Assembly: GCF_001874625.1 (NCBI RefSeq)
Contig: NZ_CP017671.1
Location: 4,278,001-4,342,000 of the forward strand
Length of the DNA: 64,000 nucleotides
Reading direction: 5' to 3'
DNA from: Providencia rettgeri
GTDB taxonomy: Bacteria > Pseudomonadota > Gammaproteobacteria > Enterobacterales > Enterobacteriaceae
Shown: piece by piece, positions 1-64,000 of the stretch
Position numbering within the stretch: position 1 is the stretch's first letter
Layout of the letters: each line of letters opens with the position of its first letter
Notes under the pieces: model-generated
Databases searched by the model: none
The model's input: only the letters and a program-made list of their open reading frames with translations
What the model was told of the DNA's origin: nothing
Made by a program: the position numbers and the translations under genes

Positions 1-697
1 AACGGTATTTAACTCCGTATTTAACGTTGAGCAATTCTGGGATGGACGAGCACCTGACTTACAAGCTCAAGCCGGTGGGCCGCCATTAAACCCAATTGAA
101 ATGGCCTCAAAATCTTGGGATGAAATCATTGTTAAATTGGATCAGGACCCTGTTTTAAAAAGCGATTTCAATGCCGTCTATCCTGAAGGTTTTACAGGCG
201 ATACCATTACCGATGCCATTGCCGAGTTTGAGAAAACATTAATTACCCCAGATTCTCCATTCGATAATTGGTTAAGAGGTGATAACGGTGCACTAACCGC
301 TCAACAATTACATGGCTACCAACTATTTAAAGAGAATAAATGTGCAACTTGCCATGGGGGAATTATTCTCGGCGGTCGCTCTTTCGAACCTCTAGGCTTG
401 AAGAAAGATTATGAATTCGGTGAAATAACTGCACAAGATATTGGCCGTATGAATGTGACTTCCGATGAACGCGATAAGCTACGTCAGAAAGTCCCAACAC
501 TGCGTAATGTCGAGCTAACCGCACCTTATTTCCACCGTGGTGATGTGGCAACCTTAGACGAAGCCGTTAAACTGATGCTGCGTTATCAAGTGGGTAAAGA
601 ACTCCCACAAAAAGATGTCGATGATATTGTGGCCTTCTTGAAAAGTTTAACGGGTGTGTATACACCTTATGTACAACAAGGCGAAACAACACCCTAA
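1..697 (+). CDS. Cytochrome c peroxidase (di-haem, MauG/CcpA family), 3' part
   Basis: The frame is open from base 2, so the 5' end lies outside the window; the internal ATG at 101 is not the start. The fragment opens with an FWDGRA..DL.AQA..GP segment and carries a CxxCH haem c site (CATCH, nt 341-355), followed by a PTLRNVELTAPYFH segment. All are typical of the C-terminal half of bacterial di-haem cytochrome c peroxidases, periplasmic enzymes that reduce H2O2 with electrons from cytochrome c or quinol. The signal peptide and first haem site are not visible, so the di- and tri-haem (YhjA-like) types cannot be told apart. Confidence 0.88.
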   Translation, partial: TVFNSVFNVEQFWDGRAPDLQAQAGGPPLNPIEMASKSWDEIIVKLDQDPVLKSDFNAVYPEGFTGDTITDAIAEFEKTLITPDSPFDNWLRGDNGALTAQQLHGYQLFKENKCATCHGGIILGGRSFEPLGLKKDYEFGEITAQDIGRMNVTSDERDKLRQKVPTLRNVELTAPYFHRGDVATLDEAVKLMLRYQVGKELPQKDVDDIVAFLKSLTGVYTPYVQQGETTP

Positions 698-722
698 GCT
701 ACAATAACAATTAATAGAAACC

Positions 723-760
723 AATAGCACCAACCCTATAACTGGATGGTGCTATTTTTT
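723..760 (+). terminator. Rho-independent terminator of the peroxidase gene
   Basis: A 10-bp stem (AATAGCACCA / TGGTGCTATT, 723-732 with 747-756) is followed by a T run, 25 bases after the peroxidase stop. It abuts the stop codon of the convergent dmsD gene. Confidence 0.8.
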
Positions 761-1401
761 TACTCGGCGTTTTCCTTGTAATACACTGTTTTTGCTAAAA
801 CAGGCTGTGTGATTTGTTGCTGATAGCCAGCAAGCGTCTCTTTGGTCAATTTCGCTACTGCAATATAAAAAGCACTGTCTGCTGTATCCGCTAAAGTATC
901 CAAAAAATGTTCAGACCAAGGTAAAAGATGCCACGCGAGTAGCTCTTCAAGATCGTCTCGCCTATTTTGCTCTGCTAACCAAGCCGCTAACATCAAGACC
1001 AAGCCAATATGGTCTTCAGGCTCTTTTTGGGTCGTCACAGGTTCAATGCCTTTTGTACGCATCCATTGACGAAGCTCAACAGTTGAATCACCGAAAATAA
1101 TATTTTCTTTATCTAACCAAACTGAGCCCCAAGGGGGAGCTGGTAAAGCATAAGGCCCGATAAATAAACGCTGCCAGGCTTCGTTCAAGGGTTCTTCATC
1201 GTGAATACTGGACTGAAAAAATTGACTTATGGTAGTTAAAGACGGTAAGTCAAATGGCCATTCTTCATGCCATGTCGGTTCCTGCAAAATAGCAACAATA
1301 TCCGTATTATTTTCACTATCTGGGGCGAAATAAAATAAAGAACCGAGAACGCGTCCAGTAATTGCTACCTGTTCAAGAAATCGCGTGTCTTGCATATTCA
1401 T
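760..1401 (-). CDS. dmsD: Tat proofreading chaperone DmsD (TorD family)
   Basis: A 213-residue all-helical TorD/DmsD-type protein, close to the roughly 204 residues of E. coli DmsD. The family hallmark LPAPPWGSVWLDKENIIFGD is present near the middle. DmsD binds the twin-arginine leader of DmsA in the cytoplasm and holds it until the molybdenum cofactor is loaded. It lies 51 bases after dmsC on the same strand, as the last gene of the dms operon. The second Met (codon 3) is an equally good start. It could in principle serve another Tat molybdoenzyme, but its position argues for DmsA. Confidence 0.9.
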   Translation of the reverse strand: MNMQDTRFLEQVAITGRVLGSLFYFAPDSENNTDIVAILQEPTWHEEWPFDLPSLTTISQFFQSSIHDEEPLNEAWQRLFIGPYALPAPPWGSVWLDKENIIFGDSTVELRQWMRTKGIEPVTTQKEPEDHIGLVLMLAAWLAEQNRRDDLEELLAWHLLPWSEHFLDTLADTADSAFYIAVAKLTKETLAGYQQQITQPVLAKTVYYKENAE

Positions 1402-1452
1402 TGTCTCTGCGGTGGTCAGCGTAGGGACCCCCCTACGCTGAAAAGTTTACTA

Positions 1453-2304
1453 TTAAGCAACAGCCATACCGACTGTCATATGTAAACCATAGAATAGTCC
1501 ACGTCCAATCAATTCACCAAACAACACCAATAATGTGCCGATCAACAAACTTACCGCAGAAGGTTGACTTTGACGGAAAATTGGCAAGATCCACAACAAC
1601 AAGCCAAGGCTTGTAGCCACTAAACGGATCATTTGCAATAAGCCGTAGTCAGGGACTAAATCACTCACTTTTTGTACTGAGCTAGCGATTAGCGCTATTT
1701 CACCACTTTGTAGTAACACCGATGCGATAGTCACAATATAGGCAATAATACTGATTGCCGCTAACTTACCGCTATGAAGGGGAAATTTAGCGATTCGCAG
1801 TAACAATGTCCCTAAGATAGGCCCCACCACAAACACCGTCATAAAGAAGCCGATAGTGGTATGTGGCGTGTCCCATGTCGGTACAGTACTAATCATATAG
1901 ACGCGAGTCATAGCCCAGACAAAGACTAACCCCATTAGCATTGTAAGGATCAACCAAATTTTACCTAACCCCTCAGGCATTTTCTTCAGCGCAGATAGCA
2001 GCCACCAAAGCCCCCCGAGGGCAAAAAAGATTGAACCAAACAGCACTTCATTACTTAATGAAGATGCAAATACACGGTTCATCGAGTTAAAGGCCCGTAA
2101 TGGTGACCCCATATGCATCATAGAGGCTAAGAAGCCTAGCCCCATTAGCACCCATAGCACTAGCATGGCATTAACAATGCGCTGTTTTTGCTGTTTATCA
2201 TCAGTCGATAGCCATGCAAGTCCGGTCACAATCGCACCACCTGCTATACTTTGGCCTAAAACGGTGAATAAAATCAGCGGCCATTCATGTAATCCGTTGC
2301 CCAT
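1453..2304 (-). CDS. dmsC: Dimethyl sulfoxide reductase anchor subunit DmsC
   Basis: A 283-residue, very hydrophobic protein with about eight predicted membrane helices, matching the DmsC family in length and in its LHEWPLILFTVLGQSIAGG start. DmsC anchors the DmsAB dimer on the periplasmic face and oxidises menaquinol, passing electrons to the DmsB clusters. Its start is one base from the dmsB stop, so translation is probably coupled. No break or odd composition is seen. Confidence 0.93.
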   Translation of the reverse strand: MGNGLHEWPLILFTVLGQSIAGGAIVTGLAWLSTDDKQQKQRIVNAMLVLWVLMGLGFLASMMHMGSPLRAFNSMNRVFASSLSNEVLFGSIFFALGGLWWLLSALKKMPEGLGKIWLILTMLMGLVFVWAMTRVYMISTVPTWDTPHTTIGFFMTVFVVGPILGTLLLRIAKFPLHSGKLAAISIIAYIVTIASVLLQSGEIALIASSVQKVSDLVPDYGLLQMIRLVATSLGLLLWILPIFRQSQPSAVSLLIGTLLVLFGELIGRGLFYGLHMTVGMAVA

Positions 2305-2305
2305 C

Positions 2306-2923
2306 TTAGACCTCCCGTGGATTGGCTAAATGACCCGTCGTATCATTGACAGGGCGACTATTGGCGTTAGGTTTAATCACAATATTTGGCTTGGTATAAT
2401 GCGCTTCAGGTAATGGCGCTATCTCAGCCAAATTGCCGTGAGTTTTACGTAACTCGTCAATAGGACCAAAATCGAGGGCTCGCAGTGGGCAAGATTCTGC
2501 ACAAATCGGTTTTTTCCCTTCTGCCACTCGCTCATAACAGCCATCACATTTTGTCATATGACCTTTTTCCGCATTAAACTGTGGTGCACCATATGGACAA
2601 GCCATATGGCAATAACGGCAGCCAATACAGACACTTTCATCTACGACCACAAAGCCGTCTTCACGTTTATGCATCGCACCACTCGGGCACACCTTGACAC
2701 ACGCAGGGTCTTCACAGTGGTTGCAGGAGATTGACAGGTAGTAACTAAAGACGTTTTGATGCCATACACCGTTATCTTCTTGCCAATCTCCCCCTGTGTA
2801 CTCGTAAATACGTCGAAAATTCACTTCAGGAGATAAATTTTTGTAATCTTTACAGGCTAATTCGCATGTTTTACACCCCGTACAACGGGCTGAGTCAATA
2901 TAAAAACCATATTGGGTTGTCAT
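2306..2923 (-). CDS. dmsB: DMSO reductase iron-sulfur subunit DmsB
   Basis: A 205-residue ferredoxin-like protein with four cysteine groups for four [4Fe-4S] clusters: CTGCKTCELAC, CNHCEDPACVKVCP, CIGCRYCHMACP and CDGC...CAESCP. This is the standard DmsB layout that carries electrons from DmsC to the molybdenum site in DmsA. The gap to dmsA is 14 bases and carries a purine-rich ribosome site. Length and cysteine spacing look fully functional, which makes the break in dmsA next door more notable. Confidence 0.95.
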   Translation of the reverse strand: MTTQYGFYIDSARCTGCKTCELACKDYKNLSPEVNFRRIYEYTGGDWQEDNGVWHQNVFSYYLSISCNHCEDPACVKVCPSGAMHKREDGFVVVDESVCIGCRYCHMACPYGAPQFNAEKGHMTKCDGCYERVAEGKKPICAESCPLRALDFGPIDELRKTHGNLAEIAPLPEAHYTKPNIVIKPNANSRPVNDTTGHLANPREV

Positions 2924-2937
2924 GATTTATCTCCTCC

Positions 2938-5383
2938 CTATACCCTAGCCACTTCAACAAGATTACTGTGCTGAGGGTTACCCTTTGCCAGCGGTGACGG
3001 ACGCTGCGTGGTCAATACGTTAAGGCTCCCACCGTGGTCTATCTTGTTTTCATCTGGTGCATACCAAGCCCCTTCCCCCATCGCCACCACCCCCGGTATA
3101 ATCCTTGGTGTTACTTTGGCATTGATATGAACCTCACCCCTATCATTAAAAATACGCACCATATCGCCATTTTTGATGTTGCGACGTTTTGCATCAATCG
3201 GGTTAATCCACATCTCTTGTAAACAAGCTGCCTTAAGCACATCGACGTTGCCATAAGTTGAGTGAACTCGTGATTTATAGTGAAAACCACTAAGTTGCAA
3301 AGGATACTTATCCGTAAGTTTGTCATCATGGCTTTCAAAGCCAGGAGAATACATTGGGAGAGGAGAAATCAGGTCGCCTTCATCCAATGTCCATGTCTTC
3401 GCGATATCCGCTAAGCGTGATGAATAGATCTCAATTTTGCCCGATGGCGTATTTAGTGGGTTAGCAATAGGGTCTTGTCGGAAGGCTTGGTGTGCCACCA
3501 CATGTCCCTGCGGATTCATTTTTTTGTAGATCCCTTGTCGCTGGAAGGTCTCAAAATCAGGGAGTTCTGGCAGTTTTTCTCTTGAAATTTCATATAAATG
3601 GCGTAACCACTCTTCTTGTGTTCGCCCTTCGGTAAATTTCTCTTCCACCCCCATACGACGTGCAATTTGCGTACACATTTCGTACACAGTTTTACTTTCA
3701 AAGCGAGGTTCAATTGCCTGACTGGCAAAAATGACATAGCCCATATTACTGGCAGCACCATCTAAACAAAAATCCATTTGTTCCGAGGCCGTACAGTCTG
3801 GCAGGACTAAGTCTGCGTATTTTGCCGAAGCCGTCATATGATTATCAATCACAACAATCATTTCACACTTTTTATCATCCTGAAGAATTTCATGTGTTTT
3901 ATTAATATCTGAGTGTTGATTGATTAAACTGTTACTCGCGTAGTTCCAAATAAATTTAATTGGCACATCTAGTTTGTCTTTACCCCGAACACCATCGCGA
4001 GTTGCGGTCATTTCAGGGCCGCGTTCAATAGCATCTGTCCATAAGAATACAGAGATACTGGTTTTAACTGGGTTTTCAAGGGTTGGCATGCGTTCAAATG
4101 GAATATCGTAATTCCCTTCGCGGGCCCCTGTATTCCCCCCGCTAATTCCCACATTGCCAGTCAAAATCGGCAACATCGCAATAGCTCTCGCTGTCTGCTC
4201 ACCATTTGAATGGCGCTGAGGCCCCCAACCTTGGCTAATATAAGCTGGTTTTGCTGAACCGATTTCACGCGCGAGTTTAATGATTTTATCAGCCGGAATA
4301 CCGGTGATTTGCGCAGCCCATTGTGGTGTTTTTTCTACACCATCATCCCCTTGACCTAAAATATACGCTTTATAGTGGCCATTTTTCGGCGCATCCGCAG
4401 GGAGGGTTTTCTCATCATACCCAACGCAGTATTTATCTAAGAAAGGTTGGTCAACCATGTCTTCTGTGATTAACACATGAGCAAGCCCCGCGACCAATGC
4501 AGCATCAGTACCAGGTCGGATCGGTATCCATTCATCTTCGCGCCCTGCTGCCGTATCAGTATAGCGAGGGTCAATAACAATCATGCGTGCATTCGAACGC
4601 TCACGCGCTTGCTCTAATTGATTAAGTAATACCACCACCGCTCATTCGCGTTTCAGCTGGGTTATTACCAAATAGCACCACTAACTTAGAGTTTTCGATA
4701 TCAGAAACACTGTTTCCTGCCCCACTGCCATAGGTATAAGGCATCGCACAGCTAATTTGTGCCGTACTGTATGTGCCATAGTGGTTTAAATAACCACCTG
4801 TACAATTCATTAGGCGTGCAATAGGTGAGTTGGCCGGCGGCCACGAACGAGCAACCGTCCCCCCTAGAGTCCCCGTACCATAGTTCAAATAGACCGCTTC
4901 ATTACCGTAATCGGCAATGATACGTTTTAGATTGTCACTGATTAAATCGTAGGCCTCTTCCCAACTAATTTGCTTAAACTTCCCCTCACCTCGCGCACCA
5001 ACACGCAACATTGGGTATTTCAAGCGGTCAGGGTTATACACACGGCGGCGCATAGAGCGACCACGTAAACACGCTTTTACCTGATGTTTGTCTCCGTAAA
5101 CATCATCGCCTGTGTTGTCGGTTTCGACATACTTAATTTCACCGTCGACCACATGCATCCGTAACGGGCAACGGCTACCACAGTTAACCGTACATGCGCT
5201 CCAAACAATTTTTTCCTTGGGTGTCATTGTTTGTGATGCAGTTTCATTCGTATTCGCGGCACTGCAAAAGGGTAAACTTAATGCACCACTGGCAAGCGCT
5301 AGCCCACCTGCAGTACCTGTTTGCATTAATTTCCTACGGCTGATTTCCGATTGGAGCAACCTATCAGATAATGCTTTATCCAT
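2938..5383 (-). pseudogene. dmsA: DMSO reductase catalytic subunit DmsA, split by a single-base frameshift
   Basis: The N-terminal part carries a Tat leader (SRRKLMQ), a CTVNCGSRC [4Fe-4S] motif and GTYSTAQ, which includes the Ser ligand to Mo. It runs into a TAA just after RMSGGGIT. The rest (ARMIVIDPRYTD to the C-terminus) continues in another frame with a few codons of overlap. Comparison with the E. coli sequence around GGGITYYLEKAR suggests one extra A/T at about 4622-4623; removing it gives ITYQLEQAR. The corrected protein would be about 819 residues, normal for DmsA. The ATG at 5383 has a GAGG ribosome site five bases upstream and is preferred over the ATG at 5401. It is periplasmic and reduces DMSO and N-oxides anaerobically. 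This may be a real mutation or a sequencing error. Confidence 0.9.
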
Positions 5384-5401
5384 ATCTGCCTCACTTAACA
5401 T

Positions 5402-5939
5402 TGCTTCTTAAAGTTTAAATAGCTTTATTAAAATTTTTTTGTATTTAGCTAAGTTATGTAATTTCAATGGTTATTCTATAGACAGGTCAGAATGGAGCCT
5501 TGTGCGCGATCAATAATCCATTACAAAATGTAAGGTTTATTGACACAAAAAATAACTAAAGTTAAATTTATAAAGTTAATCCACTTTCTGTTAAAAAGTT
5601 AATTTAATATCGATTAATCTATTACCTTTATTAAGAAGTATTAGTTAATATGCCTAACTATACATTTAATTTAAGTCAATTGATTTTATTTTAGATAACT
5701 ATTAGAATAAAAAAATATAAGAACCCTCCTCAATATTAAATTTTATTTCATTGTGCAAATGAACAAATGATTTAACAATTGAATATATAATAAACATTGC
5801 CATCTTCACATTATTCCAGCGTTATTCCCCTACTATTAAGATTCTCTATAACTAATTAACCCAATCGTGTAAGTAATCACACTCCCGAAACCCATTAAAT
5901 AACCCTAGTTTAAATAATGTCATTAGTAGGATTTGAAAA
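5402..5939. other. AT-rich divergent intergenic region between dmsA and the lactonase gene
   Basis: No coding frame of substance on either strand. It should carry the promoters of dmsA (leftward) and the lactonase gene (rightward). The only clear motif is the FNR-like site listed separately. Confidence 0.6.
5500..5513 (-). promoter_or_regulatory. FNR-like binding site upstream of dmsA
   Basis: On the minus strand the site reads TTGATCGCGCACAA, against the FNR consensus TTGAT-N4-ATCAA: one half perfect, the other CACAA. It lies about 115 bases before the dmsA start. DmsABC expression in E. coli is FNR-activated, so the position makes sense, but one half-site is weak. Confidence 0.42.
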
Positions 5940-6817
5940 ATGAAAATAAATATATTATTGGATTTAAAAAACAATTTAGGGGAAGGCCCTATATGGGATG
6001 TAGAACAACAACGTTTATATTGGATTGATAGCTTAGATGGACGAGTATTTTCATGTACAGAAAAAGGAACTGAAATTAAATGTTGGGATGTTAGGCAAAA
6101 AATAGGCTCAATGGCTTTATGCAAAGACGGTCATTCGGCTATAGTCGCCCTAGAAAAAGGAATATATATTCTTGACTTTATAACAGGTGAAACTCATCTT
6201 CTGCACGCACCTGAAAGTGACAAACCTAACAATAGGTTTAATGATGGAAAAGTCGATAGACAAGGACGCTTTGTTGTCGGCTCTATGGACATGCAAGAAG
6301 ATAACCCATCAGGGGCGTTATATCGATTAAATACAGACCACTCACTCCATAAAATAGAACAAAACATTATTGTTTCTAATGCACCTTGTTGGTCACCAAA
6401 CGGTGATATTTTTATTTTGCTGATACATGGACAGGGGAAATATGGAAATATGATTATGACGTATCGACAGGTAATATTAATAATCGCCAGACATTCTGCA
6501 AAGTCGATACATCAACAGGAGGCGCTGCAGATGGAGCAACTGTTGACAGTGAAGGCTACCTTTGGAATGCACTCGTTTATGCAGGGAAAATCGTGAGATA
6601 TAACCCCGACGGCGATATTGACAGAATTATCGAAATGCCAGTTAAAAAGGTCACCAGCGTCGCTTTTGGCGGCGAAAATTTAGATATTTTATATGTTACT
6701 TCAATGGCAAGGCCACCATTACCTCGCTTCCCTGAAGATGGTCAATTAAGAGGAAGCGTATTCTCAATACATAATCTTGGTGTAAAGGGCATAGCTGAAA
6801 AAAGATTTGGTGGGTAG
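5940..6817 (+). pseudogene. SMP-30/gluconolactonase-family lactonase, frameshifted
   Basis: The first 155 or so residues have the SMP-30 beta-propeller signature: EGPIWD, NNRFNDGKVD, GALYRLN, then SNAPCWSPNGD. Near nt 6411-6418 (GATATTTTTATTTTGCT) the frame shifts. The next frame reads YFADTWTGEIWKYDYD, GGAADGATVDSEGYLW and IVRYNPDGDIDRIIEMP, exactly what the family should contain. One T lost from a T5 run explains the break. Restored, the protein would be about 292 residues, normal for the family. These calcium-dependent enzymes hydrolyse sugar or aldonate lactones. The MFS carrier 72 bases downstream probably imports the substrate. Confidence 0.85.
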
Positions 6818-6889
6818 ATAAACAATTTGCTAATCAAAATTTAATATCAATTAACCTCAAATTATTATACTTATAAAAGAGCTATAATT

Positions 6890-8236
6890 ATGATTAAAAA
6901 TAATGTTTCAAATAATAAAATATCCTTTAAGAATATACATCGCTATTCATGGGTTTCATTATTCATATGTTGGCTTATTTGGTTATTGAATGCTTATGAT
7001 AGAGAAATGATTTTAAGGTTAGGTCCGGTTATTTCTCAAGAGTTTAATTTAAGCCCTGAAGAGTGGGGTAATATTGTTGCTATTATCATGATAGCTCTCG
7101 CTATTCTTGACATACCAGGTTCTGTATTAAGTGACCGATATGGCTCCGGTTGGAAACGAGCTCGTTTTCAAGTTCCTTTAGTTTTAGGTTATACCGCAAT
7201 TTCATTTGTTTCAGGTTTTAAAGCAATTAGCCATAACTTAACCTATTTTATTCTATTGCGTTTTGGGGTTAATTTAGGTGCAGGCTGGGGTGAACCTGTT
7301 GGCGTCAGTAATACTGCTGAATGGTGGCCTAAAGAAAAAAGAGGGTTTGCTCTCGGTGTACACCATACGGGCTATCCTATTGGGGCTTTATTAAGTGGCG
7401 TTGTCGCAAGCTTTATTATTTCTGAATTTGGCGAAGCAAATTGGCGCTATAGTTTCTTTATTCCATTAATCGTCGCACTGCCTATTATGATTTTTTGGGC
7501 AAAATATTCTACCGCTGCAAGGATTTCAATATTATATCAACATATTGAAAAGTCAGGGATGACAAAACCTGCTGAGAATAGCAGTACTCAAGTTCAAAAA
7601 GGTGAAGGGTTAAAAATTTTCCTGAAAACACTAAAAAATAGAAATATTGCCTTAACCGCCGGGAATACCCTATTAACTCAAATCGTCTATATGGGGATAA
7701 GCATGGTATTACCTTCTTATCTATATCATGTTTCGGGGTTATCTTTAGCGGCTTCTGCGGGTTTGAGTATTATTTTTACATTGACGGGCGTGGTTGGGCA
7801 AATTGTTTGGCCATGGTTATCGGATATCTTAGGCAGAAAAAGAACATTGATCATCTGTGGTTTATGGATGAGTATCGGGATTGCTTTATTTTACTTCGCA
7901 ACCTCAATGCCAAAAATCATCGCAATACAACTGTTTTTTGGCTTAGTCGCAAATGCTGTTTGGCCTATTTACTATGCCATGGCATCAGATAATGCAAATG
8001 ACCAGTCCATATCCACAGCAAATGGTATTATTACCACATCAATGTTTATTGGCGGTGCGTTATCACCGTTATTAATGGGCTGGTTAATCAATTTAGGCGG
8101 GGGTTGGAATAGTTCTTTAGGCTATATTTATACCTTCTTTGCGATGGCTGCATGCGCATTATTAGGCGTTATATTACAACTCTTTACGACCCATGCACCA
8201 TTAAATAACAACCATCAAACCCCAGTAGCAAGTTAA
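6890..8236 (+). CDS. MFS transporter (probable organic-acid or sugar-acid carrier)
   Basis: 448 residues with about 12 membrane helices and MFS motifs: DRYGSGWKRAR in the loop after helix 2 and DILGRKR after helix 8. The long central loop (about residues 215-245) is hydrophilic. It resembles anion:cation symporter-type carriers, but the substrate is not readable from sequence. It probably forms a two-gene unit with the lactonase upstream. A terminator follows 30 bases after the stop. Confidence 0.82.
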   Translation: MIKNNVSNNKISFKNIHRYSWVSLFICWLIWLLNAYDREMILRLGPVISQEFNLSPEEWGNIVAIIMIALAILDIPGSVLSDRYGSGWKRARFQVPLVLGYTAISFVSGFKAISHNLTYFILLRFGVNLGAGWGEPVGVSNTAEWWPKEKRGFALGVHHTGYPIGALLSGVVASFIISEFGEANWRYSFFIPLIVALPIMIFWAKYSTAARISILYQHIEKSGMTKPAENSSTQVQKGEGLKIFLKTLKNRNIALTAGNTLLTQIVYMGISMVLPSYLYHVSGLSLAASAGLSIIFTLTGVVGQIVWPWLSDILGRKRTLIICGLWMSIGIALFYFATSMPKIIAIQLFFGLVANAVWPIYYAMASDNANDQSISTANGIITTSMFIGGALSPLLMGWLINLGGGWNSSLGYIYTFFAMAACALLGVILQLFTTHAPLNNNHQTPVAS

Positions 8237-8265
8237 CGCTTCATTTTTGACAATAGTAAGTATAG

Positions 8266-8291
8266 AACCACTTTGTATATAAGTGGTTTTG
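8266..8291 (+). terminator. Terminator after the MFS gene
   Basis: Stem AACCACTT / AAGTGGTT (8266-8273 with 8281-8288), seven-base loop, then a short T-rich tail. Confidence 0.6.
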
Positions 8292-8472
8292 TACTTAAAC
8301 GTCATTAAGTTATTTCTTCAATCAGTTTTAACTATACGTGAAACGCTTTTTTAGTGGCGTCTAAATAAGGCGCCATTTTAATTTTATTCCCCCTCTTCTC
8401 TCATCCCTATTCTCTCACCTTTTCTAACACGACCAGCTTAGTCTGCACTTTACTCTGCGTATGTCAGCTTGG

Positions 8473-8488
8473 GTTTCTTATATGAAAC
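8473..8488. promoter_or_regulatory. Upstream operator-like palindrome (IclR-type candidate)
   Basis: Reads GTTTCTTATATGAAAC, perfect GTTTC/GAAAC arms around an AT core. A near copy lies at 8608-8623. IclR-family regulators such as KdgR bind GAAAC/GTTTC palindromes, and an IclR gene lies in the cluster at 11158. Confidence 0.45.
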
Positions 8489-8607
8489 AAAACATCACCA
8501 TAACCTAGACACACCCCACATTTTGAAACGATTATTTTACATAAAACCAACATTTGATTGACTAATAATCGTCCATACAATTAATCTGGTTTTAAATAAT
8601 AAACAAT

Positions 8608-8623
8608 GTTTTATATATGAAAC
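8608..8623. promoter_or_regulatory. Downstream operator-like palindrome (IclR-type candidate)
   Basis: Reads GTTTTATATATGAAAC, differing from the upstream copy only in the left arm and core. It sits 32 bases before the first ATG of the catabolic operon, where a repressor or activator would act. Confidence 0.45.
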
Positions 8624-8655
8624 AAAATGTTACCCACATTTAAAAGGAGAAAACA

Positions 8656-8970
8656 ATGAGCTGGATTGCGGTATGTGATGTATCACAGGTTCAAGAAGAA
8701 TTTCCTTTTTCCGCCAAAGTTGATAATGCCGAGATTGGGATCTTCTTGGTTGAGGACCAATATTACGCCTTGGAAGATGTTTGCCCGCATGCTTATGCCC
8801 TTTTAAGTCAAGGTTTTGTAGAAGATGGAAAAGTTGAATGCCCACTACATGAAGCCATTTTCGATATCAAAACCGGAAAATGTTTACGTGAACCAGGAGG
8901 TCGTGACTTAAAAACCTACCAAACGCGAGTTCACGAAAACCAAATCGAAATCAGTTTAATTGAGGAGTAG
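8656..8970 (+). CDS. Rieske-type [2Fe-2S] ferredoxin of an aromatic oxygenase
   Basis: 104 residues. The Rieske ligands are complete: C43-x-H45 and C62-x2-H65 in CPH...CPLH, with 16 residues between the pairs. Small stand-alone Rieske ferredoxins carry electrons from a flavoprotein reductase to the oxygenase alpha subunit. The oxygenase (9340) and a FAD reductase (12976) are both present in this cluster. A good AAAGGAG site precedes the ATG. NirD-like proteins are the main alternative, but the neighbours rule for an oxygenase. Confidence 0.9.
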   Translation: MSWIAVCDVSQVQEEFPFSAKVDNAEIGIFLVEDQYYALEDVCPHAYALLSQGFVEDGKVECPLHEAIFDIKTGKCLREPGGRDLKTYQTRVHENQIEISLIEE

Positions 8971-8972
8971 AA

Positions 8973-9281
8973 ATGGAACCCATTCAGAATTTTAATCCTT
9001 ATTTACCTGCAAATAACCAAATCATTCCTGCCCGTGAAGGGGGTAAAGGCAGTATTCAAGCACCGGGAAGTGCCCCCAATATTGTTTGGCAAACCCGTTC
9101 ACGTATACCTGATGAATATGAGACCACTCTAATTTCGGCACTTGAGACTCTATTTGCAGCAGGCACTGAAACCCTTGATGAATTAGTTAGCGCATTAAAC
9201 CAGCTGCAAATATATGACCGACAAGGTCACCTTTGGTCTTCCAGCAGTTTCCGAGAATTTCTTCTCGTCAATGGTTATTAA
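8973..9281 (+). CDS. Small recombinase-like HTH-domain protein linked to Rieske oxygenases
   Basis: 102 residues, starting two bases after the ferredoxin stop and so co-translated. The N-terminal half is polar (FNPYLPANNQIIPAREGG). The C-terminal half is a predicted helical bundle ending in FREFLLVNGY. It resembles the small family annotated as recombinase-like helix-turn-helix proteins, which I recall beside Rieske oxygenase genes; their function is not known to me. It could help assemble or regulate the oxygenase. I cannot assign a reaction. Confidence 0.62.
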   Translation: MEPIQNFNPYLPANNQIIPAREGGKGSIQAPGSAPNIVWQTRSRIPDEYETTLISALETLFAAGTETLDELVSALNQLQIYDRQGHLWSSSSFREFLLVNGY

Positions 9282-9339
9282 CACCTTGGCATTACTCAGA
9301 AAATATAATTAAAACGCCTTTGATAAACGGAAGCAAATC

Positions 9340-10380
9340 ATGACAACCAATACACAACTTCAAAACTCTCAAGAATATTTAGATGTTGGGTTACGTGGAC
9401 AATGGTATCCCGTATTATCCAGTTGGGAAGTAAGCAGTAACCCTATTGGCATCACTCGGCTCGAAGAACAAATCGTTTTATGGCGAGATGATAAAGGCCA
9501 ACTTCACGCACTTGAAGATAGATGCCCACATCGTGGCGCTCGATTATCAATGGGGTGGAACCTAGGTGAACGCATTGCTTGCTGGTACCACGGCGTCGAA
9601 GTCGGTGGCGACGGTGTCGTTAAAGATGTTCCAGCGGTCAGCCAATGTCCGCTTGAAGGGCAAAAATGCTTAAAGACCTATCCAGTTCAAGAAATTCATG
9701 GGGCTATTTTTCTCTACTTTGCTGTCATTGAAGGTGAAACCCCACCCGCTCTTGAGTTCCCTGAAGAATTAGCGGATGACGAAAATCACAGTCATTTCCT
9801 ATGTACTGCCTCATGGAAATGCAATTACCAGTATGCGTTAGAAAACGTAATGGACCCCATGCACGGAACCTACCTCCATTCATCATCACATTCAATGGCT
9901 GAAGGAGACAAACAGTCAGAGATGATCCTTGAAGCGACAAAAAATGGTTTCATTTTCCGTAAAAATGACCAAATTGGCGTCAACTTCGATTGGGTCGAAT
10001 TTGCGAGCACAGGCGCAAATTGGATGCGCTTATCCATTCCTTATCAAAAACGTTTTGGGCCGGGTGGGCATTTTTGGATTATCGGTATGGTCGTTCCTGA
10101 AGACCGTGATCATACTCGGGTCTTCTTCTGGCGCATCCGCAAAGTCAAAGATTGGCAACGTGATTTATGGCGCTTTATGTACCGCAATCGTCTAGAAGGG
10201 TTGCACTGGGATGTCTTAGAACAAGACCGCATTATTTTAGAAAACCTTGCGCCTAACGCACGTAATAAAGAATTCCTCTACCAACATGATGTGGGGCTAT
10301 CGCGCCTACGCCGGATAATGCAGCGTGAAGCGAAAAAACAATTTGACCTAATAAACAGCAAGGTAGCTGAAAATGCGTGA
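9340..10380 (+). CDS. Rieske non-haem iron oxygenase, alpha subunit (alpha-only type)
   Basis: 346 residues. The N-terminal Rieske domain has C62-x-H64 and C81-x2-H84; the catalytic domain has the mononuclear iron motif N169-x2-D172-x2-H175-x4-H180 (ENVMDPMHGTYLH). No beta subunit is encoded nearby, so it is probably an alpha-only (alpha3) enzyme of the type seen in vanillate, dicamba or carbazole oxygenases. It would insert one or two oxygen atoms from O2 into an aromatic or alicyclic substrate using electrons from the ferredoxin at 8656. Demethylation or monooxygenation is as possible as cis-dihydroxylation. Confidence 0.92.
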   Translation: MTTNTQLQNSQEYLDVGLRGQWYPVLSSWEVSSNPIGITRLEEQIVLWRDDKGQLHALEDRCPHRGARLSMGWNLGERIACWYHGVEVGGDGVVKDVPAVSQCPLEGQKCLKTYPVQEIHGAIFLYFAVIEGETPPALEFPEELADDENHSHFLCTASWKCNYQYALENVMDPMHGTYLHSSSHSMAEGDKQSEMILEATKNGFIFRKNDQIGVNFDWVEFASTGANWMRLSIPYQKRFGPGGHFWIIGMVVPEDRDHTRVFFWRIRKVKDWQRDLWRFMYRNRLEGLHWDVLEQDRIILENLAPNARNKEFLYQHDVGLSRLRRIMQREAKKQFDLINSKVAENA

Positions 10381-11128
10381 CTTATTAGTGGGCAAACGGA
10401 TTGTTATCACTGGGGCAGCCAGAGGGCTTGGCTTTAGTTTTGCCCAAGCCGCAGCACAGCAAGGGGCTCATGTTGTCTTATGTGACATCCTAGAACAACG
10501 ATTACAAGAAAGCGTTGAAACACTCCGTAACCAAGGCCTTGATGCACAAGGTGTTCAGCTTGACCTTGCTTCCCCTGATTCAATAGCGCATGCATTCGAT
10601 ATCATCGGTCAGCAAGGGGTTATTGATGGTTTGATCAATAACGCAGCTCTTGCAACAGGTGTAGGCGGCAAGTTACTGGATGAGTATGACATAGCACTGT
10701 GGGATAACGTCATGACCGTCAATGTCAGAGGAACATGGCTAGTCACAAAAGCGGCTTTGCCATTTTTAAAACTCAGTGGCCATGGAAAAATCGTCAATAT
10801 TGCCTCCGATACTGCACTGTGGGGTGCACCAAAGCTAATGGCTTATGTCGCCAGTAAAGGGGCCATTATCAGTATGACTCGTTCAATGGCTCGCGAACTT
10901 GGTACTCACCGCATTTGTGTGAATGCTATTGCACCGGGGCTTACCAAAGTTGAAGCAACAGAATATGTCCCTGCTGAGCGCCACCAGCTTTATGAAAATG
11001 GCCGAGCACTACAAGGTGAACAAATCCCTGAAGACGTAACAGGCACCGCGTTGTATCTACTTTCACCAATGGCTAATTTTGTCACAGGGCAATTAATTCC
11101 CGTTAATGGTGGCTTTGTTTTTAATTAA
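10373..11128 (+). CDS. SDR-family dehydrogenase (classical, complete active site)
   Basis: 251 residues. Cofactor motif TGAARGLG (residues 13-20) and NNAA, with catalytic S145, Y158 and K162 (YVASK), so this is an active classical NAD(P)-dependent enzyme. It overlaps the oxygenase stop by eight bases, implying translational coupling. The natural role is oxidising the diol or alcohol made by the oxygenase. It contrasts with the second SDR of the cluster (16895), which lacks the catalytic Tyr and Lys. Confidence 0.9.
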   Translation: MRDLLVGKRIVITGAARGLGFSFAQAAAQQGAHVVLCDILEQRLQESVETLRNQGLDAQGVQLDLASPDSIAHAFDIIGQQGVIDGLINNAALATGVGGKLLDEYDIALWDNVMTVNVRGTWLVTKAALPFLKLSGHGKIVNIASDTALWGAPKLMAYVASKGAIISMTRSMARELGTHRICVNAIAPGLTKVEATEYVPAERHQLYENGRALQGEQIPEDVTGTALYLLSPMANFVTGQLIPVNGGFVFN

Positions 11129-11157
11129 CTAACCAAGTTGGCTAAGGGGTTAAGGCA

Positions 11158-11934
11158 ATGAGTTCAACATGCAAATATTTAATACCGGGTTTGGAAAAAG
11201 GGTTACAACTTCTTCTTCTCCTCGCTCAGCAACATCGTGAGTTAACTTTTGCTGAAATCTTGCGCTTAGTCGATATGCCAAAGGCTACGGCATATCGGGC
11301 TATCCAAACATTGGTGCATTTGGATTTTCTCGTCCAACACCCACGCACAGGGGCCTTTTCTCTGGGGCGAAAAGTATTAAGCCTTGGTCTTGGTTATATT
11401 GCATCGTTAGATTTAACTCAATTAGGTCAACCCATTATCGAACAATTGAGAGACCGTAGCCAATGTAACAGCCATTTAGTTATCCGCGATGGCACAGATA
11501 TTATTTATATCGCTCGGGTTAGTGGTGCCGAATCAAAAATTAACCACGTCAGTGTCGGAACACGTTTATCCGCGCATCGTACCTCACTTGGGCGCATGCT
11601 ACTTAGTGGGCTGAACCGTGCGGAATTTGATGCACTCTACCCTCACGATGAGTTACCCGACAATGCAGGCAGTAAACACGAATTCTGGCAAATGATCCAA
11701 GCCGACAAATTGCGTGGCTACGTGATCGGCGAATCATTTTATCGTCGGGGGATTTCATCCATTGTTTACCCCGTCTACAACCAAGCTAATGGCGTAGAGG
11801 CGGTGATTAGCATCATGGTACCGATGAACAGTATTCCGGCACAGGAACGCCAGCGATTACAAAATGAAGTGAGTTATGCCGCGCAAAGATTGACTGAATT
11901 TATTGGTGGTATGAACCAAGCAAAAGCCGTTTAG
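11158..11934 (+). CDS. IclR-family transcriptional regulator
   Basis: 258 residues. The N-terminal winged helix-turn-helix (GLEKGLQLLLLLAQQHRELT to about residue 75) is followed by the IclR effector-binding domain, with SHRTSLGR-type (AHRTSLGRMLLSG) and RRGISSIVYP segments. IclR proteins of this kind bind aromatic acids or their breakdown products and control adjacent catabolic genes. It lies inside the operon, 29 bases after the SDR gene. The GTTTC/GAAAC palindromes at 8473 and 8608 are candidate targets. Confidence 0.92.
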   Translation: MSSTCKYLIPGLEKGLQLLLLLAQQHRELTFAEILRLVDMPKATAYRAIQTLVHLDFLVQHPRTGAFSLGRKVLSLGLGYIASLDLTQLGQPIIEQLRDRSQCNSHLVIRDGTDIIYIARVSGAESKINHVSVGTRLSAHRTSLGRMLLSGLNRAEFDALYPHDELPDNAGSKHEFWQMIQADKLRGYVIGESFYRRGISSIVYPVYNQANGVEAVISIMVPMNSIPAQERQRLQNEVSYAAQRLTEFIGGMNQAKAV

Positions 11935-11967
11935 CGTTAAGCAATTATCTACCCTACATTTTTAGGT

Positions 11968-12020
11968 TTATTGCCATAAGCCTCAGACTCCTTTTGCCCA
12001 AAAGGTGCCTTTGGCAATAA
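11968..12020 (+). promoter_or_regulatory. Nested hairpin in the leader of the extradiol dioxygenase gene
   Basis: An outer 9-bp perfect stem (TTATTGCCA / TGGCAATAA, 11968-11976 with 12012-12020) encloses a 6-bp stem with GCCC loop (CCTTTT / AAAAGG). It sits 24 bases before the ATG at 12045. No U-tract follows, so it is not a standard terminator. It may be an RNA control or stability element, or an operator. Confidence 0.5.
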
Positions 12021-12044
12021 CACCAATCTACAGAGGACTTTGCT

Positions 12045-12971
12045 ATGCCAGTGATTGGAATAGAAAAATTAGAATTTGGTGTCGAAGACATCCCTAACTG
12101 CCAAAAATTTTTACATGATTTTGGCCTACAGGTTACCGCGGTCAACCCGTCATTATTTTCGACGCTCTCTGGGGCAAAAATACAACTTTTTGACCATCAA
12201 GACCCTACACTTCCACCTGCTTTTGAAACAGGCTCAACCCTGCGTCGAATAACTTGGGGGACGGAAAATGCCACTGAACTCAATAAAATCATCGAAAACA
12301 TTCAGGGTTGTGATGGTTTCAAACTTACTGGAGATGGCGCCGAATGCCGTGACCCGAATGGTATGACAGTGGCTTTTACCGTCACTCAGCAACAGAGCGT
12401 CGAAATAGAAATCTCACCAATCAACCAATGGGGGGATATTCGCCGTATTGATCAACCTAGCCCTGTTTACGAAAAAGCAACGCCAATTAATGTGGGCCAT
12501 GTGGTATTTTTTGTCGACGACTTACCGTCCACAGAAGCCTTTTATTGCCAAAAGCTGGGTTTTCAAGTCTCTGACCGTTATATCGACCGTGCTGTCTTTT
12601 TACGTGCTCAAGTTAATGGTTGTCATCACAATTTATTCCTACTCAAATTACCACACCGTGGCAGCGGCCTTAATCATGTTGCCTTTACCGTACGTGATAT
12701 CCATGAAGTCATTGGCGGTGGCTTAGCAATGAACCGGCAGCAATGGAGCACCTTTATTGGTCCTGGTCGCCACCCGATTTCATCGGCTTATTTTTGGTAC
12801 GTTAACAGCCCGACCGGTGGCGCCTTTGAATATTACACTAATGACGATTTCTTGACGGATAAATGGCAGCCTCGCGAACTGGAACATTCACTGGTTTCAT
12901 TCACCGAGTGGGCGGTGGAAGGCGGTCTAGATTATGAAACCCGTCGTCAAGTCAAACCGGTAAAGGAGTAA
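12045..12971 (+). CDS. VOC-family extradiol (type I) ring-cleavage dioxygenase
   Basis: 308 residues in two VOC domains. The C-terminal domain has the 2-His-1-Glu iron triad of type I extradiol dioxygenases: H152 (NVGHVVF), H211 (LNHVAF) and E262 (GAFEYY). The N-terminal domain lacks these ligands, as in the catechol 2,3-dioxygenase fold. It probably opens a dihydroxylated ring next to the diol using O2. A preceding leader hairpin and an alpha/beta hydrolase downstream (16045) complete a meta-cleavage logic. Without an exact match the ring substrate is open. Confidence 0.85.
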   Translation: MPVIGIEKLEFGVEDIPNCQKFLHDFGLQVTAVNPSLFSTLSGAKIQLFDHQDPTLPPAFETGSTLRRITWGTENATELNKIIENIQGCDGFKLTGDGAECRDPNGMTVAFTVTQQQSVEIEISPINQWGDIRRIDQPSPVYEKATPINVGHVVFFVDDLPSTEAFYCQKLGFQVSDRYIDRAVFLRAQVNGCHHNLFLLKLPHRGSGLNHVAFTVRDIHEVIGGGLAMNRQQWSTFIGPGRHPISSAYFWYVNSPTGGAFEYYTNDDFLTDKWQPRELEHSLVSFTEWAVEGGLDYETRRQVKPVKE

Positions 12972-12975
12972 CCCT

Positions 12976-14190
12976 ATGAATTCCTTAATCCAAGGTGGTA
13001 TTGTCATTATTGGCGGTGGGCAAGCAGGTGGCTGGGCGGCAAAAACCTTACGAGATGAAGGTTACCAAGGCCAAATCTCTGTTATCAGCGATGAAGATCA
13101 TGACTTTTATGAACGCCCACCGCTATCAAAGGCCGCACTCACACTAGAAAGCTTTGCGCTGTCGCGGTTATTTAGTGAAGAAGCCACCCAAGCCTTACAT
13201 TTGCAATGGTTTCGCCCAGTGCGAGCCACTAAGATTGATACAAAAACAAAATATGTTCACCTCAATGATGGTCGTATTGTAACGTTTGAAAAACTGTTAC
13301 TCGCCACAGGTGGACGCCCCCGTTACCTCTCCAATGATTGGCAAAAACACCCACAAGTTTTCGCATTACGCTCATGGAACGATGCACAACAACTACGCTC
13401 AGCACTCCTTGAGGCAAAGAAAATTGCCATCATTGGCGGCGGGTGGATTGGCTTGGAGGTCGCTGCCTCTGCACGTCAAATGGGAATAGATGTCACAATT
13501 TTTGAGCGTCAAAGCCGCCTATGCGAACGCAGCGTTCCACAAAATGTCTCTGAAGCATTGGCACAGCGCCATACCCGAGCTGGCGTACATATCATTACGG
13601 ATTGTGGTGACATTAAGCTTGGGGAGTCAGTGACTCGCTTACAAATCACTTGCCAGAAGCAACCATGGCAAACATTCGACCTAGCCGTAATGGGGATTGG
13701 GGTTGAATTAAACCTTGAACTCGCCAAACAGGCTGGGCTTGATATCACCCATGGTATTGTTATCAATGACCAAGGGCAAACCTCACACCCTGATATTTAC
13801 GCTGCTGGCGACGTGGCTTGTCATCCAACACTTTCTTTATGTCTGCAATCTTGGGCTTACGCACAAAACCAAGCCATCACGACGGCAAAAGCCATGTTAA
13901 ACCCGCAATCAGAAGGGTTTGATGAGCCAGCTTGGCTATGGTCGGATCAATACCAAGATAATATTCAAATATTGGGCATACCAACTTCGCAAGCGCAACA
14001 ACACATCCAGCGCTATACACCAAACTCAGAGGTCCATTTTTCCCTGAATGACACTAATGAATTGGTGCAAATGATTGCTTTCAATGATGCACGCGCTATC
14101 AAGCTAGGTAAGCGTTGGATGCAAAGTCACCGCAAACTGGATCCTTCTGAACTTGCTGATCCAACATTTTCACTGATGTCACTGAAATAG
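12976..14190 (+). CDS. FAD-dependent ferredoxin reductase of the Rieske system
   Basis: 404 residues. An N-terminal FAD Rossmann motif (GGGQAGGWAA) followed by FYERPPLSKA, a second NAD-binding motif (IIGGGWIGLEVAA) and a late FAD-binding segment (DIYAAGDVA) match BphA4/CamA-type ferredoxin reductases. It would move electrons from NAD(P)H to the Rieske ferredoxin at 8656. It starts four bases after the dioxygenase stop. Reductase and ferredoxin are separated by four genes, which is unusual within one operon but not rare. Confidence 0.9.
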   Translation: MNSLIQGGIVIIGGGQAGGWAAKTLRDEGYQGQISVISDEDHDFYERPPLSKAALTLESFALSRLFSEEATQALHLQWFRPVRATKIDTKTKYVHLNDGRIVTFEKLLLATGGRPRYLSNDWQKHPQVFALRSWNDAQQLRSALLEAKKIAIIGGGWIGLEVAASARQMGIDVTIFERQSRLCERSVPQNVSEALAQRHTRAGVHIITDCGDIKLGESVTRLQITCQKQPWQTFDLAVMGIGVELNLELAKQAGLDITHGIVINDQGQTSHPDIYAAGDVACHPTLSLCLQSWAYAQNQAITTAKAMLNPQSEGFDEPAWLWSDQYQDNIQILGIPTSQAQQHIQRYTPNSEVHFSLNDTNELVQMIAFNDARAIKLGKRWMQSHRKLDPSELADPTFSLMSLK

Positions 14191-14211
14191 TGTACAGCAA
14201 GGAGAAATAAC

Positions 14212-15492
14212 ATGGCTAATCAAAGCATTACCTTACAAGCCAAGGAACATGACCAACAAGCCCAAGACATCCCTGAAAAAATTAATTGGTTAATCCCAAT
14301 TGGCTTATTTTCCTGTGTATTGCTCGCTTTCTTCGACAAAATCAGTATTGCAGCTCTATTTTCAGATGAAAAGTTTCAGCAGGCACTTGGCATTGACTTT
14401 GATCCAACACGTTTAGGTCTGCTGATGAGCGCATTTTTATTTGCTTATGGCGTTTCCTCAATGTTACTTAGTGGAATTGGCGACCGATTCCACCCAACCA
14501 AAATGCTACTGTTTATGATTAGCAGTTGGTGCTTCTTAATGATTTTCATGGGGTTTACCCATCATTACGGCACGATGGTTTTTCTGAGGATCTTGCTCGG
14601 TATTGCTGAAGGCCCCCTACTAGCCATTGCTTACGCCATTGTACGCCGCACATTTCCACCTAAGATGCAGGCTCGCGCCACTATGATGTGGTTACTTGGA
14701 ACTCCAATTGGAGCGGCTCTAGGCTTCCCTATCGCCCTATATCTTCTGAATAATTTTGGCTGGCAAAGTACCTTCTTTGTGATGGCGGCCTTTACCGTAC
14801 CCGTTTGGTGGCTAGTCGTGATTGGTATCCGTCACCCTAACTTAGTAAATCGTCAGGCTCAAACCAAAAACTCAGCGGGTGAAAAACGATCAGTCGAACA
14901 GCTCGCGACCATACAAGCCCATAAAAAACGCTTATTCAAAAACAGCCATTTTTGGATTATCTGCCTGTTTAACATCGCTTTTCTTGTTTATCTTTGGGGG
15001 ATGAATGGCTGGTTACCAAGCTATTTAATTAAAGGGAAATCAATCCACTTAGAGCATGCAGGGGTCTTATCCTCTCTCCCCTTTATCGCCATGTTGTTTG
15101 GCGAAGGAATAGGCGCATGGTTGTCTGACCGCTATGACCGTAGAGCTTTAGTGTGTTTTGTATCTCTCTTAGGTGCGGTATTGGGCTTAGCTGGAGTGCT
15201 ATTCCTCACTGATACCTACAGCATCATCCTCATGATGGCATTTAGCATGTTTATGTGGGGAGCAGGAGCTCCCAATATCTTCGCTCTACTCGCTAAAGTC
15301 ACACAAAAACAAGTCAGTGCATTGGCCGGTGGCATATTCAATGGCCTAGGAAACCTCGCTGGCGCGGCTGCACCTCTGCTGATGGGGGTGCTGATCACCG
15401 CCACTCACACTATGGATAGCGGGCTGTTATTTATCGTAATTATTGGTTTAGTCGGCAGCCTACTACTTCTGCCTCTACTGAAAAAATACTAA
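14212..15492 (+). CDS. MFS transporter, probable uptake carrier for the cluster's substrate
   Basis: 426 residues, 12 predicted membrane helices, with GDRFHPTK after helix 2 and SDRYDRR after helix 8. It belongs with the anion:cation symporter group that imports aromatic or sugar acids. It is colinear with the catabolic genes and preceded by an AAGGAG ribosome site, so import of the growth substrate is the natural role. The transported molecule, likely a carboxylate, is not deducible. Confidence 0.83.
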   Translation: MANQSITLQAKEHDQQAQDIPEKINWLIPIGLFSCVLLAFFDKISIAALFSDEKFQQALGIDFDPTRLGLLMSAFLFAYGVSSMLLSGIGDRFHPTKMLLFMISSWCFLMIFMGFTHHYGTMVFLRILLGIAEGPLLAIAYAIVRRTFPPKMQARATMMWLLGTPIGAALGFPIALYLLNNFGWQSTFFVMAAFTVPVWWLVVIGIRHPNLVNRQAQTKNSAGEKRSVEQLATIQAHKKRLFKNSHFWIICLFNIAFLVYLWGMNGWLPSYLIKGKSIHLEHAGVLSSLPFIAMLFGEGIGAWLSDRYDRRALVCFVSLLGAVLGLAGVLFLTDTYSIILMMAFSMFMWGAGAPNIFALLAKVTQKQVSALAGGIFNGLGNLAGAAAPLLMGVLITATHTMDSGLLFIVIIGLVGSLLLLPLLKKY

Positions 15493-15516
15493 TCACTCTG
15501 TGTAGGAGATAACGCT

Positions 15517-16029
15517 ATGTCACAACCTCAAATCAAACCCCAAGATATCCCAATGGCACAATGGATAGAATCACGAATTGCTCGCCTTGAAGGCCGTAAA
15601 TATGACTGGAACGCCTTGAAATTCCAAGCTGATTACGACCCTAAATATCGTCGTGCCCAAATGCGCTACATCGGTACTGGTGCAACAGGTGTTGCTAATG
15701 ACGTGAATACCGTCCCCGCAGAGAACTTCACTTTCTCCACCATGGTATTACCCGCCAAATGTGAAGGCCCCTTACATTTACATCCTGATGTTGAAGAAGT
15801 GTTTTTCATGCTGAAGGGCACTATTACGCTATTTGTTCGTGATGGTGACGAAGAGTATGAAACGGTTCTCAAAGAACGTGACCTAATTTCTGTTCCAGCG
15901 GGGATTTACCGTGGTCTATTTAATCATGGAGAGGAAGAGGCATTAATGTGCGTGATGATTGGCACACAAAAGCCTGCAATCCCGACTTACCCAGAAGACC
16001 ACCCGTTATCTAAAGTGAAACGTAACTAA
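15517..16029 (+). CDS. Cupin-domain protein
   Basis: 170 residues with one cupin barrel. Metal-ligand-like residues appear in GPLHLHPDVEEVFFMLKG (two His and a Glu, motif 1). A second half follows with DLISVPAGIYRGLFNHGEEE. Small cupins in aromatic clusters serve as dioxygenases, isomerases or decarboxylase-like enzymes; which applies here is not visible. No signal peptide. It lies 24 bases after the carrier gene and 12 before the hydrolase. Confidence 0.75.
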   Translation: MSQPQIKPQDIPMAQWIESRIARLEGRKYDWNALKFQADYDPKYRRAQMRYIGTGATGVANDVNTVPAENFTFSTMVLPAKCEGPLHLHPDVEEVFFMLKGTITLFVRDGDEEYETVLKERDLISVPAGIYRGLFNHGEEEALMCVMIGTQKPAIPTYPEDHPLSKVKRN

Positions 16030-16044
16030 CCGGAGTTATCAGTG

Positions 16045-16884
16045 ATGAATTTGCCAATCGAAAAACTTCCTGCACAACAACTGGCTGATTTTGGCCAATA
16101 CCGCCTTAATTGGCGCTGTTCAGGTCATGGGCATGCCGTCGTTTTATTGCACGGGATCAGCTCTGGCTCGGCCTCATGGGTAAGCCAACTGGCTTCTTCA
16201 TCACTGACCGACCACTATCGACTGTATAGCTGGGATGCTCCCGGCTATTCGGGCAGCTCAATGCTCAACACAGCGAAACCAACTGCTGTTGACTATGCTA
16301 CAGCATTAAAAGCTTTTTTAGATAGCCTAAAAATACAACAGGTCGTTTTAGTCGGGCATTCACTCGGAGCCTTGATGGCTAGCGCTTTTGCCGCACAATA
16401 TTCTCAGCAAGTAAAAGGGTTATTTTTAGCTAATCCAGCTCAAGGCTATGCCTCTAAAAGCCCTGAACAGCAAGCTTCCGTGTATCAACAACGGCAGATG
16501 ATTGTAACTAATTCAGGGTTACAAGCCTATGCTGAAAACCGAGCCGCCGCCCTACTATCACCCAATGCAACCCCAGAAAAAATCGATTGGGTGAAACAAA
16601 ATATGGAAAAACTTAATCCCCAAGGCTTTCTTGCGGCAGCATGGATGTTAGCCCATGACGATATTAGTTTGTATTTAAAGGGTTATAACGGGCCAATCGA
16701 AATACTGGCAGGCGCTGATGACACCATTACGCCACCACAACAAGTACAGCAGCTCGCGATACAACAAGAGTGCCCTTTTTGGTTGATTAAACAAGCGGGA
16801 CATGCCAGTTACCTTGATACCCCCACACAGTTTAATCACCATTTGAAACAATTTTTAGAGACGGTATACAACCCAGTCGAATAA
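16045..16884 (+). CDS. Alpha/beta hydrolase (candidate C-C bond hydrolase of ring-cleavage product)
   Basis: 279 residues from the ATG at 16045; a GTG three bases earlier is an alternative start. The nucleophile elbow GHSLG holds S106. The oxyanion-hole HGIS segment lies at 36-39, the acid in LAGADDTI and the catalytic His in KQAGHASYL. With an extradiol dioxygenase in the same operon, hydrolysis of the meta-cleavage product (as MhpC or BphD do) is the best guess. An esterase or lactonase role is the alternative. Confidence 0.82.
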   Translation: MNLPIEKLPAQQLADFGQYRLNWRCSGHGHAVVLLHGISSGSASWVSQLASSSLTDHYRLYSWDAPGYSGSSMLNTAKPTAVDYATALKAFLDSLKIQQVVLVGHSLGALMASAFAAQYSQQVKGLFLANPAQGYASKSPEQQASVYQQRQMIVTNSGLQAYAENRAAALLSPNATPEKIDWVKQNMEKLNPQGFLAAAWMLAHDDISLYLKGYNGPIEILAGADDTITPPQQVQQLAIQQECPFWLIKQAGHASYLDTPTQFNHHLKQFLETVYNPVE

Positions 16885-16894
16885 AGGAATCCTT

Positions 16895-17689
16895 ATGAAT
16901 TTACAGTTAAATAACCGTATTGCTGTCGTGACTGGAGGGAGCTCTGGTATTGGTTTTGCAACAGTCAAACTGTTACTCGACGAAGGTTGTAAAGTTGCTT
17001 TTTGTGGTCGAGATACTGAAAAACTACAACACGCTCTCAATACATTACGGTCTCTCTACCCTCAAGGGGAATTTATCGCACAGCGCTGTGATGTCCTCGA
17101 TAAGGCACAAACAGAAAACTTCGCTCAACATGTTTATCAACACTATGGGCAAGTTGATCTTCTGATTAACAATGCGGGTCAAGGCTATGTTGCAAGCTAT
17201 GCTGACACTCCTGAAGCCGCTTGGTTACATGAAGCACAATTAAAATTATTTGGTGTCATTAACCCAGTAAATGCTTTTTTACCTTTCTTAGAACAATCCA
17301 ATATTGCGTCAATTACCTGTGTTAATTCGTTATTAGCGTTACAACCCGAGCCCCATATGGTCGCCACATCTGCCGCACGCGCTGCTCTGTTGAACATGAC
17401 ATTAAATTTATCGAAAACATTGCTACCCAAAGGGATACGCGTTAACTCAATTTTGCTCGGTATGGTCGAATCAGACCAATGGCGGCGTCGTTTCGAAAAC
17501 CGGAGTGATAAAAGCTTGGATTGGCAGCAATGGATTGGCGATATCGCTAACAAGCGAGGGATCCCGATGCAACGTTTGGGGAAACCAGAAGAACCAGCCC
17601 GTGCCTTAGTTTTTTTAGCTTCACCGATGGCTTCGTTTACCTCCGGTGCCGCTTTAGATATTTCGGGTGGCTTTAGCCATCACATTTAA
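16895..17689 (+). CDS. SDR-family protein with altered catalytic residues
   Basis: 264 residues. The cofactor site TGGSSGIG (13-20) and NNAG are normal and S145 is kept. The usual YxxxK reads T158-SAA-R162 (ATSAARAAL), so both the catalytic Tyr and Lys are replaced. The fold and C-terminal GGFS are intact and no frameshift is seen, so the change looks selected rather than decayed. It may use another proton relay, catalyse a non-redox step, or bind cofactor only. It lies ten bases after the hydrolase gene. Confidence 0.83.
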   Translation: MNLQLNNRIAVVTGGSSGIGFATVKLLLDEGCKVAFCGRDTEKLQHALNTLRSLYPQGEFIAQRCDVLDKAQTENFAQHVYQHYGQVDLLINNAGQGYVASYADTPEAAWLHEAQLKLFGVINPVNAFLPFLEQSNIASITCVNSLLALQPEPHMVATSAARAALLNMTLNLSKTLLPKGIRVNSILLGMVESDQWRRRFENRSDKSLDWQQWIGDIANKRGIPMQRLGKPEEPARALVFLASPMASFTSGAALDISGGFSHHI

Positions 17690-17699
17690 AGGGTTAATT

Positions 17700-18491
17700 A
17701 TGAAAACATTAATGTTGATTGGTTATGGTGCAATGGCACAAGAAGTGATTGCTCGTTTACCTAGTGGAATAACCCTTCGCTGGGTTGTGGCTCGCCCTCA
17801 TCACCATAACGCAATACAAGAACGCTTCAAGGGCGCGGTGCTCCCTATTGATAGACTTGATGACTTTAACGAACACCCCGATTTAGTGTTGGAGTGTGCT
17901 GGTCATCAAGCGGTACAGCAGTATGCGCCAACCATTTTACAAAGGGGCTGGACTCTTGCCATTATTTCCACTGGTGTACTGGCTGATGCCACTTTCGAAA
18001 ACACACTAACCACATTAGCAAAGCGTCATCAAAGCCAACTAATTCCTCTCTCAGGCGCGGTTGCTGGGCTTGATGGTTTACGAGCAGCCAAAGAGGCGAA
18101 CATTACCCACGTCATTTATCAGTCACGTAAAAGCCCTGCCAGTTGGCGCAATGGTGCTGCTGAGCGTTATATCGACTTATCGAGTGTCTCTGAAGCTACC
18201 GCCTTTTTTAGTGGTAGTGCGCGAGAAGCTGCCTTGAACTTCCCAGCCAATGCTAATGTTGCCGCTACCGTTGCACTGTATGGCATAGGTATGGATGCAA
18301 CTCAGGTACAACTCATCGTTGATCCGGACACCACCAAAAATTCGCATCAAATTGATGTAAGAGGGGATTTCGGGCATTTTTCTATTGAGTTAAATGGCAA
18401 CCCCCTACCTTCAAACCCAAAGACATCTATGCTTGCAGCCCTAAGTGCCGTTGAAATTTGCCGCCGTATTGCTGAGCAACAGGTAAGCTAA
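17700..18491 (+). CDS. Aspartate dehydrogenase-like (NadX/DUF108) oxidoreductase
   Basis: 263 residues from the ATG at 17700, with GGGTTAATT just upstream. The N-terminal Rossmann motif is GYGAMA (6-11). The C-terminal half shows ANVAATVALYGIG and NPKTSMLAALS, characteristic of L-aspartate dehydrogenase-type proteins. Known members convert oxaloacetate and ammonia to aspartate with NAD(P)H. In this catabolic setting the substrate is probably a different oxo acid or imine made in the pathway. The gene begins 10 bases after the SDR stop at 17689. Confidence 0.8.
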   Translation: MKTLMLIGYGAMAQEVIARLPSGITLRWVVARPHHHNAIQERFKGAVLPIDRLDDFNEHPDLVLECAGHQAVQQYAPTILQRGWTLAIISTGVLADATFENTLTTLAKRHQSQLIPLSGAVAGLDGLRAAKEANITHVIYQSRKSPASWRNGAAERYIDLSSVSEATAFFSGSAREAALNFPANANVAATVALYGIGMDATQVQLIVDPDTTKNSHQIDVRGDFGHFSIELNGNPLPSNPKTSMLAALSAVEICRRIAEQQVS

Positions 18492-18504
18492 TAGGAGCCT
18501 AATC

Positions 18505-19974
18505 ATGAATAAAATGGATATTTTTGTGGGGGGAAAATGGCAACAAGGTCGTGGACCTGAAATGCAATCACGTTTTCCGGGTGATAACCATGTCGTTGCT
18601 ACTCTCAACAGTGCCAGCCTTGAAGATGTCCAAGACGCCGTAAACGCGGCGGACAAAGCTTGGCGAGAACCTACCTGGCGCAATATGCCTGCACATCAAC
18701 GCGCGGCTATCTTATATAACGTCAGCGCATTGATTGATGAGCAGCGTGAAACCTTAACGCAATTACAAACTTTGGACAACGGGAAGCCGTGGGCTGAAGC
18801 GCGTGGTTTAGTCATGAGCGCAGCCGCCACCGCACGTTATTTTGCCGCCGTTTGTGAGGTTTCTGGAGGGGAGCTTCCACCTCGACGCCAACCAGACTTG
18901 ATGACAATAAGCACTTACCAACCCATCGGAGTGATCGCCGCCATCACACCGTGGAACTCCCCCATTGCCAGCGATATGCAAAAAATTGCTCCGGCGCTTG
19001 CCGCAGGTAATGCGGTTATTTTAAAACCTGCGGAAGCCACGCCACTAATTTCATTAAAATTGGCAGAACTCTTTGAACAAGCAGGGTTACCAAGTGGCTT
19101 ACTCAGCGTATTACCGGGAAAAGGCTCTATTGTGGGTGATGCATTGGTTCGCCACCCGTTAGTGCGAAAAATCTCTTTCACCGGGGGGACAAACACGGGT
19201 CGCCAACTGGCTCATATTGCGGCTGATAAACTGATCACGACCTCCCTCGAACTGGGTGGGAAATCCCCAACAATTGTGCTAGCAGATGCTGACCTAGACA
19301 TTGCCGCTCATGGAGTCTGTTACGGTATTTTTAGTTCAATGGGACAAGCTTGTATCGCAGGTTCTCGCTTATTTGTTGCCCGCGATATCTACCAACCTTT
19401 TATGGAAAAATTAACCCAATTAACCCAGAACTTGATTATTGGCGACCCAAGGCAAGAACGCATCCATGTGGGGCCTTTAATTTCAGCGGCTCACCGTGAT
19501 AGCGTCAAAACCTACGTTGAACAAGCCGTCCAACAAGGCGGTCATATTCGCCTTGGCGGTACCGTTCCCACAGACCCCGCACTACAAAATGGCAATTATT
19601 TCTTACCGACCATTATTGAAGGCCTCAGTAATCAATCTAGTGTTTGCCAAGAAGAAATCTTCGGCCCCGTCTTAGTGGTGATCCCCTTTGATGATGAAGC
19701 CACATTGATCCAAGAAGCTAATGATTCCGTTTATGGGCTGGCTGCGGGGATTTGGACTCGCGACTATACTCGCGCCTTTAAACTGGCGGATGCCCTTGAT
19801 GTAGGAACAGTTTGGGTCAATACCTACAAAGTTTTTTCCATCTCAACCCCATTTGGGGGCTTTAAAGAAAGTGGCATTGGCAGAGAAAAAGGCTTAGAAA
19901 GCCTAAAAGCCTATATGCAACAAAAAAGCCTTTTTTTGGCACTTAACCCACAACCAAACCGTTGGTGTGAATAG
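18505..19974 (+). CDS. Aldehyde dehydrogenase, NAD(P)-dependent
   Basis: 489 residues, a full-length ALDH. The cofactor region has ITPWNSP, KPAEATP and FTGGTNTGR. The catalytic Glu is in LELGGKSP and the catalytic Cys in GQACIAGSR. The C-terminal FGGFKESGIGREKG is canonical. It would oxidise an aldehyde formed by ring-fission chemistry or by the ThDP decarboxylase encoded just downstream (20016). Gap to the preceding gene is 13 bases. The specific aldehyde cannot be read. Confidence 0.93.
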   Translation: MNKMDIFVGGKWQQGRGPEMQSRFPGDNHVVATLNSASLEDVQDAVNAADKAWREPTWRNMPAHQRAAILYNVSALIDEQRETLTQLQTLDNGKPWAEARGLVMSAAATARYFAAVCEVSGGELPPRRQPDLMTISTYQPIGVIAAITPWNSPIASDMQKIAPALAAGNAVILKPAEATPLISLKLAELFEQAGLPSGLLSVLPGKGSIVGDALVRHPLVRKISFTGGTNTGRQLAHIAADKLITTSLELGGKSPTIVLADADLDIAAHGVCYGIFSSMGQACIAGSRLFVARDIYQPFMEKLTQLTQNLIIGDPRQERIHVGPLISAAHRDSVKTYVEQAVQQGGHIRLGGTVPTDPALQNGNYFLPTIIEGLSNQSSVCQEEIFGPVLVVIPFDDEATLIQEANDSVYGLAAGIWTRDYTRAFKLADALDVGTVWVNTYKVFSISTPFGGFKESGIGREKGLESLKAYMQQKSLFLALNPQPNRWCE

Positions 19975-20015
19975 CTTATCCGTTAAAGGATTACGGCTGC
20001 ATTTAGGAGAATACA

Positions 20016-21659
20016 ATGTCTGAAATGATTACAGTTGGCGAAGCTATCGCCAGAACACTTGAACAATACCAAGTCACAACGGTTTACGGGGTTATTTCTA
20101 TTCACAATTTACCTATTGCCGATGCGATTGGCCGTCGTGCTAAAATTGACTTTACCCCAAGCCGTGGAGAAGCCGGAGCAGTAACTATGGCCGATGCACA
20201 CAGCCGTTTTAGTGGCTTAGGCGTCGCGCTAACGAGTACGGGGGCTGGAGCAGGAAATGCAGTGGGGTCAATGATTGAAGCTATGAATGCTTGTTCACCA
20301 ATGCTCCACATTACTGGGCAGGTTGAAAAAGCCTATTTAGATATGGATGCAGGGTTTATTCATGAAACAGCGGATCAACTGGGTTTCTTGCGTTCAAGCT
20401 CTAAACAAGCATTCCGTGTACATACACCAGAACAAGCGGTGGCGACACTGCATAAAGCAATCCAAGTTGCGCAAACCGCCCCATGTGGCCCTGTTTCGAT
20501 TGAAATCCCCATTGATATTCAAAGTGCTCAAGTGCCATTGTCCTTATTAAGTGCCCCGCTTTCTGTGCCAACTTTGCCCGCAATTTGCTCATCACAGATA
20601 GAAGCCATTTGGGACAAACTTCAGCATGCACAGCGCCCATTATTGTGGGTCGGTGGCGGTGCATTGCAGGCGGTAGAAGCCGTTAAACGCTTGGCTAATC
20701 AAGGTGTCGCCGTAATCAGCAGCACCCATGGAAGAGGTATTTTATCGGATGATCACCCGTTCAGCCTGCGTGCTTTTCATAATGCGGACTCAATTGATAC
20801 ATTAATGCGTGAATGTGATTTGACGCTGGTCGCGGGCTCCCGGTTACGCAGTAATGAGACTAAAACTTGGTCATTACCATTACCTCACCCCATCATCCAA
20901 ATTGATATTAACCCGTTAGCGGCAAACCGCAATTACTTAGCCGACCTCAATATCACAGGGGATTGTAAAGGCCTGCTTAATGCGCTTGCCGATAAAATTG
21001 AGCAAGCTAACCGCCCAGTTTCTTCTGCATGGAAACAGCAAATACAACAAGCCGTTCAGTTGGCAGAACAGCAATTAAGGGCACAATGCGGGCCATACAG
21101 TGAACTCAGTGATGCTGTCGAGCAAGCCTTACCCGAACATGGTATTTTTGTGCGGGACATTACTGTATCAGGCAGCTTATGGGGCAGCCGTTTATTAAAA
21201 GCTACACAGCCGATGCACAATATTCATTCCTTAGCGGGTGCCATTGGCTTAGGCCTTGCGATGGCCATTGGTAGTGCGAAAGCCAACCCAAATACCGCAG
21301 TGATTGGCTTAGTTGGGGATGGCGGCTTGATGTTAGGGGTCGGTGAGCTTGCGACTATGGCTCAAGAACAACTACCGATTGTGTTGATAATCATGAATGA
21401 CCAAGGTTATGGTGTCATGCGTGGTATTCAGGAAAAATATTTCTCAGGTCGCCAATATTATAATGAATTATTAACACCATCATTTAGCCAACTAGCACAA
21501 TCGATGGGGATCACCGCCCTAACGGTAGATAAACCCAGCGAATTCCAACCTATACTTCATCAAGCTGTTGCTTTAAAGCGGCCAGTTGTCGTTGAAGTAT
21601 TAATGAATCATATCGGTAAAATGAATTTCTCGGGCCCCCCGCAGAAAAAACTATTTTAA
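20016..21659 (+). CDS. Thiamine-diphosphate enzyme (acetolactate synthase-like; probable 2-oxo acid decarboxylase or lyase)
   Basis: 547 residues with three ThDP-fold domains. The activating Glu sits in PSRGEAGAVTMADAHSR, and the Mg/ThDP motif begins GDGGLMLGVGEL and ends in NDQGYG. The family includes acetolactate synthases, benzoylformate decarboxylase and AruI-like decarboxylases. Being last in a ring-degradation operon beside an ALDH, it most plausibly decarboxylates a 2-oxo acid to an aldehyde for the ALDH, or cleaves an acyloin or 1,3-dione. A terminator follows. Confidence 0.87.
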   Translation: MSEMITVGEAIARTLEQYQVTTVYGVISIHNLPIADAIGRRAKIDFTPSRGEAGAVTMADAHSRFSGLGVALTSTGAGAGNAVGSMIEAMNACSPMLHITGQVEKAYLDMDAGFIHETADQLGFLRSSSKQAFRVHTPEQAVATLHKAIQVAQTAPCGPVSIEIPIDIQSAQVPLSLLSAPLSVPTLPAICSSQIEAIWDKLQHAQRPLLWVGGGALQAVEAVKRLANQGVAVISSTHGRGILSDDHPFSLRAFHNADSIDTLMRECDLTLVAGSRLRSNETKTWSLPLPHPIIQIDINPLAANRNYLADLNITGDCKGLLNALADKIEQANRPVSSAWKQQIQQAVQLAEQQLRAQCGPYSELSDAVEQALPEHGIFVRDITVSGSLWGSRLLKATQPMHNIHSLAGAIGLGLAMAIGSAKANPNTAVIGLVGDGGLMLGVGELATMAQEQLPIVLIIMNDQGYGVMRGIQEKYFSGRQYYNELLTPSFSQLAQSMGITALTVDKPSEFQPILHQAVALKRPVVVEVLMNHIGKMNFSGPPQKKLF

Positions 21660-21676
21660 CCTCTAACTTCTTATCG

Positions 21677-21699
21677 AGCGCGGCACTCCGTCGCGCTTT
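21677..21699 (+). terminator. Terminator of the catabolic operon
   Basis: GC-rich stem AGCGCG / CGCGCT (21677-21682 with 21692-21697) 17 bases after the ThDP gene stop, with a short TT tail. The weak T-run leaves some read-through possible. Confidence 0.5.
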
Positions 21700-22057
21700 A
21701 CAAATCCATTAAACAAAAACCTCTCCTATGTCTGATGCAAATTACTTTCCTAGCTGATTCACCACATTTTGCTCAATATGGCAAAAAATCCGCTCCTGAC
21801 AACAGGTTAGTATTTGTTAGGTTATTATGTATTTTACATTGAGAGTGGATAGTGGAAATTATATTTAAATAGAAGTTAGGGCATCACCATTTTTTTCCTT
21901 ATAATACAAAGCATCGTTTATAAATTTTATTGTTCTATTCACGAATTAACCCAATAATGATTTGCCCGCTCAAAAAAGCAAACAACCTTGAGAAAGACTG
22001 GCTGTAATATTCTTATAGTTTAAACTAGGCTTTTCCAAATGATGCCAGGAGACAATA
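21700..22057. other. Intergenic region upstream of the SorC regulator
   Basis: About 360 AT-rich bases with no convincing ORF. It must contain the promoter of the regulator at 22058. A ribosome site CAGGAGAC precedes that ATG. No strong palindrome was seen. Confidence 0.5.
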
Positions 22058-23062
22058 ATGAGTAAAGAGCAAGTAAACAGCAGCTTGTTCAATGATGATC
22101 CTGTATTACACGCAACATGGCTATATTATCAGGAAGGCAAAAGCCAGACTGAAGTCGCTGCCCTAATGGGCCTTTCGCGTGTCACCGTCGTCAAATATCT
22201 ACAAACTGCTAGAGAAAATGGTTTAGTTCAGATCAATTTAGATACCAATGTCTTTGGCTCAATTGATGCCGCTTTACGTATTCGTGATAAATTTGGTTTG
22301 TATCGAGTTATCATTGTGCCTGATGGCGAGCATGCCGGAAAACGAACAGACTCAAAATTGATGCGTTCCAGACTTTCCCGTGCTGGAGGGATGTATTTAA
22401 ACCAAGTTATCGAGAACAATGACGTTCTTGGGGTTGCTTGGGGAAGAACCATCCATGAGATGAGCAAAACGATGACACCAAATTCATGTAAAAATGTCAC
22501 CGTGATCCAGATGCTAGGTTCCATGCCTTCTCAGCCAGACCTGACAATCCTCGAATCGTCGTCACAAATAGCGTTTAAACTGTCAGGGAAAGTGGCTTCT
22601 CTTCATGTCCCAGCGGTTGTCTCCAGTGCAAGGTTAGCCATGGAATTACAAGCTGAACCCATCATTCGTGCTAATTTTGAAGTATTAACTCACTGCACAA
22701 AAGCCTTCTTTGTTGTAGGAAGCGCACTGGATGAAAACCCGTTAATTCAAGTCGGTGTCCTAAGCAAAAAAGAAATGCAAAACTACCGAGATGCAGGGGC
22801 CGTCGGCGTCATTTGTGGCCGGTTCTACGACAAAAATGGAGTACCTGTTATTGCTGAAGTTGACCAACGGATACTAGGAATAAGCCTTGCCCAATTAAGG
22901 CAAATTGAGCGTAAAATATTTCTGGCTGGGGGCGAGAATGGCTATGCTGCAACCTTAGGGGCATTACTCGGCGGTTATGTCACAGACCTTATTGTTGATG
23001 AGGGAACAGCTGAGTTTTTATTATCCTGCGAGCTGCCCAACGTTGATTCATCCCCATCCTAA
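22058..23062 (+). CDS. SorC/DeoR-type sugar-binding transcriptional regulator
   Basis: 334 residues. An N-terminal HTH (YYQEGKSQTEVAALMGLSRVTVVKYLQTA) precedes a SorC-type sugar-phosphate-binding domain with a GVAWGRT segment and a late GGENG motif. SorC regulators sense phosphorylated sugars. It converges on the methylthioribose/deoxyribose operon, with a shared terminator between them, so control of that operon by its phosphorylated intermediate is plausible. The palindrome at 27341 would be the target. It could instead control the catabolic operon upstream. Confidence 0.87.
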   Translation: MSKEQVNSSLFNDDPVLHATWLYYQEGKSQTEVAALMGLSRVTVVKYLQTARENGLVQINLDTNVFGSIDAALRIRDKFGLYRVIIVPDGEHAGKRTDSKLMRSRLSRAGGMYLNQVIENNDVLGVAWGRTIHEMSKTMTPNSCKNVTVIQMLGSMPSQPDLTILESSSQIAFKLSGKVASLHVPAVVSSARLAMELQAEPIIRANFEVLTHCTKAFFVVGSALDENPLIQVGVLSKKEMQNYRDAGAVGVICGRFYDKNGVPVIAEVDQRILGISLAQLRQIERKIFLAGGENGYAATLGALLGGYVTDLIVDEGTAEFLLSCELPNVDSSPS

Positions 23063-23105
23063 AAAGCAAGGTGCCGCACTTTTTACGGCTCACCTAATAA
23101 AAAAG

Positions 23106-23144
23106 AATATTTACCCCACTATAGACATAATGGGGCAAAATATT
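23106..23144. terminator. Bidirectional terminator between the SorC gene and the sugar transporter gene
   Basis: Long imperfect stem: AATATTTACCCCA (23106-23118) pairs with TGGGGCAAAATATT (23131-23144). AT-rich outer arms allow it to serve both strands. It touches the stop codon of the minus-strand transporter gene. Confidence 0.65.
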
Positions 23145-24148
23145 TACTGATTTGCCGCTATGATAAGGACAATACCGGCGATATACAGCAAAAACATAGC
23201 TAAGAGTAACTTATTCGTGCCAGCTGGTGCGCTGGCGAATTCACGCCAAACAAATACCCCCCAAATCACGGCAATCATAGTAGCTCCTTGCCCTAATCCA
23301 TAGGATATTGCATACCCTGCTTGCCCTGATGCGATTAGGCTCAGCCCTAAACCAATACACCAGATGATTCCGCCCAACCAACCACAGAGATGGTCCCTTA
23401 AGCTACCAGAGAAATACATTTTCCCTTTAACTGGTTCTCCTACGATTGGTTTTTTCATTACCAGTGTATTAAGGACAAAGTTAGATAAAAACAAACCTAA
23501 AGCAAATAATACAAGTGCAGAATAAGGTGTCATCAACCCCGCTTCTGGTTCACTTAAATTACCTGATATCGATTGAGCGAGGAAACGGAAAAATGACCCC
23601 ATAATGATACCGGCAAAAATAGCAGTTATCAGGCCTTTATTACGGCGACTTTTATCCGATGATTGAGTAACACGGCTGTAAGTAATCGCAGTTAGGATGA
23701 TTGCGGCGACTACACAAGCAACCCCTAAGAACAAAATAGTTGGGTCCCCCTGAGGGCTACCAATATAAGTTGTGATAACACCGAGAACTAATGCAAGCCC
23801 AACACCGACAGGGAATGCAACAGCCATACCAGCTAAACTAATTGAAGCAACAAGAAGAATATTTGAAACATTAAAAATCATACCTGCCAATATAGGAAGA
23901 AAGATAATATTGATATCCGCCTGCTGAATATCAGAAATAAAACTACGGCCTTCTTCACCAATTGACCCGAGAGTAAAAGCAAATAATAGAGAACAGAATA
24001 AAACACCGAGAGAATAGTCCCAATAAAAGAGAGGGAACTCCCATTTCTTATTACTGACTAGTTTTGTTGTGTTAGCCCATGACCCCCAACAAATCATCGT
24101 GATAAAACACATAATTATTGCTATAGGATATGATTCCACGATAAACAT
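23144..24148 (-). CDS. GRP/DMT-superfamily sugar transporter
   Basis: 334 residues, about ten predicted membrane helices, beginning with a GSWANTTKL segment typical of the glucose/ribose porter (GRP) family. These are secondary carriers of monosaccharides. As last gene of an operon with MtnK, MtnA and a class II aldolase, it most likely takes up 5-methylthioribose or 5-deoxyribose from outside. That is inference from context; the family alone suggests only a sugar. Confidence 0.8.
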   Translation of the reverse strand: MFIVESYPIAIIMCFITMICWGSWANTTKLVSNKKWEFPLFYWDYSLGVLFCSLLFAFTLGSIGEEGRSFISDIQQADINIIFLPILAGMIFNVSNILLVASISLAGMAVAFPVGVGLALVLGVITTYIGSPQGDPTILFLGVACVVAAIILTAITYSRVTQSSDKSRRNKGLITAIFAGIIMGSFFRFLAQSISGNLSEPEAGLMTPYSALVLFALGLFLSNFVLNTLVMKKPIVGEPVKGKMYFSGSLRDHLCGWLGGIIWCIGLGLSLIASGQAGYAISYGLGQGATMIAVIWGVFVWREFASAPAGTNKLLLAMFLLYIAGIVLIIAANQ

Positions 24149-24196
24149 GAATAACTCCTTGGGATAATTATAATTAATCGTTATAGGTAGAGGTTG

Positions 24197-24220
24197 GCAG
24201 CCATTTTATAAAATGGCTGC
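24197..24220. repeat. Perfect 24-bp palindrome between aldolase and transporter genes
   Basis: GCAGCCATTTT-AT-AAAATGGCTGC, an exact inverted repeat in the 94-base gap. No U-tract follows on the minus strand, so it is more likely an mRNA-stabilising or attenuating hairpin than a full terminator; it could lower transporter expression relative to the enzymes. Confidence 0.7.
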
Positions 24221-24242
24221 TATCGATGAGAACAAGTTGAAT

Positions 24243-24890
24243 TTAAGCGTCAGTTTTTAAACCGTACGTTTTAAATTTACCGATGACTATTGTCATTTCT
24301 TCTTTAGATAAAGTGGGAACTTTGCTGTGTAGTCCGCCTATTTTGATGTAGAGATCTGCTAGAGTTTCTGTTTCTCCAGCAAGCCACAACGCTTTTTCCA
24401 GTGTTGTTTCCATCGCTATCATGCCGTGGTGTTGCATCAAAAGTGATTTGCTAGATTTAATTCCCTCAAACACACTGTTTGCAAGCTCAGCACTACCAAA
24501 TGTATGGTATGGAATACAAGGAATATGGTCCGTCCCTGTCACCGCTATCATATAATGAATTGCGGGGATCGCATGGTTCATTATGGATACCGCGGTACAG
24601 TTCACCGCATGTGTATGAATAACCGCATTTAATTCAGGTCTGGCTTGGTAGCAAGCCAGATGAAAGAGCCATTCACTTGATGGTGTTTTTCCAGACTCTG
24701 ATACCCCCTGACCATCAACAAAAACAATCATATCGGGTGTCATTTTCGAATAAGGTATACCACTTGGTGTAATGAGCATTCCATCAAGATACCTCACGCT
24801 GACATTACCCGACGTCCCTTGATTCAACCCAGAAGCATTCATTTCCTGGCAAGTGACGATAATATCTGCCGCTAATTTGAGTCTTTCCAT
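24243..24890 (-). CDS. Class II aldolase, FucA-like (Ald2-type; methylthioribulose/deoxyribulose 1-phosphate aldolase)
   Basis: 215 residues, the length of L-fuculose-1-phosphate aldolase. The active-site residues fall at the same numbers as in FucA: E73 (PSSEW) and zinc ligands H92, H94 (HTH) and H155 (HHG). The phosphate-binding GTSGN motif is at 25-29. Next to mtnA and mtnK it should cleave 5-methylthioribulose 1-phosphate or 5-deoxyribulose 1-phosphate into DHAP and (methylthio)acetaldehyde or acetaldehyde, the DHAP-shunt step. It replaces the usual MtnBCD route, whose genes are not seen here. Confidence 0.85.
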   Translation of the reverse strand: MERLKLAADIIVTCQEMNASGLNQGTSGNVSVRYLDGMLITPSGIPYSKMTPDMIVFVDGQGVSESGKTPSSEWLFHLACYQARPELNAVIHTHAVNCTAVSIMNHAIPAIHYMIAVTGTDHIPCIPYHTFGSAELANSVFEGIKSSKSLLMQHHGMIAMETTLEKALWLAGETETLADLYIKIGGLHSKVPTLSKEEMTIVIGKFKTYGLKTDA

Positions 24891-24933
24891 CTTAGTTCCT
24901 TAGAAAGCGTGCATATACCCCATGCACACTCAA

Positions 24934-26034
24934 TTAAATAACCGAATTTTTTAGGTCGGCGAACATGTTGGTTAATGCAGGTTCATTCGCTGCACAAACA
25001 CCACGCTCCGTGATCAATCCAGTAATATATTTAGCAGGCGTGACATCAAAGGCGTAATTACCACATGTGGTGCCTGCCGGCGCAGTATTAACCCAACTTA
25101 GTTCACCCTCGGGGTTGATCCCATATACATGTGACTGTTCAGCACCATTGCGTTGCTCTATGGGGATTGTTTTCCCATCCTTAAGCGTCCAGTCGATAGT
25201 TGGAGATGGGAGCGCAACATAAAATGGAATTTGATTATCATAAGCCGCCAGCGCTTTTAGATATGTTCCAATTTTATTACAGACATCCCCCTGCGTTGTG
25301 GTTCGGTCAGTACCAACAATGCATAGGTCCACTTCGCCATGCTGCATCAGGTGACCACCGGCATTATCAGCAATTAATGTGTGAGGAACTCCGTGTGAAC
25401 CCAATTCAAATGCAGTAAGGCCACCTTGATTACGCGGGCGAGTTTCATCTACCCAAACGTGAATACGAATCCCTTCTTCATGAGCCTTATAAATTGGCGA
25501 AAGTGCGGTCCCCCAATCGACCGTGGCAAGCCAGCCTGCATTACAGTGAGTCAATATATTTACGACACTGCCTGCCGGTTTTTTACTCGCGATTTCCCGA
25601 ATAATTTCTACGCCATGGAGCCCAATTTGCTCACACAACTCGACATCTTCATCGGCCAGTTTTCCGGCAAGCTCCCAAGCAATGTCCCTACGCGTCTGTT
25701 CAGGAGCATCCTTCAAGCTTTCCATCATTCTATCGAGTGCCCACTTTAAATTGATAGCAGTAGGTCGGGTCTTGATTAACAAGTCATAACTTGATTGTAG
25801 ATTTTTATCACTCGGGTCCTGTTGCATACCTAGTGCCATTCCGTAAGCAGCAACAACCCCAATCAAAGGCGCCCCACGCACCCACATTTCTTGAATAGCA
25901 GTTGCTACTTTTTGTGCGGAATCGAGCGTGAGTACTTCAAATTTAAAAGGCAGTTTAGTTTGGTCGATAATTTCTACTGATTTTCCATCTTTAGAAACCC
26001 AAACTGTACGATAGTGTTTCCCTTCAATATTCAT
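24934..26034 (-). CDS. mtnA: S-methyl-5-thioribose-1-phosphate isomerase
   Basis: 366 residues, full-length MtnA/eIF2B-like isomerase. The conserved [11 protein letters not shown] segment, the catalytic Cys in [11 protein letters not shown] and the catalytic Asp in GTDRTT are present. The enzyme converts methylthioribose 1-phosphate to methylthioribulose 1-phosphate; homologues in the DHAP shunt also accept 5-deoxyribose 1-phosphate. It lies nine bases after mtnK and 43 before the aldolase gene, clearly one operon. Confidence 0.95.
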
Positions 26035-26043
26035 GAATTCCTC

Positions 26044-27309
26044 TTACTGTTTTTTAGCTAATTGAATAACTGAAGCCATCTCTTTATAAAGACTGGCATT
26101 GACAATAAGCTCGCGAGCCATGGTAAGTGCGCGTTTTTCGCATTCAGCACGAAGAGCAATGTCTTTAATTTGTTTAAACTCTGCCACCCCTGCGAACCCA
26201 ATTATGCGGCGGTTCATTTCCATTCCCGCATTGACTAAGGAATCTTCAAGTAGTGTGGCAAAGAATTGGTTTTGGGCTTCCTGTAAAGCTTGGCGGCCGA
26301 GTTCATGTTGATAGAGTTCTGAAGGCCACGCGTCCCCTTGTGTTTTTGTATTCCATAATTGGCGGAATTCTCGAACAAAAACAGACCAAGTTGAATCGAC
26401 TTGGTCAAGTAACCAGTTTTGATATTCAACACGACTTGATGGATTTTCATCCCATGCTGGTCTAGAAAAGAAAGCCATCAGTAAATTGCCAATATAGTTA
26501 CCAATATCAAACGCCATTGGTCCCATAAATCCAAATTCAGGGTCGATAACTTTTGTATCACTCTCGGTGACCATTACTGAGCCTAAATGCAAGTCACCAT
26601 GTAACAATGATTGTGCTTCAGTCATAAATTTATATTTATAACGCATGGCAACTTGGATCATTTCTTTATCTTGCCACATCTTTTCTACTGCTTGGTCTAG
26701 CTCAGGGGATAGCCAATTATTACGTTCGGCATTGAAATATGGCTCAGTGAAGATCAGATCTTCAGTAATTTTACAAAGCTCATGATTCAGAGAGAATTGA
26801 GCGGTCAGCGCTTTTTTCTGATCGGCTTTCATACCGATATCTGAGGTATAAAAAAGAGTTTTGGCAATAAATGTCCCAATATCTTCAGCAAGTTTTGGGA
26901 ATTTTTTACCTGCCATCACTTCTTTACGCAGGATGATATGAGGTGAAAGGTACTCCATCGCAAACAGTGCCATTTCTTGGTCATAAAAATAGACTTCAGG
27001 AACTAATTCATGGCCTGCACAGCGAGCTTCTTGAGATAAAATATTGTATTCAAAACCTGCTCGAGTCAGGGACAATGGCCAGCTTTCCCCTCCAGCCCTG
27101 ACCCATGGTAGTGCCTGTTTTACCACAATTGTTTTTTGTGTCCCTTCAACAAGAAACACCATATTCAAATTACCATCACCAACTTCATTTACTTTCCATT
27201 GATTAGGCTCTCCACCTAACTCGCATGACGAAGTCAGTTTGGAAGCTAAATAAATTGGTAGTGTTTCACACGTCAGCGGCTTGTAGCCTGCTGGAATTGA
27301 GTCCAACAT
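26044..27309 (-). CDS. mtnK: S-methyl-5-thioribose kinase
   Basis: 421 residues, MTR-kinase family of the protein-kinase-like fold. The catalytic loop HGDLH holds D239 and the metal-binding IDPEFGF holds D256. The N-terminal ATP-binding lobe has GDGNLNMVF. It phosphorylates extracellularly acquired 5-methylthioribose at C1. First gene of the operon, with an AAGGGG ribosome site and a 24-bp palindrome just upstream. No deletion or odd residue seen. Confidence 0.95.
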   Translation of the reverse strand: MLDSIPAGYKPLTCETLPIYLASKLTSSCELGGEPNQWKVNEVGDGNLNMVFLVEGTQKTIVVKQALPWVRAGGESWPLSLTRAGFEYNILSQEARCAGHELVPEVYFYDQEMALFAMEYLSPHIILRKEVMAGKKFPKLAEDIGTFIAKTLFYTSDIGMKADQKKALTAQFSLNHELCKITEDLIFTEPYFNAERNNWLSPELDQAVEKMWQDKEMIQVAMRYKYKFMTEAQSLLHGDLHLGSVMVTESDTKVIDPEFGFMGPMAFDIGNYIGNLLMAFFSRPAWDENPSSRVEYQNWLLDQVDSTWSVFVREFRQLWNTKTQGDAWPSELYQHELGRQALQEAQNQFFATLLEDSLVNAGMEMNRRIIGFAGVAEFKQIKDIALRAECEKRALTMARELIVNASLYKEMASVIQLAKKQ

Positions 27310-27340
27310 AACAAATCCCCTTACTGTTGTTTAATCGCCT

Positions 27341-27364
27341 TATACTTTACATATGCAAAGTATA
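27341..27364. promoter_or_regulatory. 24-bp operator-like palindrome upstream of mtnK
   Basis: TATACTTTACATATGCAAAGTATA from 27341 is a palindrome apart from one mismatched pair, centred about 43 bases before the mtnK ATG, in the promoter zone. It is the best candidate site for the convergent SorC-type regulator. Confidence 0.55.
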
Positions 27365-27945
27365 CATTATCAATTGTAAAAGTTAATGTGATCTATGTTC
27401 ACTTTCTGAAAGCCAATAAATTGAGAAACAGGTAAGATTTAGCCTAAAGACGATAAAAACCACCCTGAGCATGATTATCTTATGTTTTATATACAGTTCA
27501 TTTGTATAGTTATATAGAGGATAATCCTCACTGCTACAGTGGTTAAATTTTCTCAGTATTGAGCGCTAAATATTTCTTATCTAATTTACGAACGCTTCAT
27601 TTTTAAGGATAAAACTGAATGTGATTTTAAGGCGGGGTGGTCATGGCTAGGTATATATAGGTTATTAGAGTAAAAAGAGGGGCTTTTAGCTATATTCATT
27701 CAGAGTATTTGCTATTTAAATACTCTATTTTTAGTCATTATTTTTATACCCACAAATCTCCCCATATTGAAAATTCATTAGCTACATAAATACACACCAA
27801 AATAAATGATTAAGTACTGATATACATCATCCTCCCTAATGAGGGATTTCACATTCCCCCCTCATCAGGAGGGGATCGTAGGTATATTTAGGTAGGGCTG
27901 GTTTTGAATTGCATTCAATTTTCTAAATAGTGTTTTTTCTCTAAA
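27365..27945. other. Intergenic region between mtnK promoter and the fimbrial operon end
   Basis: About 580 AT-rich bases. No supported ORF. A C-rich/G-rich pair around 27857-27873 could form a short hairpin and may end the fimbrial transcript, but the stem is only about five pairs. Confidence 0.4.
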
Positions 27946-28704
27946 CTAAACAATATTGAATACAATTACTGTGCTACCTGAATGCTGTCCTGCTGTTGGA
28001 GCTGTGCCGCTTAATACCGATTTAATTTTTAAGGCCACTGAATTGGCAACCGAAATACGACTACCGTTTGTGACACTAACACGAGATTTTACACCGCCAC
28101 CTAAATCAATATCTGGAGATGGGACTTCAATTGAAACTGTTGCGGCTCGATTACAGCTTAGTTGAATAGTTGCTTCTGCTGTATGCCCATTAACTTGCCC
28201 AGCATTTAAAGTACCGTGTGTAATATTAGCATCACCATTTACATTACATTGAACATTAACAGGCGGTACTGGTGTACAAGGGGAACTATAAATTGAAAAA
28301 GGCCTCCCTAGTCCTAATCCACCAGGCCTTGCAGGGATTGCGCCTATACAAACATCCCATTGGCTTGGTTGCCAATTCCATTGCCATGCTGCTATTCCTG
28401 TTGCACCAAATCGACGAATAAACGCATCATTCGCCATCTTCCAGGTCATTCCTGCTGTAACAGGTATACTTCGACCATTAAAATCCGTAACACTTCCATT
28501 TTCATAGTATAAAACCACACCATAGCTACATAGAGAACCTGCACAAGGTATTACTGTATTTTCAGCAGGATTATTGCTTCCAGTTGTAAACCACGAAGCG
28601 GTAACTAATAAAGCGGCTGATTGACTGACGTTTGAAAGCATCGTACGCTCAGCGTGAGCGATGCCCGAAAATAAAAAAATAAGAATAAAAATAACTTTTG
28701 GCAT
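27946..28704 (-). CDS. Two-domain fimbrial tip adhesin (MrpH-position)
   Basis: 252 residues from the ATG at 28704, which gives a clean signal peptide ending AHA; the upstream TTG is less likely. Residues of about 20-150 form a receptor-binding domain with four Cys and many Trp (TWKM, WQWNWQPSQWD). After CTPVPPVNVQC comes a pilin domain ending in VIVFNIV. This is the layout of a tip adhesin, and the gene is last in the operon, where mrpH sits in Proteus. The N-terminal domain contains no His, so it cannot use the His-coordinated zinc described for MrpH. Confidence 0.75.
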   Translation of the reverse strand: MPKVIFILIFLFSGIAHAERTMLSNVSQSAALLVTASWFTTGSNNPAENTVIPCAGSLCSYGVVLYYENGSVTDFNGRSIPVTAGMTWKMANDAFIRRFGATGIAAWQWNWQPSQWDVCIGAIPARPGGLGLGRPFSIYSSPCTPVPPVNVQCNVNGDANITHGTLNAGQVNGHTAEATIQLSCNRAATVSIEVPSPDIDLGGGVKSRVSVTNGSRISVANSVALKIKSVLSGTAPTAGQHSGSTVIVFNIV

Positions 28705-28743
28705 AATAAATATTACCTTCAATTTTCAATAACCATTTAATTA

Positions 28744-29256
28744 TTATTGGTATTCAACCACCAAAGTGGCGCTTGCAGTAAACGAGCCGCCAGTCAATGT
28801 GCTATGGCTCATTGTAAAAGGCGCGGCTGTCAACTTGGGTCTTAAGCTGTAATTAAAATTAGCCCAGCCATTTAAATTTAATATATTATTTCCAAATCGG
28901 AATATAATTGATAAATTATCTCTACTTGTCCCTAACATTGTGGAATATATGCCATCACTCCCAACTATTCGTAGCTTTAATGCAGGGTTATTTGCACCAT
29001 CAGAACAATTTAAATTAAAAGGAATTTCCCTTTGATATTCTAAACCATTAATTTTAGGTACAGAAATATCACCAAAATCAATAGTAATAGGTTGATTTGG
29101 ATTTATCGATGATGTGATATCACAAGTCTGCTGTAAAACAATCACACTAACATTCGTATTAAATATTGCAGCATTAACGTTAAAATTAACAAGAAATATA
29201 AGTATGGATGTTATACCATTTACAAATCCCCTTTTACATTTTCTAGATTTATTCAT
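28744..29256 (-). CDS. Fimbrial minor subunit (adaptor)
   Basis: 170 residues with a signal peptide and a pilin fold: the first Cys in QQTCDIT, the second in NLNCSDG, and a C-terminal beta-strand ending in LVVEYQ that would be bound by the chaperone. Being next to the adhesin gene, it may link the adhesin to the tip fibre (MrpF/MrpG-like). AT-rich like its neighbours. Confidence 0.8.
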   Translation of the reverse strand: MNKSRKCKRGFVNGITSILIFLVNFNVNAAIFNTNVSVIVLQQTCDITSSINPNQPITIDFGDISVPKINGLEYQREIPFNLNCSDGANNPALKLRIVGSDGIYSTMLGTSRDNLSIIFRFGNNILNLNGWANFNYSLRPKLTAAPFTMSHSTLTGGSFTASATLVVEYQ

Positions 29257-29319
29257 TTAAATCACCTATTGGTCTTTCATTAGAATTAAAATACGACATT
29301 TTTAAAATTTACTTGTATA

Positions 29320-29847
29320 TTAATTGAAATCCAAGGTGTAATAGAGCATAGCCGTAAACTCACCAGGTATTATTTTTGTTTCATTTTGACTTTCAATTTT
29401 AACAAAGGCATTTAATTGAATCGCCATTGTTCCATTTGAAATGGCAATAGGAGATAACACTGAATTCATAGGTATCTTTTTCCCAGAGCTATCCATTAAA
29501 CCTATGACAACACCTTTCGCTGTACTACTAGGATTTAGCATTAAATAGCCATCCGAAGTTACATTACCAGCAGTACCCTGAACTGATAGTGAAATTGTAT
29601 TGGCAATAGATACATCACAATCTTGTAAAATAATAGAAAATGGTTTTAGTGATGTTTTTTCATGTAAATAAAGCTGTTTATCAACAATAACACCAAACTC
29701 AACTACAGTTGGCGTACTCTCATCTATTGTACAAGGTAATGAAATTAACGTGCCTTCATACTGAACTGTATTATTATTATCTCCAAATGAGGCTGCGCAT
29801 AGCATCATTAGAAAACCCAAAAATAGGCCAGAGTTTATTTTTTTCAT
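29320..29847 (-). CDS. Fimbrial minor subunit
   Basis: 175 residues, signal peptide ending near CAASFG. The Cys pair is in LPCTID and LQDCDVS, and the C-terminal donor strand ends FTAMLYYTLDF. It resembles MrpG/PapF-type minor subunits used in tip assembly. Start ten bases from nothing else; the next gene upstream ends 11 bases away, so it is operonic. Confidence 0.8.
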   Translation of the reverse strand: MKKINSGLFLGFLMMLCAASFGDNNNTVQYEGTLISLPCTIDESTPTVVEFGVIVDKQLYLHEKTSLKPFSIILQDCDVSIANTISLSVQGTAGNVTSDGYLMLNPSSTAKGVVIGLMDSSGKKIPMNSVLSPIAISNGTMAIQLNAFVKIESQNETKIIPGEFTAMLYYTLDFN

Positions 29848-29857
29848 ATTAATTTCC

Positions 29858-30406
29858 TTATGGGTAATTAATGGAAATTGTTGCTGTTGCTGTAAATTTC
29901 CCTTCTATTATCGGTGTAATAGGCTTGGCTATTTTTACGGGTATAGAATATAGCGGAATCTGTAATCTACCATTATTTGTCATAGTAAGTTTTTTCTTAT
30001 CATTCGGAGCAATAACGGTACTATCTGTTGCGTTATATAAACGAATCCCTATACCAGCTCGGGAAGTTTCTAATGCTTTTTCATCAAATAATACTGGGTT
30101 CCCCATATAATTTAGCTCTAAAGACACGTTACTGCCTAAATTAGCTCCACAGTCAATATTTAAAGACCAATTTTTTTGAAACCGTTTACCATCAATACGT
30201 TGAATCGCTATCTTACTAAATTGAATATTAACTGGTTTATTGATGCCTTCTGTTCCATAAATATCGCATGGAGGTGTATCAATAAGATTTCCTTTAAATG
30301 ATAAGCTCGTAGAGTTATTAGAAAAAACATTAGGGCTATTTAATATTAAAAATATAAATAAGAAATAGTTTATCATCTTAGCGAAAATGTTAACTTTTTT
30401 TATCAT
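29858..30406 (-). CDS. Fimbrial minor subunit
   Basis: 182 residues with a hydrophobic N-terminal export signal, DTPPCDIYG and NIDCGAN for the disulfide, and the closing segment FTATATISINYP. It shares the pattern FKGNLI..PPC with the next upstream gene (30448), so the two look like a duplication. Role: minor pilin or adaptor, exported through the usher at 32390. Confidence 0.8.
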   Translation of the reverse strand: MIKKVNIFAKMINYFLFIFLILNSPNVFSNNSTSLSFKGNLIDTPPCDIYGTEGINKPVNIQFSKIAIQRIDGKRFQKNWSLNIDCGANLGSNVSLELNYMGNPVLFDEKALETSRAGIGIRLYNATDSTVIAPNDKKKLTMTNNGRLQIPLYSIPVKIAKPITPIIEGKFTATATISINYP

Positions 30407-30447
30407 AGGAAAACCTTTATAGATACACTGAATAATAAATTTTAACC

Positions 30448-30966
30448 TTATTCATACTCCGCTAAAAGCGTTGCAGTTGCAGTAAAACTACCCGCTGTAA
30501 TATTAGCTGCTTTAGCATTAATTACTGGATTAGCATAGATAGGGTCTCGACGGCTATTTGGAAACTTTATAGGGTCAAGATTTACACGAATTGTAGATAA
30601 ATTTGTAGATCCACTATAAAATGAAATACCTAAATTTGTATTGCTCGTTGTAAGTAAATTTGTATTAAAACTAGCAGCAGTCCCCTTTATACTTAATGAA
30701 AGCCCTGTATTATTTGGCGCATCACAAGTCAATTTATATTTAATCTCCTGTATATAATTCATTCCAGTTATATTTCTAATAACCATATCTTGAAAGTCAA
30801 TAGTAATTTCATTACCATTTAACCCTGTAATTTCACAAGGTGGGTTTTGAATTAAGTTTCCTTTGAAATTAATCCTTACAGAATTCGCTGCTAATGCAGA
30901 TGGAATTTGTATACTCAAAATAGATACTAGTGTCGAAATTATTAAAATACTTATACTCTCTTTCAT
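30448..30966 (-). CDS. Fimbrial minor subunit
   Basis: 172 residues. Signal peptide ending SALA, then FKGNLIQNPPCEITG and KLTCDAP for the Cys pair, and a chaperone-binding end FTATATLLAEYE. Most similar in this operon to 29858, again suggesting duplication. It is MrpF-like by position, though subunit-specific roles cannot be fixed from sequence alone. Confidence 0.8.
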   Translation of the reverse strand: MKESISILIISTLVSILSIQIPSALAANSVRINFKGNLIQNPPCEITGLNGNEITIDFQDMVIRNITGMNYIQEIKYKLTCDAPNNTGLSLSIKGTAASFNTNLLTTSNTNLGISFYSGSTNLSTIRVNLDPIKFPNSRRDPIYANPVINAKAANITAGSFTATATLLAEYE

Positions 30967-30983
30967 ATGAATTTTACTCAGAG

Positions 30984-31583
30984 TTAATCATAATTTAATT
31001 GGAAGTTAATAACCGATGAAAATTTACCTGGCGTCATATTCATCGAGGTTCTAACAGGAATCACACTGTAAGTTAAAATACTTTGCCCTTGTGGAACTAA
31101 TTTAGGTTTTGTATATTCCCCTAGAGTAATAGTATTTCCTTGTTTATCTTTCAGTACTAAGCCTAAGCCTTCAATACCTCTAATTGAGATATACTTCGAC
31201 ATATTTTCACTTTTAGTTGTGACGAACCTTATTGAAAACCCAGGTTGGTCATTACTCCATGTCATATTACCAGAGTACGGATCTAGCATGTTAACGGGTG
31301 TTGCAAGGCAATCAAGTAGTTCAATATAAAACGGATACTCATTTCCCATAGAATGAATACTGGGAAAATCTCCTGTTTTTAAATCGCTAATTTCAATATC
31401 TTGATACATTGAATGCATTGCAATACGACACGGACTTTCTGTTAGTATTCCTTTCACATGCACTTGCCCATGCTGCCCATCAACATCCCAATGATTAATT
31501 GGAAATTGATTGTCTGCAAATGTCATTCCCGATATAGAAAATAGTAATAGAACAGGATTCCATTTTTTTTGAAAGACATTCAT
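30984..31583 (-). CDS. Fimbrial minor subunit (MrpE-position)
   Basis: 199 residues, the longest minor pilin. Signal peptide ending TFA, HVKGILTESPCRIAM and LLDCLATP for the disulfide, and C-terminal FSSVINFQLNYD. It directly follows the chaperone gene, the place of mrpE/papK-type subunits. A longer loop between the Cys pair and the middle strands (about residues 95-130) sets it apart from the other subunits here. Confidence 0.8.
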   Translation of the reverse strand: MNVFQKKWNPVLLLFSISGMTFADNQFPINHWDVDGQHGQVHVKGILTESPCRIAMHSMYQDIEISDLKTGDFPSIHSMGNEYPFYIELLDCLATPVNMLDPYSGNMTWSNDQPGFSIRFVTTKSENMSKYISIRGIEGLGLVLKDKQGNTITLGEYTKPKLVPQGQSILTYSVIPVRTSMNMTPGKFSSVINFQLNYD

Positions 31584-31608
31584 CTTATATTCCTTTTCTT
31601 AAAGAGTA

Positions 31609-32349
31609 TCAGGATTTCTGTTCTTCTACTTGACAGTTCATTTCTTGACAGCGGAAATGTAATTCAGGTCTACCACCGTAATCGTTGATATAAATCAGTA
31701 CGGGGTTATTACCTAAAACACTTGTACTTACACCTAATTTTTCGCTACCAAATGGTGCGATCATTATTGGAGCAAAATCATTTGGATCGGTTTTTAATCT
31801 GTCTGAAAATGCATTTAAAATTGTGACGTAATATGCCGTTGGATTTTTGACAATGACCTCATGTCCTGATTTCTCTAATGTGATTTTTTCTTGCCATGGT
31901 TTTTCATCATCTTTTGGAACGATAGCTGCTGGGCGATAAAATAATTTTATTCGCGTTTGTAACGCAATTTGCAATACATTATCTTTATCACTTTTAGGTG
32001 GCACTTCGCGCAAGTTAAAATAGAATAGGCTTTCTCTATCTTGTGGTAACTCGTTTATCGTTGGCATTAAATCAATTTTAATTTGGCTAGATTTACTAGG
32101 CTCTAAACGTTGAATTGGTGGCAACGCAACTAATGGCTTAGTAATTTTCTCACCAGTTTGGTTTTCTAACCAACCTTGAGCTAAGTAAGGTAGCTCAGGA
32201 TTATTATTGTTTATATTTAAAGTGACAGATTTTTGATTACCGTCAAAAATAATGCGAGTGCGATCTAAAGAAACACCAGCGAAAGACATGTTTGCCAATA
32301 AAATGCTGGATAGCCCTATTAATAAACTGTGGGATAATTTATATTTCAT
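31609..32349 (-). CDS. Periplasmic fimbrial chaperone (PapD/MrpD-like)
   Basis: 246 residues with a signal peptide ending SFA. The N-terminal immunoglobulin domain has GVSLDRTRIIFDGNQKSVTL and the PapD-type ESLFYFNLREVPP segment. The second domain ends with two Cys (FRCQEMNCQ). PapD-like chaperones hold pilin subunits by donating a strand and deliver them to the usher. It follows the usher gene by 41 bases. Confidence 0.93.
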   Translation of the reverse strand: MKYKLSHSLLIGLSSILLANMSFAGVSLDRTRIIFDGNQKSVTLNINNNNPELPYLAQGWLENQTGEKITKPLVALPPIQRLEPSKSSQIKIDLMPTINELPQDRESLFYFNLREVPPKSDKDNVLQIALQTRIKLFYRPAAIVPKDDEKPWQEKITLEKSGHEVIVKNPTAYYVTILNAFSDRLKTDPNDFAPIMIAPFGSEKLGVSTSVLGNNPVLIYINDYGGRPELHFRCQEMNCQVEEQKS

Positions 32350-32389
32350 AATTTATATACCTTTACTTTTTCTTTATTTAGACATTAGA

Positions 32390-34897
32390 TTATTGGTGAT
32401 TTTCTCGAACACAAAGTGCCAATAACCCTCCCGATAAGTCATCCAACTTTTTGGGAAAAACAATTTTACATTCTTGGTTAGAAGATAAATTTACTCGCAT
32501 TACTTCATCGGCATTAATTCCACTCAAATAGGTATTCCCTTCGTCGCCGACAATACCGGTGTTTTGCCCTTTACTATTTTTAACTTGGGAACCAAAAGCG
32601 GGATATGTCCCATCTTCTAACCTGATAACGACCATACCTTTTAATCCTGATAACACATCAAAGTGTCTATAACCGACGGCTCCTTCCGTTAATGTTGCTT
32701 GTTGCACTGACTGCTGCGCATCTGCATTATCGGGTAAGTTATTTAAATCAATTTGTATATTATTTCGGTTGTAATTACTCATGTCGCTAATGACTGCTTT
32801 ACCAAATAAATTCGTTTTAACTGCAATACCTGAGCCACGAATAGGAATATCAGGAACACCATCTGTATCAACCAAGAGCCGAGTTCCCCCTGCAAGGCTA
32901 GAACCATGGAATGCCCCACCTTCTGGTGTTATTGTTAATCCGCCATTTGCACTAAACCCAGCGGCACGATACTGATTCATCGCATAGCTAACGTTAGTAG
33001 AAAGCCAAGCATCATTTCCTTGATATGAAAAGTACCCACTTGTTGTCGCGCCTTTACGATTGTTTCCGATGTTAAATTGATAATTCATTCTTTCTGTTAA
33101 TGTATCGAAATAGGATGCATTATTTGAAACATTGTCATGACTTATATCCATCGAATAACCGAGGCTTGCAGAGCTTCCCCAAGGTATAGAGACTGAAAAA
33201 TAAATGCTATCGTCACTTTTTGAGTCTGTTTGCTGCCTATTTGCGGAAACAGTTGCACTAATATTTTTCCAACTGCCTATATCAAAATATTTTGATAGCA
33301 TTAAGCTGTAATAATCATTGGCTGGTCGGTCCCAATAGGTTTGGTGGTTATAGTTAAAGTACAAAGAAAGACCACTTTCAATAAAGTTCTTATTAATTGA
33401 TAACGTATATAATTCTTTGCTAGAGCCATAACGCATACCTGTTACTCGAAAATCTAAAAAATCACTCATATTCATAAAATCTCGTTCTGAAAAACGATAA
33501 CCAGCAAAGTTAATTTGACTGTTATATTCCTCAAAACGCTTTGAATAATTCAGACGATAAGATTTACCTTTTAACGAACCATCGTTAGGAATATTTGCAA
33601 TAGACTGCGTGATATCAAATGAAAGCGCGCCAAAAACCAACAGGTCACGACCAATACCAATAGATGTTGATTTATAGTCTTGACTACCTAATATTCCACC
33701 AAATAATGACCAGCCATTACTGACTCCCCATGAAAATTCTCCCATACCGAAGCTCACGCCTTGACGGTGGCCTTGGTTATCAATAGGTTTTCCCGTTGCA
33801 AATTTATATTGAACCTGACCTGGCCGTGTTAAAAAGGGCAGACTGGCGGTATCAACATCAAATGTTTGTGTGGTCCCATCTTGCTCAGCAACTGTAACAT
33901 TCATTTTTCCTGTAATTGCATCACTGAGGTTTTGAATACGAAATGGGCCTTGAGCGACCTGTGTTTCATAAATCACTCTTCCTTGCTGACGTATAGTAAT
34001 TGTGGCATTTGTCTTTGCTGTTCCAACTATTTCTGGTGCATAACCACGTAAGTTAGGCGGCAGCATGTTCAAATCAGATTGCAATCCAAGCCCAATAAAC
34101 TTAAATGCATCAAATACACCTGAATTTAAAAAATCCTCACCTAGAGTTAATTTTGCTTGCAAAGCGGCTATCGCTCGATAAGCATAGATACGATTCCAAT
34201 CAAAATTATGTTGAGTTGTTTTTTGTTCTCCAGTTGTACGATTGATTTGAGATTGCCATTCACCACGGAATCTCCATGCTCCTAAATTAACACCCGCTAC
34301 ACCATTTCCACTTAAAGATGATGATGTTTGATCTTGTTCAAGCGAATCGTTAATTGCTCCATTTATATTGTAGTCAAATAATAAAGCCGAAATACCATGA
34401 TCCCAACGACTAGGAGGGTCCCAGTTTTCATAAATTTGTTCTAAATAGGCCTGAGGGACATTAATATTAAGTGAAGAGGTAGATAGATCCCCTTCAACAG
34501 ACATACCATCTAAACTATTTAAATTTAAGCATTGGCCACCCTGTTCCCATAATGCTTTATTTAAGGCTTCTTTTGTTAACCCTAATCTTTCGACAATATC
34601 TGGGGAAAGGCAAGCCACACTACCTGAATCTGAAGTTTCACTTTCATTAAATATAACTGACATTTCAGATAATGAATGACCATTAATATTAATTTTCAAG
34701 TTATACGTACCAGGCATAATAAATCCAATACGATTAAATTGTTCTAAATCAATATTGTTTCTATCTTCTACATCTAATACATCAGTATTAAATTCAATTA
34801 CCCTAGCAAATGTGGTAGTCAGCATACTGCTATAGAGCATTGATATGATCAAGCCTTTTAATATATATTGTCGTATTTTATTTTTCTTAATAGGCAT
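32390..34897 (-). CDS. Outer-membrane fimbrial usher (FimD/MrpC-like)
   Basis: 835 residues from the ATG at 34897, which has an AGGA site seven bases before; the longer ORF start is less likely. It shows the N-terminal periplasmic domain (FNTDVLD), the large barrel with plug (LPPNLRGYAPEIVGTA, GPFRIQNL), and the C-terminal domains ending with CVRENHQ. Length fits the usher family (about 830-880). It forms the pore that assembles and secretes the fimbria. No frameshift despite its length. Confidence 0.94.
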   Translation of the reverse strand: MPIKKNKIRQYILKGLIISMLYSSMLTTTFARVIEFNTDVLDVEDRNNIDLEQFNRIGFIMPGTYNLKININGHSLSEMSVIFNESETSDSGSVACLSPDIVERLGLTKEALNKALWEQGGQCLNLNSLDGMSVEGDLSTSSLNINVPQAYLEQIYENWDPPSRWDHGISALLFDYNINGAINDSLEQDQTSSSLSGNGVAGVNLGAWRFRGEWQSQINRTTGEQKTTQHNFDWNRIYAYRAIAALQAKLTLGEDFLNSGVFDAFKFIGLGLQSDLNMLPPNLRGYAPEIVGTAKTNATITIRQQGRVIYETQVAQGPFRIQNLSDAITGKMNVTVAEQDGTTQTFDVDTASLPFLTRPGQVQYKFATGKPIDNQGHRQGVSFGMGEFSWGVSNGWSLFGGILGSQDYKSTSIGIGRDLLVFGALSFDITQSIANIPNDGSLKGKSYRLNYSKRFEEYNSQINFAGYRFSERDFMNMSDFLDFRVTGMRYGSSKELYTLSINKNFIESGLSLYFNYNHQTYWDRPANDYYSLMLSKYFDIGSWKNISATVSANRQQTDSKSDDSIYFSVSIPWGSSASLGYSMDISHDNVSNNASYFDTLTERMNYQFNIGNNRKGATTSGYFSYQGNDAWLSTNVSYAMNQYRAAGFSANGGLTITPEGGAFHGSSLAGGTRLLVDTDGVPDIPIRGSGIAVKTNLFGKAVISDMSNYNRNNIQIDLNNLPDNADAQQSVQQATLTEGAVGYRHFDVLSGLKGMVVIRLEDGTYPAFGSQVKNSKGQNTGIVGDEGNTYLSGINADEVMRVNLSSNQECKIVFPKKLDDLSGGLLALCVRENHQ

Positions 34898-34937
34898 ATT
34901 AATTTCCTGACTACCCAAAAATAAATTTCAAATATCT

Positions 34938-35468
34938 TCAGTGATAATCAACTTTAAATTTTATTGTTGTTCTATATCCACCTGACTTTAGAGATAAACC
35001 ATTTCTCATAAGCTTCACACCATATTTTAAGTTTGATTCCCCAGGTATTATTGAGTGTTCTTTAAGAGGAATACTGGGATATATTAAATTTCCTTTTTCA
35101 TCTTCTAGAGACAATGATATTCCTTTTGCGTGACCAAATAATTCGAACAAATTATTTTTGGCTGGTCCATCGAATGTTAATGTGAAATAATTCCAATGCT
35201 TTCCTGATAACGTTTCTAAATGGCAACCAATTAATTTAATTGAAAAATACTTTATTGGACTATTACCATATTGATTTATAAGACTCATTGGAATTACACC
35301 CATATCTATTGATTGGTCATAAGAGTCCATTGAAATAGCACATGCTGTTTCTAAAATGCTTCCTTGCATATTTACCTTACCAATAATAGTATTGTTATCA
35401 GCCAAAGAGTTATTGGCTCCTATAATTAATAAAATTAGGAAGCCCGTGATTTTCCTGATAACAATCAT
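34938..35468 (-). CDS. Fimbrial subunit (MrpB-position)
   Basis: 176 residues. Signal peptide ending SLA, then MQGSILETACAISMDSYDQS and IGCHLET for the disulfide, and C-terminal YRTTIKFKVDYH. Its place between major pilin and usher matches mrpB/papH genes, whose products terminate and anchor the fibre; a PapH-like role is inference from position. Confidence 0.8.
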   Translation of the reverse strand: MIVIRKITGFLILLIIGANNSLADNNTIIGKVNMQGSILETACAISMDSYDQSIDMGVIPMSLINQYGNSPIKYFSIKLIGCHLETLSGKHWNYFTLTFDGPAKNNLFELFGHAKGISLSLEDEKGNLIYPSIPLKEHSIIPGESNLKYGVKLMRNGLSLKSGGYRTTIKFKVDYH

Positions 35469-35537
35469 TGGTGGTATGTCCTTTATTTAGTATTTAGTGT
35501 TTTCCTGATAGGTCAGCACTTAATATTTTGCAGAAAC

Positions 35538-36107
35538 TTAGTTATAAGAAAGAACAAAGTTTGTAGTTGCTTCAAATTTGCCTGGGTTAACTTGTGCACC
35601 TGAAACACCTTGCAAAGCAGCTTGGAATCTTAGTGAATTATCTCCTGCAACAAAATTTTGGGTTGTAGAGCTATTCAGGTCAATTTTATTTCCTGAAACT
35701 GTCATTAATTTAACACCAGCACCTTGTCCATCACCAGTAATTTGAATTAAACCAGTATTATTACCAGAATTAACCCATTCAGTACCGGTGAATTTTACAT
35801 TAACAGTATTATTGTAAGTTAATTCAACTTCTTCACCATCTTCATTTGTACCTTTATATTTTGCATTTAAAGTACAACCTTCCAGTTTAATTGCGAATGG
35901 TTGAGCTGAAGACATACCACCTGATTCAAGTGTTGTATTAGAAATTTGTCCTAATGGTACTTCTTGGTTTTCATCACCTGGTGCAATTGAACATGGCGCT
36001 GTAATAATTGAACCACTGAAATGAACTTTACCAGTACCTGCATCAACTGCTAATGCTGACGCACTCATTGCACCAAAAACCATTGTTGCGATAACTAACT
36101 TTTTCAT
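35538..36107 (-). CDS. Major fimbrial subunit (MrpA/FimA-like)
   Basis: 189 residues with a textbook signal peptide (MKKLVIATMVFGAMSASALA). The disulfide Cys are in ITAPCSIAPG and LEGCTLN, and the donor strand ends TTNFVLSYN. It is Gly/Thr/Asn rich with few charged stretches, as in shaft pilins. First pilin of the operon, with a 69-base gap to the next gene and a hairpin-rich 150-base leader behind the MrpJ-like gene, suiting high expression. Confidence 0.92.
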   Translation of the reverse strand: MKKLVIATMVFGAMSASALAVDAGTGKVHFSGSIITAPCSIAPGDENQEVPLGQISNTTLESGGMSSAQPFAIKLEGCTLNAKYKGTNEDGEEVELTYNNTVNVKFTGTEWVNSGNNTGLIQITGDGQGAGVKLMTVSGNKIDLNSSTTQNFVAGDNSLRFQAALQGVSGAQVNPGKFEATTNFVLSYN

Positions 36108-36169
36108 ATATTTACCTATATAAATTAAAATAAATTAATAACCGAATGATTATTAACATTGACACTAAG

Positions 36170-36220
36170 CTCATACCTATTTATAGGCATGAGTAAAACC
36201 CTTAATTACTCTAATTAAGG
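36170..36220 (-). promoter_or_regulatory. Tandem hairpins between the MrpJ-like gene and the major pilin gene
   Basis: Two stems in the 150-base gap: CCTTAATT / AATTAAGG (36200-36220), and CTCAT-CCTAT / ATAGG-ATGAG with one mismatch (36170-36193). Read on the minus strand, the first has a GTTTT tail, so it may attenuate transcription from the regulator gene or mark an mRNA processing point that lets pilin mRNA accumulate. Confidence 0.5.
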
Positions 36221-36257
36221 AAATCAATTTTAAAATTTAAAATTTAAAATTAGACAA

Positions 36258-36554
36258 TTAAATTTTGTTCGAAAAATTATTTGCAATAACGTAGTAATAA
36301 TAATCAGACCAATCCTTGCCAAGTGCATGCAAATAGTTATTTAGCATATCGATCGATATATTACACAACCCATTCTCATAACGAGAAACTTGCTGTTGAC
36401 TCAGGTATAATAATTTTCCAACTTCAGTACCAGACAAACACTTTTCTATTCTAGCTGATTTTAAAAACTTACCTGTTTCTTTTGTAATATCTAATCCATT
36501 GATATATTTAACTTCACTTTTTATCTTATCTACATTTTCTACAAACATAGCCAA
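36258..36554 (-). CDS. XRE-type HTH regulator, MrpJ-like
   Basis: 98 residues. A central XRE helix-turn-helix spans about residues 28-80 (LSGTEVGKLLYLSQQQVSRYENG). MrpJ of Proteus is a 107-residue regulator of this type that represses flagellar genes when fimbriae are made. Here the gene heads the fimbrial operon rather than ending it as mrpJ does. AT-rich like the operon. An operator cluster of ACCTAT motifs lies just upstream. Confidence 0.85.
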   Translation of the reverse strand: MAMFVENVDKIKSEVKYINGLDITKETGKFLKSARIEKCLSGTEVGKLLYLSQQQVSRYENGLCNISIDMLNNYLHALGKDWSDYYYYVIANNFSNKI

Positions 36555-37706
36555 GTCTCCTAAAAATATATTTTAATCAATAATCGATTAGCTTAAAACC
36601 ATAGCCAGATTCTAAATAATAAATTCTAATATAATAATAAGTCATTTAACGGAGGAGTATTTTTTAACTCAACTCATTTGATGTCGCTTACTATAGATTT
36701 ATCCAATATTGGAGTAAAAGTGTTTTAAGCAATGAAAAGCGAGCCTTTAGATAGGTATGACCTATTGAAAAATATAAAAATATATATTATAACCTATTAA
36801 AATTAATTATAAGTTATTATAACCTTATATATCAATAGGTTGAATAAATTTAGTTAATCACGTTATAAATTATGTTTTCGTTAACATTGTCAGATTTAAT
36901 ATTTAGTACTCATATCTTCACCTATCATACTTGCAATTTGTTACAGTTATTCAATAAAAGATATATGATAACTTTATTAAAATAACTTATATAGATAATC
37001 AAAATATGACAATTACACTATAGAATAAATATTACCTTTAGTTTTAGTTGATAAAATAGATATTTGTTTTAAGACTACCTACAAAGAAACTGAAGGGGTA
37101 AATAAGACTTTTGCTTTTCTGTCATATTAGTACCGTAGCTAAATTTTAAAGCCTAACAAAGCTCATCTATAAAGGTGATTTTACTTACTCGTTCTTTCTG
37201 TCTAAAGAAAACAAGGAAATGGAATAAATGAATCATTTCAACAGAAATGTTGGAATGTAGAGGGGATTATTTAGTGTAACTCAAAGTAGATACAAACACG
37301 GAAAACAGGTAACCCATTGTTTATTAAACTTTAATTTTCCCCAGAGTAGGATCATATGACTATAGTATTCTAGGTGTAAAAAAGTACTTCTTATAAATCG
37401 AATTAAAAAACCAAACTTTATTAAAACTTAAGACTATAAGTCTAAAAAATTTATTTTTTTAGACTAAACAGCTAGCCCACCTCTTTGAAAACCTTCCTTT
37501 CTAACTGACATCACTCCATTTTCGTGTAATAATTTGGTTGTTATTCATATTAATTGTTAAATCAATCATTCATGCTTTAGATTAAGAAAACCACAAATCA
37601 ATGTGTTGTAAAATCGTGAGGTAGTGCTTAATATAATTAACAGACTGACTGTAAGTGAAATTTATAAACTTAAAAATCATTTTTAACAGAGTAAAAATTA
37701 TAAACA
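36555..37706. other. 1.15-kb AT-rich non-coding region upstream of the fimbrial operon
   Basis: No ORF on either strand passes as a gene. It separates two divergent units: the fimbrial operon and a membrane-bound regulator. Features seen are a cluster of ACCTAT/ATAGGT hexamers (36751, 36760, 36792, 36835) and a strong hairpin at 37439. High AT content and length suggest an H-NS-silenced, regulator-rich promoter zone. No recombinase gene of the MrpI/FimE type is present to support an invertible switch. Confidence 0.6.
37439..37465. terminator. Strong hairpin with A/T arms
   Basis: AGTCTAAAAAA / TTTTTTAGACT, an 11-bp stem around a five-base loop. The arms themselves supply a U-tract in both directions, so it can act as a bidirectional terminator. 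No adjacent gene ends here, hinting at a short untranslated transcript. Confidence 0.45.
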
Positions 37707-38528
37707 ATGATATATATATTGAACAATTGTATAGAATATGATTCTGAAACTGGTGAGATAATTCAGCTAGGCTCAAACAGCGAAGTGGCCAAGCTTACAC
37801 CTATTTTAAATCGTATTTTCAGAGTATTAGTCGAAAATAATAACATGATCATCCCAAGAGAAGAACTTTTAAAAAAAGTTTGGGATGAGCATGGTTTGAC
37901 TGCCTCAATTAATACATTAAACCAATATATCAGTGCTCTGCGAAAACTACTTTATCAGCACCTTGAGATAGATAATGCAATTTTAAATATTCCTAAAAAA
38001 GGTGTTATTTTATCTTCAGAACTCATTATTACACAACGTAACACCGAGCTTGTTCGCCATAGTGAAGAAAAAGGAGATACAGAAAAATTTGATGGAAGGG
38101 ATAAACTACCTTTAATTGAGCTTAATACACATAATCAAGTCGCGGTATCTTCCGTTATAGCTAAACCCCGAGTATGTTATACGTTAAAGCGTAATTTCTC
38201 ATTGAAAATTATACTTGGCTTAAGCGTCATTTTAACACTGGCTTCAATGTATAATTTATTTTTTGGTGCATTAAGCTTTGACAAAGTTAATACGTACCTT
38301 GTCAGTACAATAGGGTCATGCCCTGTTTATTCATTTAACAGTAATTTTGACGATAAAAGTAATTCAAAAGATATTGATAAACATGTAAAAGAGTTTAATT
38401 TACAATGTAATAACAGTGCCATTTTTTATTACTACAGTAACCATAGTAATGCTCAAGTAGAAAAACAAACCCTACTGACTAAGTGCGAAGATAATAAAAT
38501 ATGTATTTCAACTCGAATAAATTGGTAG
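37707..38528 (+). CDS. Membrane-anchored winged-helix regulator (CadC/ToxR type)
   Basis: 273 residues. Residues of about 1-108 are an OmpR/PhoB-type winged helix (REELLKKVWDEHGL, TLNQYISALRK, IPKKGVIL). A single membrane helix lies at about 166-186 and the last 85 residues are periplasmic with four Cys. This is the one-component design of CadC, ToxR and PsaE. The small membrane protein encoded eight bases downstream is its likely partner. Position beside fimbriae suggests it controls them. Confidence 0.86.
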   Translation: MIYILNNCIEYDSETGEIIQLGSNSEVAKLTPILNRIFRVLVENNNMIIPREELLKKVWDEHGLTASINTLNQYISALRKLLYQHLEIDNAILNIPKKGVILSSELIITQRNTELVRHSEEKGDTEKFDGRDKLPLIELNTHNQVAVSSVIAKPRVCYTLKRNFSLKIILGLSVILTLASMYNLFFGALSFDKVNTYLVSTIGSCPVYSFNSNFDDKSNSKDIDKHVKEFNLQCNNSAIFYYYSNHSNAQVEKQTLLTKCEDNKICISTRINW

Positions 38529-38535
38529 GTTAAGA

Positions 38536-39030
38536 ATGAGAAAAATTACTATTTTATTGTGTGTCATTGCATTATTGTCAGTTGGCCTATTTTTTTATTC
38601 TGTGACTGTAGAGGACAACAAATACTGTAGTGCACAAATTAACTCAAATTTTGAGTCTCCCTTATACCCTAAAGCTGGATATGAAATTGACTTAAGGATC
38701 GTCCATCAAAAGGATAATAGCGGCTATATAAAGTTGGTTGGTTCAATTTCCACGGATAAAACCTATTCCGTGAATAGAGTCGTTCACTATACTAACTCGA
38801 CTATTGATGAAATCGATAATATCAAAACGAAAATTACATTAGTGAGAAAGGCAAAAAATGATAATGTGAGTGATGAAGTATTCAATCACTATTTAAAAGC
38901 ATTTTCTTTTGGTACAACCAGTTACTCGAAGATTAATCAAATCTCCCCTGGAAGGTATCTCTTTTCCAGTGCATTTGGCCCTTACTTTATTTGTGGGGAA
39001 CAAAAAGAAAACGAGTTGCCTCCTATCTGA
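38536..39030 (+). CDS. FidL-like periplasmic/membrane protein
   Basis: 164 residues with one N-terminal membrane helix (about 4-22) and a periplasmic domain holding two Cys (KYCSAQ and FICGEQ). It resembles FidL-like proteins, which accompany winged-helix membrane regulators. Such pairs parallel ToxR/ToxS and PsaE/PsaF, where the small protein stabilises or tunes the regulator. Eight bases from the regulator stop, so co-transcribed. Confidence 0.75.
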   Translation: MRKITILLCVIALLSVGLFFYSVTVEDNKYCSAQINSNFESPLYPKAGYEIDLRIVHQKDNSGYIKLVGSISTDKTYSVNRVVHYTNSTIDEIDNIKTKITLVRKAKNDNVSDEVFNHYLKAFSFGTTSYSKINQISPGRYLFSSAFGPYFICGEQKENELPPI

Positions 39031-39125
39031 TATCAATAAAGCATATTGAGAGAAGATATACGGACTGAAGTGTCATAGTCAATTGGCTACCTGAATAGAG
39101 GTGTTATTAGTTCAAGGTGACCTAT

Positions 39126-39432
39126 ATGACAATGCAAACTCGACGTAATTTCAGTGCAGAATTTAATTTGAGACTAGTTTTTCCCTTGACCAGAGCTATT
39201 CCGTACTCAAAGCTACTAACGCTATAAGTGCTAGTAAATTTACTATGGATAAATAAGTTAACCAGTTAAAGCAAAGTTTATTTCAACAAGGCAATTGCTG
39301 GGACAATGCGCCAATCAAACGCGTTTTAGGCACTTAAAAACGGAATGGGTATAATAAATAGGCTATCAAAGCTTTGTTGAAACTCAGCACCAAATCACCC
39401 GATACATGATTGGGCATGCAGGTAATCGATCT
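39126..39432 (+). mobile_element. Degraded IS3-family insertion sequence remnant
   Basis: Starts like an IS3-family OrfA (MTMQTRRNFSAEFNLRLV). After a frameshift it continues FSLDQSYSVLKATNAISASK and TMDK-stop-VNQLKQ, matching the OrfA HTH. It then jumps to the end of OrfB (CWDNAPI, RHLKTEWV, two stops, GYQSFVETQHQITRYM). Most of OrfB is deleted. It cannot transpose. It lies directly outside the left end of the genomic island. Confidence 0.8.
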
Positions 39433-39477
39433 GAGTTGATCTTAGCATCAAAAGTAAGGACAAGCCTTGCAAGCACT

Positions 39478-39546
39478 GGATTTCAGATACAAAAAAGACG
39501 TCGATTGATGCCTCTTGATGTTCTTATGGTGCGAAGGCCGGACTCG
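39478..39546. repeat. Left attachment-site repeat (attL) with 20 bp of the tRNA-Leu 3' end
   Basis: Matches 63092-63162 in direct orientation: GGATTTCAGATAC, an A run, GACGTC, then CTCTTGATGTTCTTATGGTGC and GAAGGCCGGACTCG. The tRNA part lacks one C and the terminator arm is degraded, as expected for the copy no longer under selection. Confidence 0.88.
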
Positions 39547-39602
39547 CACATAATACTTAACCTCATGATCTAAATTAAAATAAAAAAGTATAAATTTATT
39601 TA

Positions 39603-39621
39603 TACCAACGCATGTACCAAC
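39603..39621. other. Integrase arm-type repeat pair, left end
   Basis: Two TACCAAC copies 12 bases apart (39603-39609 and 39615-39621). The same pair with the same spacing occurs at 62999-63017 beside the right end. Confidence 0.6.
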
Positions 39622-40013
39622 AGATGAAATTCTTACTTTTCCTGATGGCTATCTAATACAAGTAATCGTGATGCTGGCAGAACAGCACAAGCTTATAAGT
39701 TATCAGATATTAGTGTCTGTGCAACATCAATATATTCTCTCCTTCTCGAATACTAAAAAGGTTAACCTGACCTTTATTGGTGGTTAGTTCAGAAAAATAA
39801 AAGGAGACAGTAGCTAATACAATTTTTCTTGCTCATCAATAGATAATACTTTTAGCGGAATCCTGAAGTATTTTAATGCAATATCCATGTAAATCCGCCA
39901 GCCATTCAGACTATATTGAAAATTTGCTTTGCAGATCACTTGAGTCCTTAAGCTGAAAGTGTATCTTCTATTGTTTAAAACAATTCGAGAAAACAAAAAG
40001 TTAAAAAGGATTC
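39622..40013. other. Non-coding left end of the island
   Basis: About 390 AT-rich bases between the arm sites and the ATPase gene. A 60-codon minus frame at 39814-39996 has no recognisable features and I do not call it. The ribosome site AAAAAGGAT of the ATPase gene ends the region. Confidence 0.5.
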
Positions 40014-40016
40014 ATG

Positions 40017-42625
40017 ATGATCAGCAGCGAATTTTTGCGCTTTTTTCAAACCTTAAACACGGCAGATGTACCCGATGGCGTCAGAAAAGTGGCAAATCTT
40101 GTGTGGGATAATCTAGATGATATTACGCCGCTGGGAACGGCACAGGGGCATCGAGTTAGACGCATTGTCGATCTGGCACAGTCCAACTGGGATAATCTCA
40201 GTATAGAGGTTCAGCCATTACCTGAGCATAACGCCGAACATCTTTCCACTTTTAGTCGGCTCAGAAGAATGTCAGTTGGACCGTTTAGAGGATTTGCTAG
40301 GCAGGAAGAATTTGATCTGGACTCACGTCTGGTGCTGATATATGGTCCCAATGGCACTGGGAAGTCTAGTTTCTGCGAAGCGCTTGAATATACATTACTT
40401 GGCAGCGTTGCTGAGGCTGAAAGTAAGCGCTTTCGTAATCAAAGTGATTATTTAAAAATGCACATGTCAATCAGTTTTCGGCTCCTGTGATTACTGGTGT
40501 AGGAGATCAAGGGAAAGATATTGCAATTGAAGTTAACGAAGCACAGTACCGTTTTTGCTTCGTTGAAAAAAATAGAATCGATAGCTTCTCAAAAATTGCA
40601 GCTTTGGCCCCAGCAAAGCAGACCGAACTTATCTCAACATTATTCGGACTCGATGCATTTAATGATTTTGTGCGAAATTTTACTTCAGATATTGATGCCA
40701 GGTATATCGATCTAACTGGTGTAAAAGCCGCTCAGCTGGCAGAAAAACGCCGCACTCTCGAAGGGGCTACCCAACAATTGGAAAAGGGTAAGGCAGCTCT
40801 GGAAGGACTAACTTCTGAAGAACAAACTCTGGCTTCTGGCTATCGAGAAGGTCAATCATTTCAGCAAATGGTAGCTGAATTAAAAGGAGTTGATCAAACT
40901 ATCGGGGTCATCCGGCAACTTGAGACAGAGTTACTGACACCCATTTCAAACAAGAGTCACATGACCAGTGTCATATTGAAGGAATTAAGAGACTCTATTG
41001 AAATGGCACTTACAGATCTTGATGGGAAACAAAAGCAACTGGTAGAAGCTAGTCAGCAGGTTTCGTTTAAGAATTTATTTGAAGCAGTCGTCCAGCTACA
41101 GAGTAGCAGCCCTGAGCAGTGTCCTGCATGCAATACCCCGCTCCAACAAACTGTAAAAAACCCTTACACCCATGCCGGCGAGGAACTGCATAAGCTTGAG
41201 TTTTTATCGGTCTTACAGGGCGTAATAGCTAAACTCGAAAAGTCAATCAGCCAGCTAATGTACCGAGTATCACAAGTTGTTAGTACTTGTTGCCAGTTTC
41301 TTCCACATGAAAATGTTCTCGATAGATTCCGGGAAGAAAATGGCATTGCTTTATGGCGTGCTCTGCACCAGTTAACAGAAGAAGGTATCTCTCCCTGGAC
41401 TCTTCTAGAAAAACAGGTATTACAGCTGGAAGAAGGTGATAAAGAAATAGAAGAAGCAGCAAAATTGCGAAAATCCCGACAGCAAGAACTCGAGAGGCTA
41501 CGTGAATCAGAGCGGCAGATAACTATATTACAGACAAAGAGAAGCACGATAGAAAAGGCTATCGCAGCTGATCAGTTGTTGATTGATAATTTTGAAACAG
41601 AAAACAAGCAGCTTATTGATGAGGTTGTTAGTGAGGGAGTGATAGTAACGAAAAACAATGCAATATCAATCGCTTATGCTCAGTTTGTTTTACAACTGAA
41701 TTCCTATAAAGAGAGTTTACCTCAGCAATTGATAGAGAATCTCGGAGATATCGTGGTTACTCTATATAATGCATTTAACCGTAATGATCCCCCTGGAGAA
41801 AAGCTATCGGGAATCAAACTTCCCCTTATACAAAATCAGCGGCTAGAGGTGGCATTCCAAAATAATCCTGAGCGATATTTCGATGCCCTACACGTTCTTA
41901 GTGAAGGGCATGTACGCTGCATAGGGCTGGCAATTTTGTTGGCAAAAAACATTAATGAGAAATGCCCACTTTTGATATTTGATGATCCAGTTAATGCTAT
42001 TGATGATGATCACAGAGAATCTATTCGAAGAACGCTATTTGAAGACACCTTCTTTGCCGAAAAGCAGATCATTCTGGCTTGCCATGGGGAGGAGTTTTTC
42101 AAAGATATCCAGAATTTATTGCCAGCACAGATTGCTGCTCAGTCCAAAACTTTCAGCTTCTTACCACGTCAGGACGAATTGCATATTCGCGTGGATTTCC
42201 ACTGCGCACCTAGGAACTATATTCTTTCTGCGCGGGAACATTACGAGCGCAATGAAATTCGGGAGGCTCTTGCCAAATGCAGGCAGTCACTTGAATCGCT
42301 GATGAAGGGGAAAGTTTGGCGCTATGTAAATAAATATGGTGACGGTAATCTAAGCCTAAAGCTACGGTCAGCAACCGCGCCTATTGAGTTGCGCAATCTG
42401 TCTGAGCAGTTAAAAAAGCAGATTAATAAAGCTGATTTTAATAATCAAAATAAAAATACGGTATTAGTACCAATTAATGTTCTGACCGGACTTAGTGGGG
42501 AATCACGTGAGTGGCGCTACCTTAATAAAGGTACGCATGAGGAAGATGGCAGGGCTGAATTTGACCGAGTAACAGTAGAAACCATGATTTCAGCACTTGA
42601 GCAACTCGATCAGGTAGTGAGTTAA
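40017..42625 (+). pseudogene. Rad50/SMC-like ATPase with zinc hook (candidate defence ATPase), frameshifted
   Basis: Walker A GPNGTGKSS at about residues 111-119 and a Rad50-type zinc hook CPAC at nt 41120-41131 lie between two coiled-coil arms. Walker B is in LLIFDDPVNAIDDDHR (nt 41970-42018), with a helical C-terminal tail containing YLNKGTHEE. Near nt 40455 the frame breaks: TTAAAAATGC should hold one more A. That restores DYLKNAHVNQFSAPVITG and a protein of about 870 residues. Such ATPases clamp DNA ends and often work in antiphage modules, normally with a nuclease partner; none is in the same operon. The start is ATG at 40014 or 40017. Function is inferred from domains only. Confidence 0.8.
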
Positions 42626-42676
42626 GATTAGTGCTAAATCCTCATGAGACGTGGTTCTGAAGAGGTATAGTTATGG

Positions 42677-42704
42677 GTAGTGGTCGACAAAAGTTGACCA
42701 CTAC
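42677..42704. repeat. Inverted repeat after the ATPase gene
   Basis: GTAGTGGTC / GACCACTAC (9 bp, 42677-42685 with 42696-42704). No U-tract on either side, so a terminator is doubtful; it may be a leftover mobile-element end or an operator. Confidence 0.45.
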
Positions 42705-42814
42705 ATGAGAATTCTTTTAAAACTACGACACTTCAGCTTTTTTCACGGAACAAACTGCTATGAGCGACCAAAGGCGAAAAGCGGCTATTAGTAGAAATCC
42801 ACCCCATTCAGAAA

Positions 42815-43663
<849 letters not shown>

Positions 43664-43912
43664 TTAATTTCCCTATGATTGATATAGCGAAAAAAAAGCA
43701 AAGTCTACTTCTCATGACCCAAAGCGGTCTGACAGATTAAATTTATTTTTGCGTTACAACTATGCCAGAGCAAATCTGAGCTAATACACATATTAGTTTT
43801 CACTACCAAAAATTGACTGGGTAGTATTGATACTATCCAGTCAGACTCTCAACTTAATATAAGAAGCTGATTGTAGTGATCTCCGTTTAGGATAGAATGA
43901 ATACAACTACAA

Positions 43913-44365
43913 TTATTTTCTCCCTACCACCGACATCTTCGCCAGCTCTGGATTATTAGCCTCAAAGATCGATAGCGGCAATTCAACCTTACGACCATTT
44001 TGATCTTCCACCGCTTTAACCACTTCAAATTCAGCAACATCCTCACACGGAATTTCCAATCCTGCAAAAGTGGCACGAGTTGCACTAGAATCGCCAAAAG
44101 GTTCCACTCCCAGTACCGTATCCCCTAATACTTTTCCTTGCCCATCTTTCATTCGCAGCGTTAGCTCAAGCGCGCCAAACTCTGCGTGGTCTAGAACCAT
44201 ATGGTTACCGCCATTATCGAGAGTAAATGAGTAACCACAGTAACCTTGGTTAATAAAATTTGAGCTGGTATGTGTGATGCTCGCATAACGCTGTTGTTCT
44301 TCAGCCAAACTAAATGCACTGGCTGCCAATAAACTCATCGCAAATATACTTTTTATCTTATTCAT
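43913..44365 (-). CDS. IrmA-family secreted protein (YfjS/YfjT region)
   Basis: 150 residues with a signal peptide (MSLLAASAFSLAEE). The family pattern is clear: RYASITHTSSNFINQGYCGYSFTLDNGG, HAEFGALELTL and VEPFGDSSATR, with two Cys likely in a disulfide. IrmA of uropathogenic E. coli is a small fibronectin-like secreted protein reported to mimic cytokine receptors. It occurs in CP4-like islands, as here. Whether the Morganellaceae homologue interacts with hosts is unknown. Confidence 0.82.
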   Translation of the reverse strand: MNKIKSIFAMSLLAASAFSLAEEQQRYASITHTSSNFINQGYCGYSFTLDNGGNHMVLDHAEFGALELTLRMKDGQGKVLGDTVLGVEPFGDSSATRATFAGLEIPCEDVAEFEVVKAVEDQNGRKVELPLSIFEANNPELAKMSVVGRK

Positions 44366-44429
44366 TACGTTACCTTTTGTTATCTTTTATTGTCCTCGCT
44401 ACCGCAAGTAACGGTAGCGAGAATATTAT

Positions 44430-44918
44430 TTATTGTTGATTGGTTTGCAACCCGCCTTTAGTACGGTCTTTTTCTTTCCAGCGTGGACGTTTTTTACCTG
44501 ATAATTCTTTTTGCTGGTTCCAATAACCTATCGGATAGCGTTTGACGATAGTACCGTTGACACCAATATCAACTGACGAATATTGCCCGTTATTAATGTA
44601 CCCTTTTTGGACATAGGCATTAGGGCTACAAGTGCCCGTATCGCGTTGTTGCCAGTTTCCGTCAGTTCTTGCCACGATATAAAAATCACCAAATGCGCAA
44701 CCTGACGCAGATTTATGATTCAGTACAGCAACATAATGCTTGGTTGAGCCTACAATCCTACAGCTACTATTTTGGCTCCCACACACTTGCCATAAGGTTT
44801 TACCGCTATCCCCTTTATATTCCCAAATGGTATTTTTAGGGGGCTGGCTGGTGGCAGAGGCGGGTGATGTCATCAACCACAGTGAGGCCAATACAGTTAC
44901 AACTACATATTTTTTCAT
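44430..44918 (-). CDS. Exported protein of the CP4-57-type island (YfjT-like)
   Basis: 162 residues with a signal peptide ending SPASA. The mature part has four Cys (QVCGSQNSSCRIVG, GCAFGD, TGTCSPN) that could form two disulfides, and a basic tail (KKRPRWKEKDRTK). By position and general type it matches YfjT-like exported proteins of CP4 islands. Function unknown. It probably forms a unit with the IrmA-like gene 64 bases downstream. Confidence 0.65.
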   Translation of the reverse strand: MKKYVVVTVLASLWLMTSPASATSQPPKNTIWEYKGDSGKTLWQVCGSQNSSCRIVGSTKHYVAVLNHKSASGCAFGDFYIVARTDGNWQQRDTGTCSPNAYVQKGYINNGQYSSVDIGVNGTIVKRYPIGYWNQQKELSGKKRPRWKEKDRTKGGLQTNQQ

Positions 44919-45068
44919 TATAAATTCCTATCAACATAAATAGAAACGTCAGATTAACGCTTGATGAACACCGTCTAATGGGTGCTTGGTTTTCCCTGAT
45001 ATGGCGTATTCGATGGTTATCTGATGAAGGGTGAATAAGGCATTCACAACAAAAATTGCTGATCATGG

Positions 45069-45542
45069 TTAATGTGATGACTGACGGTTTAGTTGCACTG
45101 AAACCCAGTGACGAATTCGTCGGTGAAGATAAAAGGCAATACCAGTGGCGATAAGCAAATCAACCAGCAATATCGTAGTGGCGATACCTTCAGTAAAACC
45201 GTATAGCCAACCGGATGACATGATAATCAGTAGACTAGAGAGGGCTAATCCGATAATGATGGACGAGATAATGGCAATTAATTTGGGGTTGAAATGGATT
45301 TTATAATCAATCCCCTTAAAGGCACTCAAAACCCATAAGCCCAATTGCGCCAAGAGTTGTGGGATAACCAAAGCCAAAAGATATAAAACGAAGTACATCA
45401 ATGTGCTCCCATATGGGTTCATGATGAGGGCGATAAGCTGGAAATATGTTAACAATGCGCCTGTGATCCAAAGGCATAACAAGATACTGATAACGATAGC
45501 GATGCGTTCTAAACCCAGTTGTAAGTGTGAAACGATATTCAT
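45069..45542 (-). CDS. Small inner-membrane protein, unknown function
   Basis: 157 residues with four predicted membrane helices (around 13-35, 45-70, 85-110 and 115-138) and a basic C-terminus. I do not recognise a family. It starts five bases after the zinc-ribbon gene stop, so it is part of the yfjR operon. Base composition is somewhat higher in GC than the defence genes around it, in line with the CP4-57-type core. Confidence 0.7.
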   Translation of the reverse strand: MNIVSHLQLGLERIAIVISILLCLWITGALLTYFQLIALIMNPYGSTLMYFVLYLLALVIPQLLAQLGLWVLSAFKGIDYKIHFNPKLIAIISSIIIGLALSSLLIIMSSGWLYGFTEGIATTILLVDLLIATGIAFYLHRRIRHWVSVQLNRQSSH

Positions 45543-45546
45543 ATTT

Positions 45547-45723
45547 TTAAGCTTCCTTATGTGATGATGAATTCACGGTATGAGGGTGATTTTGAATAGG
45601 CATGGCCCATTCATGACCGCAATCGCGGCACATCCACCCCGAGCCCCATGCAATGATGTCTTGCCCAGAAGAACAGTGAGGGCAATGGGTTGGATGCGAT
45701 GCTAGTGGGGCTAATAACGTCAT
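45547..45723 (-). CDS. Zinc-ribbon microprotein (58 aa)
   Basis: A 58-codon ORF with two CxxC pairs, CPHC at 14-17 and CRDC at 32-35, followed by GHEW: a minimal zinc ribbon. Its ATG overlaps the stop of the WYL regulator gene (ATGA), strong evidence for coupled translation. The position corresponds to small ypjK-like genes after yfjR in CP4-57-type islands. It may modulate the regulator or bind nucleic acid. Too short for routine gene finding. Confidence 0.8.
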   Translation of the reverse strand: MTLLAPLASHPTHCPHCSSGQDIIAWGSGWMCRDCGHEWAMPIQNHPHTVNSSSHKEA

Positions 45724-46427
45724 GGTCGGCTCCTTTCTTTGTGTGATGGAAGAGAGGTAAGTACTTGTGATATCAATCTAAAATGCGGTAATGCTGCGAT
45801 AAAACTGTTTTGTTGTGACAATTGCATCACTGCGTGTTTCGGTGTGAAGGGGGCATTGAGTGGTTGAACTTGCTGGATATCATCTAACAATAAGACATGC
45901 ACTTGCTGGTGGTATTCCGCCAGTAAATACCACTGGCCTTCACGGTAAATCAGTTGATAGGGTTGTAGCGGATTAAAACGACGTTCAGGCGTAAGTAGGC
46001 TAATAGATTGCTTACTGGTAATGGCATACACCAATTGATAGAAATGGTCGGCATGCAAAGCCGAAATCTTATGGGCGTGATGCCAAATCAAACAAGGTGC
46101 ATGGGGCTGCTGGGTTAACAGTAACCCGAGTAAGCGACTGTCTAGCCCCGGGAACAACCGAGTCATCCCAATCTGTTTCACAAAAGTTAGAACATCTTTG
46201 TCTCGGTAAGCTTTTAGCGTATTGATGGGTAAACGATAACAACCTTGCCGACCTTCTACCCCCAGATAAGCCAAGCGTTCACGTAAATCCCGTTGTAACG
46301 TGCGTTCAGAAACGTTGAACTCTTGAGCTAAACACGAGAGCACAAGGCTTTCTCCTGCCATTAAGCGGGCAATCAGCGCAGAGAGTCGCACAGCCATGCG
46401 GTCATATTTTCGGTTAATCTGAAACAT
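45720..46427 (-). CDS. yfjR: WYL-domain transcriptional regulator (YfjR-like)
   Basis: 235 residues. An N-terminal DeoR-type HTH (SCLAQEFNVSERTLQRDLRE) precedes a WYL-type domain with YQLIYREGQWYLLAEY. YfjR-like proteins are island regulators, and WYL regulators often control defence genes in response to nucleic acids or nucleotides. A perfect 14-bp inverted repeat pair lies upstream (46492-46627) and is its likely operator region. The zinc-ribbon gene overlaps its stop. Confidence 0.88.
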   Translation of the reverse strand: MFQINRKYDRMAVRLSALIARLMAGESLVLSCLAQEFNVSERTLQRDLRERLAYLGVEGRQGCYRLPINTLKAYRDKDVLTFVKQIGMTRLFPGLDSRLLGLLLTQQPHAPCLIWHHAHKISALHADHFYQLVYAITSKQSISLLTPERRFNPLQPYQLIYREGQWYLLAEYHQQVHVLLLDDIQQVQPLNAPFTPKHAVMQLSQQNSFIAALPHFRLISQVLTSLPSHKERSRP

Positions 46428-46491
46428 AACGTATTGCTCTCAATAACAGACGTTAGGAAATTAAGAAGTGAGGGAGTTTAACTTAGTGAAT

Positions 46492-46627
46492 TGACAGGTT
46501 ATGTCTGTTGGGAAAAATTCTCATTGGGCTTTTTAGTGAAAAATGACTATATCTAATTATTTGATAAATAACGTTATGCTTTTTATTTAAACGATAAGAA
46601 AGCAACGCGTAACGACATAACCTGTCA
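46492..46627. promoter_or_regulatory. Paired 14-bp inverted repeats flanking the yfjR promoter region
   Basis: TGACAGGTTATGTC (46492-46505) and its exact complement GACATAACCTGTCA (46614-46627), 108 AT-rich bases apart, fill the gap between yfjQ and yfjR. Two oppositely oriented sites could hold a repressor loop or two promoters. The inner palindrome TTATTT-GAT-AAATAA is nearby. Confidence 0.7.
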
Positions 46628-46638
46628 GGGTGGGAAAA

Positions 46639-47475
46639 TTAGTTGGGCTGGCGAGGGGCGAGTTGGTTAAATAATGTATCCGCCATCACCCACAGGGCTT
46701 TATTGAGTTTGATATCGCCATCAATCCCATTCACTGAACGAGTGCGAGCGCGTTTACCTTTTGCAGTGCGGCCTGATAATCCCCCTTTAATCAAGTTCTC
46801 TTGTAAACGTTGGTACACCGTCCAAAGGTCTTCTTTCTTATCTTCAAAGCGTCGAGGCTGTAGAATTTGCTCTCGCGTGATGGGCTGGAACTCTTCACCA
46901 AAGCGGTAGGTCAAAGCCGCTTCAGCAAAGGCTTGCTGGGCTGGTAGGGGTAACAATAACGACTGCATACTTTCGCGTTTTTCAGCCACTTGCTCAAACG
47001 TATCGAGTACCTCATATGCCCCTTCAATCACTTTCCCCACCACATCCCCTTTATGGGGGACACGCACTTCCCCTAATACATCACCACATACCAAACCATT
47101 GGAACACACGGCTCTAAAGAGTCCCGGCAACATCTGATAGCTGCTTGAACCATCATGGCTATTGAGCAAAATAATTTCAGGGACTTGTACGCCTGTAATT
47201 TGGTCATGGCGACGTAACCGCAACATGTGCTTGGTGTGTTCTCGACGGCTCGCATCGCGTACACGAGTTTGGCAAGCAAAGAATGGATAAAAGCCTTCTT
47301 TTTGCAGGCTGTCTAACAAGCTGATGGTAGGAATGTAAGTATAGCGTTCACTGCGTGAATCGTGTTTTTCTTCAGAAAATACGCTCGGTACAGTACGGAA
47401 TAATTCTTCAATGGTCAGTGGACGGTCACGGCGAATACTGTTGGCAGAGCCAAAACGCGAAGCTAATAAACTCAT
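46639..47475 (-). CDS. yfjQ: DUF932 protein (YfjQ/YafZ family)
   Basis: 278 residues from the ATG at 47475, which has an AGGAA site six bases upstream. DUF932 hallmarks include FRTVPSVFSEEKHDSRSERY, RLRRHDQITG and NGLVCGD. The family is a standard part of CP4-type islands and plasmids near antirestriction and RadC genes, but its biochemical role is not established. It begins 13 bases after the antirestriction gene stop, so they form one operon. Confidence 0.88.
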   Translation of the reverse strand: MSLLASRFGSANSIRRDRPLTIEELFRTVPSVFSEEKHDSRSERYTYIPTISLLDSLQKEGFYPFFACQTRVRDASRREHTKHMLRLRRHDQITGVQVPEIILLNSHDGSSSYQMLPGLFRAVCSNGLVCGDVLGEVRVPHKGDVVGKVIEGAYEVLDTFEQVAEKRESMQSLLLPLPAQQAFAEAALTYRFGEEFQPITREQILQPRRFEDKKEDLWTVYQRLQENLIKGGLSGRTAKGKRARTRSVNGIDGDIKLNKALWVMADTLFNQLAPRQPN

Positions 47476-47488
47476 GATAGATTCCTGA

Positions 47489-47914
47489 TTAATCAATTAA
47501 GTGGAAAATGGCAGTGGATTCGGGATGTTGTGAAGCGTAGTCACGCAACTGATAAAAGCGGTCGCCCATGACTTCGCTTTCTGTTTGGAATGACCAGATG
47601 CTGTACAAGATCAGACACACAGCAATGCCTGCCGCCTCTTGGCTCACGGTGGCTTCATTGCCGTTGTGCATGTTGAATAAGGTTAAGGTGTCTGCGTTGA
47701 TATCGGGGAAGATAAAGGCACCGCCATTACTTAACATCCCGTACTCCCAGTAACCGCCATGATACTCGTCGCAGAATTGACCCATCATGGTGAAGATCAC
47801 TACTTCAAAGGTGGCCCAACCTTTTACTGCACCAAAATGGTTGAACCAAAAATCAAGGCGTTGTTCATCAGGGACTAATTCCATTGTGATAGTAGATTCA
47901 ATTGTGTTGCTCAT
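47489..47914 (-). CDS. Antirestriction protein, ArdB/KlcA family
   Basis: 141 residues from the ATG at 47914, matching KlcA (about 142). Conserved segments are MMGQFCDEYHGGYWEYGMLSN and GGAFIFPD, with AAGIAVCLILYS. ArdB/KlcA proteins inhibit type I restriction in vivo when DNA enters a new host. That helps an island survive transfer and is notable beside its own defence genes. The longer ORF start lacks a ribosome site. Confidence 0.92.
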   Translation of the reverse strand: MSNTIESTITMELVPDEQRLDFWFNHFGAVKGWATFEVVIFTMMGQFCDEYHGGYWEYGMLSNGGAFIFPDINADTLTLFNMHNGNEATVSQEAAGIAVCLILYSIWSFQTESEVMGDRFYQLRDYASQHPESTAIFHLID

Positions 47915-47936
47915 AAGTTGATACTCCAATAAAAAG

Positions 47937-47973
47937 AAATAAAAAAGCGCCAATCCCGTTAAGGACTGGCGCT
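47937..47973 (-). terminator. Terminator after the YfjP-like GTPase gene
   Basis: 11-bp stem (AGCGCCAGTCC / GGATTGGCGCT on the minus strand, one G-U pair) followed by TTTTTT. It separates the GTPase gene from the antirestriction operon. Confidence 0.85.
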
Positions 47974-48005
47974 AGATGTCATCAATGTTGCGTTAATTTA
48001 ATAAG

Positions 48006-48878
48006 CTAAAAGAACAGGCTCCACAGGGATTTAGCGACGGAGACGATGCTGTTTTTGACAGTGCTGATCGTATGTTTTATCAATGTGGGTAATGGAATAA
48101 TATCGATTATGGTATCGACGATATCACTGACACATTGCCCAAAATCGTTACGTGCAGAGTTCTCTACGGATTGTGTCCGATAAGTGTTGTTCAGTTGCCT
48201 AGCGACCCCGCTACTTGCTTGTGCCGGTAACGCCTGTATTAATTGCTCTGCTAATTCAGTGAGTTGAAAACCTTCTGCCGCAGAAATCGTCATCACTGGA
48301 TGATGCGGTTTAAATGTTGTTAACACGGCTTGCTGCTTCAATTCTAAGTTAGCCACTTGTTCAAGGGATGGCTGGTGGTTGTGTTCATCCCACTGGCGAC
48401 AGGGCTCTATTTTGTCGGCTTGGTTCAGCACAAATAGAAAGCGACTTGGTTGATAACCACATTGCTCAGTGAGAAAGCGATAACACTGTTCATCAGAAGA
48501 CCATGCTCTATCATCCGCTTTGAGTACCCAAATGATTAAATCCAGCTCTGGTAATAAGTTATGGTACAGTGAGTGATATTCACGATCCCGCTCAAGGCTT
48601 TCCCCTATACCGGGTAAATCAATAAATGTCATCGCATGGCTACCCATCGTCATACTGAAATGCTGGGCTTGGCGTGTGCAGCCAGAGACATTACTGACGG
48701 GTGATAGTTGGGATTGGAATAGGGCATTGATTAAGCTGGATTTTCCAGCACCTGTTTTACCCATTAGGCCGATGGTTGGGGAATAGTTGATTAGGTGATT
48801 GAGTTGGTTGAAAAACAGATTTTTAAATGAAGCAGGAAAGGCGGATATCACCCTTCCTAATTCGGGTTGTAGGTTCAT
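48006..48878 (-). CDS. yfjP: YfjP/YeeP-family GTPase
   Basis: 290 residues from the ATG at 48878 (AAGGATGT five bases upstream), close to E. coli YfjP (287). GTPase motifs: G1 GKTGAGKSS, G3 DLPGIGES and G4 NQADK. The C-terminus is hydrophobic (TIIDIIPLPTLIKHTI), suggesting membrane contact as in dynamin- or Era-like GTPases. It is a hallmark gene of CP4-57-type islands; its cellular target is not known. Confidence 0.9.
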   Translation of the reverse strand: MNLQPELGRVISAFPASFKNLFFNQLNHLINYSPTIGLMGKTGAGKSSLINALFQSQLSPVSNVSGCTRQAQHFSMTMGSHAMTFIDLPGIGESLERDREYHSLYHNLLPELDLIIWVLKADDRAWSSDEQCYRFLTEQCGYQPSRFLFVLNQADKIEPCRQWDEHNHQPSLEQVANLELKQQAVLTTFKPHHPVMTISAAEGFQLTELAEQLIQALPAQASSGVARQLNNTYRTQSVENSARNDFGQCVSDIVDTIIDIIPLPTLIKHTISTVKNSIVSVAKSLWSLFF

Positions 48879-48938
48879 ATTACATCCTTGAAAAATCATT
48901 GTGGCTATTCAAGTTAATAATATATATCTGTAGTTTTT

Positions 48939-49877
48939 TTAATTTGCCTTTTTAGCTGTCAATATTAGCTTTTTTAATGGTTCCTCTGGTAAGTCAATTT
49001 GATCAATCATAGCTTCAATAATTTCATTAATATTTTTATTATGAAGCTTTGCTATTTTTTTTAATTTTAACTTTGATTCTTTAGATATATAGGTATTCAA
49101 TACCTCTTTACCTTTAACGCCATCACGGAATTTCTTTTGACTCCATGCTTTTCTTGTTCTGGAAAGAAAATAATCCACGTGTTTAGGATTTGAAGTGATT
49201 GCCCAGTAATCAAAGCAAGAGTTAATTACCTTCCATTTTTCATTCCTTATCAAAAGAGCTATGTCGCGAGAAATCTCCACATCTTCTTTCACCATTCTCT
49301 TAATCAACCAATCTAATGAATCATCGGTTTTATTAATAAATGAAAATACATCTTTATATTTATTAACATATGACATGCTTTTATTTAAAAAATCCAAAAA
49401 CAAAAATTCAAAATTGCTTTTACTCACCATCATACAAATATAGTCAATAAAACAAATTACATATTTTAATAAAGAATCGTTCCCTATCATCTCATCAAGG
49501 TCAAATGGAGAATAACTACTCATTGTCATTATTTGGTGATTGTTTTCATTCTCTTTTAGTTTTTCATTATAAAATATCATTAAATAATTCATTACTATAA
49601 GTAAAATCCGTTCACTCTTTAAAGATTTTATTTTTCCAATTTCAATTAAATTTTCTTTATAACAAGACAAGCAATTTGCAAAATTTAAAAAAGTATTTCT
49701 TTCTGACATATACAATTTTATTTCATCTAACAGATCACGATTAGACTTTCCTTTTCTATTATCAGTAAAATGACCAATATTAAAGTTTTGATCTATTACG
49801 ATTTTATTTTTTAACAAATAAAACTCTATTGCATATATCTGCCTGTAACCTAAGTAATCATCGTCAATTTTTATCAT
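48939..49877 (-). CDS. Hypothetical protein with C-terminal ribbon-helix-helix-like segment
   Basis: 312 residues, very AT-rich and rich in Lys, Asn and Ile. The body (residues 1-245) is predicted helical and not recognised. The tail (LNTYISKESKLKLKKIAKLH...INEIIEAMID) resembles a ribbon-helix-helix DNA-binding unit, so it may be a regulator or partition-like protein. A good AAGGAT site lies eight bases before the ATG. Its base composition is unlike the GTPase gene next to it, suggesting separate acquisition. Confidence 0.65.
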   Translation of the reverse strand: MIKIDDDYLGYRQIYAIEFYLLKNKIVIDQNFNIGHFTDNRKGKSNRDLLDEIKLYMSERNTFLNFANCLSCYKENLIEIGKIKSLKSERILLIVMNYLMIFYNEKLKENENNHQIMTMSSYSPFDLDEMIGNDSLLKYVICFIDYICMMVSKSNFEFLFLDFLNKSMSYVNKYKDVFSFINKTDDSLDWLIKRMVKEDVEISRDIALLIRNEKWKVINSCFDYWAITSNPKHVDYFLSRTRKAWSQKKFRDGVKGKEVLNTYISKESKLKLKKIAKLHNKNINEIIEAMIDQIDLPEEPLKKLILTAKKAN

Positions 49878-50302
49878 AAAATTTTATCCTTACCTAGCAA
49901 TTAACGCAGTATTTTACGTAGCATTTATAGTTACCTTGTATCATGTAAGAAACAGGATTTACGTGCTAAATATCACTATAATAGTAAAATTATAGTTAGA
50001 ATGAAGGATAATCTTTAGATAAATTAATATCAGAGTTGATCTACTTGAAAAAGCATCAGTTCACCTTTGTTCAAAAGCGCTCTATCACGGTATCGGTGAT
50101 GAGATAGAGAAGAGCCCAGCCGTGTTGGTATAGTATTATATTAATAAAGAAAACCTATCCCATAACCACACCTAGAATATTAATCATTACCCTGTCACTG
50201 ACTCACTCATCCATATGTTCATCATTTTTATAAAGTGATGAACTCTTATTTTTAACAACATCCTTTCTAGATATGAAATAAAACTAACCAAAGGTATCAA
50301 TC
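49878..50302. other. Divergent intergenic region upstream of the Rep-like gene
   Basis: About 425 bases with no ORF. A 12-bp hairpin (GTTCATCATTTT.../...TGATGAAC, 50217-50243) with a nearby T-rich stretch lies 60 bases before the Rep-like gene. It could be a terminator, or part of a replication origin for the HUH-type Rep. Confidence 0.45.
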
Positions 50303-50890
50303 ATGTCTAGAAACACCCACAACGAGCATTACATTCAGAAGATAAACCACACTATTCGTAAATCACTCTTAACATGTAATCGTATTACAGCTATCCGCGT
50401 TGACTTGCGATTCCCATCAGAAGATATATTTTATTTTAGCGACTCCAGAGTTATCACACGATTCTTCGAATCCTTAAAAGCAAAAATAGATGCTGACCTA
50501 AAACGTAAAAATAAAGCATGGAAACGTAACCATTCATGCCCCTTGTTTTATGTATGGGTCAGAGAGTTTGGTGAGATAAACAACAAAAAACATTACCATG
50601 TAATTTTGCTATTAAATAAAGATATCTATTGGGGTCTTGGCGACTTTATTAAAACCGAAGGGACGCTCTATGTATTCATACAGCAGGCATGGTGTAACGC
50701 CATAGGTGTTAACCACCCTGACGAGCGTTATTTAGTTCATATCCCAGACAATGCAGTTACTTGGCTAGATAACAATAATGCCAACAATGAAAGTACGATA
50801 TTCGAATTAAACCAACGCTGTCGTTACTTAGCCAAAGAACATACAAAATATTATGGTGATGGTGAGCGTTCTTTTGGATGCAGCCGTTAA
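50303..50890 (+). CDS. YfjJ/YagK-type protein (inovirus Gp2-like), candidate HUH replication protein
   Basis: 195 residues. The central motif NNKKHYHVILLLNKD contains H-Y-H, the HUH metal site of rolling-circle Rep proteins. A C-terminal KEHTKYYGDG offers two adjacent Tyr that could be nucleophiles. YfjJ and YagK of E. coli islands share this layout and are related to the inovirus Gp2 family. It could replicate the excised island. Activity is inferred from motif order only. Confidence 0.72.
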   Translation: MSRNTHNEHYIQKINHTIRKSLLTCNRITAIRVDLRFPSEDIFYFSDSRVITRFFESLKAKIDADLKRKNKAWKRNHSCPLFYVWVREFGEINNKKHYHVILLLNKDIYWGLGDFIKTEGTLYVFIQQAWCNAIGVNHPDERYLVHIPDNAVTWLDNNNANNESTIFELNQRCRYLAKEHTKYYGDGERSFGCSR

Positions 50891-50912
50891 TCTACCAATA
50901 AAAAACATGAAG

Positions 50913-50960
50913 GGGATATCTTTTGGAAGAGAGATATCCCTAAACATTTATCGATATCCC
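50913..50960. repeat. Three GATATC-centred repeats before alpA
   Basis: GGGATATC (50913-50920), GATATCCC (50933-50940) and GATATCCC (50953-50960), spaced 20 bases start to start, so about two helical turns. They lie just upstream of alpA, as operators or Rep-binding iterons would. Confidence 0.6.
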
Positions 50961-50995
50961 TTCTGCCTTTTAACTTTAAAGACAGGAGCTCAATA

Positions 50996-51205
50996 ATGAG
51001 CACTCATGCGATTCCCTTATTAGATGACCAATTCGTTGATATGAAATTTATAACCCGCTTAACCGGATTAACTGATAAATGGTTTTATAAATTGATCCAA
51101 GATGGAGAGTTCCCGAAACCAATAAAATTGGGGCGTAGCTCTCGCTGGTTAAAAAGCGAAGTCGAGAATTGGGTACAGGCACGCATTGCCGAATCCAGAG
51201 ATTAA
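50996..51205 (+). CDS. alpA: AlpA-family excision regulator
   Basis: 69 residues, a MerR-like HTH in the AlpA family: DMKFITRLTGLTDKWFYKLI followed by FPKPIKLGRSSRW and WVQARIAE. In CP4-57, AlpA activates the integrase gene and so island excision. An AGGAG site precedes the ATG by eight bases. The repeats at 50913-50960 immediately upstream may bring it under Rep or self control. Confidence 0.92.
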   Translation: MSTHAIPLLDDQFVDMKFITRLTGLTDKWFYKLIQDGEFPKPIKLGRSSRWLKSEVENWVQARIAESRD

Positions 51206-51358
51206 CCATCACATCTCCCTATTCTGCTTTAATAACACCGACATTTAAATCACACTAAAAACTCAACAATGAAAAAGTATCATGACTCTCATGAGGCATC
51301 GTGACGCCACGACTAGAACTAACTGGATAGCCTTACCAAACTCGCACTTGCTCTGGGA

Positions 51359-51838
51359 ATGTGCCATCCCTATATCAAGAATAGCCACAAACTGATGGTA
51401 GCGAATATACGCTTTCTAGGCACCGACAACGTGCCTGCTGTTGTGCCCGTATGTTTGTACCGTTTAACACACTGTAAAATGCTTCCTGGACCGTTATCTG
51501 TCGAAACTGATATGGATGTCAGCTTAATCGTCGATAACCGCCTGCTAAGCTACCATCAGATACTGGAAGGTATTCTGCTCAATGAATATGTGAGGATTGG
51601 ACAACTTTCATTTGCCAATAAACTGATTAGTCTGTTTAACCAGTTCGATAACCCTGAGCTACGCCCCAAACTGATGTGGTTGTGCTGGTATGATTTGATG
51701 TTAGGTTTTCCTTTAGATGATGGGCTGAATACCCTGAAGATGAAAACTGAAGAACAGTTGGTGAAACGGATAATTGGCAGGCAAATGGAGAACTGGGGAC
51801 TGACGAGGATAATGGATGATTATGTGTTGTTTGGTTGA
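51359..51838 (+). CDS. Hypothetical protein, possibly the remnant of a longer gene
   Basis: 159 residues at most; no family recognised. The frame is open for 12 codons before the ATG (LTKLALALG) and no clear ribosome site precedes it, so the annotated start is doubtful and the gene may be truncated at its 5' end. Composition is mixed helix and strand, with a Cys/Trp-rich patch (LMWLCWYDLMLGF). It sits between alpA and the Shango locus. Confidence 0.45.
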   Translation: MCHPYIKNSHKLMVANIRFLGTDNVPAVVPVCLYRLTHCKMLPGPLSVETDMDVSLIVDNRLLSYHQILEGILLNEYVRIGQLSFANKLISLFNQFDNPELRPKLMWLCWYDLMLGFPLDDGLNTLKMKTEEQLVKRIIGRQMENWGLTRIMDDYVLFG

Positions 51839-52295
51839 TAAAGAAAACGCCTAGAATATCCCCACAGTAACTTAGTCCGTCAATGAATCTACAGCTTCAC
51901 TAGGAATAAAAACATTTAAAACAAATTATTAGGGCTTTAATTTTAGGAAAATAGACACTAAAAACAGCGTTACCTAAGTACACGAAAAACAATCCTATAT
52001 TCAGAAAGAATTAAAAAATATCGTTCATATCTATTTTAGAATGGCAGAGCAGGATAGATATTAAATAATGGCACTCACATTCAAAAGAAAAATGTGAAAA
52101 AAAATGATTGAACACATAATCTAAATATCTATCCATGTTGTCGGAGAGACACAAATCAAGATTGTGAATTTTTATACTTGTACTCCCTCACTGACACGGT
52201 ATGATTTTATGCTTTGTTTCGCCGTATTATGCTTACCGCCTTTACTATTCATAAAGCGCAATGAAAAGCATCATTATCAGCTAAGGATATTGAAA
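51839..52295. other. Intergenic region upstream of the Shango locus
   Basis: Non-coding, AT-rich, if sngA starts at 52296. It begins with AAGAAAAC and CCTAGAATAT, two motifs also found together at 50146-50180, which hints at a duplicated control segment. An AAGGAT ribosome site lies seven bases before 52296. Confidence 0.4.
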
Positions 52296-54605
52296 ATGAG
52301 TTTCTGGATATTTATTTTTGCGCTGTTCGTTATTTGGTCATTATTTTTCAAAAAGAAAAAACCGGTGGCTCCTAAGGTGAATAACAAAAAACCAATTAAC
52401 AAAGTATCTTCTGGTAAATCAACTAACAACTTATCAAATATACACTCTCGGGCACCTGACGAAGATGAACTAGCAACTTTTACTTTCATTAACGAGCAAG
52501 TAGTTGATTTTCACGCTAGGCAAGAACAACCACAAAAAAATTTATCCCAACGCCATACAACACCCGCACGATGGATAAAACCAGATGAAAGCGTAACAAT
52601 TGAAAATATCGTCATTAATGGTGGTTATTTTTATTTCGGTGGACAGTTAAAAGCGGGTTCATCAAGAGAGCATCACTATCGTTATAACGACAATTCCGAT
52701 GCATCTCTAGTTAACAGTGCTTTATCAATCCAACATGCTTCGGTACATCATCAGGATGAATCACTGGGATACTGGCCTAGCTTTTCAACACTATCTCCAC
52801 TTTCTCGAGGGGCTTATCTTAGCTGGTTAGCAAGCGATAGAAATGATGCAAGCTGCCCTATTGGTTATGTTTTTATCTATTTCTATGGTCTTGAACGTCG
52901 CATACTGGTAGATGGAGCACAGAAAGCAATACCTGCCGATGAATTCAAATCATTATTTGGAGAAGTTTCACGTTTAAGGTCGATATTTAAATTAAACAAC
53001 TCCTTCTATCGGTATTCTACTCAATTAATAGAAACCATGTTACTTCTTCGACCTGATGTTATCAAAATTGAAAATGAGAGCGATTACTTTGCATCAGGGA
53101 GTTCACTTTTGTTCCGATTCCGCCTAGCTACAGTAGTGGAACAAGGGGAACCATTGCCAGTCGATCTGGCTTTGGCTTGGGTAAAATATTACGCCGAATA
53201 TGCTCTACGAACTCCAGCAAGACGTTGTGTTAATGAATTTACGGCTCTATTTAAACAACGTTATGCAGATAAATTCAACAATGGCCTTATCATCAAGCCA
53301 AACAAGACCCGTTTGGAGTTAAATTATTATCCAGCAAGCAGTACACTACGTGGAATTAACATTGAGCATCTTGATCTACCTGACCCTAGCGTATTAAGAG
53401 CTCCGGTACAGAAATTAATACAAATTGCAGAATCTTGTACCGATTCTTTGGATGCTTATAGCCGCTATCTCGGTAAGAAAGAAGCGTCAAGAAGTGATAT
53501 TGCCGCCATAATGCTTCTCCCTGATGAAGTCCTAAACGAAGATGCAGAACATACGTTTACGAAGTTTAAACGCTGGGCTGATGAACAAATTAGTGAAAAT
53601 GCAGGATTAGTAAAAGTTGCTAGCTTTTGGGCAATACTTGATATTCCTGCCCCAGATAAGATCAATAAAAAAGAAGCCGAATTGATACAAAATTTTATTC
53701 AACGCACAGGTTACGGCGTTGCACCAGATACACGTTATCACCATGTAAAACCTGAGCCTGACGGAAATATCGTTTTATTTTTAGAGGGTCATGGTGAATT
53801 CTTCACGCCCTCTACAGAGTTTTTGTCAGTGTCTGTAGCACTTCGATTGGGTGCAATGATTGCGCAAATGGACCAAGATGTAGACATTACTGAACAGATT
53901 GTACTGGAAAAAACGATTGATCATAATGGCACCTTGTCACCAACTGAAAAACGCTCGCTACATGCCTACCTAAGATGGTTACTCAATACACCTGCCAATA
54001 TGGCTGGCTTGAAAAATAAAATTGAACAACTGAACGATAAAGAAAAATCTACTATTGGTAATGTAATTCTTAGGGTCGCTTGCGCTGATGGAAAAATTGA
54101 CTTAGCTGAAATTAAGCAACTAGAAAAAATCTACTCCAGCCTTGGCTTAGACAGCAAAGCTGTTACTAACGATCTCCATCATCTGTCAATGACAGGAAAA
54201 ACTTCAGAGCACAGAACACAAACAGTATTGGAAAGAAATAATATTTTCTCACTTGATGAACACGCTCTTGCCCGTCATGAATCCGATACAGCAAATGTTC
54301 ATCAGTTGCTGAGCACAATTTTTGAAGAAGATAGTGCCACAGAAGAGCGACCAAAAGATATTCCATCAAATTCAACAGTTACTCTTGATGAAACACACCA
54401 TCAACTCTATCAACTTTTGTTAGAGAAAAATCGCTGGGAAAGAAATGAAGTCGCTGAACTATGTCAGCAACTTAATTTGATGTTAATCGGTGCAATCGAA
54501 GCTATTAATGATTGGTCTTTCGAACAGGTTGATGCACCTCTTCTTGATGAAGACGATGATGGCATTTACGTCGACTTAGAAATTGCACAAGAACTCAAAG
54601 GATAA
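52296..54605 (+). CDS. sngA: Shango SngA-like TerB-domain protein
   Basis: 769 residues from the ATG at 52296, supported by AAGGAT; a GTG at 52164 gives 813. An N-terminal membrane helix (FWIFIFALFVIWSLFF) is followed by a TerB_N domain with LGYWPSFSTLSPLSRGAYLSWLA and IGYVFIYFYGLERRILVD. Near the end comes a TerB core (ILRVACADGKIDLAEIKQLE) and a TerB_C-like tail. TerB proteins are metal- and membrane-linked stress modules. With the ATPase and helicase that follow, this fits the three-gene Shango antiphage system described in 2022. Confidence 0.85.
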   Translation: MSFWIFIFALFVIWSLFFKKKKPVAPKVNNKKPINKVSSGKSTNNLSNIHSRAPDEDELATFTFINEQVVDFHARQEQPQKNLSQRHTTPARWIKPDESVTIENIVINGGYFYFGGQLKAGSSREHHYRYNDNSDASLVNSALSIQHASVHHQDESLGYWPSFSTLSPLSRGAYLSWLASDRNDASCPIGYVFIYFYGLERRILVDGAQKAIPADEFKSLFGEVSRLRSIFKLNNSFYRYSTQLIETMLLLRPDVIKIENESDYFASGSSLLFRFRLATVVEQGEPLPVDLALAWVKYYAEYALRTPARRCVNEFTALFKQRYADKFNNGLIIKPNKTRLELNYYPASSTLRGINIEHLDLPDPSVLRAPVQKLIQIAESCTDSLDAYSRYLGKKEASRSDIAAIMLLPDEVLNEDAEHTFTKFKRWADEQISENAGLVKVASFWAILDIPAPDKINKKEAELIQNFIQRTGYGVAPDTRYHHVKPEPDGNIVLFLEGHGEFFTPSTEFLSVSVALRLGAMIAQMDQDVDITEQIVLEKTIDHNGTLSPTEKRSLHAYLRWLLNTPANMAGLKNKIEQLNDKEKSTIGNVILRVACADGKIDLAEIKQLEKIYSSLGLDSKAVTNDLHHLSMTGKTSEHRTQTVLERNNIFSLDEHALARHESDTANVHQLLSTIFEEDSATEERPKDIPSNSTVTLDETHHQLYQLLLEKNRWERNEVAELCQQLNLMLIGAIEAINDWSFEQVDAPLLDEDDDGIYVDLEIAQELKG

Positions 54606-54608
54606 TTT

Positions 54609-55925
54609 ATGTCTGATATTCGTATTCGACTCAAAGAACGAGACGCCATTATTAACTCATTGAAATCAGGCGTGACCCCTAAAATTGGTATCCAGTATAT
54701 TCAAGTTGGTCGAGTTAACGAAATAAAAGCTTTGTATCAAGATATCGAGCGTATTGTTGATGGCGGTGCGTGTTTCCGACTAATTATCGGAGATTACGGT
54801 TCAGGTAAGACATTTTTTCTAAGTGTCGTTCGTTCAATTGCATTAGAGAAAAAGCTAGTAACTGTCAGTGCTGATTTATCACCAGAGCGCCGTATTCATG
54901 CTACAGGAGGGCAGGCACGCAACCTCTATTCAGAACTAATGAAAAATCTATCCACTCGAAGCAAACCGGATGGCAATGCTTTATTAACCGTGGTTGAGCG
55001 GTTTATCACCGAAGCTAGAAAGGAAGCCGATAGTAAAAACTCCTCAGTTCCGACAATCATTCATCAAAAACTTTCTGAGCTCTCTGATATGGTTGGTGGC
55101 TATGACTTTGCTAAAGTTATTGAGAGTTACTGGCTGGGTTATGAGCAAGATAATGAAACATTAAGATCAAATGCTATCCGGTGGTTGAGGGGTGAATACA
55201 CGACAAAAACCGACGCTCGTATCGACCTAGGTGTACGTTCCATTATTTCGGACTCTTCCTTTTATGACTCACTAAAGCTAATGAGTCTATTTGTTCGACA
55301 AGCTGGATATGCTGGTTTGCTGATTAATTTGGATGAACTAGTTAATTTATACAAACTGAGTAATACCCAAGCCCGGGTTGCTAACTATGAGCAAATACTT
55401 CGTATTTTAAATGATTGTCTACAAGGAACGGCTGAGTATATTGGTTTTTTACTTGGCGGCACACCGGAGTTCCTATTTGATCCACGTAAGGGATTATACA
55501 GTTACGAAGCGCTCCAATCACGATTAGCTGAAAATAGTTTTGCTCAGCGAGCGGGGGTTATTGATTATTCATCTCCATCACTACATTTAGCAAGTCTGAC
55601 ACCCGAAGAATTATATATCTTGCTAAAAAATCTTCGTCACGTTTACTCCAGCGGAAACATGGATAACTATCTTGTTCCTGATGAGGCATTAACAGCATTT
55701 TTACACCATTGTAGTAATACTATCGGTGATGCTTACTTTCGTACACCACGAAACACCATTAAAGCTTTCCTAGACATGCTAGCTGTACTCGAACAAAACC
55801 CTTCCATTCAATGGACTCAATTAATTTCAAATGTCACCATTGAGAAAGAGAAGCCGAGTGATATGGATGAAATTATATCAACAGGGAATACTGATGAGGA
55901 CGGCCTCGCGGATTTCAAATTATGA
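54609..55925 (+). CDS. sngB: Shango SngB-like P-loop ATPase
   Basis: 438 residues. Walker A GDYGSGKTFF has K67. A Walker B-like LLINLDEL lies near residue 245. The protein belongs to the ATP-binding group also seen in BREX-type loci. It starts three bases after sngA and its stop overlaps the helicase start (ATGA), so the three genes are translated together. A sensor or loader role for the helicase is likely, but the exact job is not established. Confidence 0.88.
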   Translation: MSDIRIRLKERDAIINSLKSGVTPKIGIQYIQVGRVNEIKALYQDIERIVDGGACFRLIIGDYGSGKTFFLSVVRSIALEKKLVTVSADLSPERRIHATGGQARNLYSELMKNLSTRSKPDGNALLTVVERFITEARKEADSKNSSVPTIIHQKLSELSDMVGGYDFAKVIESYWLGYEQDNETLRSNAIRWLRGEYTTKTDARIDLGVRSIISDSSFYDSLKLMSLFVRQAGYAGLLINLDELVNLYKLSNTQARVANYEQILRILNDCLQGTAEYIGFLLGGTPEFLFDPRKGLYSYEALQSRLAENSFAQRAGVIDYSSPSLHLASLTPEELYILLKNLRHVYSSGNMDNYLVPDEALTAFLHHCSNTIGDAYFRTPRNTIKAFLDMLAVLEQNPSIQWTQLISNVTIEKEKPSDMDEIISTGNTDEDGLADFKL

Positions 55926-58116
55926 CGGCTGAATATCAGTTGTTAGATCCACGCATACAAAAGTGGATATATCGGCAAGGCTGGACAGATCTCCGAGAGC
56001 TGCAAAAAAAAGCAATTCCTTCAATATTGTCTAGTGATAGAGATGTGTTAATCAGCGCGGCTACCGCCGCGGGTAAAACTGAAGCTTTTTTTCTACCAGC
56101 CTGCTCTGTGACTGCAAACATTAGGAATGGCTTTGGAATTTTGTATATTAGCCCGTTAAAAGCCTTAATTAATGACCAGTACCGACGATTGGAAAGCTTA
56201 GGTGATACACTAGAAATGCCAGTCACACCTTGGCACGGCGATGTTACACAAAGCAAAAAATTAAAGATTAAAAAAATCCTTCTGGGATTTTACTGATAAC
56301 GCCTGAATCACTAGAAGCAATGCTTATCCGTAATACAGGATGGCTAAAACAGGCTTTTACTCCATTATCTTATATCGTCATTGACGAGTTTCATGCCTTT
56401 ATCGGATCCGAGCGAGGTATGCAGCTTCTCTCTTTATTAAACCGTATCGACCATCTTCTAGGAAGGATTAATAATCCGATACCTAGAGTCGCGTTAAGTG
56501 CCACTCTAGGTGAACTGGAACAAGTACCATTATCTCTCCGACCGAATCAAAGTTTGCCCTGTGATATAGTTACTGACAATCAAACTCACTCTACACTGAA
56601 GGTACAGGTTAAGGGCTATTTGGAACCTCTAGTCATTTCAGGCAAGCAACCCCCTATGTCAGCCGAAATACAAATCTGCCACGATATTTTTCGATTTTGC
56701 CGTGGTGATTCCCATTTAGTGTTTGCTAATAGCCGTAAGAGAACAGAAAGTATTGCAGCTACACTTAGCGATCTCAGTGAAATGAATATCGTCCCCAATG
56801 AGTTCTTTCCTCATCATGGCTCATTATCAAAAGAACTGCGAGAAACGCTCGAACAACGGCTCCAGAAAGGTAATATCCCTACCACCGCTATTTGTACAAT
56901 GACTTTAGAACTCGGTATTGATATTGGTAAAGTTAGCTCTGTAGTGCAAGTTACTGCCCCTCACTCCGTCACTAGTTTACGCCAGCGAATGGGCCGTTCA
57001 GGCCGACGTGGTTCTCCCGCTATATTAAGAATGTTAATTGCCGAGAATGAACTGGTGCCTACATCAGGTATAGTTGACCAACTCAGGCTTCAGCTTGTTC
57101 AGTCATTGGCAATGATACGCTTACTTATTGGCAGTAAATGGTTTGAGCCAGCGGATATTCGTCAAATGCATTATTCCACGCTGTTTCACCAAATATTGGC
57201 GATTATTGCACAATGGGGAGGTGTACGAGCAGATCAACTCTGGCTACAGTTATGTCAACAAGGACCGTTTCGAAACGTTTGCATCGATGACTTTAAAATG
57301 CTGTTACACCATATGGGGAAACATCAATTTCTGACGCAAACTTCTAGTGGTGAATTAGTTCTCGGAGTAGAAGGTGAATATCACGTTAATCAGTACACTT
57401 TTTATGCCGTATTCAATACCCCAGAAGAGTTTCGTATTGTTGCAGGAAATAAAACACTAGGTTCCATTCCTGTTGATTCACCACTAATGCCAGAACAGCA
57501 TATTATTTTTGGTGGGCGACGCTGGAAAGTGACTGATATCGACGATGAAAAAAAAATTATTTATGTCGAAACAACAAAGGGAGGGCAACCACCTATTTTT
57601 GGCGGTGAAGGAATGTCTATTCATGATATCGTTCGCCAAGAAATGTTTATGATTTATCAAGAAGGCGACTACCGTATCGCTATTGATGATCGTAAAGCTG
57701 ATTTTGCTGATACTACAGCCAGAGCATTATTTGATGAGGGGCTACAATGTTTTCGTAGTAATAATCTAGCTTCGGAATATTTTATCCAACAGGGACAGCA
57801 TGTTTATATTTTCCCTTGGTTGGGCGATCAAACTGTAAATACTCTGTCAGCATTGCTTATCCTACATGGCTTTAAAGCAGGCTCATTCGCAGGTGTTATT
57901 GAAGTTGAAAAAACAACAGTTATTGAAGTTAAACAGATGCTAGCTAACATTCTTCGAGAGGGATTACCTACAGAATCAGTCTTAGCGGAAAAAATCTCAG
58001 AAAAATGCCTTGAAAAATATGATGAATTTTTACCAGAAATATTACTTAACAAGGAATACGGGCTGCGAGCTTTCGATATTAATAGCATATCCAATTGGAT
58101 AAAAAAATATTGTTAG
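55922..58116 (+). pseudogene. sngC: Shango SngC-like DEAD/DEAH helicase, frameshifted
   Basis: SF2 helicase: motif I AATAAGKTEA, motif II IDEFHAF, motif III SATLG, motif VI QRMGRSGRRG, with an Lhr-like accessory half. At about nt 56270-56277 the run ATTAAAAAAATCC needs one more A. This restores KIKKNPSGILLITPESLEAML and joins the two frames into about 731 residues. The start overlaps the sngB stop. The break may be an assembly error or true inactivation of the defence locus; both frames are otherwise free of stops. Confidence 0.87.
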
Positions 58117-58133
58117 AAAATACAATGCCACAA

Positions 58134-58163
58134 TAAAAAATAGCCACAAATCGAAAGTGGCTA
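58134..58163 (-). terminator. Terminator of the minus-strand helicase gene
   Basis: Perfect 7-bp stem TAGCCAC / GTGGCTA (58141-58147 with 58157-58163); read on the minus strand it is followed by TTTTTT. Sits between two convergent helicase genes. Confidence 0.75.
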
Positions 58164-58235
58164 GTATAGTTATGACTTGTGACATATATAAATTATATTA
58201 TCATTTTATAACATATTGTTTTTATAGTTATTCGT

Positions 58236-61200
58236 CTATGGCGAAACAAATATTTTAAGATCCACATCATTGTCATGAGCTGTCGCTAACCAACTATTGA
58301 TTAATTGAAAAGCTTGTAATGTTTCACCATTTGCCTCTGGGCCAAGTTTTAATTGATTTTCAAAATGATCAGCAGAAAAACTATTTGCTGATACAATCCA
58401 AATTTCTTTCTTAACGGCAGTAGAACGTCTTCTTGCAGCGACAGTATCCCAAAGTTCGTTGAGTCTTTCTTGCCTATCCTGTTCATTATGGGCACTAAAC
58501 AAATTACCGTTAAAAATTCGAATCCTTTCACGAATGCATTGAGTCGCTCCTGATGAAGGCCAAGCAGTACTAAGTCTTCCCCAATTACTTGGTCGTAAGT
58601 TGACATCACTGCTAATAAGCATTTCGATATTTTTAATAGCTTGAGTACCAACTTCCGCAAGCGCGCCTGCAGATGATTGAGGATTAACAGAACTACCGCA
58701 TTTTACATGAACAAAAACCAACTTATTTTTAGATGAAACAATAAAATCTGCAGGTTCAGTGCCCATGTCAGTAATAATTAATAAATCGGCTTCTGGGATA
58801 TATGGAGCAAATGGACCTAGATCACGTAGAGTGGGATTAGCTAAACCATTAGATTTCAATTGATCTACCAAATAAAAAATAGAGTCAGAACAAAAACCTT
58901 CATTTATAATTTGATAATTATTGTTTTGATAGCCTTTCTCATCTAGATTATCTCCAAGCAAAGAATCAAGACCTATAATTACATTAGCAAGGTTAGAAGT
59001 ACCTAGTTCAAAAGTTTCCGCCAATGGTAACTTTAATTGATAAAATTTTCCTTGAGAAAATCCTATTCCATCAGCAAGCAAAGCTTTGTATAATTTTTCA
59101 TTGAGAAGATTTTTTATTTCTTGATAATTTTCACCATCTATTGAATAAAGCATATCTGTTTCTGGCACTATATTTAAAAATGGTTCTTCACTTTGTAAAT
59201 TAACTAATATTTTACTCTCATCAATACCCTCAACAAGTAAAGCACCATCATTATATTCCAAATATAAAAATGAATTATCCAGAGAGTATCTATTGCCATT
59301 TATCAAAAGATGAATAGGTGAATTGAAATCAGTTAAAAAATCAAAAATCAAACTCTGTACTTCAAAAGTTTCATCAACTAGAATTGGTTTTGCATATGAG
59401 TGAACCAATGCATTATTTAGATTTATATTCGCAGATATCACATTATCAATACCCAAAAGCCAGTCATTCAAGTCTGCTAAACTAAATGATGATTCCTTTT
59501 GATCTGATATACGACCAGAATCAATACCTACGTAATAACTACCTTTCTTTTTTTTCCACTGATCATATGTATCACATCTCATAGTCGCTAGCCTATATGA
59601 TGCATTTGATTGTATGTCAATCATTTGCTCTAAATTACGACCTTTTACAGCAATACTCTCTGGTCGTTTTCTTGCAGAACTGATTGATTTACTGCTCGTT
59701 TCCTTTGCTGATGACGACTCACCCAATGACATCACATTAAATAACTTATCTTGAGACAATACAGAACCAAGATTTAAATCTTTATCGCCACTAAACCGAC
59801 GTCCACGGCTATCATAAATAGCAACAACATTATTTGATAGTTGTTTAAACAATGTAATCTCAAGCGATGGTTCGAAGAAAAACTGATCTGTCAAAAATCT
59901 AGATTTATTAAAGGCAATAGATATAATGCCACGAATACCCATTTCAGTATCAAACTCTTTCGCAAGCTCACCTTCTTTATTGCAACGCCAATAAAGCTGA
60001 TCAGACATTAGCTGACTACAAAAACCTGTTGATTGGTTTAGAAAACAGATAGAAGCTGTTGGAATATTTAATGATTTTATTGGATCAAATGTGTTTAAAT
60101 CAAACTTGCTTACAAAACGATTTCCATAATAGCTAGCATTAGGGAATGCTTCCAAATACCGCTCAATCAGTTTATTACTATCTAAGGAGGCTATAAATTT
60201 TTTAACCGCAGCTGAACTATTAAGTGAACTATCAAATTGTCTGTAGTTTTGCCACATTTTTTCATTTGCATCATTATTTATTTCTAAAACTATTGGTTCC
60301 ACTTCCTCGTATAAACGAACAACCCGCCCAATAGTTTGGACTAACTCTCTCCCACTATTTACCGTATAAGTCAATACTAACAATTTTGCTTGAGGGATAT
60401 CGATACCTTCATCAAGTTTTCGCTGATGAATAATTACTTCATAGCTAGAATTTTTAATATCTGCAGGAACGGAAACTTTTACATTTTCCCTTTCGTCTCT
60501 CATAAACTGCTCATGAATTGCCAGAACATTAAATTCATCAGTTAACAGCTGGTAATAGTGACTTATATCTTCAAATTTTTCACATTTTATTATGCATTTT
60601 ATCCCTTCATTATATCTAAGAACTGACGAATATTTGAGACTAAATTATCAGGGGCCACAGATATAAAAGTAGGATCTTTTAAAACATTATCAGCCAGCGC
60701 TCTTTCAAAAGTATAAATATAACTAGCATCAGACGTAATATCGAATTGAAATAGATCATTACGGTAAGGAGTTGCCGTAATAACAATTTTGTGAGCATCA
60801 AAACCTCGAACTAAAGTGCTCCAAACTGGTGAAGGTTCAGCATGTCCTTCATCAATAATAATAAGGTCTATATTTTGCTTTAACAGCTCAAGTTGATCAC
60901 TGGTAAAAGTTTGCAATTTTTGGAAAGTGGAAACATAAATTCCATTTTTAGAAATATCATTTACACAATCAAATACTGGCTTGAGTGTGATTTCTTCATT
61001 TTTTGCTCTATCGTTAAAAAATTTTCCATTTATCTCCTTGAAAAGCTGATCACATACAGCTCTTCGATGACATAGTACTAAGACTCTTTTTTGTGTAGCC
61101 TTATGTGATAAAATACTGATTACACCAGATTTTCCAGCACCTGTAGGTAAACTAATTAAGCAAGAATTAATATCTTCATTTAATGGTTTTCTCAAGTAAC

Positions 61201-61285
61201 TAAGTGCAGTTCTAATACTTTCTTTCTGACAGTTTCTAAGACTTTGCCATAAAATAGAATTAATAGTAAAACCACTCACATTCAT
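58236..61285 (-). pseudogene. Large SF2 helicase with PD-(D/E)xK-like C-terminus, frameshifted (candidate stand-alone defence gene)
   Basis: Motif I LPTGAGKSG (K52), motif II IIIDEGHAE, motif III TATPYR and motif VI QTIGRVVR define a type I/III restriction-like helicase. The last third carries EPADFIVSSKNKLVFVHVKCG (nt about 58715-58775 on the minus strand), an E/D...xVK pattern like a PD-(D/E)xK nuclease. At about nt 60600 the run AAGGGATAAAATGC needs one more G. This gives IMKGIKCIIKCEKFEDIS and a protein of about 1,016 residues. The start has GAGGA seven bases upstream. It converges on sngC, so it is an independent unit. No named system is claimed. Confidence 0.8.
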
Positions 61286-61415
61286 ATCAATATCCTCAAA
61301 CTAGTCCATTAAAGATGAATTTAATTTTGTGATATATTAAAGAATTAAAATATATCTGAGCTTAATTTTTTCTAATTAATTACAATTTATTTTGATTAAA
61401 ATATTTACCTGTATA

Positions 61416-61680
61416 CTACCACAAATAAGGATAGCTAGTTTTAGTTAAAAGTTCCCCCAAATTACGCCCCTCCCCCAACTCATCCATGTAATCTACATAC
61501 CATTGCATCATTTTTACACCCTCCAAATACTGAGCATAGTTATACGCGCCACGAATAACATTCTTGTCAATATGCACGAGCTGAATTTCAATCCATACTG
61601 AATTAAATTCCTTCTCATGCAATATCAACTCATCATGCCGCGGAAACCATTCTTTATACTCTAATAAATCAATAACCTAA
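61416..61680 (-). pseudogene. C-terminal remnant of a second P4-type integrase
   Basis: The frame directly after the intact integrase stop reads IDLLEYKEWFPRHDELI, VWIEIQLVHIDKNVIRGAY, YAQYLEG and MMQWYVDYMDEL. This is the end of a related tyrosine recombinase, including the catalytic-Tyr block (GAYNYAQYLE). The rest of that gene is gone. It marks an earlier element at the same tRNA or recombination between integrases. Confidence 0.85.
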
Positions 61681-61681
61681 T

Positions 61682-62953
61682 TTAAATCTCCTTTAATGAG
61701 TCACCCAACTTAGCAAAACTAAACGGTGAAATCTCCCTCTCCCTGTTCGCATCCAGATAATCCGCCCACCATTGCACCATCAATCGCCTTTCCTCTATAT
61801 GCTCCGCCTTATGGATATAAGCCGCGCGCACTGAGTTGCGTTCTTGGTGGCTCATCTGCCTTTCTACTGCATCCTTCGACCACAATCCTGACTCAATCAA
61901 CGAGCTACATGCCATCGTTCTAAAACCATGTCCACAGACTTCCGTCTTAGTGTCATAGCCCATCACACGTAACGCATTGTTAACCGTGTTTTCACTCATT
62001 GGTTTTCTTGGATTATGATCACCGATAAAGATCAGTTCGTGATTGCCGCTGAATTGATAGATCTGTTTTAAGATCTCAATAGCTTGTCGGCTTAAAGGGA
62101 CTAGGTGAGGAGTACGCATTTTTGATCCACGATGAGAGTGTTTTACCCCTTCTATCGCTTCGCGCTCAGCTGGGATCGTCCACATGGCATTTTCAAAATC
62201 GATTTCATCCCAACGAGCGAAGCGCAATTCACTGGAACGAATGAAGACTAACAAGGTAAGTTTGACTGCAAGTTTAGTTAAAGGTCTTCCCTTATAATCA
62301 TCGATGCGTTGTAAGAACTCGGGTAGGCGTTTAAGTTCTAATGCAGCTCTATGGACTCGTTTACCTGTGGCAACAGCACCCGCCATATCTTGTGCCGGGT
62401 TATAATCGATCAAACCACTTTGTACGGCATAACGCATTATGGCTGTCACACGTTGTTGTAAACGTGCTGCCACCTCAAGACGTCCAGACATCTCTACGGC
62501 TTTAATGGGTTCAAGTAGGTCGCGAGTTTTTAGTTCGGCAATATTGCGTTTACCAATAGTAGAAAAGATATTGTCCTCAAGGCTTTTGAGTACTCGATGG
62601 CTATGGCCTTCAGACCACTTCTTATTAGTCTCGTGCCAATCGCGAGCAACCTTCTCAAAGGTATTAAATTCCTTTTGTTGTTCTTCTTTCACTTCTTTGC
62701 GTTTTTCGCTTGGATCAAAACCATTAGCAATTAACTTTCTGGCGGCATCTCTTTTCTCTCTGGCTTCTGCGAGTGAAATATCAGGGTAAACACCCAGAGC
62801 TAACATTTTTTGCTTACCGCCAAAACGATACTGTAAACGCCAATATTTTGAGCCGTTGGTATGTACCATCAAGTGCATACCATCACCATCGGTCAATTTA
62901 TACGATTTATCCAAAGGCTTGGCAGACCTGACTTTAGCATCAGTAAGAGCCAT
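61682..62953 (-). CDS. P4-type tyrosine integrase of the island
   Basis: 423 residues. An N-terminal DUF4102 arm-binding domain (LTDAKVRSAKPLDKSYKLTD) precedes the catalytic core: Arg in RSSELRFARWDE, H-x-x-R in HGFRTMA and the Tyr in AAYIHKAEH. It reads in the same direction as tRNA-Leu 190 bases away, the standard arrangement for tRNA-integrating islands. AlpA at 50996 is the likely activator. Arm-type TACCAAC repeats lie just upstream. Confidence 0.95.
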   Translation of the reverse strand: MALTDAKVRSAKPLDKSYKLTDGDGMHLMVHTNGSKYWRLQYRFGGKQKMLALGVYPDISLAEAREKRDAARKLIANGFDPSEKRKEVKEEQQKEFNTFEKVARDWHETNKKWSEGHSHRVLKSLEDNIFSTIGKRNIAELKTRDLLEPIKAVEMSGRLEVAARLQQRVTAIMRYAVQSGLIDYNPAQDMAGAVATGKRVHRAALELKRLPEFLQRIDDYKGRPLTKLAVKLTLLVFIRSSELRFARWDEIDFENAMWTIPAEREAIEGVKHSHRGSKMRTPHLVPLSRQAIEILKQIYQFSGNHELIFIGDHNPRKPMSENTVNNALRVMGYDTKTEVCGHGFRTMACSSLIESGLWSKDAVERQMSHQERNSVRAAYIHKAEHIEERRLMVQWWADYLDANREREISPFSFAKLGDSLKEI

Positions 62954-62968
62954 GATTTATCTCCTTGC

Positions 62969-63017
62969 GTTGGTACAAACTATTATCGAATCGAGAGATA
63001 CCAACACATATACCAAC
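62969..63017. other. Integrase arm-type repeats, right end
   Basis: TACCAAC at 62999-63005 and 63011-63017 (12-base spacing, as at the left end) and an inverted copy GTTGGTA at 62969-62975. They also overlap the integrase promoter, so the integrase may repress its own gene. Confidence 0.6.
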
Positions 63018-63091
63018 AGTAGGTACTTGATGTGGGTTGACCTTAGTATACTTGGGAAGACTGAAAAGTGGGGAAAAGCCTTGTAAAACTG

Positions 63092-63162
63092 GGATTTCAG
63101 ATACAAAAAAAGACGTCAGTTGACGTCTCTTGATGTTCTTATGGTGCCGAAGGCCGGACTCG
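63092..63162. repeat. Right attachment-site repeat (attR) overlapping the tRNA-Leu 3' end
   Basis: Direct counterpart of 39478-39546, and includes the tRNA terminator and the last 21 bases of the tRNA gene. This copy is intact. Confidence 0.88.
63104..63129 (-). terminator. Terminator of tRNA-Leu
   Basis: AGACGTCA-GT-TGACGTCT, an 8-bp palindromic stem, followed on the minus strand by a run of T. Confidence 0.85.
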
Positions 63163-63226
63163 AACCGGCACACCCGAAGGCGGTTGATTTTGAATCAACT
63201 GCGTCTACCAATTCCGCCACTCCGGC
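63142..63226 (-). tRNA. leuX: tRNA-Leu(CAA)
   Basis: 85 bases, starting GCCGGAGTGGCGGAATTGG and ending CTTCGGCACCA with encoded CCA. The acceptor stem (GCCGGAG with CTTCGGC) pairs, with one G-U. The anticodon loop TTCAAAA gives anticodon CAA. The variable arm (CCTTCGGGTG region) is long, as in leucine tRNAs. It is the island's integration site and equivalent to leuX of E. coli, also a favoured island target. Confidence 0.95.
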
Positions 63227-63502
63227 ACTGAAGTGATGTGTTTCTTGGAAAACGCTGCCATTATACTTGCCTTGTGTCTACTGGCAACACTTATTCTTGA
63301 AGATCAAGTCTGTTCGATTAAAAAAACGCATATTGCTAAAATCACATGATAAGAGAAAGAAAGCTTCTTTTGTTTATATCTTCATTAGCCGATATGGTAG
63401 CTTTCCCTAACTATTTTTCTTATCACAACGCTGGGTCACTGGCGATAGACAATTATTTTTGTTAGTTTATCCGCAATCTAATACAAACATTAAGGCTTTA
63501 TC

Positions 63503-63589
63503 ATGGGTTTTGTTGGGTGGATAGCGACAGGGATCTTTATTGGCATCTTAATTGGTGTGGTAATGAAAATTTTCGCTAAGAAAAAATAA
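63503..63589 (+). CDS. Small membrane protein (28 aa)
   Basis: 28 codons: one membrane helix (FVGWIATGIFIGILIGVVM) and a basic end (KIFAKKK). A TAAGG site is seven bases upstream. It resembles the start of GlsB/YeaQ-type proteins but stops early. A real microprotein is plausible; unproven without expression data. Confidence 0.5.
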   Translation: MGFVGWIATGIFIGILIGVVMKIFAKKK

Positions 63590-63638
63590 GATTGGCTGAA
63601 TAGCCATTTGCAAACAATCATATCGGCTGGCTTCAAAC

Positions 63639-64000
63639 ATGAAGAAATCATTACTAAAAATTCTGTCAGTATCTGCGTTGTCTTTAGCCTTGATGGCATG
63701 TTCAACAACGACCAAAAAAACACCAAAATTTCTGCAAACGAATGATATTGCATCTACTGACTGGCAGGTTTTTGAAGGAGATAGAAGGACCTACGAACGC
63801 GTTGCTAAAATTGTCGATTTATATGCCAATCGTATTTTTAACGAAAGCGACGCCAGAGGTATGGCAATAATTGTTATTGATAATAACCAAGTTTTATCCC
63901 GTTATTATGGCGAAACAGCACCCGGCAATGGTAAAAAACCGGGGCCAAATTCACTCATTCGCATAGCATCAATTACTAAATTGATGACGAGTGAAATATT
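63639..64000 (+). CDS. ampH: AmpH-like penicillin-binding protein (5' part)
   Basis: 121 codons to the window edge. A lipoprotein-like signal (SLALMACS) opens the protein. Then come ARGMAIIVIDNNQVLSRYYGET, PGNGKKPGPNS and IRIASITKLMTSE, the last containing the S-x-x-K active site. This matches AmpH, a class C-like D,D-carboxy- and endopeptidase of peptidoglycan recycling. A Cys in the signal suggests a lipidated form, unlike E. coli AmpH. No stop occurs in the window, so the 3' end lies beyond it. Confidence 0.9.
   Translation, partial: MKKSLLKILSVSALSLALMACSTTTKKTPKFLQTNDIASTDWQVFEGDRRTYERVAKIVDLYANRIFNESDARGMAIIVIDNNQVLSRYYGETAPGNGKKPGPNSLIRIASITKLMTSEI

Follow-up and report, generated by a model that had tools for sequence, protein, structure and literature searches.

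Within a 64,000-nucleotide stretch of the Providencia rettgeri genome (the window), 14 intact open reading frames, all on the plus strand at positions 8656-21659, form a tightly packed unit with intergenic gaps of -23 to 110 bases. We propose, with somewhat better than even confidence, that this unit encodes a single catabolic pathway for kynurenate (4-hydroxyquinoline-2-carboxylate). Kynurenate is a neuro- and immuno-active product of tryptophan breakdown that is excreted by animals. A bacterial route for its degradation was described in the 1960s and runs through kynurenate 7,8-hydroxylase, a dihydrodiol dehydrogenase and 7,8-dihydroxykynurenate 8,8a-dioxygenase. To our knowledge, no genes have been assigned to these three enzymes. 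If our assignment is true, the unit holds their genes, and the loss of kynurenate by gut, urinary and wound bacteria would become predictable from genomes. The 14-gene unit, common to many bacteria including Klebsiella and Acinetobacter, would then probably permit growth on kynurenate.

An earlier note on this DNA had described the same colinear set of 14 genes, all of which we find intact, and had given no substrate; kynurenate is the proposal of the present analysis. Its claim that no described pathway has this set agrees with our literature search, which returned, among the matches listed, no gene assignment for kynurenate degradation or for this gene set.

Kynurenate would probably be taken up by the MFS carrier (14212-15492, Pfam MFS_1). 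The alpha-only Rieske oxygenase (9340-10380), our proposed kynurenate 7,8-dioxygenase, would then dihydroxylate C7-C8 together with the Rieske ferredoxin (8656-8970, Pfam Rieske) and the ferredoxin reductase (12976-14190, Pfam Pyr_redox_2 and Reductase_C). Both the Rieske and the VanA_C domains of the oxygenase lie above the Pfam cut-off, and its metal-ligand residues (C62, H64, C81, H84, D172, H175 and H180) are invariant in 33 sequences. Pfam detects no gene for a beta subunit in the unit, and the oxygenase has the features of the alpha-only VanA_C/CarAa type. Ranked by E-value, carbazole 1,9a-dioxygenase comes first in the sequence search and in the fold search alike, with 2-oxoquinoline 8-monooxygenase also among the matches, while TM-score ranks a guaiacol O-demethylase above carbazole dioxygenase as a fit to the oxygenase model. 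CarAa is likewise alpha-only with a separate ferredoxin, but in the fold alignment the two proteins are about 20% identical. The pathways that follow carbazole 1,9a-dioxygenase and 2-oxoquinoline 8-monooxygenase are unlike the lower pathway of the window.

The proposed dihydrodiol dehydrogenase, SDR1 (10373-11128; S145, Y158 and K162 invariant), would yield 7,8-dihydroxykynurenate. Ring cleavage between C8 and C8a is assigned to the VOC extradiol dioxygenase (12045-12971), the proposed 7,8-dihydroxykynurenate 8,8a-dioxygenase, and would give 5-(3-carboxy-3-oxopropenyl)-4,6-dihydroxypicolinate. In type I extradiol dioxygenases, a His-His-Glu set provides the iron ligands and a His/His/Tyr set the second-sphere acid-base residues. 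The VOC protein has both sets in common with homoprotocatechuate 2,3-dioxygenase and other members of this type: H152, H211 and E262, already noted as intact, are invariant across 23 orthologues (those passing, from 27 chosen loci), and H195, H243 and Y252 are present and invariant as well. Against the NCBIfam dioxygenase models that it matches, its scores remain far under cut-off. Genes for a dioxygenase, a dihydrodiol dehydrogenase and an extradiol dioxygenase are thus co-located, as a kynurenate pathway requires. The class and order of these first three activities are the same as in the classical pathway, and in both routes a pyridine-ring intermediate would bear a 2-oxo acid.

For the next step, we infer an order and division of labour in which the alpha/beta hydrolase (16042-16884), with the cupin (15517-16029) and the non-canonical SDR2 (16895-17689), would open the lactam and cut C4-C4a. 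The products would be iminosuccinate, carrying C2, C3, C4, the carboxylate and the nitrogen, and a C6 2-oxo-enedioate. The hydrolase has an intact Ser-Asp-His triad (S107, D227 and H254, invariant), which fits its earlier description as a putative C-C hydrolase; ring opening or C-C hydrolysis is its proposed step. The roles of the cupin and SDR2 are guesses. The cupin (Pfam Cupin_2) has H87, H89 and E93 among its invariant residues and H137 outside them.

Iminosuccinate would be converted to L-aspartate by the aspartate dehydrogenase (17700-18491). The open reading frame begins with a GTG at 17667, and the ATG at 17700 is the more likely start. The protein lies above the cut-offs of Pfam Asp_DH_C and NCBIfam PRK13303.1-3, and it retains the NVAAT, H227 and NPKTS motifs of the solved aspartate dehydrogenases to which it was aligned (2dc1, 1h2h and 1j5p). 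By these sequence features (Asp_DH_C, the catalytic His and NPKTS), it is classed as an L-aspartate dehydrogenase (NadX). The 2-oxo acid would be decarboxylated by the ThDP enzyme (20016-21659; Pfam TPP_enzyme N, M and C; E52 invariant), a proposed 2-oxo acid decarboxylase, and the resulting aldehyde oxidised by the aldehyde dehydrogenase (18505-19974; C283 and E249 invariant) to glutaconate or a relative.

The kynurenate skeleton would account for this combination. An aspartate dehydrogenase would be present because the ring nitrogen, C2-C4 and the carboxylate of kynurenate make up the skeleton of iminosuccinate, and a ThDP enzyme and an aldehyde dehydrogenase because the other half of the cleaved molecule would be a 2-oxo acid. 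It is likely, as the earlier note suggested, that the substrate contains nitrogen and that a 2-oxo acid is involved. Several points count against our proposal: the TM-score ranking of the oxygenase, the guessed roles of the cupin and SDR2 and, as given below, the loci without the palindrome, the loci without lower-pathway genes, the NCBIfam match of the NicC-like enzyme and the sparse tryptophan link. A further point is that the amino product predicted for the unit is aspartate, whereas the available text on Pseudomonas extracts gives glutamate and alanine, with acetate, as products of the classical pathway. In addition, the Acinetobacter expression data, as far as the accessible parts of the reports go, do not point to kynurenate.

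The unit is probably under the control of its own IclR-family regulator (11158-11934; Pfam HTH_IclR and IclR_C), whose top NCBIfam match, PcaR/PcaU, is under cut-off. Two copies of the palindrome GTTTCATATATGAAAC, each with one mismatch, lie upstream at 8473-8488 and, directly before the first gene, at 8608-8623; they are the sole sites in the genome at one mismatch and are candidate operators to which the regulator may bind. The position of the second copy is kept among the aligned enterobacterial copies. The element is found in 32 of 79 named loci, some of them from other proteobacterial classes, and the other 47 have no site at two mismatches. Together, the regulator gene and the conserved palindrome agree with the earlier view that ring oxidation and ring cleavage belong to one unit which has a regulator gene of its own. 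An upstream MFS gene (6890-8236) and an SMP-30 gene were rejected as members, as neither gave a match in the nearest available relative, G287, over a range of 8 kb on the upstream and 17 kb on the downstream side.

The gene set is conserved as a set. We collected 80 named loci by their match to the oxygenase alone, 65 of which have about 21 kb of sequence. At least seven of the nine catabolic enzymes are found in 58 of these 65 long loci, and all nine in 35; such co-occurrence, in loci selected on the oxygenase only, is beyond chance. A gene for a small HTH_62 protein (8973-9281, Pfam HTH_62), not named in the earlier note, also belongs to the set and is present in 58 of the 65; a fold search with it gave no match at E <= 0.001. 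The earlier note had thought such a pathway unusual for a gut/urinary-type enterobacterium. This does not hold: the oxygenase is present in 51 of 392 genomes of the window's family (the window's own counted, a few copies broken), and the set is found, as far as the flanks extend, in Klebsiella, Serratia, Enterobacter, Raoultella and Leclercia. Acinetobacter and Burkholderia are other named carriers, and Paraburkholderia xenovorans LB400 has the cluster too (locus L087). For E. coli, a search of 20,395 records gave no match at the sensitivity settings applied. Some loci are reduced within the sequence examined: a Billgrantia locus lacks the VOC gene and the entire lower pathway, and the marine loci L112, L115 and L122 lack the aspartate dehydrogenase and VOC genes.

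Variant clusters carry additional enzymes. In one genus, probably Cupriavidus, a Mo hydroxylase shares 20 kb with the lower-pathway genes and VOC in all 13 usable genomes, 10 of which have the oxygenase itself inside that interval; in Caballeronia and Billgrantia, a Mo hydroxylase lies near the oxygenase. Variant clusters also contain RidA, VanB-type reductases and an FAD enzyme whose nearest PDB match is 6-hydroxynicotinate 3-monooxygenase (NicC-like) and whose top NCBIfam match is 3-hydroxybenzoate 6-monooxygenase. The Mo hydroxylase, RidA and the NicC-like enzyme belong to N-heterocycle chemistry and count in favour of the kynurenate proposal. Additions to the variants could also mean that the main substrate is not kynurenate itself but a closely related quinoline-2-carboxylate (xanthurenate, quinaldate or one with other substituents) feeding the same lower pathway, a reading that we consider unlikely. 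The Mo hydroxylase would suit chemistry of the quinaldate-to-kynurenate type, for which quinaldine 4-oxidase, in the available part of its report, is a precedent (PMC3534580). Variants also add a phenol-hydroxylase-like FAD enzyme, and the palindrome is found with a second operon in G011, which has a 51% oxygenase together with a VOC, a RidA and a reductase of its own. The window, however, has the basic set only (dioxygenase, SDR1 and VOC), which would suit a substrate without an 8-hydroxyl and with the 4-hydroxyl already in place.

We give an even chance to a wider form of the kynurenate proposal. It holds that these are the genes of a pathway so far known from biochemistry only. Unexpectedly, the route would end in L-aspartate, made by a catabolic aspartate dehydrogenase. 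The carriers are common human-associated bacteria (Klebsiella, Serratia, Acinetobacter and Enterobacter), in many of which the genes stand behind one palindrome that recurs in several proteobacterial classes. Quinaldate and xanthurenate would enter this trunk by way of added modules, namely the Mo hydroxylase, the FAD monooxygenase and the second oxygenase operon.

As improbable as a kynurenate relative as main substrate is a different N-containing aromatic from plants or animals (an indole, a benzoxazinoid or an alkaloid fragment) that likewise releases an imino acid when cleaved. The aspartate dehydrogenase, RidA, NicC-like enzyme and Mo hydroxylase suit N-heterocycles in general, and a glycoside hydrolase family 3 gene adjoins the Novosphingobium copy. 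Against this, C2-C4 of kynurenate yields iminosuccinate exactly, and the few tryptophan-side genes near variants are tryptophan 2,3-dioxygenase (TDO) and an aromatic aminotransferase.

This tryptophan link, where present, speaks for kynurenate, but it is sparse and confined to variant clusters. In one family, 26 genomes have the oxygenase, and TDO adjoins the cluster in one of them (G1235). Another FAD enzyme occurs in 3 of 250 genomes, all three oxygenase-positive; in G1274 it immediately follows a second-type TDO, in G817 it is separated from such a TDO by 1.2 kb, and in G1141 its neighbour is VOC. The second-type TDO itself is found in 5 of the 250 genomes, 4 of them oxygenase-positive. An aromatic aminotransferase gene stands behind the Mo hydroxylase in G1049, with a broken copy in the near relative Caballeronia NK8. 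The p-values ignore the relatedness of genomes, the cut-offs were fixed after the matches were known, and in the variants that supply the TDO links the oxygenase has about 50% identity with that of the window. TDO was not found in the window's genome and is missing from 25 of 49 cluster genomes; across these 49, no TDO locus overlaps an oxygenase locus. Neither the TDO/aminotransferase loci nor the Comamonadaceae-type clusters examined yielded the palindrome.

A sulfur- or carbon-limitation compound without ring nitrogen, the aspartate dehydrogenase-like enzyme doing another job, is very improbable, since the active-site motifs of that enzyme are fully retained and no further sulfur gene was recognised in the annotated cluster records examined, against a TauE/SafE exporter annotated upstream of one Caballeronia copy, a sulfatase-like ORF in L255 and, in the accessible parts of two reports, A. 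baumannii ABUW_2942, 2943 and 2946 (cluster-like by name and order) up with sulfur-acquisition genes under B12 (PMC12892962) and A1S_0956 to 0958 up in mucin (PMC5757984).

Several known pathways were rejected. Phenol/3-phenylpropionate meta-cleavage (Mhp/Dmp) needs a 2-hydroxypentadienoate hydratase, an aldolase and an acylating acetaldehyde dehydrogenase, all missing from the 14 genes. The hallmarks of the indole-3-acetate (iac) cluster, the IacA-type flavoprotein and the two-subunit IacCD oxygenase, are both missing too, and the oxygenase type differs. Pyridoxal degradation fails on SDR1, which scores 179 bits against a cut-off of 325. Vanillate demethylation by VanAB does not fit a window without VanB, with a separate Rieske ferredoxin and a Pyr_redox reductase, and with ring-cleavage genes following.

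Finally, catalytic residues are kept in the enzymes checked except in SDR2, where TSAAR replaces YxxxK and T158, S159 and R162 are invariant with 26 orthologues; a role as a classical SDR dehydrogenase was rejected on the missing motif. The same replacement is seen in a close homologue, Q9HYA2 (308 bits; PDB 3lf1 and 3lf2), which we take to be a P. aeruginosa protein, presumably with PA3504-PA3511 as its AspDH/ThDP/ALDH neighbourhood.

The 14 genes that an earlier note had described as one colinear run do form such a run, spanning 8656-21659 on the + strand with intergenic gaps of -23 to 110 bases. In order, their Pfam matches are a Rieske ferredoxin, HTH_62 (recombinase-like HTH), a Rieske + VanA_C oxygenase, an SDR, IclR, VOC, Pyr_redox/Reductase_C, MFS, Cupin_2, an alpha/beta hydrolase, a second SDR, Asp_DH_C (AspDH), ALDH and a three-domain ThDP enzyme. 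Within the best 25 NCBIfam matches per protein, cut-offs are passed only by the second SDR (SDR2, PRK07062), the AspDH (PRK13303.1-3) and the ThDP enzyme (PRK07064), and none of these matches gives a pathway name.

This is a real, widespread catabolic unit. Matches to the oxygenase (9340-10380) occur in 51 of the 392 family genomes (E ≤ 1e-30; own genome and a few copies with stops or splits counted) and in 15 of 398 genomes sampled across the phylum (E ≤ 1e-60; own genome counted). Among the best 80 of 582 relatives, the carriers are Serratia, Klebsiella, Raoultella, Enterobacter, Leclercia, Acinetobacter, Ignatzschineria, Psychrobacter, Burkholderia, Paraburkholderia (including LB400), Caballeronia, Cupriavidus, Sphingobium, Variovorax and marine Alphaproteobacteria. 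Of nine catabolic enzymes, seven or more are present at 58 of the 65 sufficiently long loci in this set and the full nine at 35; at many loci the flank ends inside the last gene, which limits these counts. The HTH_62 protein (8973-9281), for which a PDB fold search gave no significant match, also lies near the oxygenase in 58 of the 65. Annotated copies of the cluster exist in Klebsiella aerogenes, A. baumannii, Caballeronia and Novosphingobium; the E. coli genomes searched had no match. Three marine alphaproteobacterial variants (L112, L115 and L122) lack AspDH and VOC within the stretch examined. In L115 a TENA/haem-oxygenase-like gene follows the ThDP gene, with homologues in the other two.

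Active sites were compared in orthologues from 27 chosen loci, with 9 to 26 passing per gene. Invariant residues are C62, H64, C81, H84, D172, H175 and H180 in the oxygenase; S145, Y158 and K162 in the first SDR (10373-11128); S107, D227 and H254 in the hydrolase; N195, N197, H227, N250, K252 and S254 in the AspDH (17700-18491); C283 and E249 in the ALDH; and E52 in the ThDP enzyme. The H152-H211-E262 triad of the VOC dioxygenase (12045-12971) is intact, as previously claimed, and invariant, likewise H195, H243 and Y252. In the cupin, H87, H89 and E93 are invariant; H137, which could be a fourth ligand, is not. SDR2 is probably not an ordinary dehydrogenase, because invariant T158, S159 and R162 (TSAAR) occupy the place of YxxxK, as in the solved homologue 3lf1. 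SDR2 (16895-17689) and PDB 3lf1 mark an SDR subfamily in which TSAAR invariantly replaces YxxxK.

At the NVAAT, NxH and NPKTS motifs the AspDH lines up with L-aspartate dehydrogenases of solved structure. The oxygenase structure model (mean pLDDT 85.8) has carbazole 1,9a-dioxygenase as its top fold match by E-value, whereas guaiacol O-demethylase has the higher TM-score (0.76); 2-oxoquinoline 8-monooxygenase ranks 43.

The best-supported substrate of the unit is kynurenate, which we favour with moderate confidence. Kynurenate would be dihydroxylated at C7-C8, dehydrogenated and cleaved between C8 and C8a, giving a 4,6-dihydroxypicolinate that bears a 2-oxo-acid side chain. Once the lactam and the C4-C4a bond were hydrolysed, iminosuccinate (C2-carboxylate, C2, C3, C4 and N), the presumptive AspDH substrate, would be released. 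The benzo carbons would leave as a C6 2-oxo-enedioate, which a ThDP decarboxylase could plausibly accept, with the ALDH next. Such a scheme would cover all enzyme classes, apart from the precise roles played by the cupin, SDR2 and the HTH_62 protein.

Tryptophan 2,3-dioxygenase (TDO) occurs in 24 of 49 cluster genomes, and in none of these 49 does a TDO locus overlap the oxygenase locus. We inspected the flanks in all 26 oxygenase-positive genomes of a 250-genome family sample; in one, G1235, a convergent TDO adjoins the cluster. In this sample any TDO is found in 22/26 oxygenase-positive genomes versus 156/250 overall (p = 0.009), a second-type TDO in 5/250 genomes, 4/5 oxygenase-positive (chance 4e-4; cut-off of E 1e-100 chosen after the list was seen), and a particular FAD monooxygenase in 3/250, 3/3 oxygenase-positive (chance 0.001 if independent); all three figures come from variant clusters and ignore kinship. 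In G1274 the monooxygenase gene directly follows a second-type TDO, in G817 a divergent TDO-aminotransferase pair lies 1.2 kb away from it, and in G1141 it sits beside VOC inside the cluster; in a Variovorax genome reached separately (G816, locus L128) it is again behind the second-type TDO. TDO is absent from the genome to which the window belongs, so kynurenate would need an outside source.

Other genes near variant clusters point to N-heteroaromatic chemistry. Orthologues of a three-subunit molybdenum hydroxylase, 61% identical in the large subunit, occur in both Caballeronia NK8 and Billgrantia. In the former the hydroxylase lies directly 3′ of the second oxygenase operon; in the latter it is ~2 kb off on the other strand, and VOC and lower-pathway genes are absent within the stretch examined. 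This hydroxylase occurs in 14/249 genomes of the Burkholderia-type family, 13 of them from one genus, probably Cupriavidus. All 13 carry VOC and lower-pathway genes on the same 20-kb stretch as the hydroxylase, and 10 carry the oxygenase there. Four of five far flanks examined among them hold an FAD gene closest in PDB to 6-hydroxynicotinate 3-monooxygenase; its top NCBIfam match, under cut-off, is 3-hydroxybenzoate 6-monooxygenase. An aromatic aminotransferase gene (PRK09257) lies 3′ of the molybdenum hydroxylase in G1049, with a broken copy in its near relative Caballeronia NK8. RidA, of a family of imine/enamine deaminases, is encoded beside the oxygenase at L163 and L167 and at several loci of the Comamonadaceae type.

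According to a 2024 review (PMC11354673), pseudomonads convert kynurenate to glutamate, alanine and organic acids. The literature searched, to which subscription journals were mostly external, yielded no gene assignment for kynurenate degradation, and a published one may exist. The enzyme families are known; their combination and the likely aspartate end are undescribed in that literature. In reports on A. baumannii, cluster-like genes, matched by name and order only, are raised in mucin (PMC5757984), in some cases detected solely in biofilm (PMC3758355), raised together with sulfur genes under B12 (PMC12892962) and represented by a captured promoter (PMC4328036); these reports weigh neither for nor against kynurenate.

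An upstream alignment of eight enterobacterial copies, the window included, revealed a conserved palindrome just 5′ of the ferredoxin gene (8656-8970). Both window copies (8473-8488 and 8608-8623) have one mismatch to GTTTCATATATGAAAC. At two mismatches, 2 sites compare with 0.06 expected, and two sites arose in 1/100 shuffles; no other site in the 4.89 Mb genome comes within one mismatch of the degenerate form. The degenerate palindrome is present in 32/35 cluster genomes tested and in 0 in a backward control. Among named loci from the best 80 of 582 relatives, 32/79 have a site at ≤ two mismatches, namely all 14 enterobacterial loci and some from Acinetobacter, Psychrobacter, Zobellella, Cupriavidus and Alphaproteobacteria; 47/79, including most Burkholderia and Paraburkholderia, have none. 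One genome, G011, has two extra sites, one preceding a second operon (MFS, VOC, a 51% oxygenase, RidA and a VanB-type reductase) and one preceding a porin-like gene (by our reading; no NCBIfam match). This pattern is consistent with a single regulator controlling a small set of genes of its own, and the IclR protein is the predicted binder. The second operon (L167, G011 4244000-4261890), with its palindrome upstream, reads as lying between mnmE-like and yieF-like genes, a place that in E. coli is occupied by tnaCAB.

Elsewhere in the window, a frameshift or sequencing error divides dmsA (DMSO reductase subunit A) between two overlapping - strand frames at 2938-4638 (model positions 255-814) and 4622-5401 (model positions 2-253). 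The SMP-30/gluconolactonase gene (5940-6820) ends prematurely at 6596 and continues in another frame; as the second frame break within 5 kb, it hints at assembly errors. Finally, 22058-27309 encodes a SorC/DeoR-type regulator, a RhaT/ureide-type permease, a FucA-like aldolase, MtnA and MtnK, and looks like a methylthioribose/5-deoxyribose salvage cluster.
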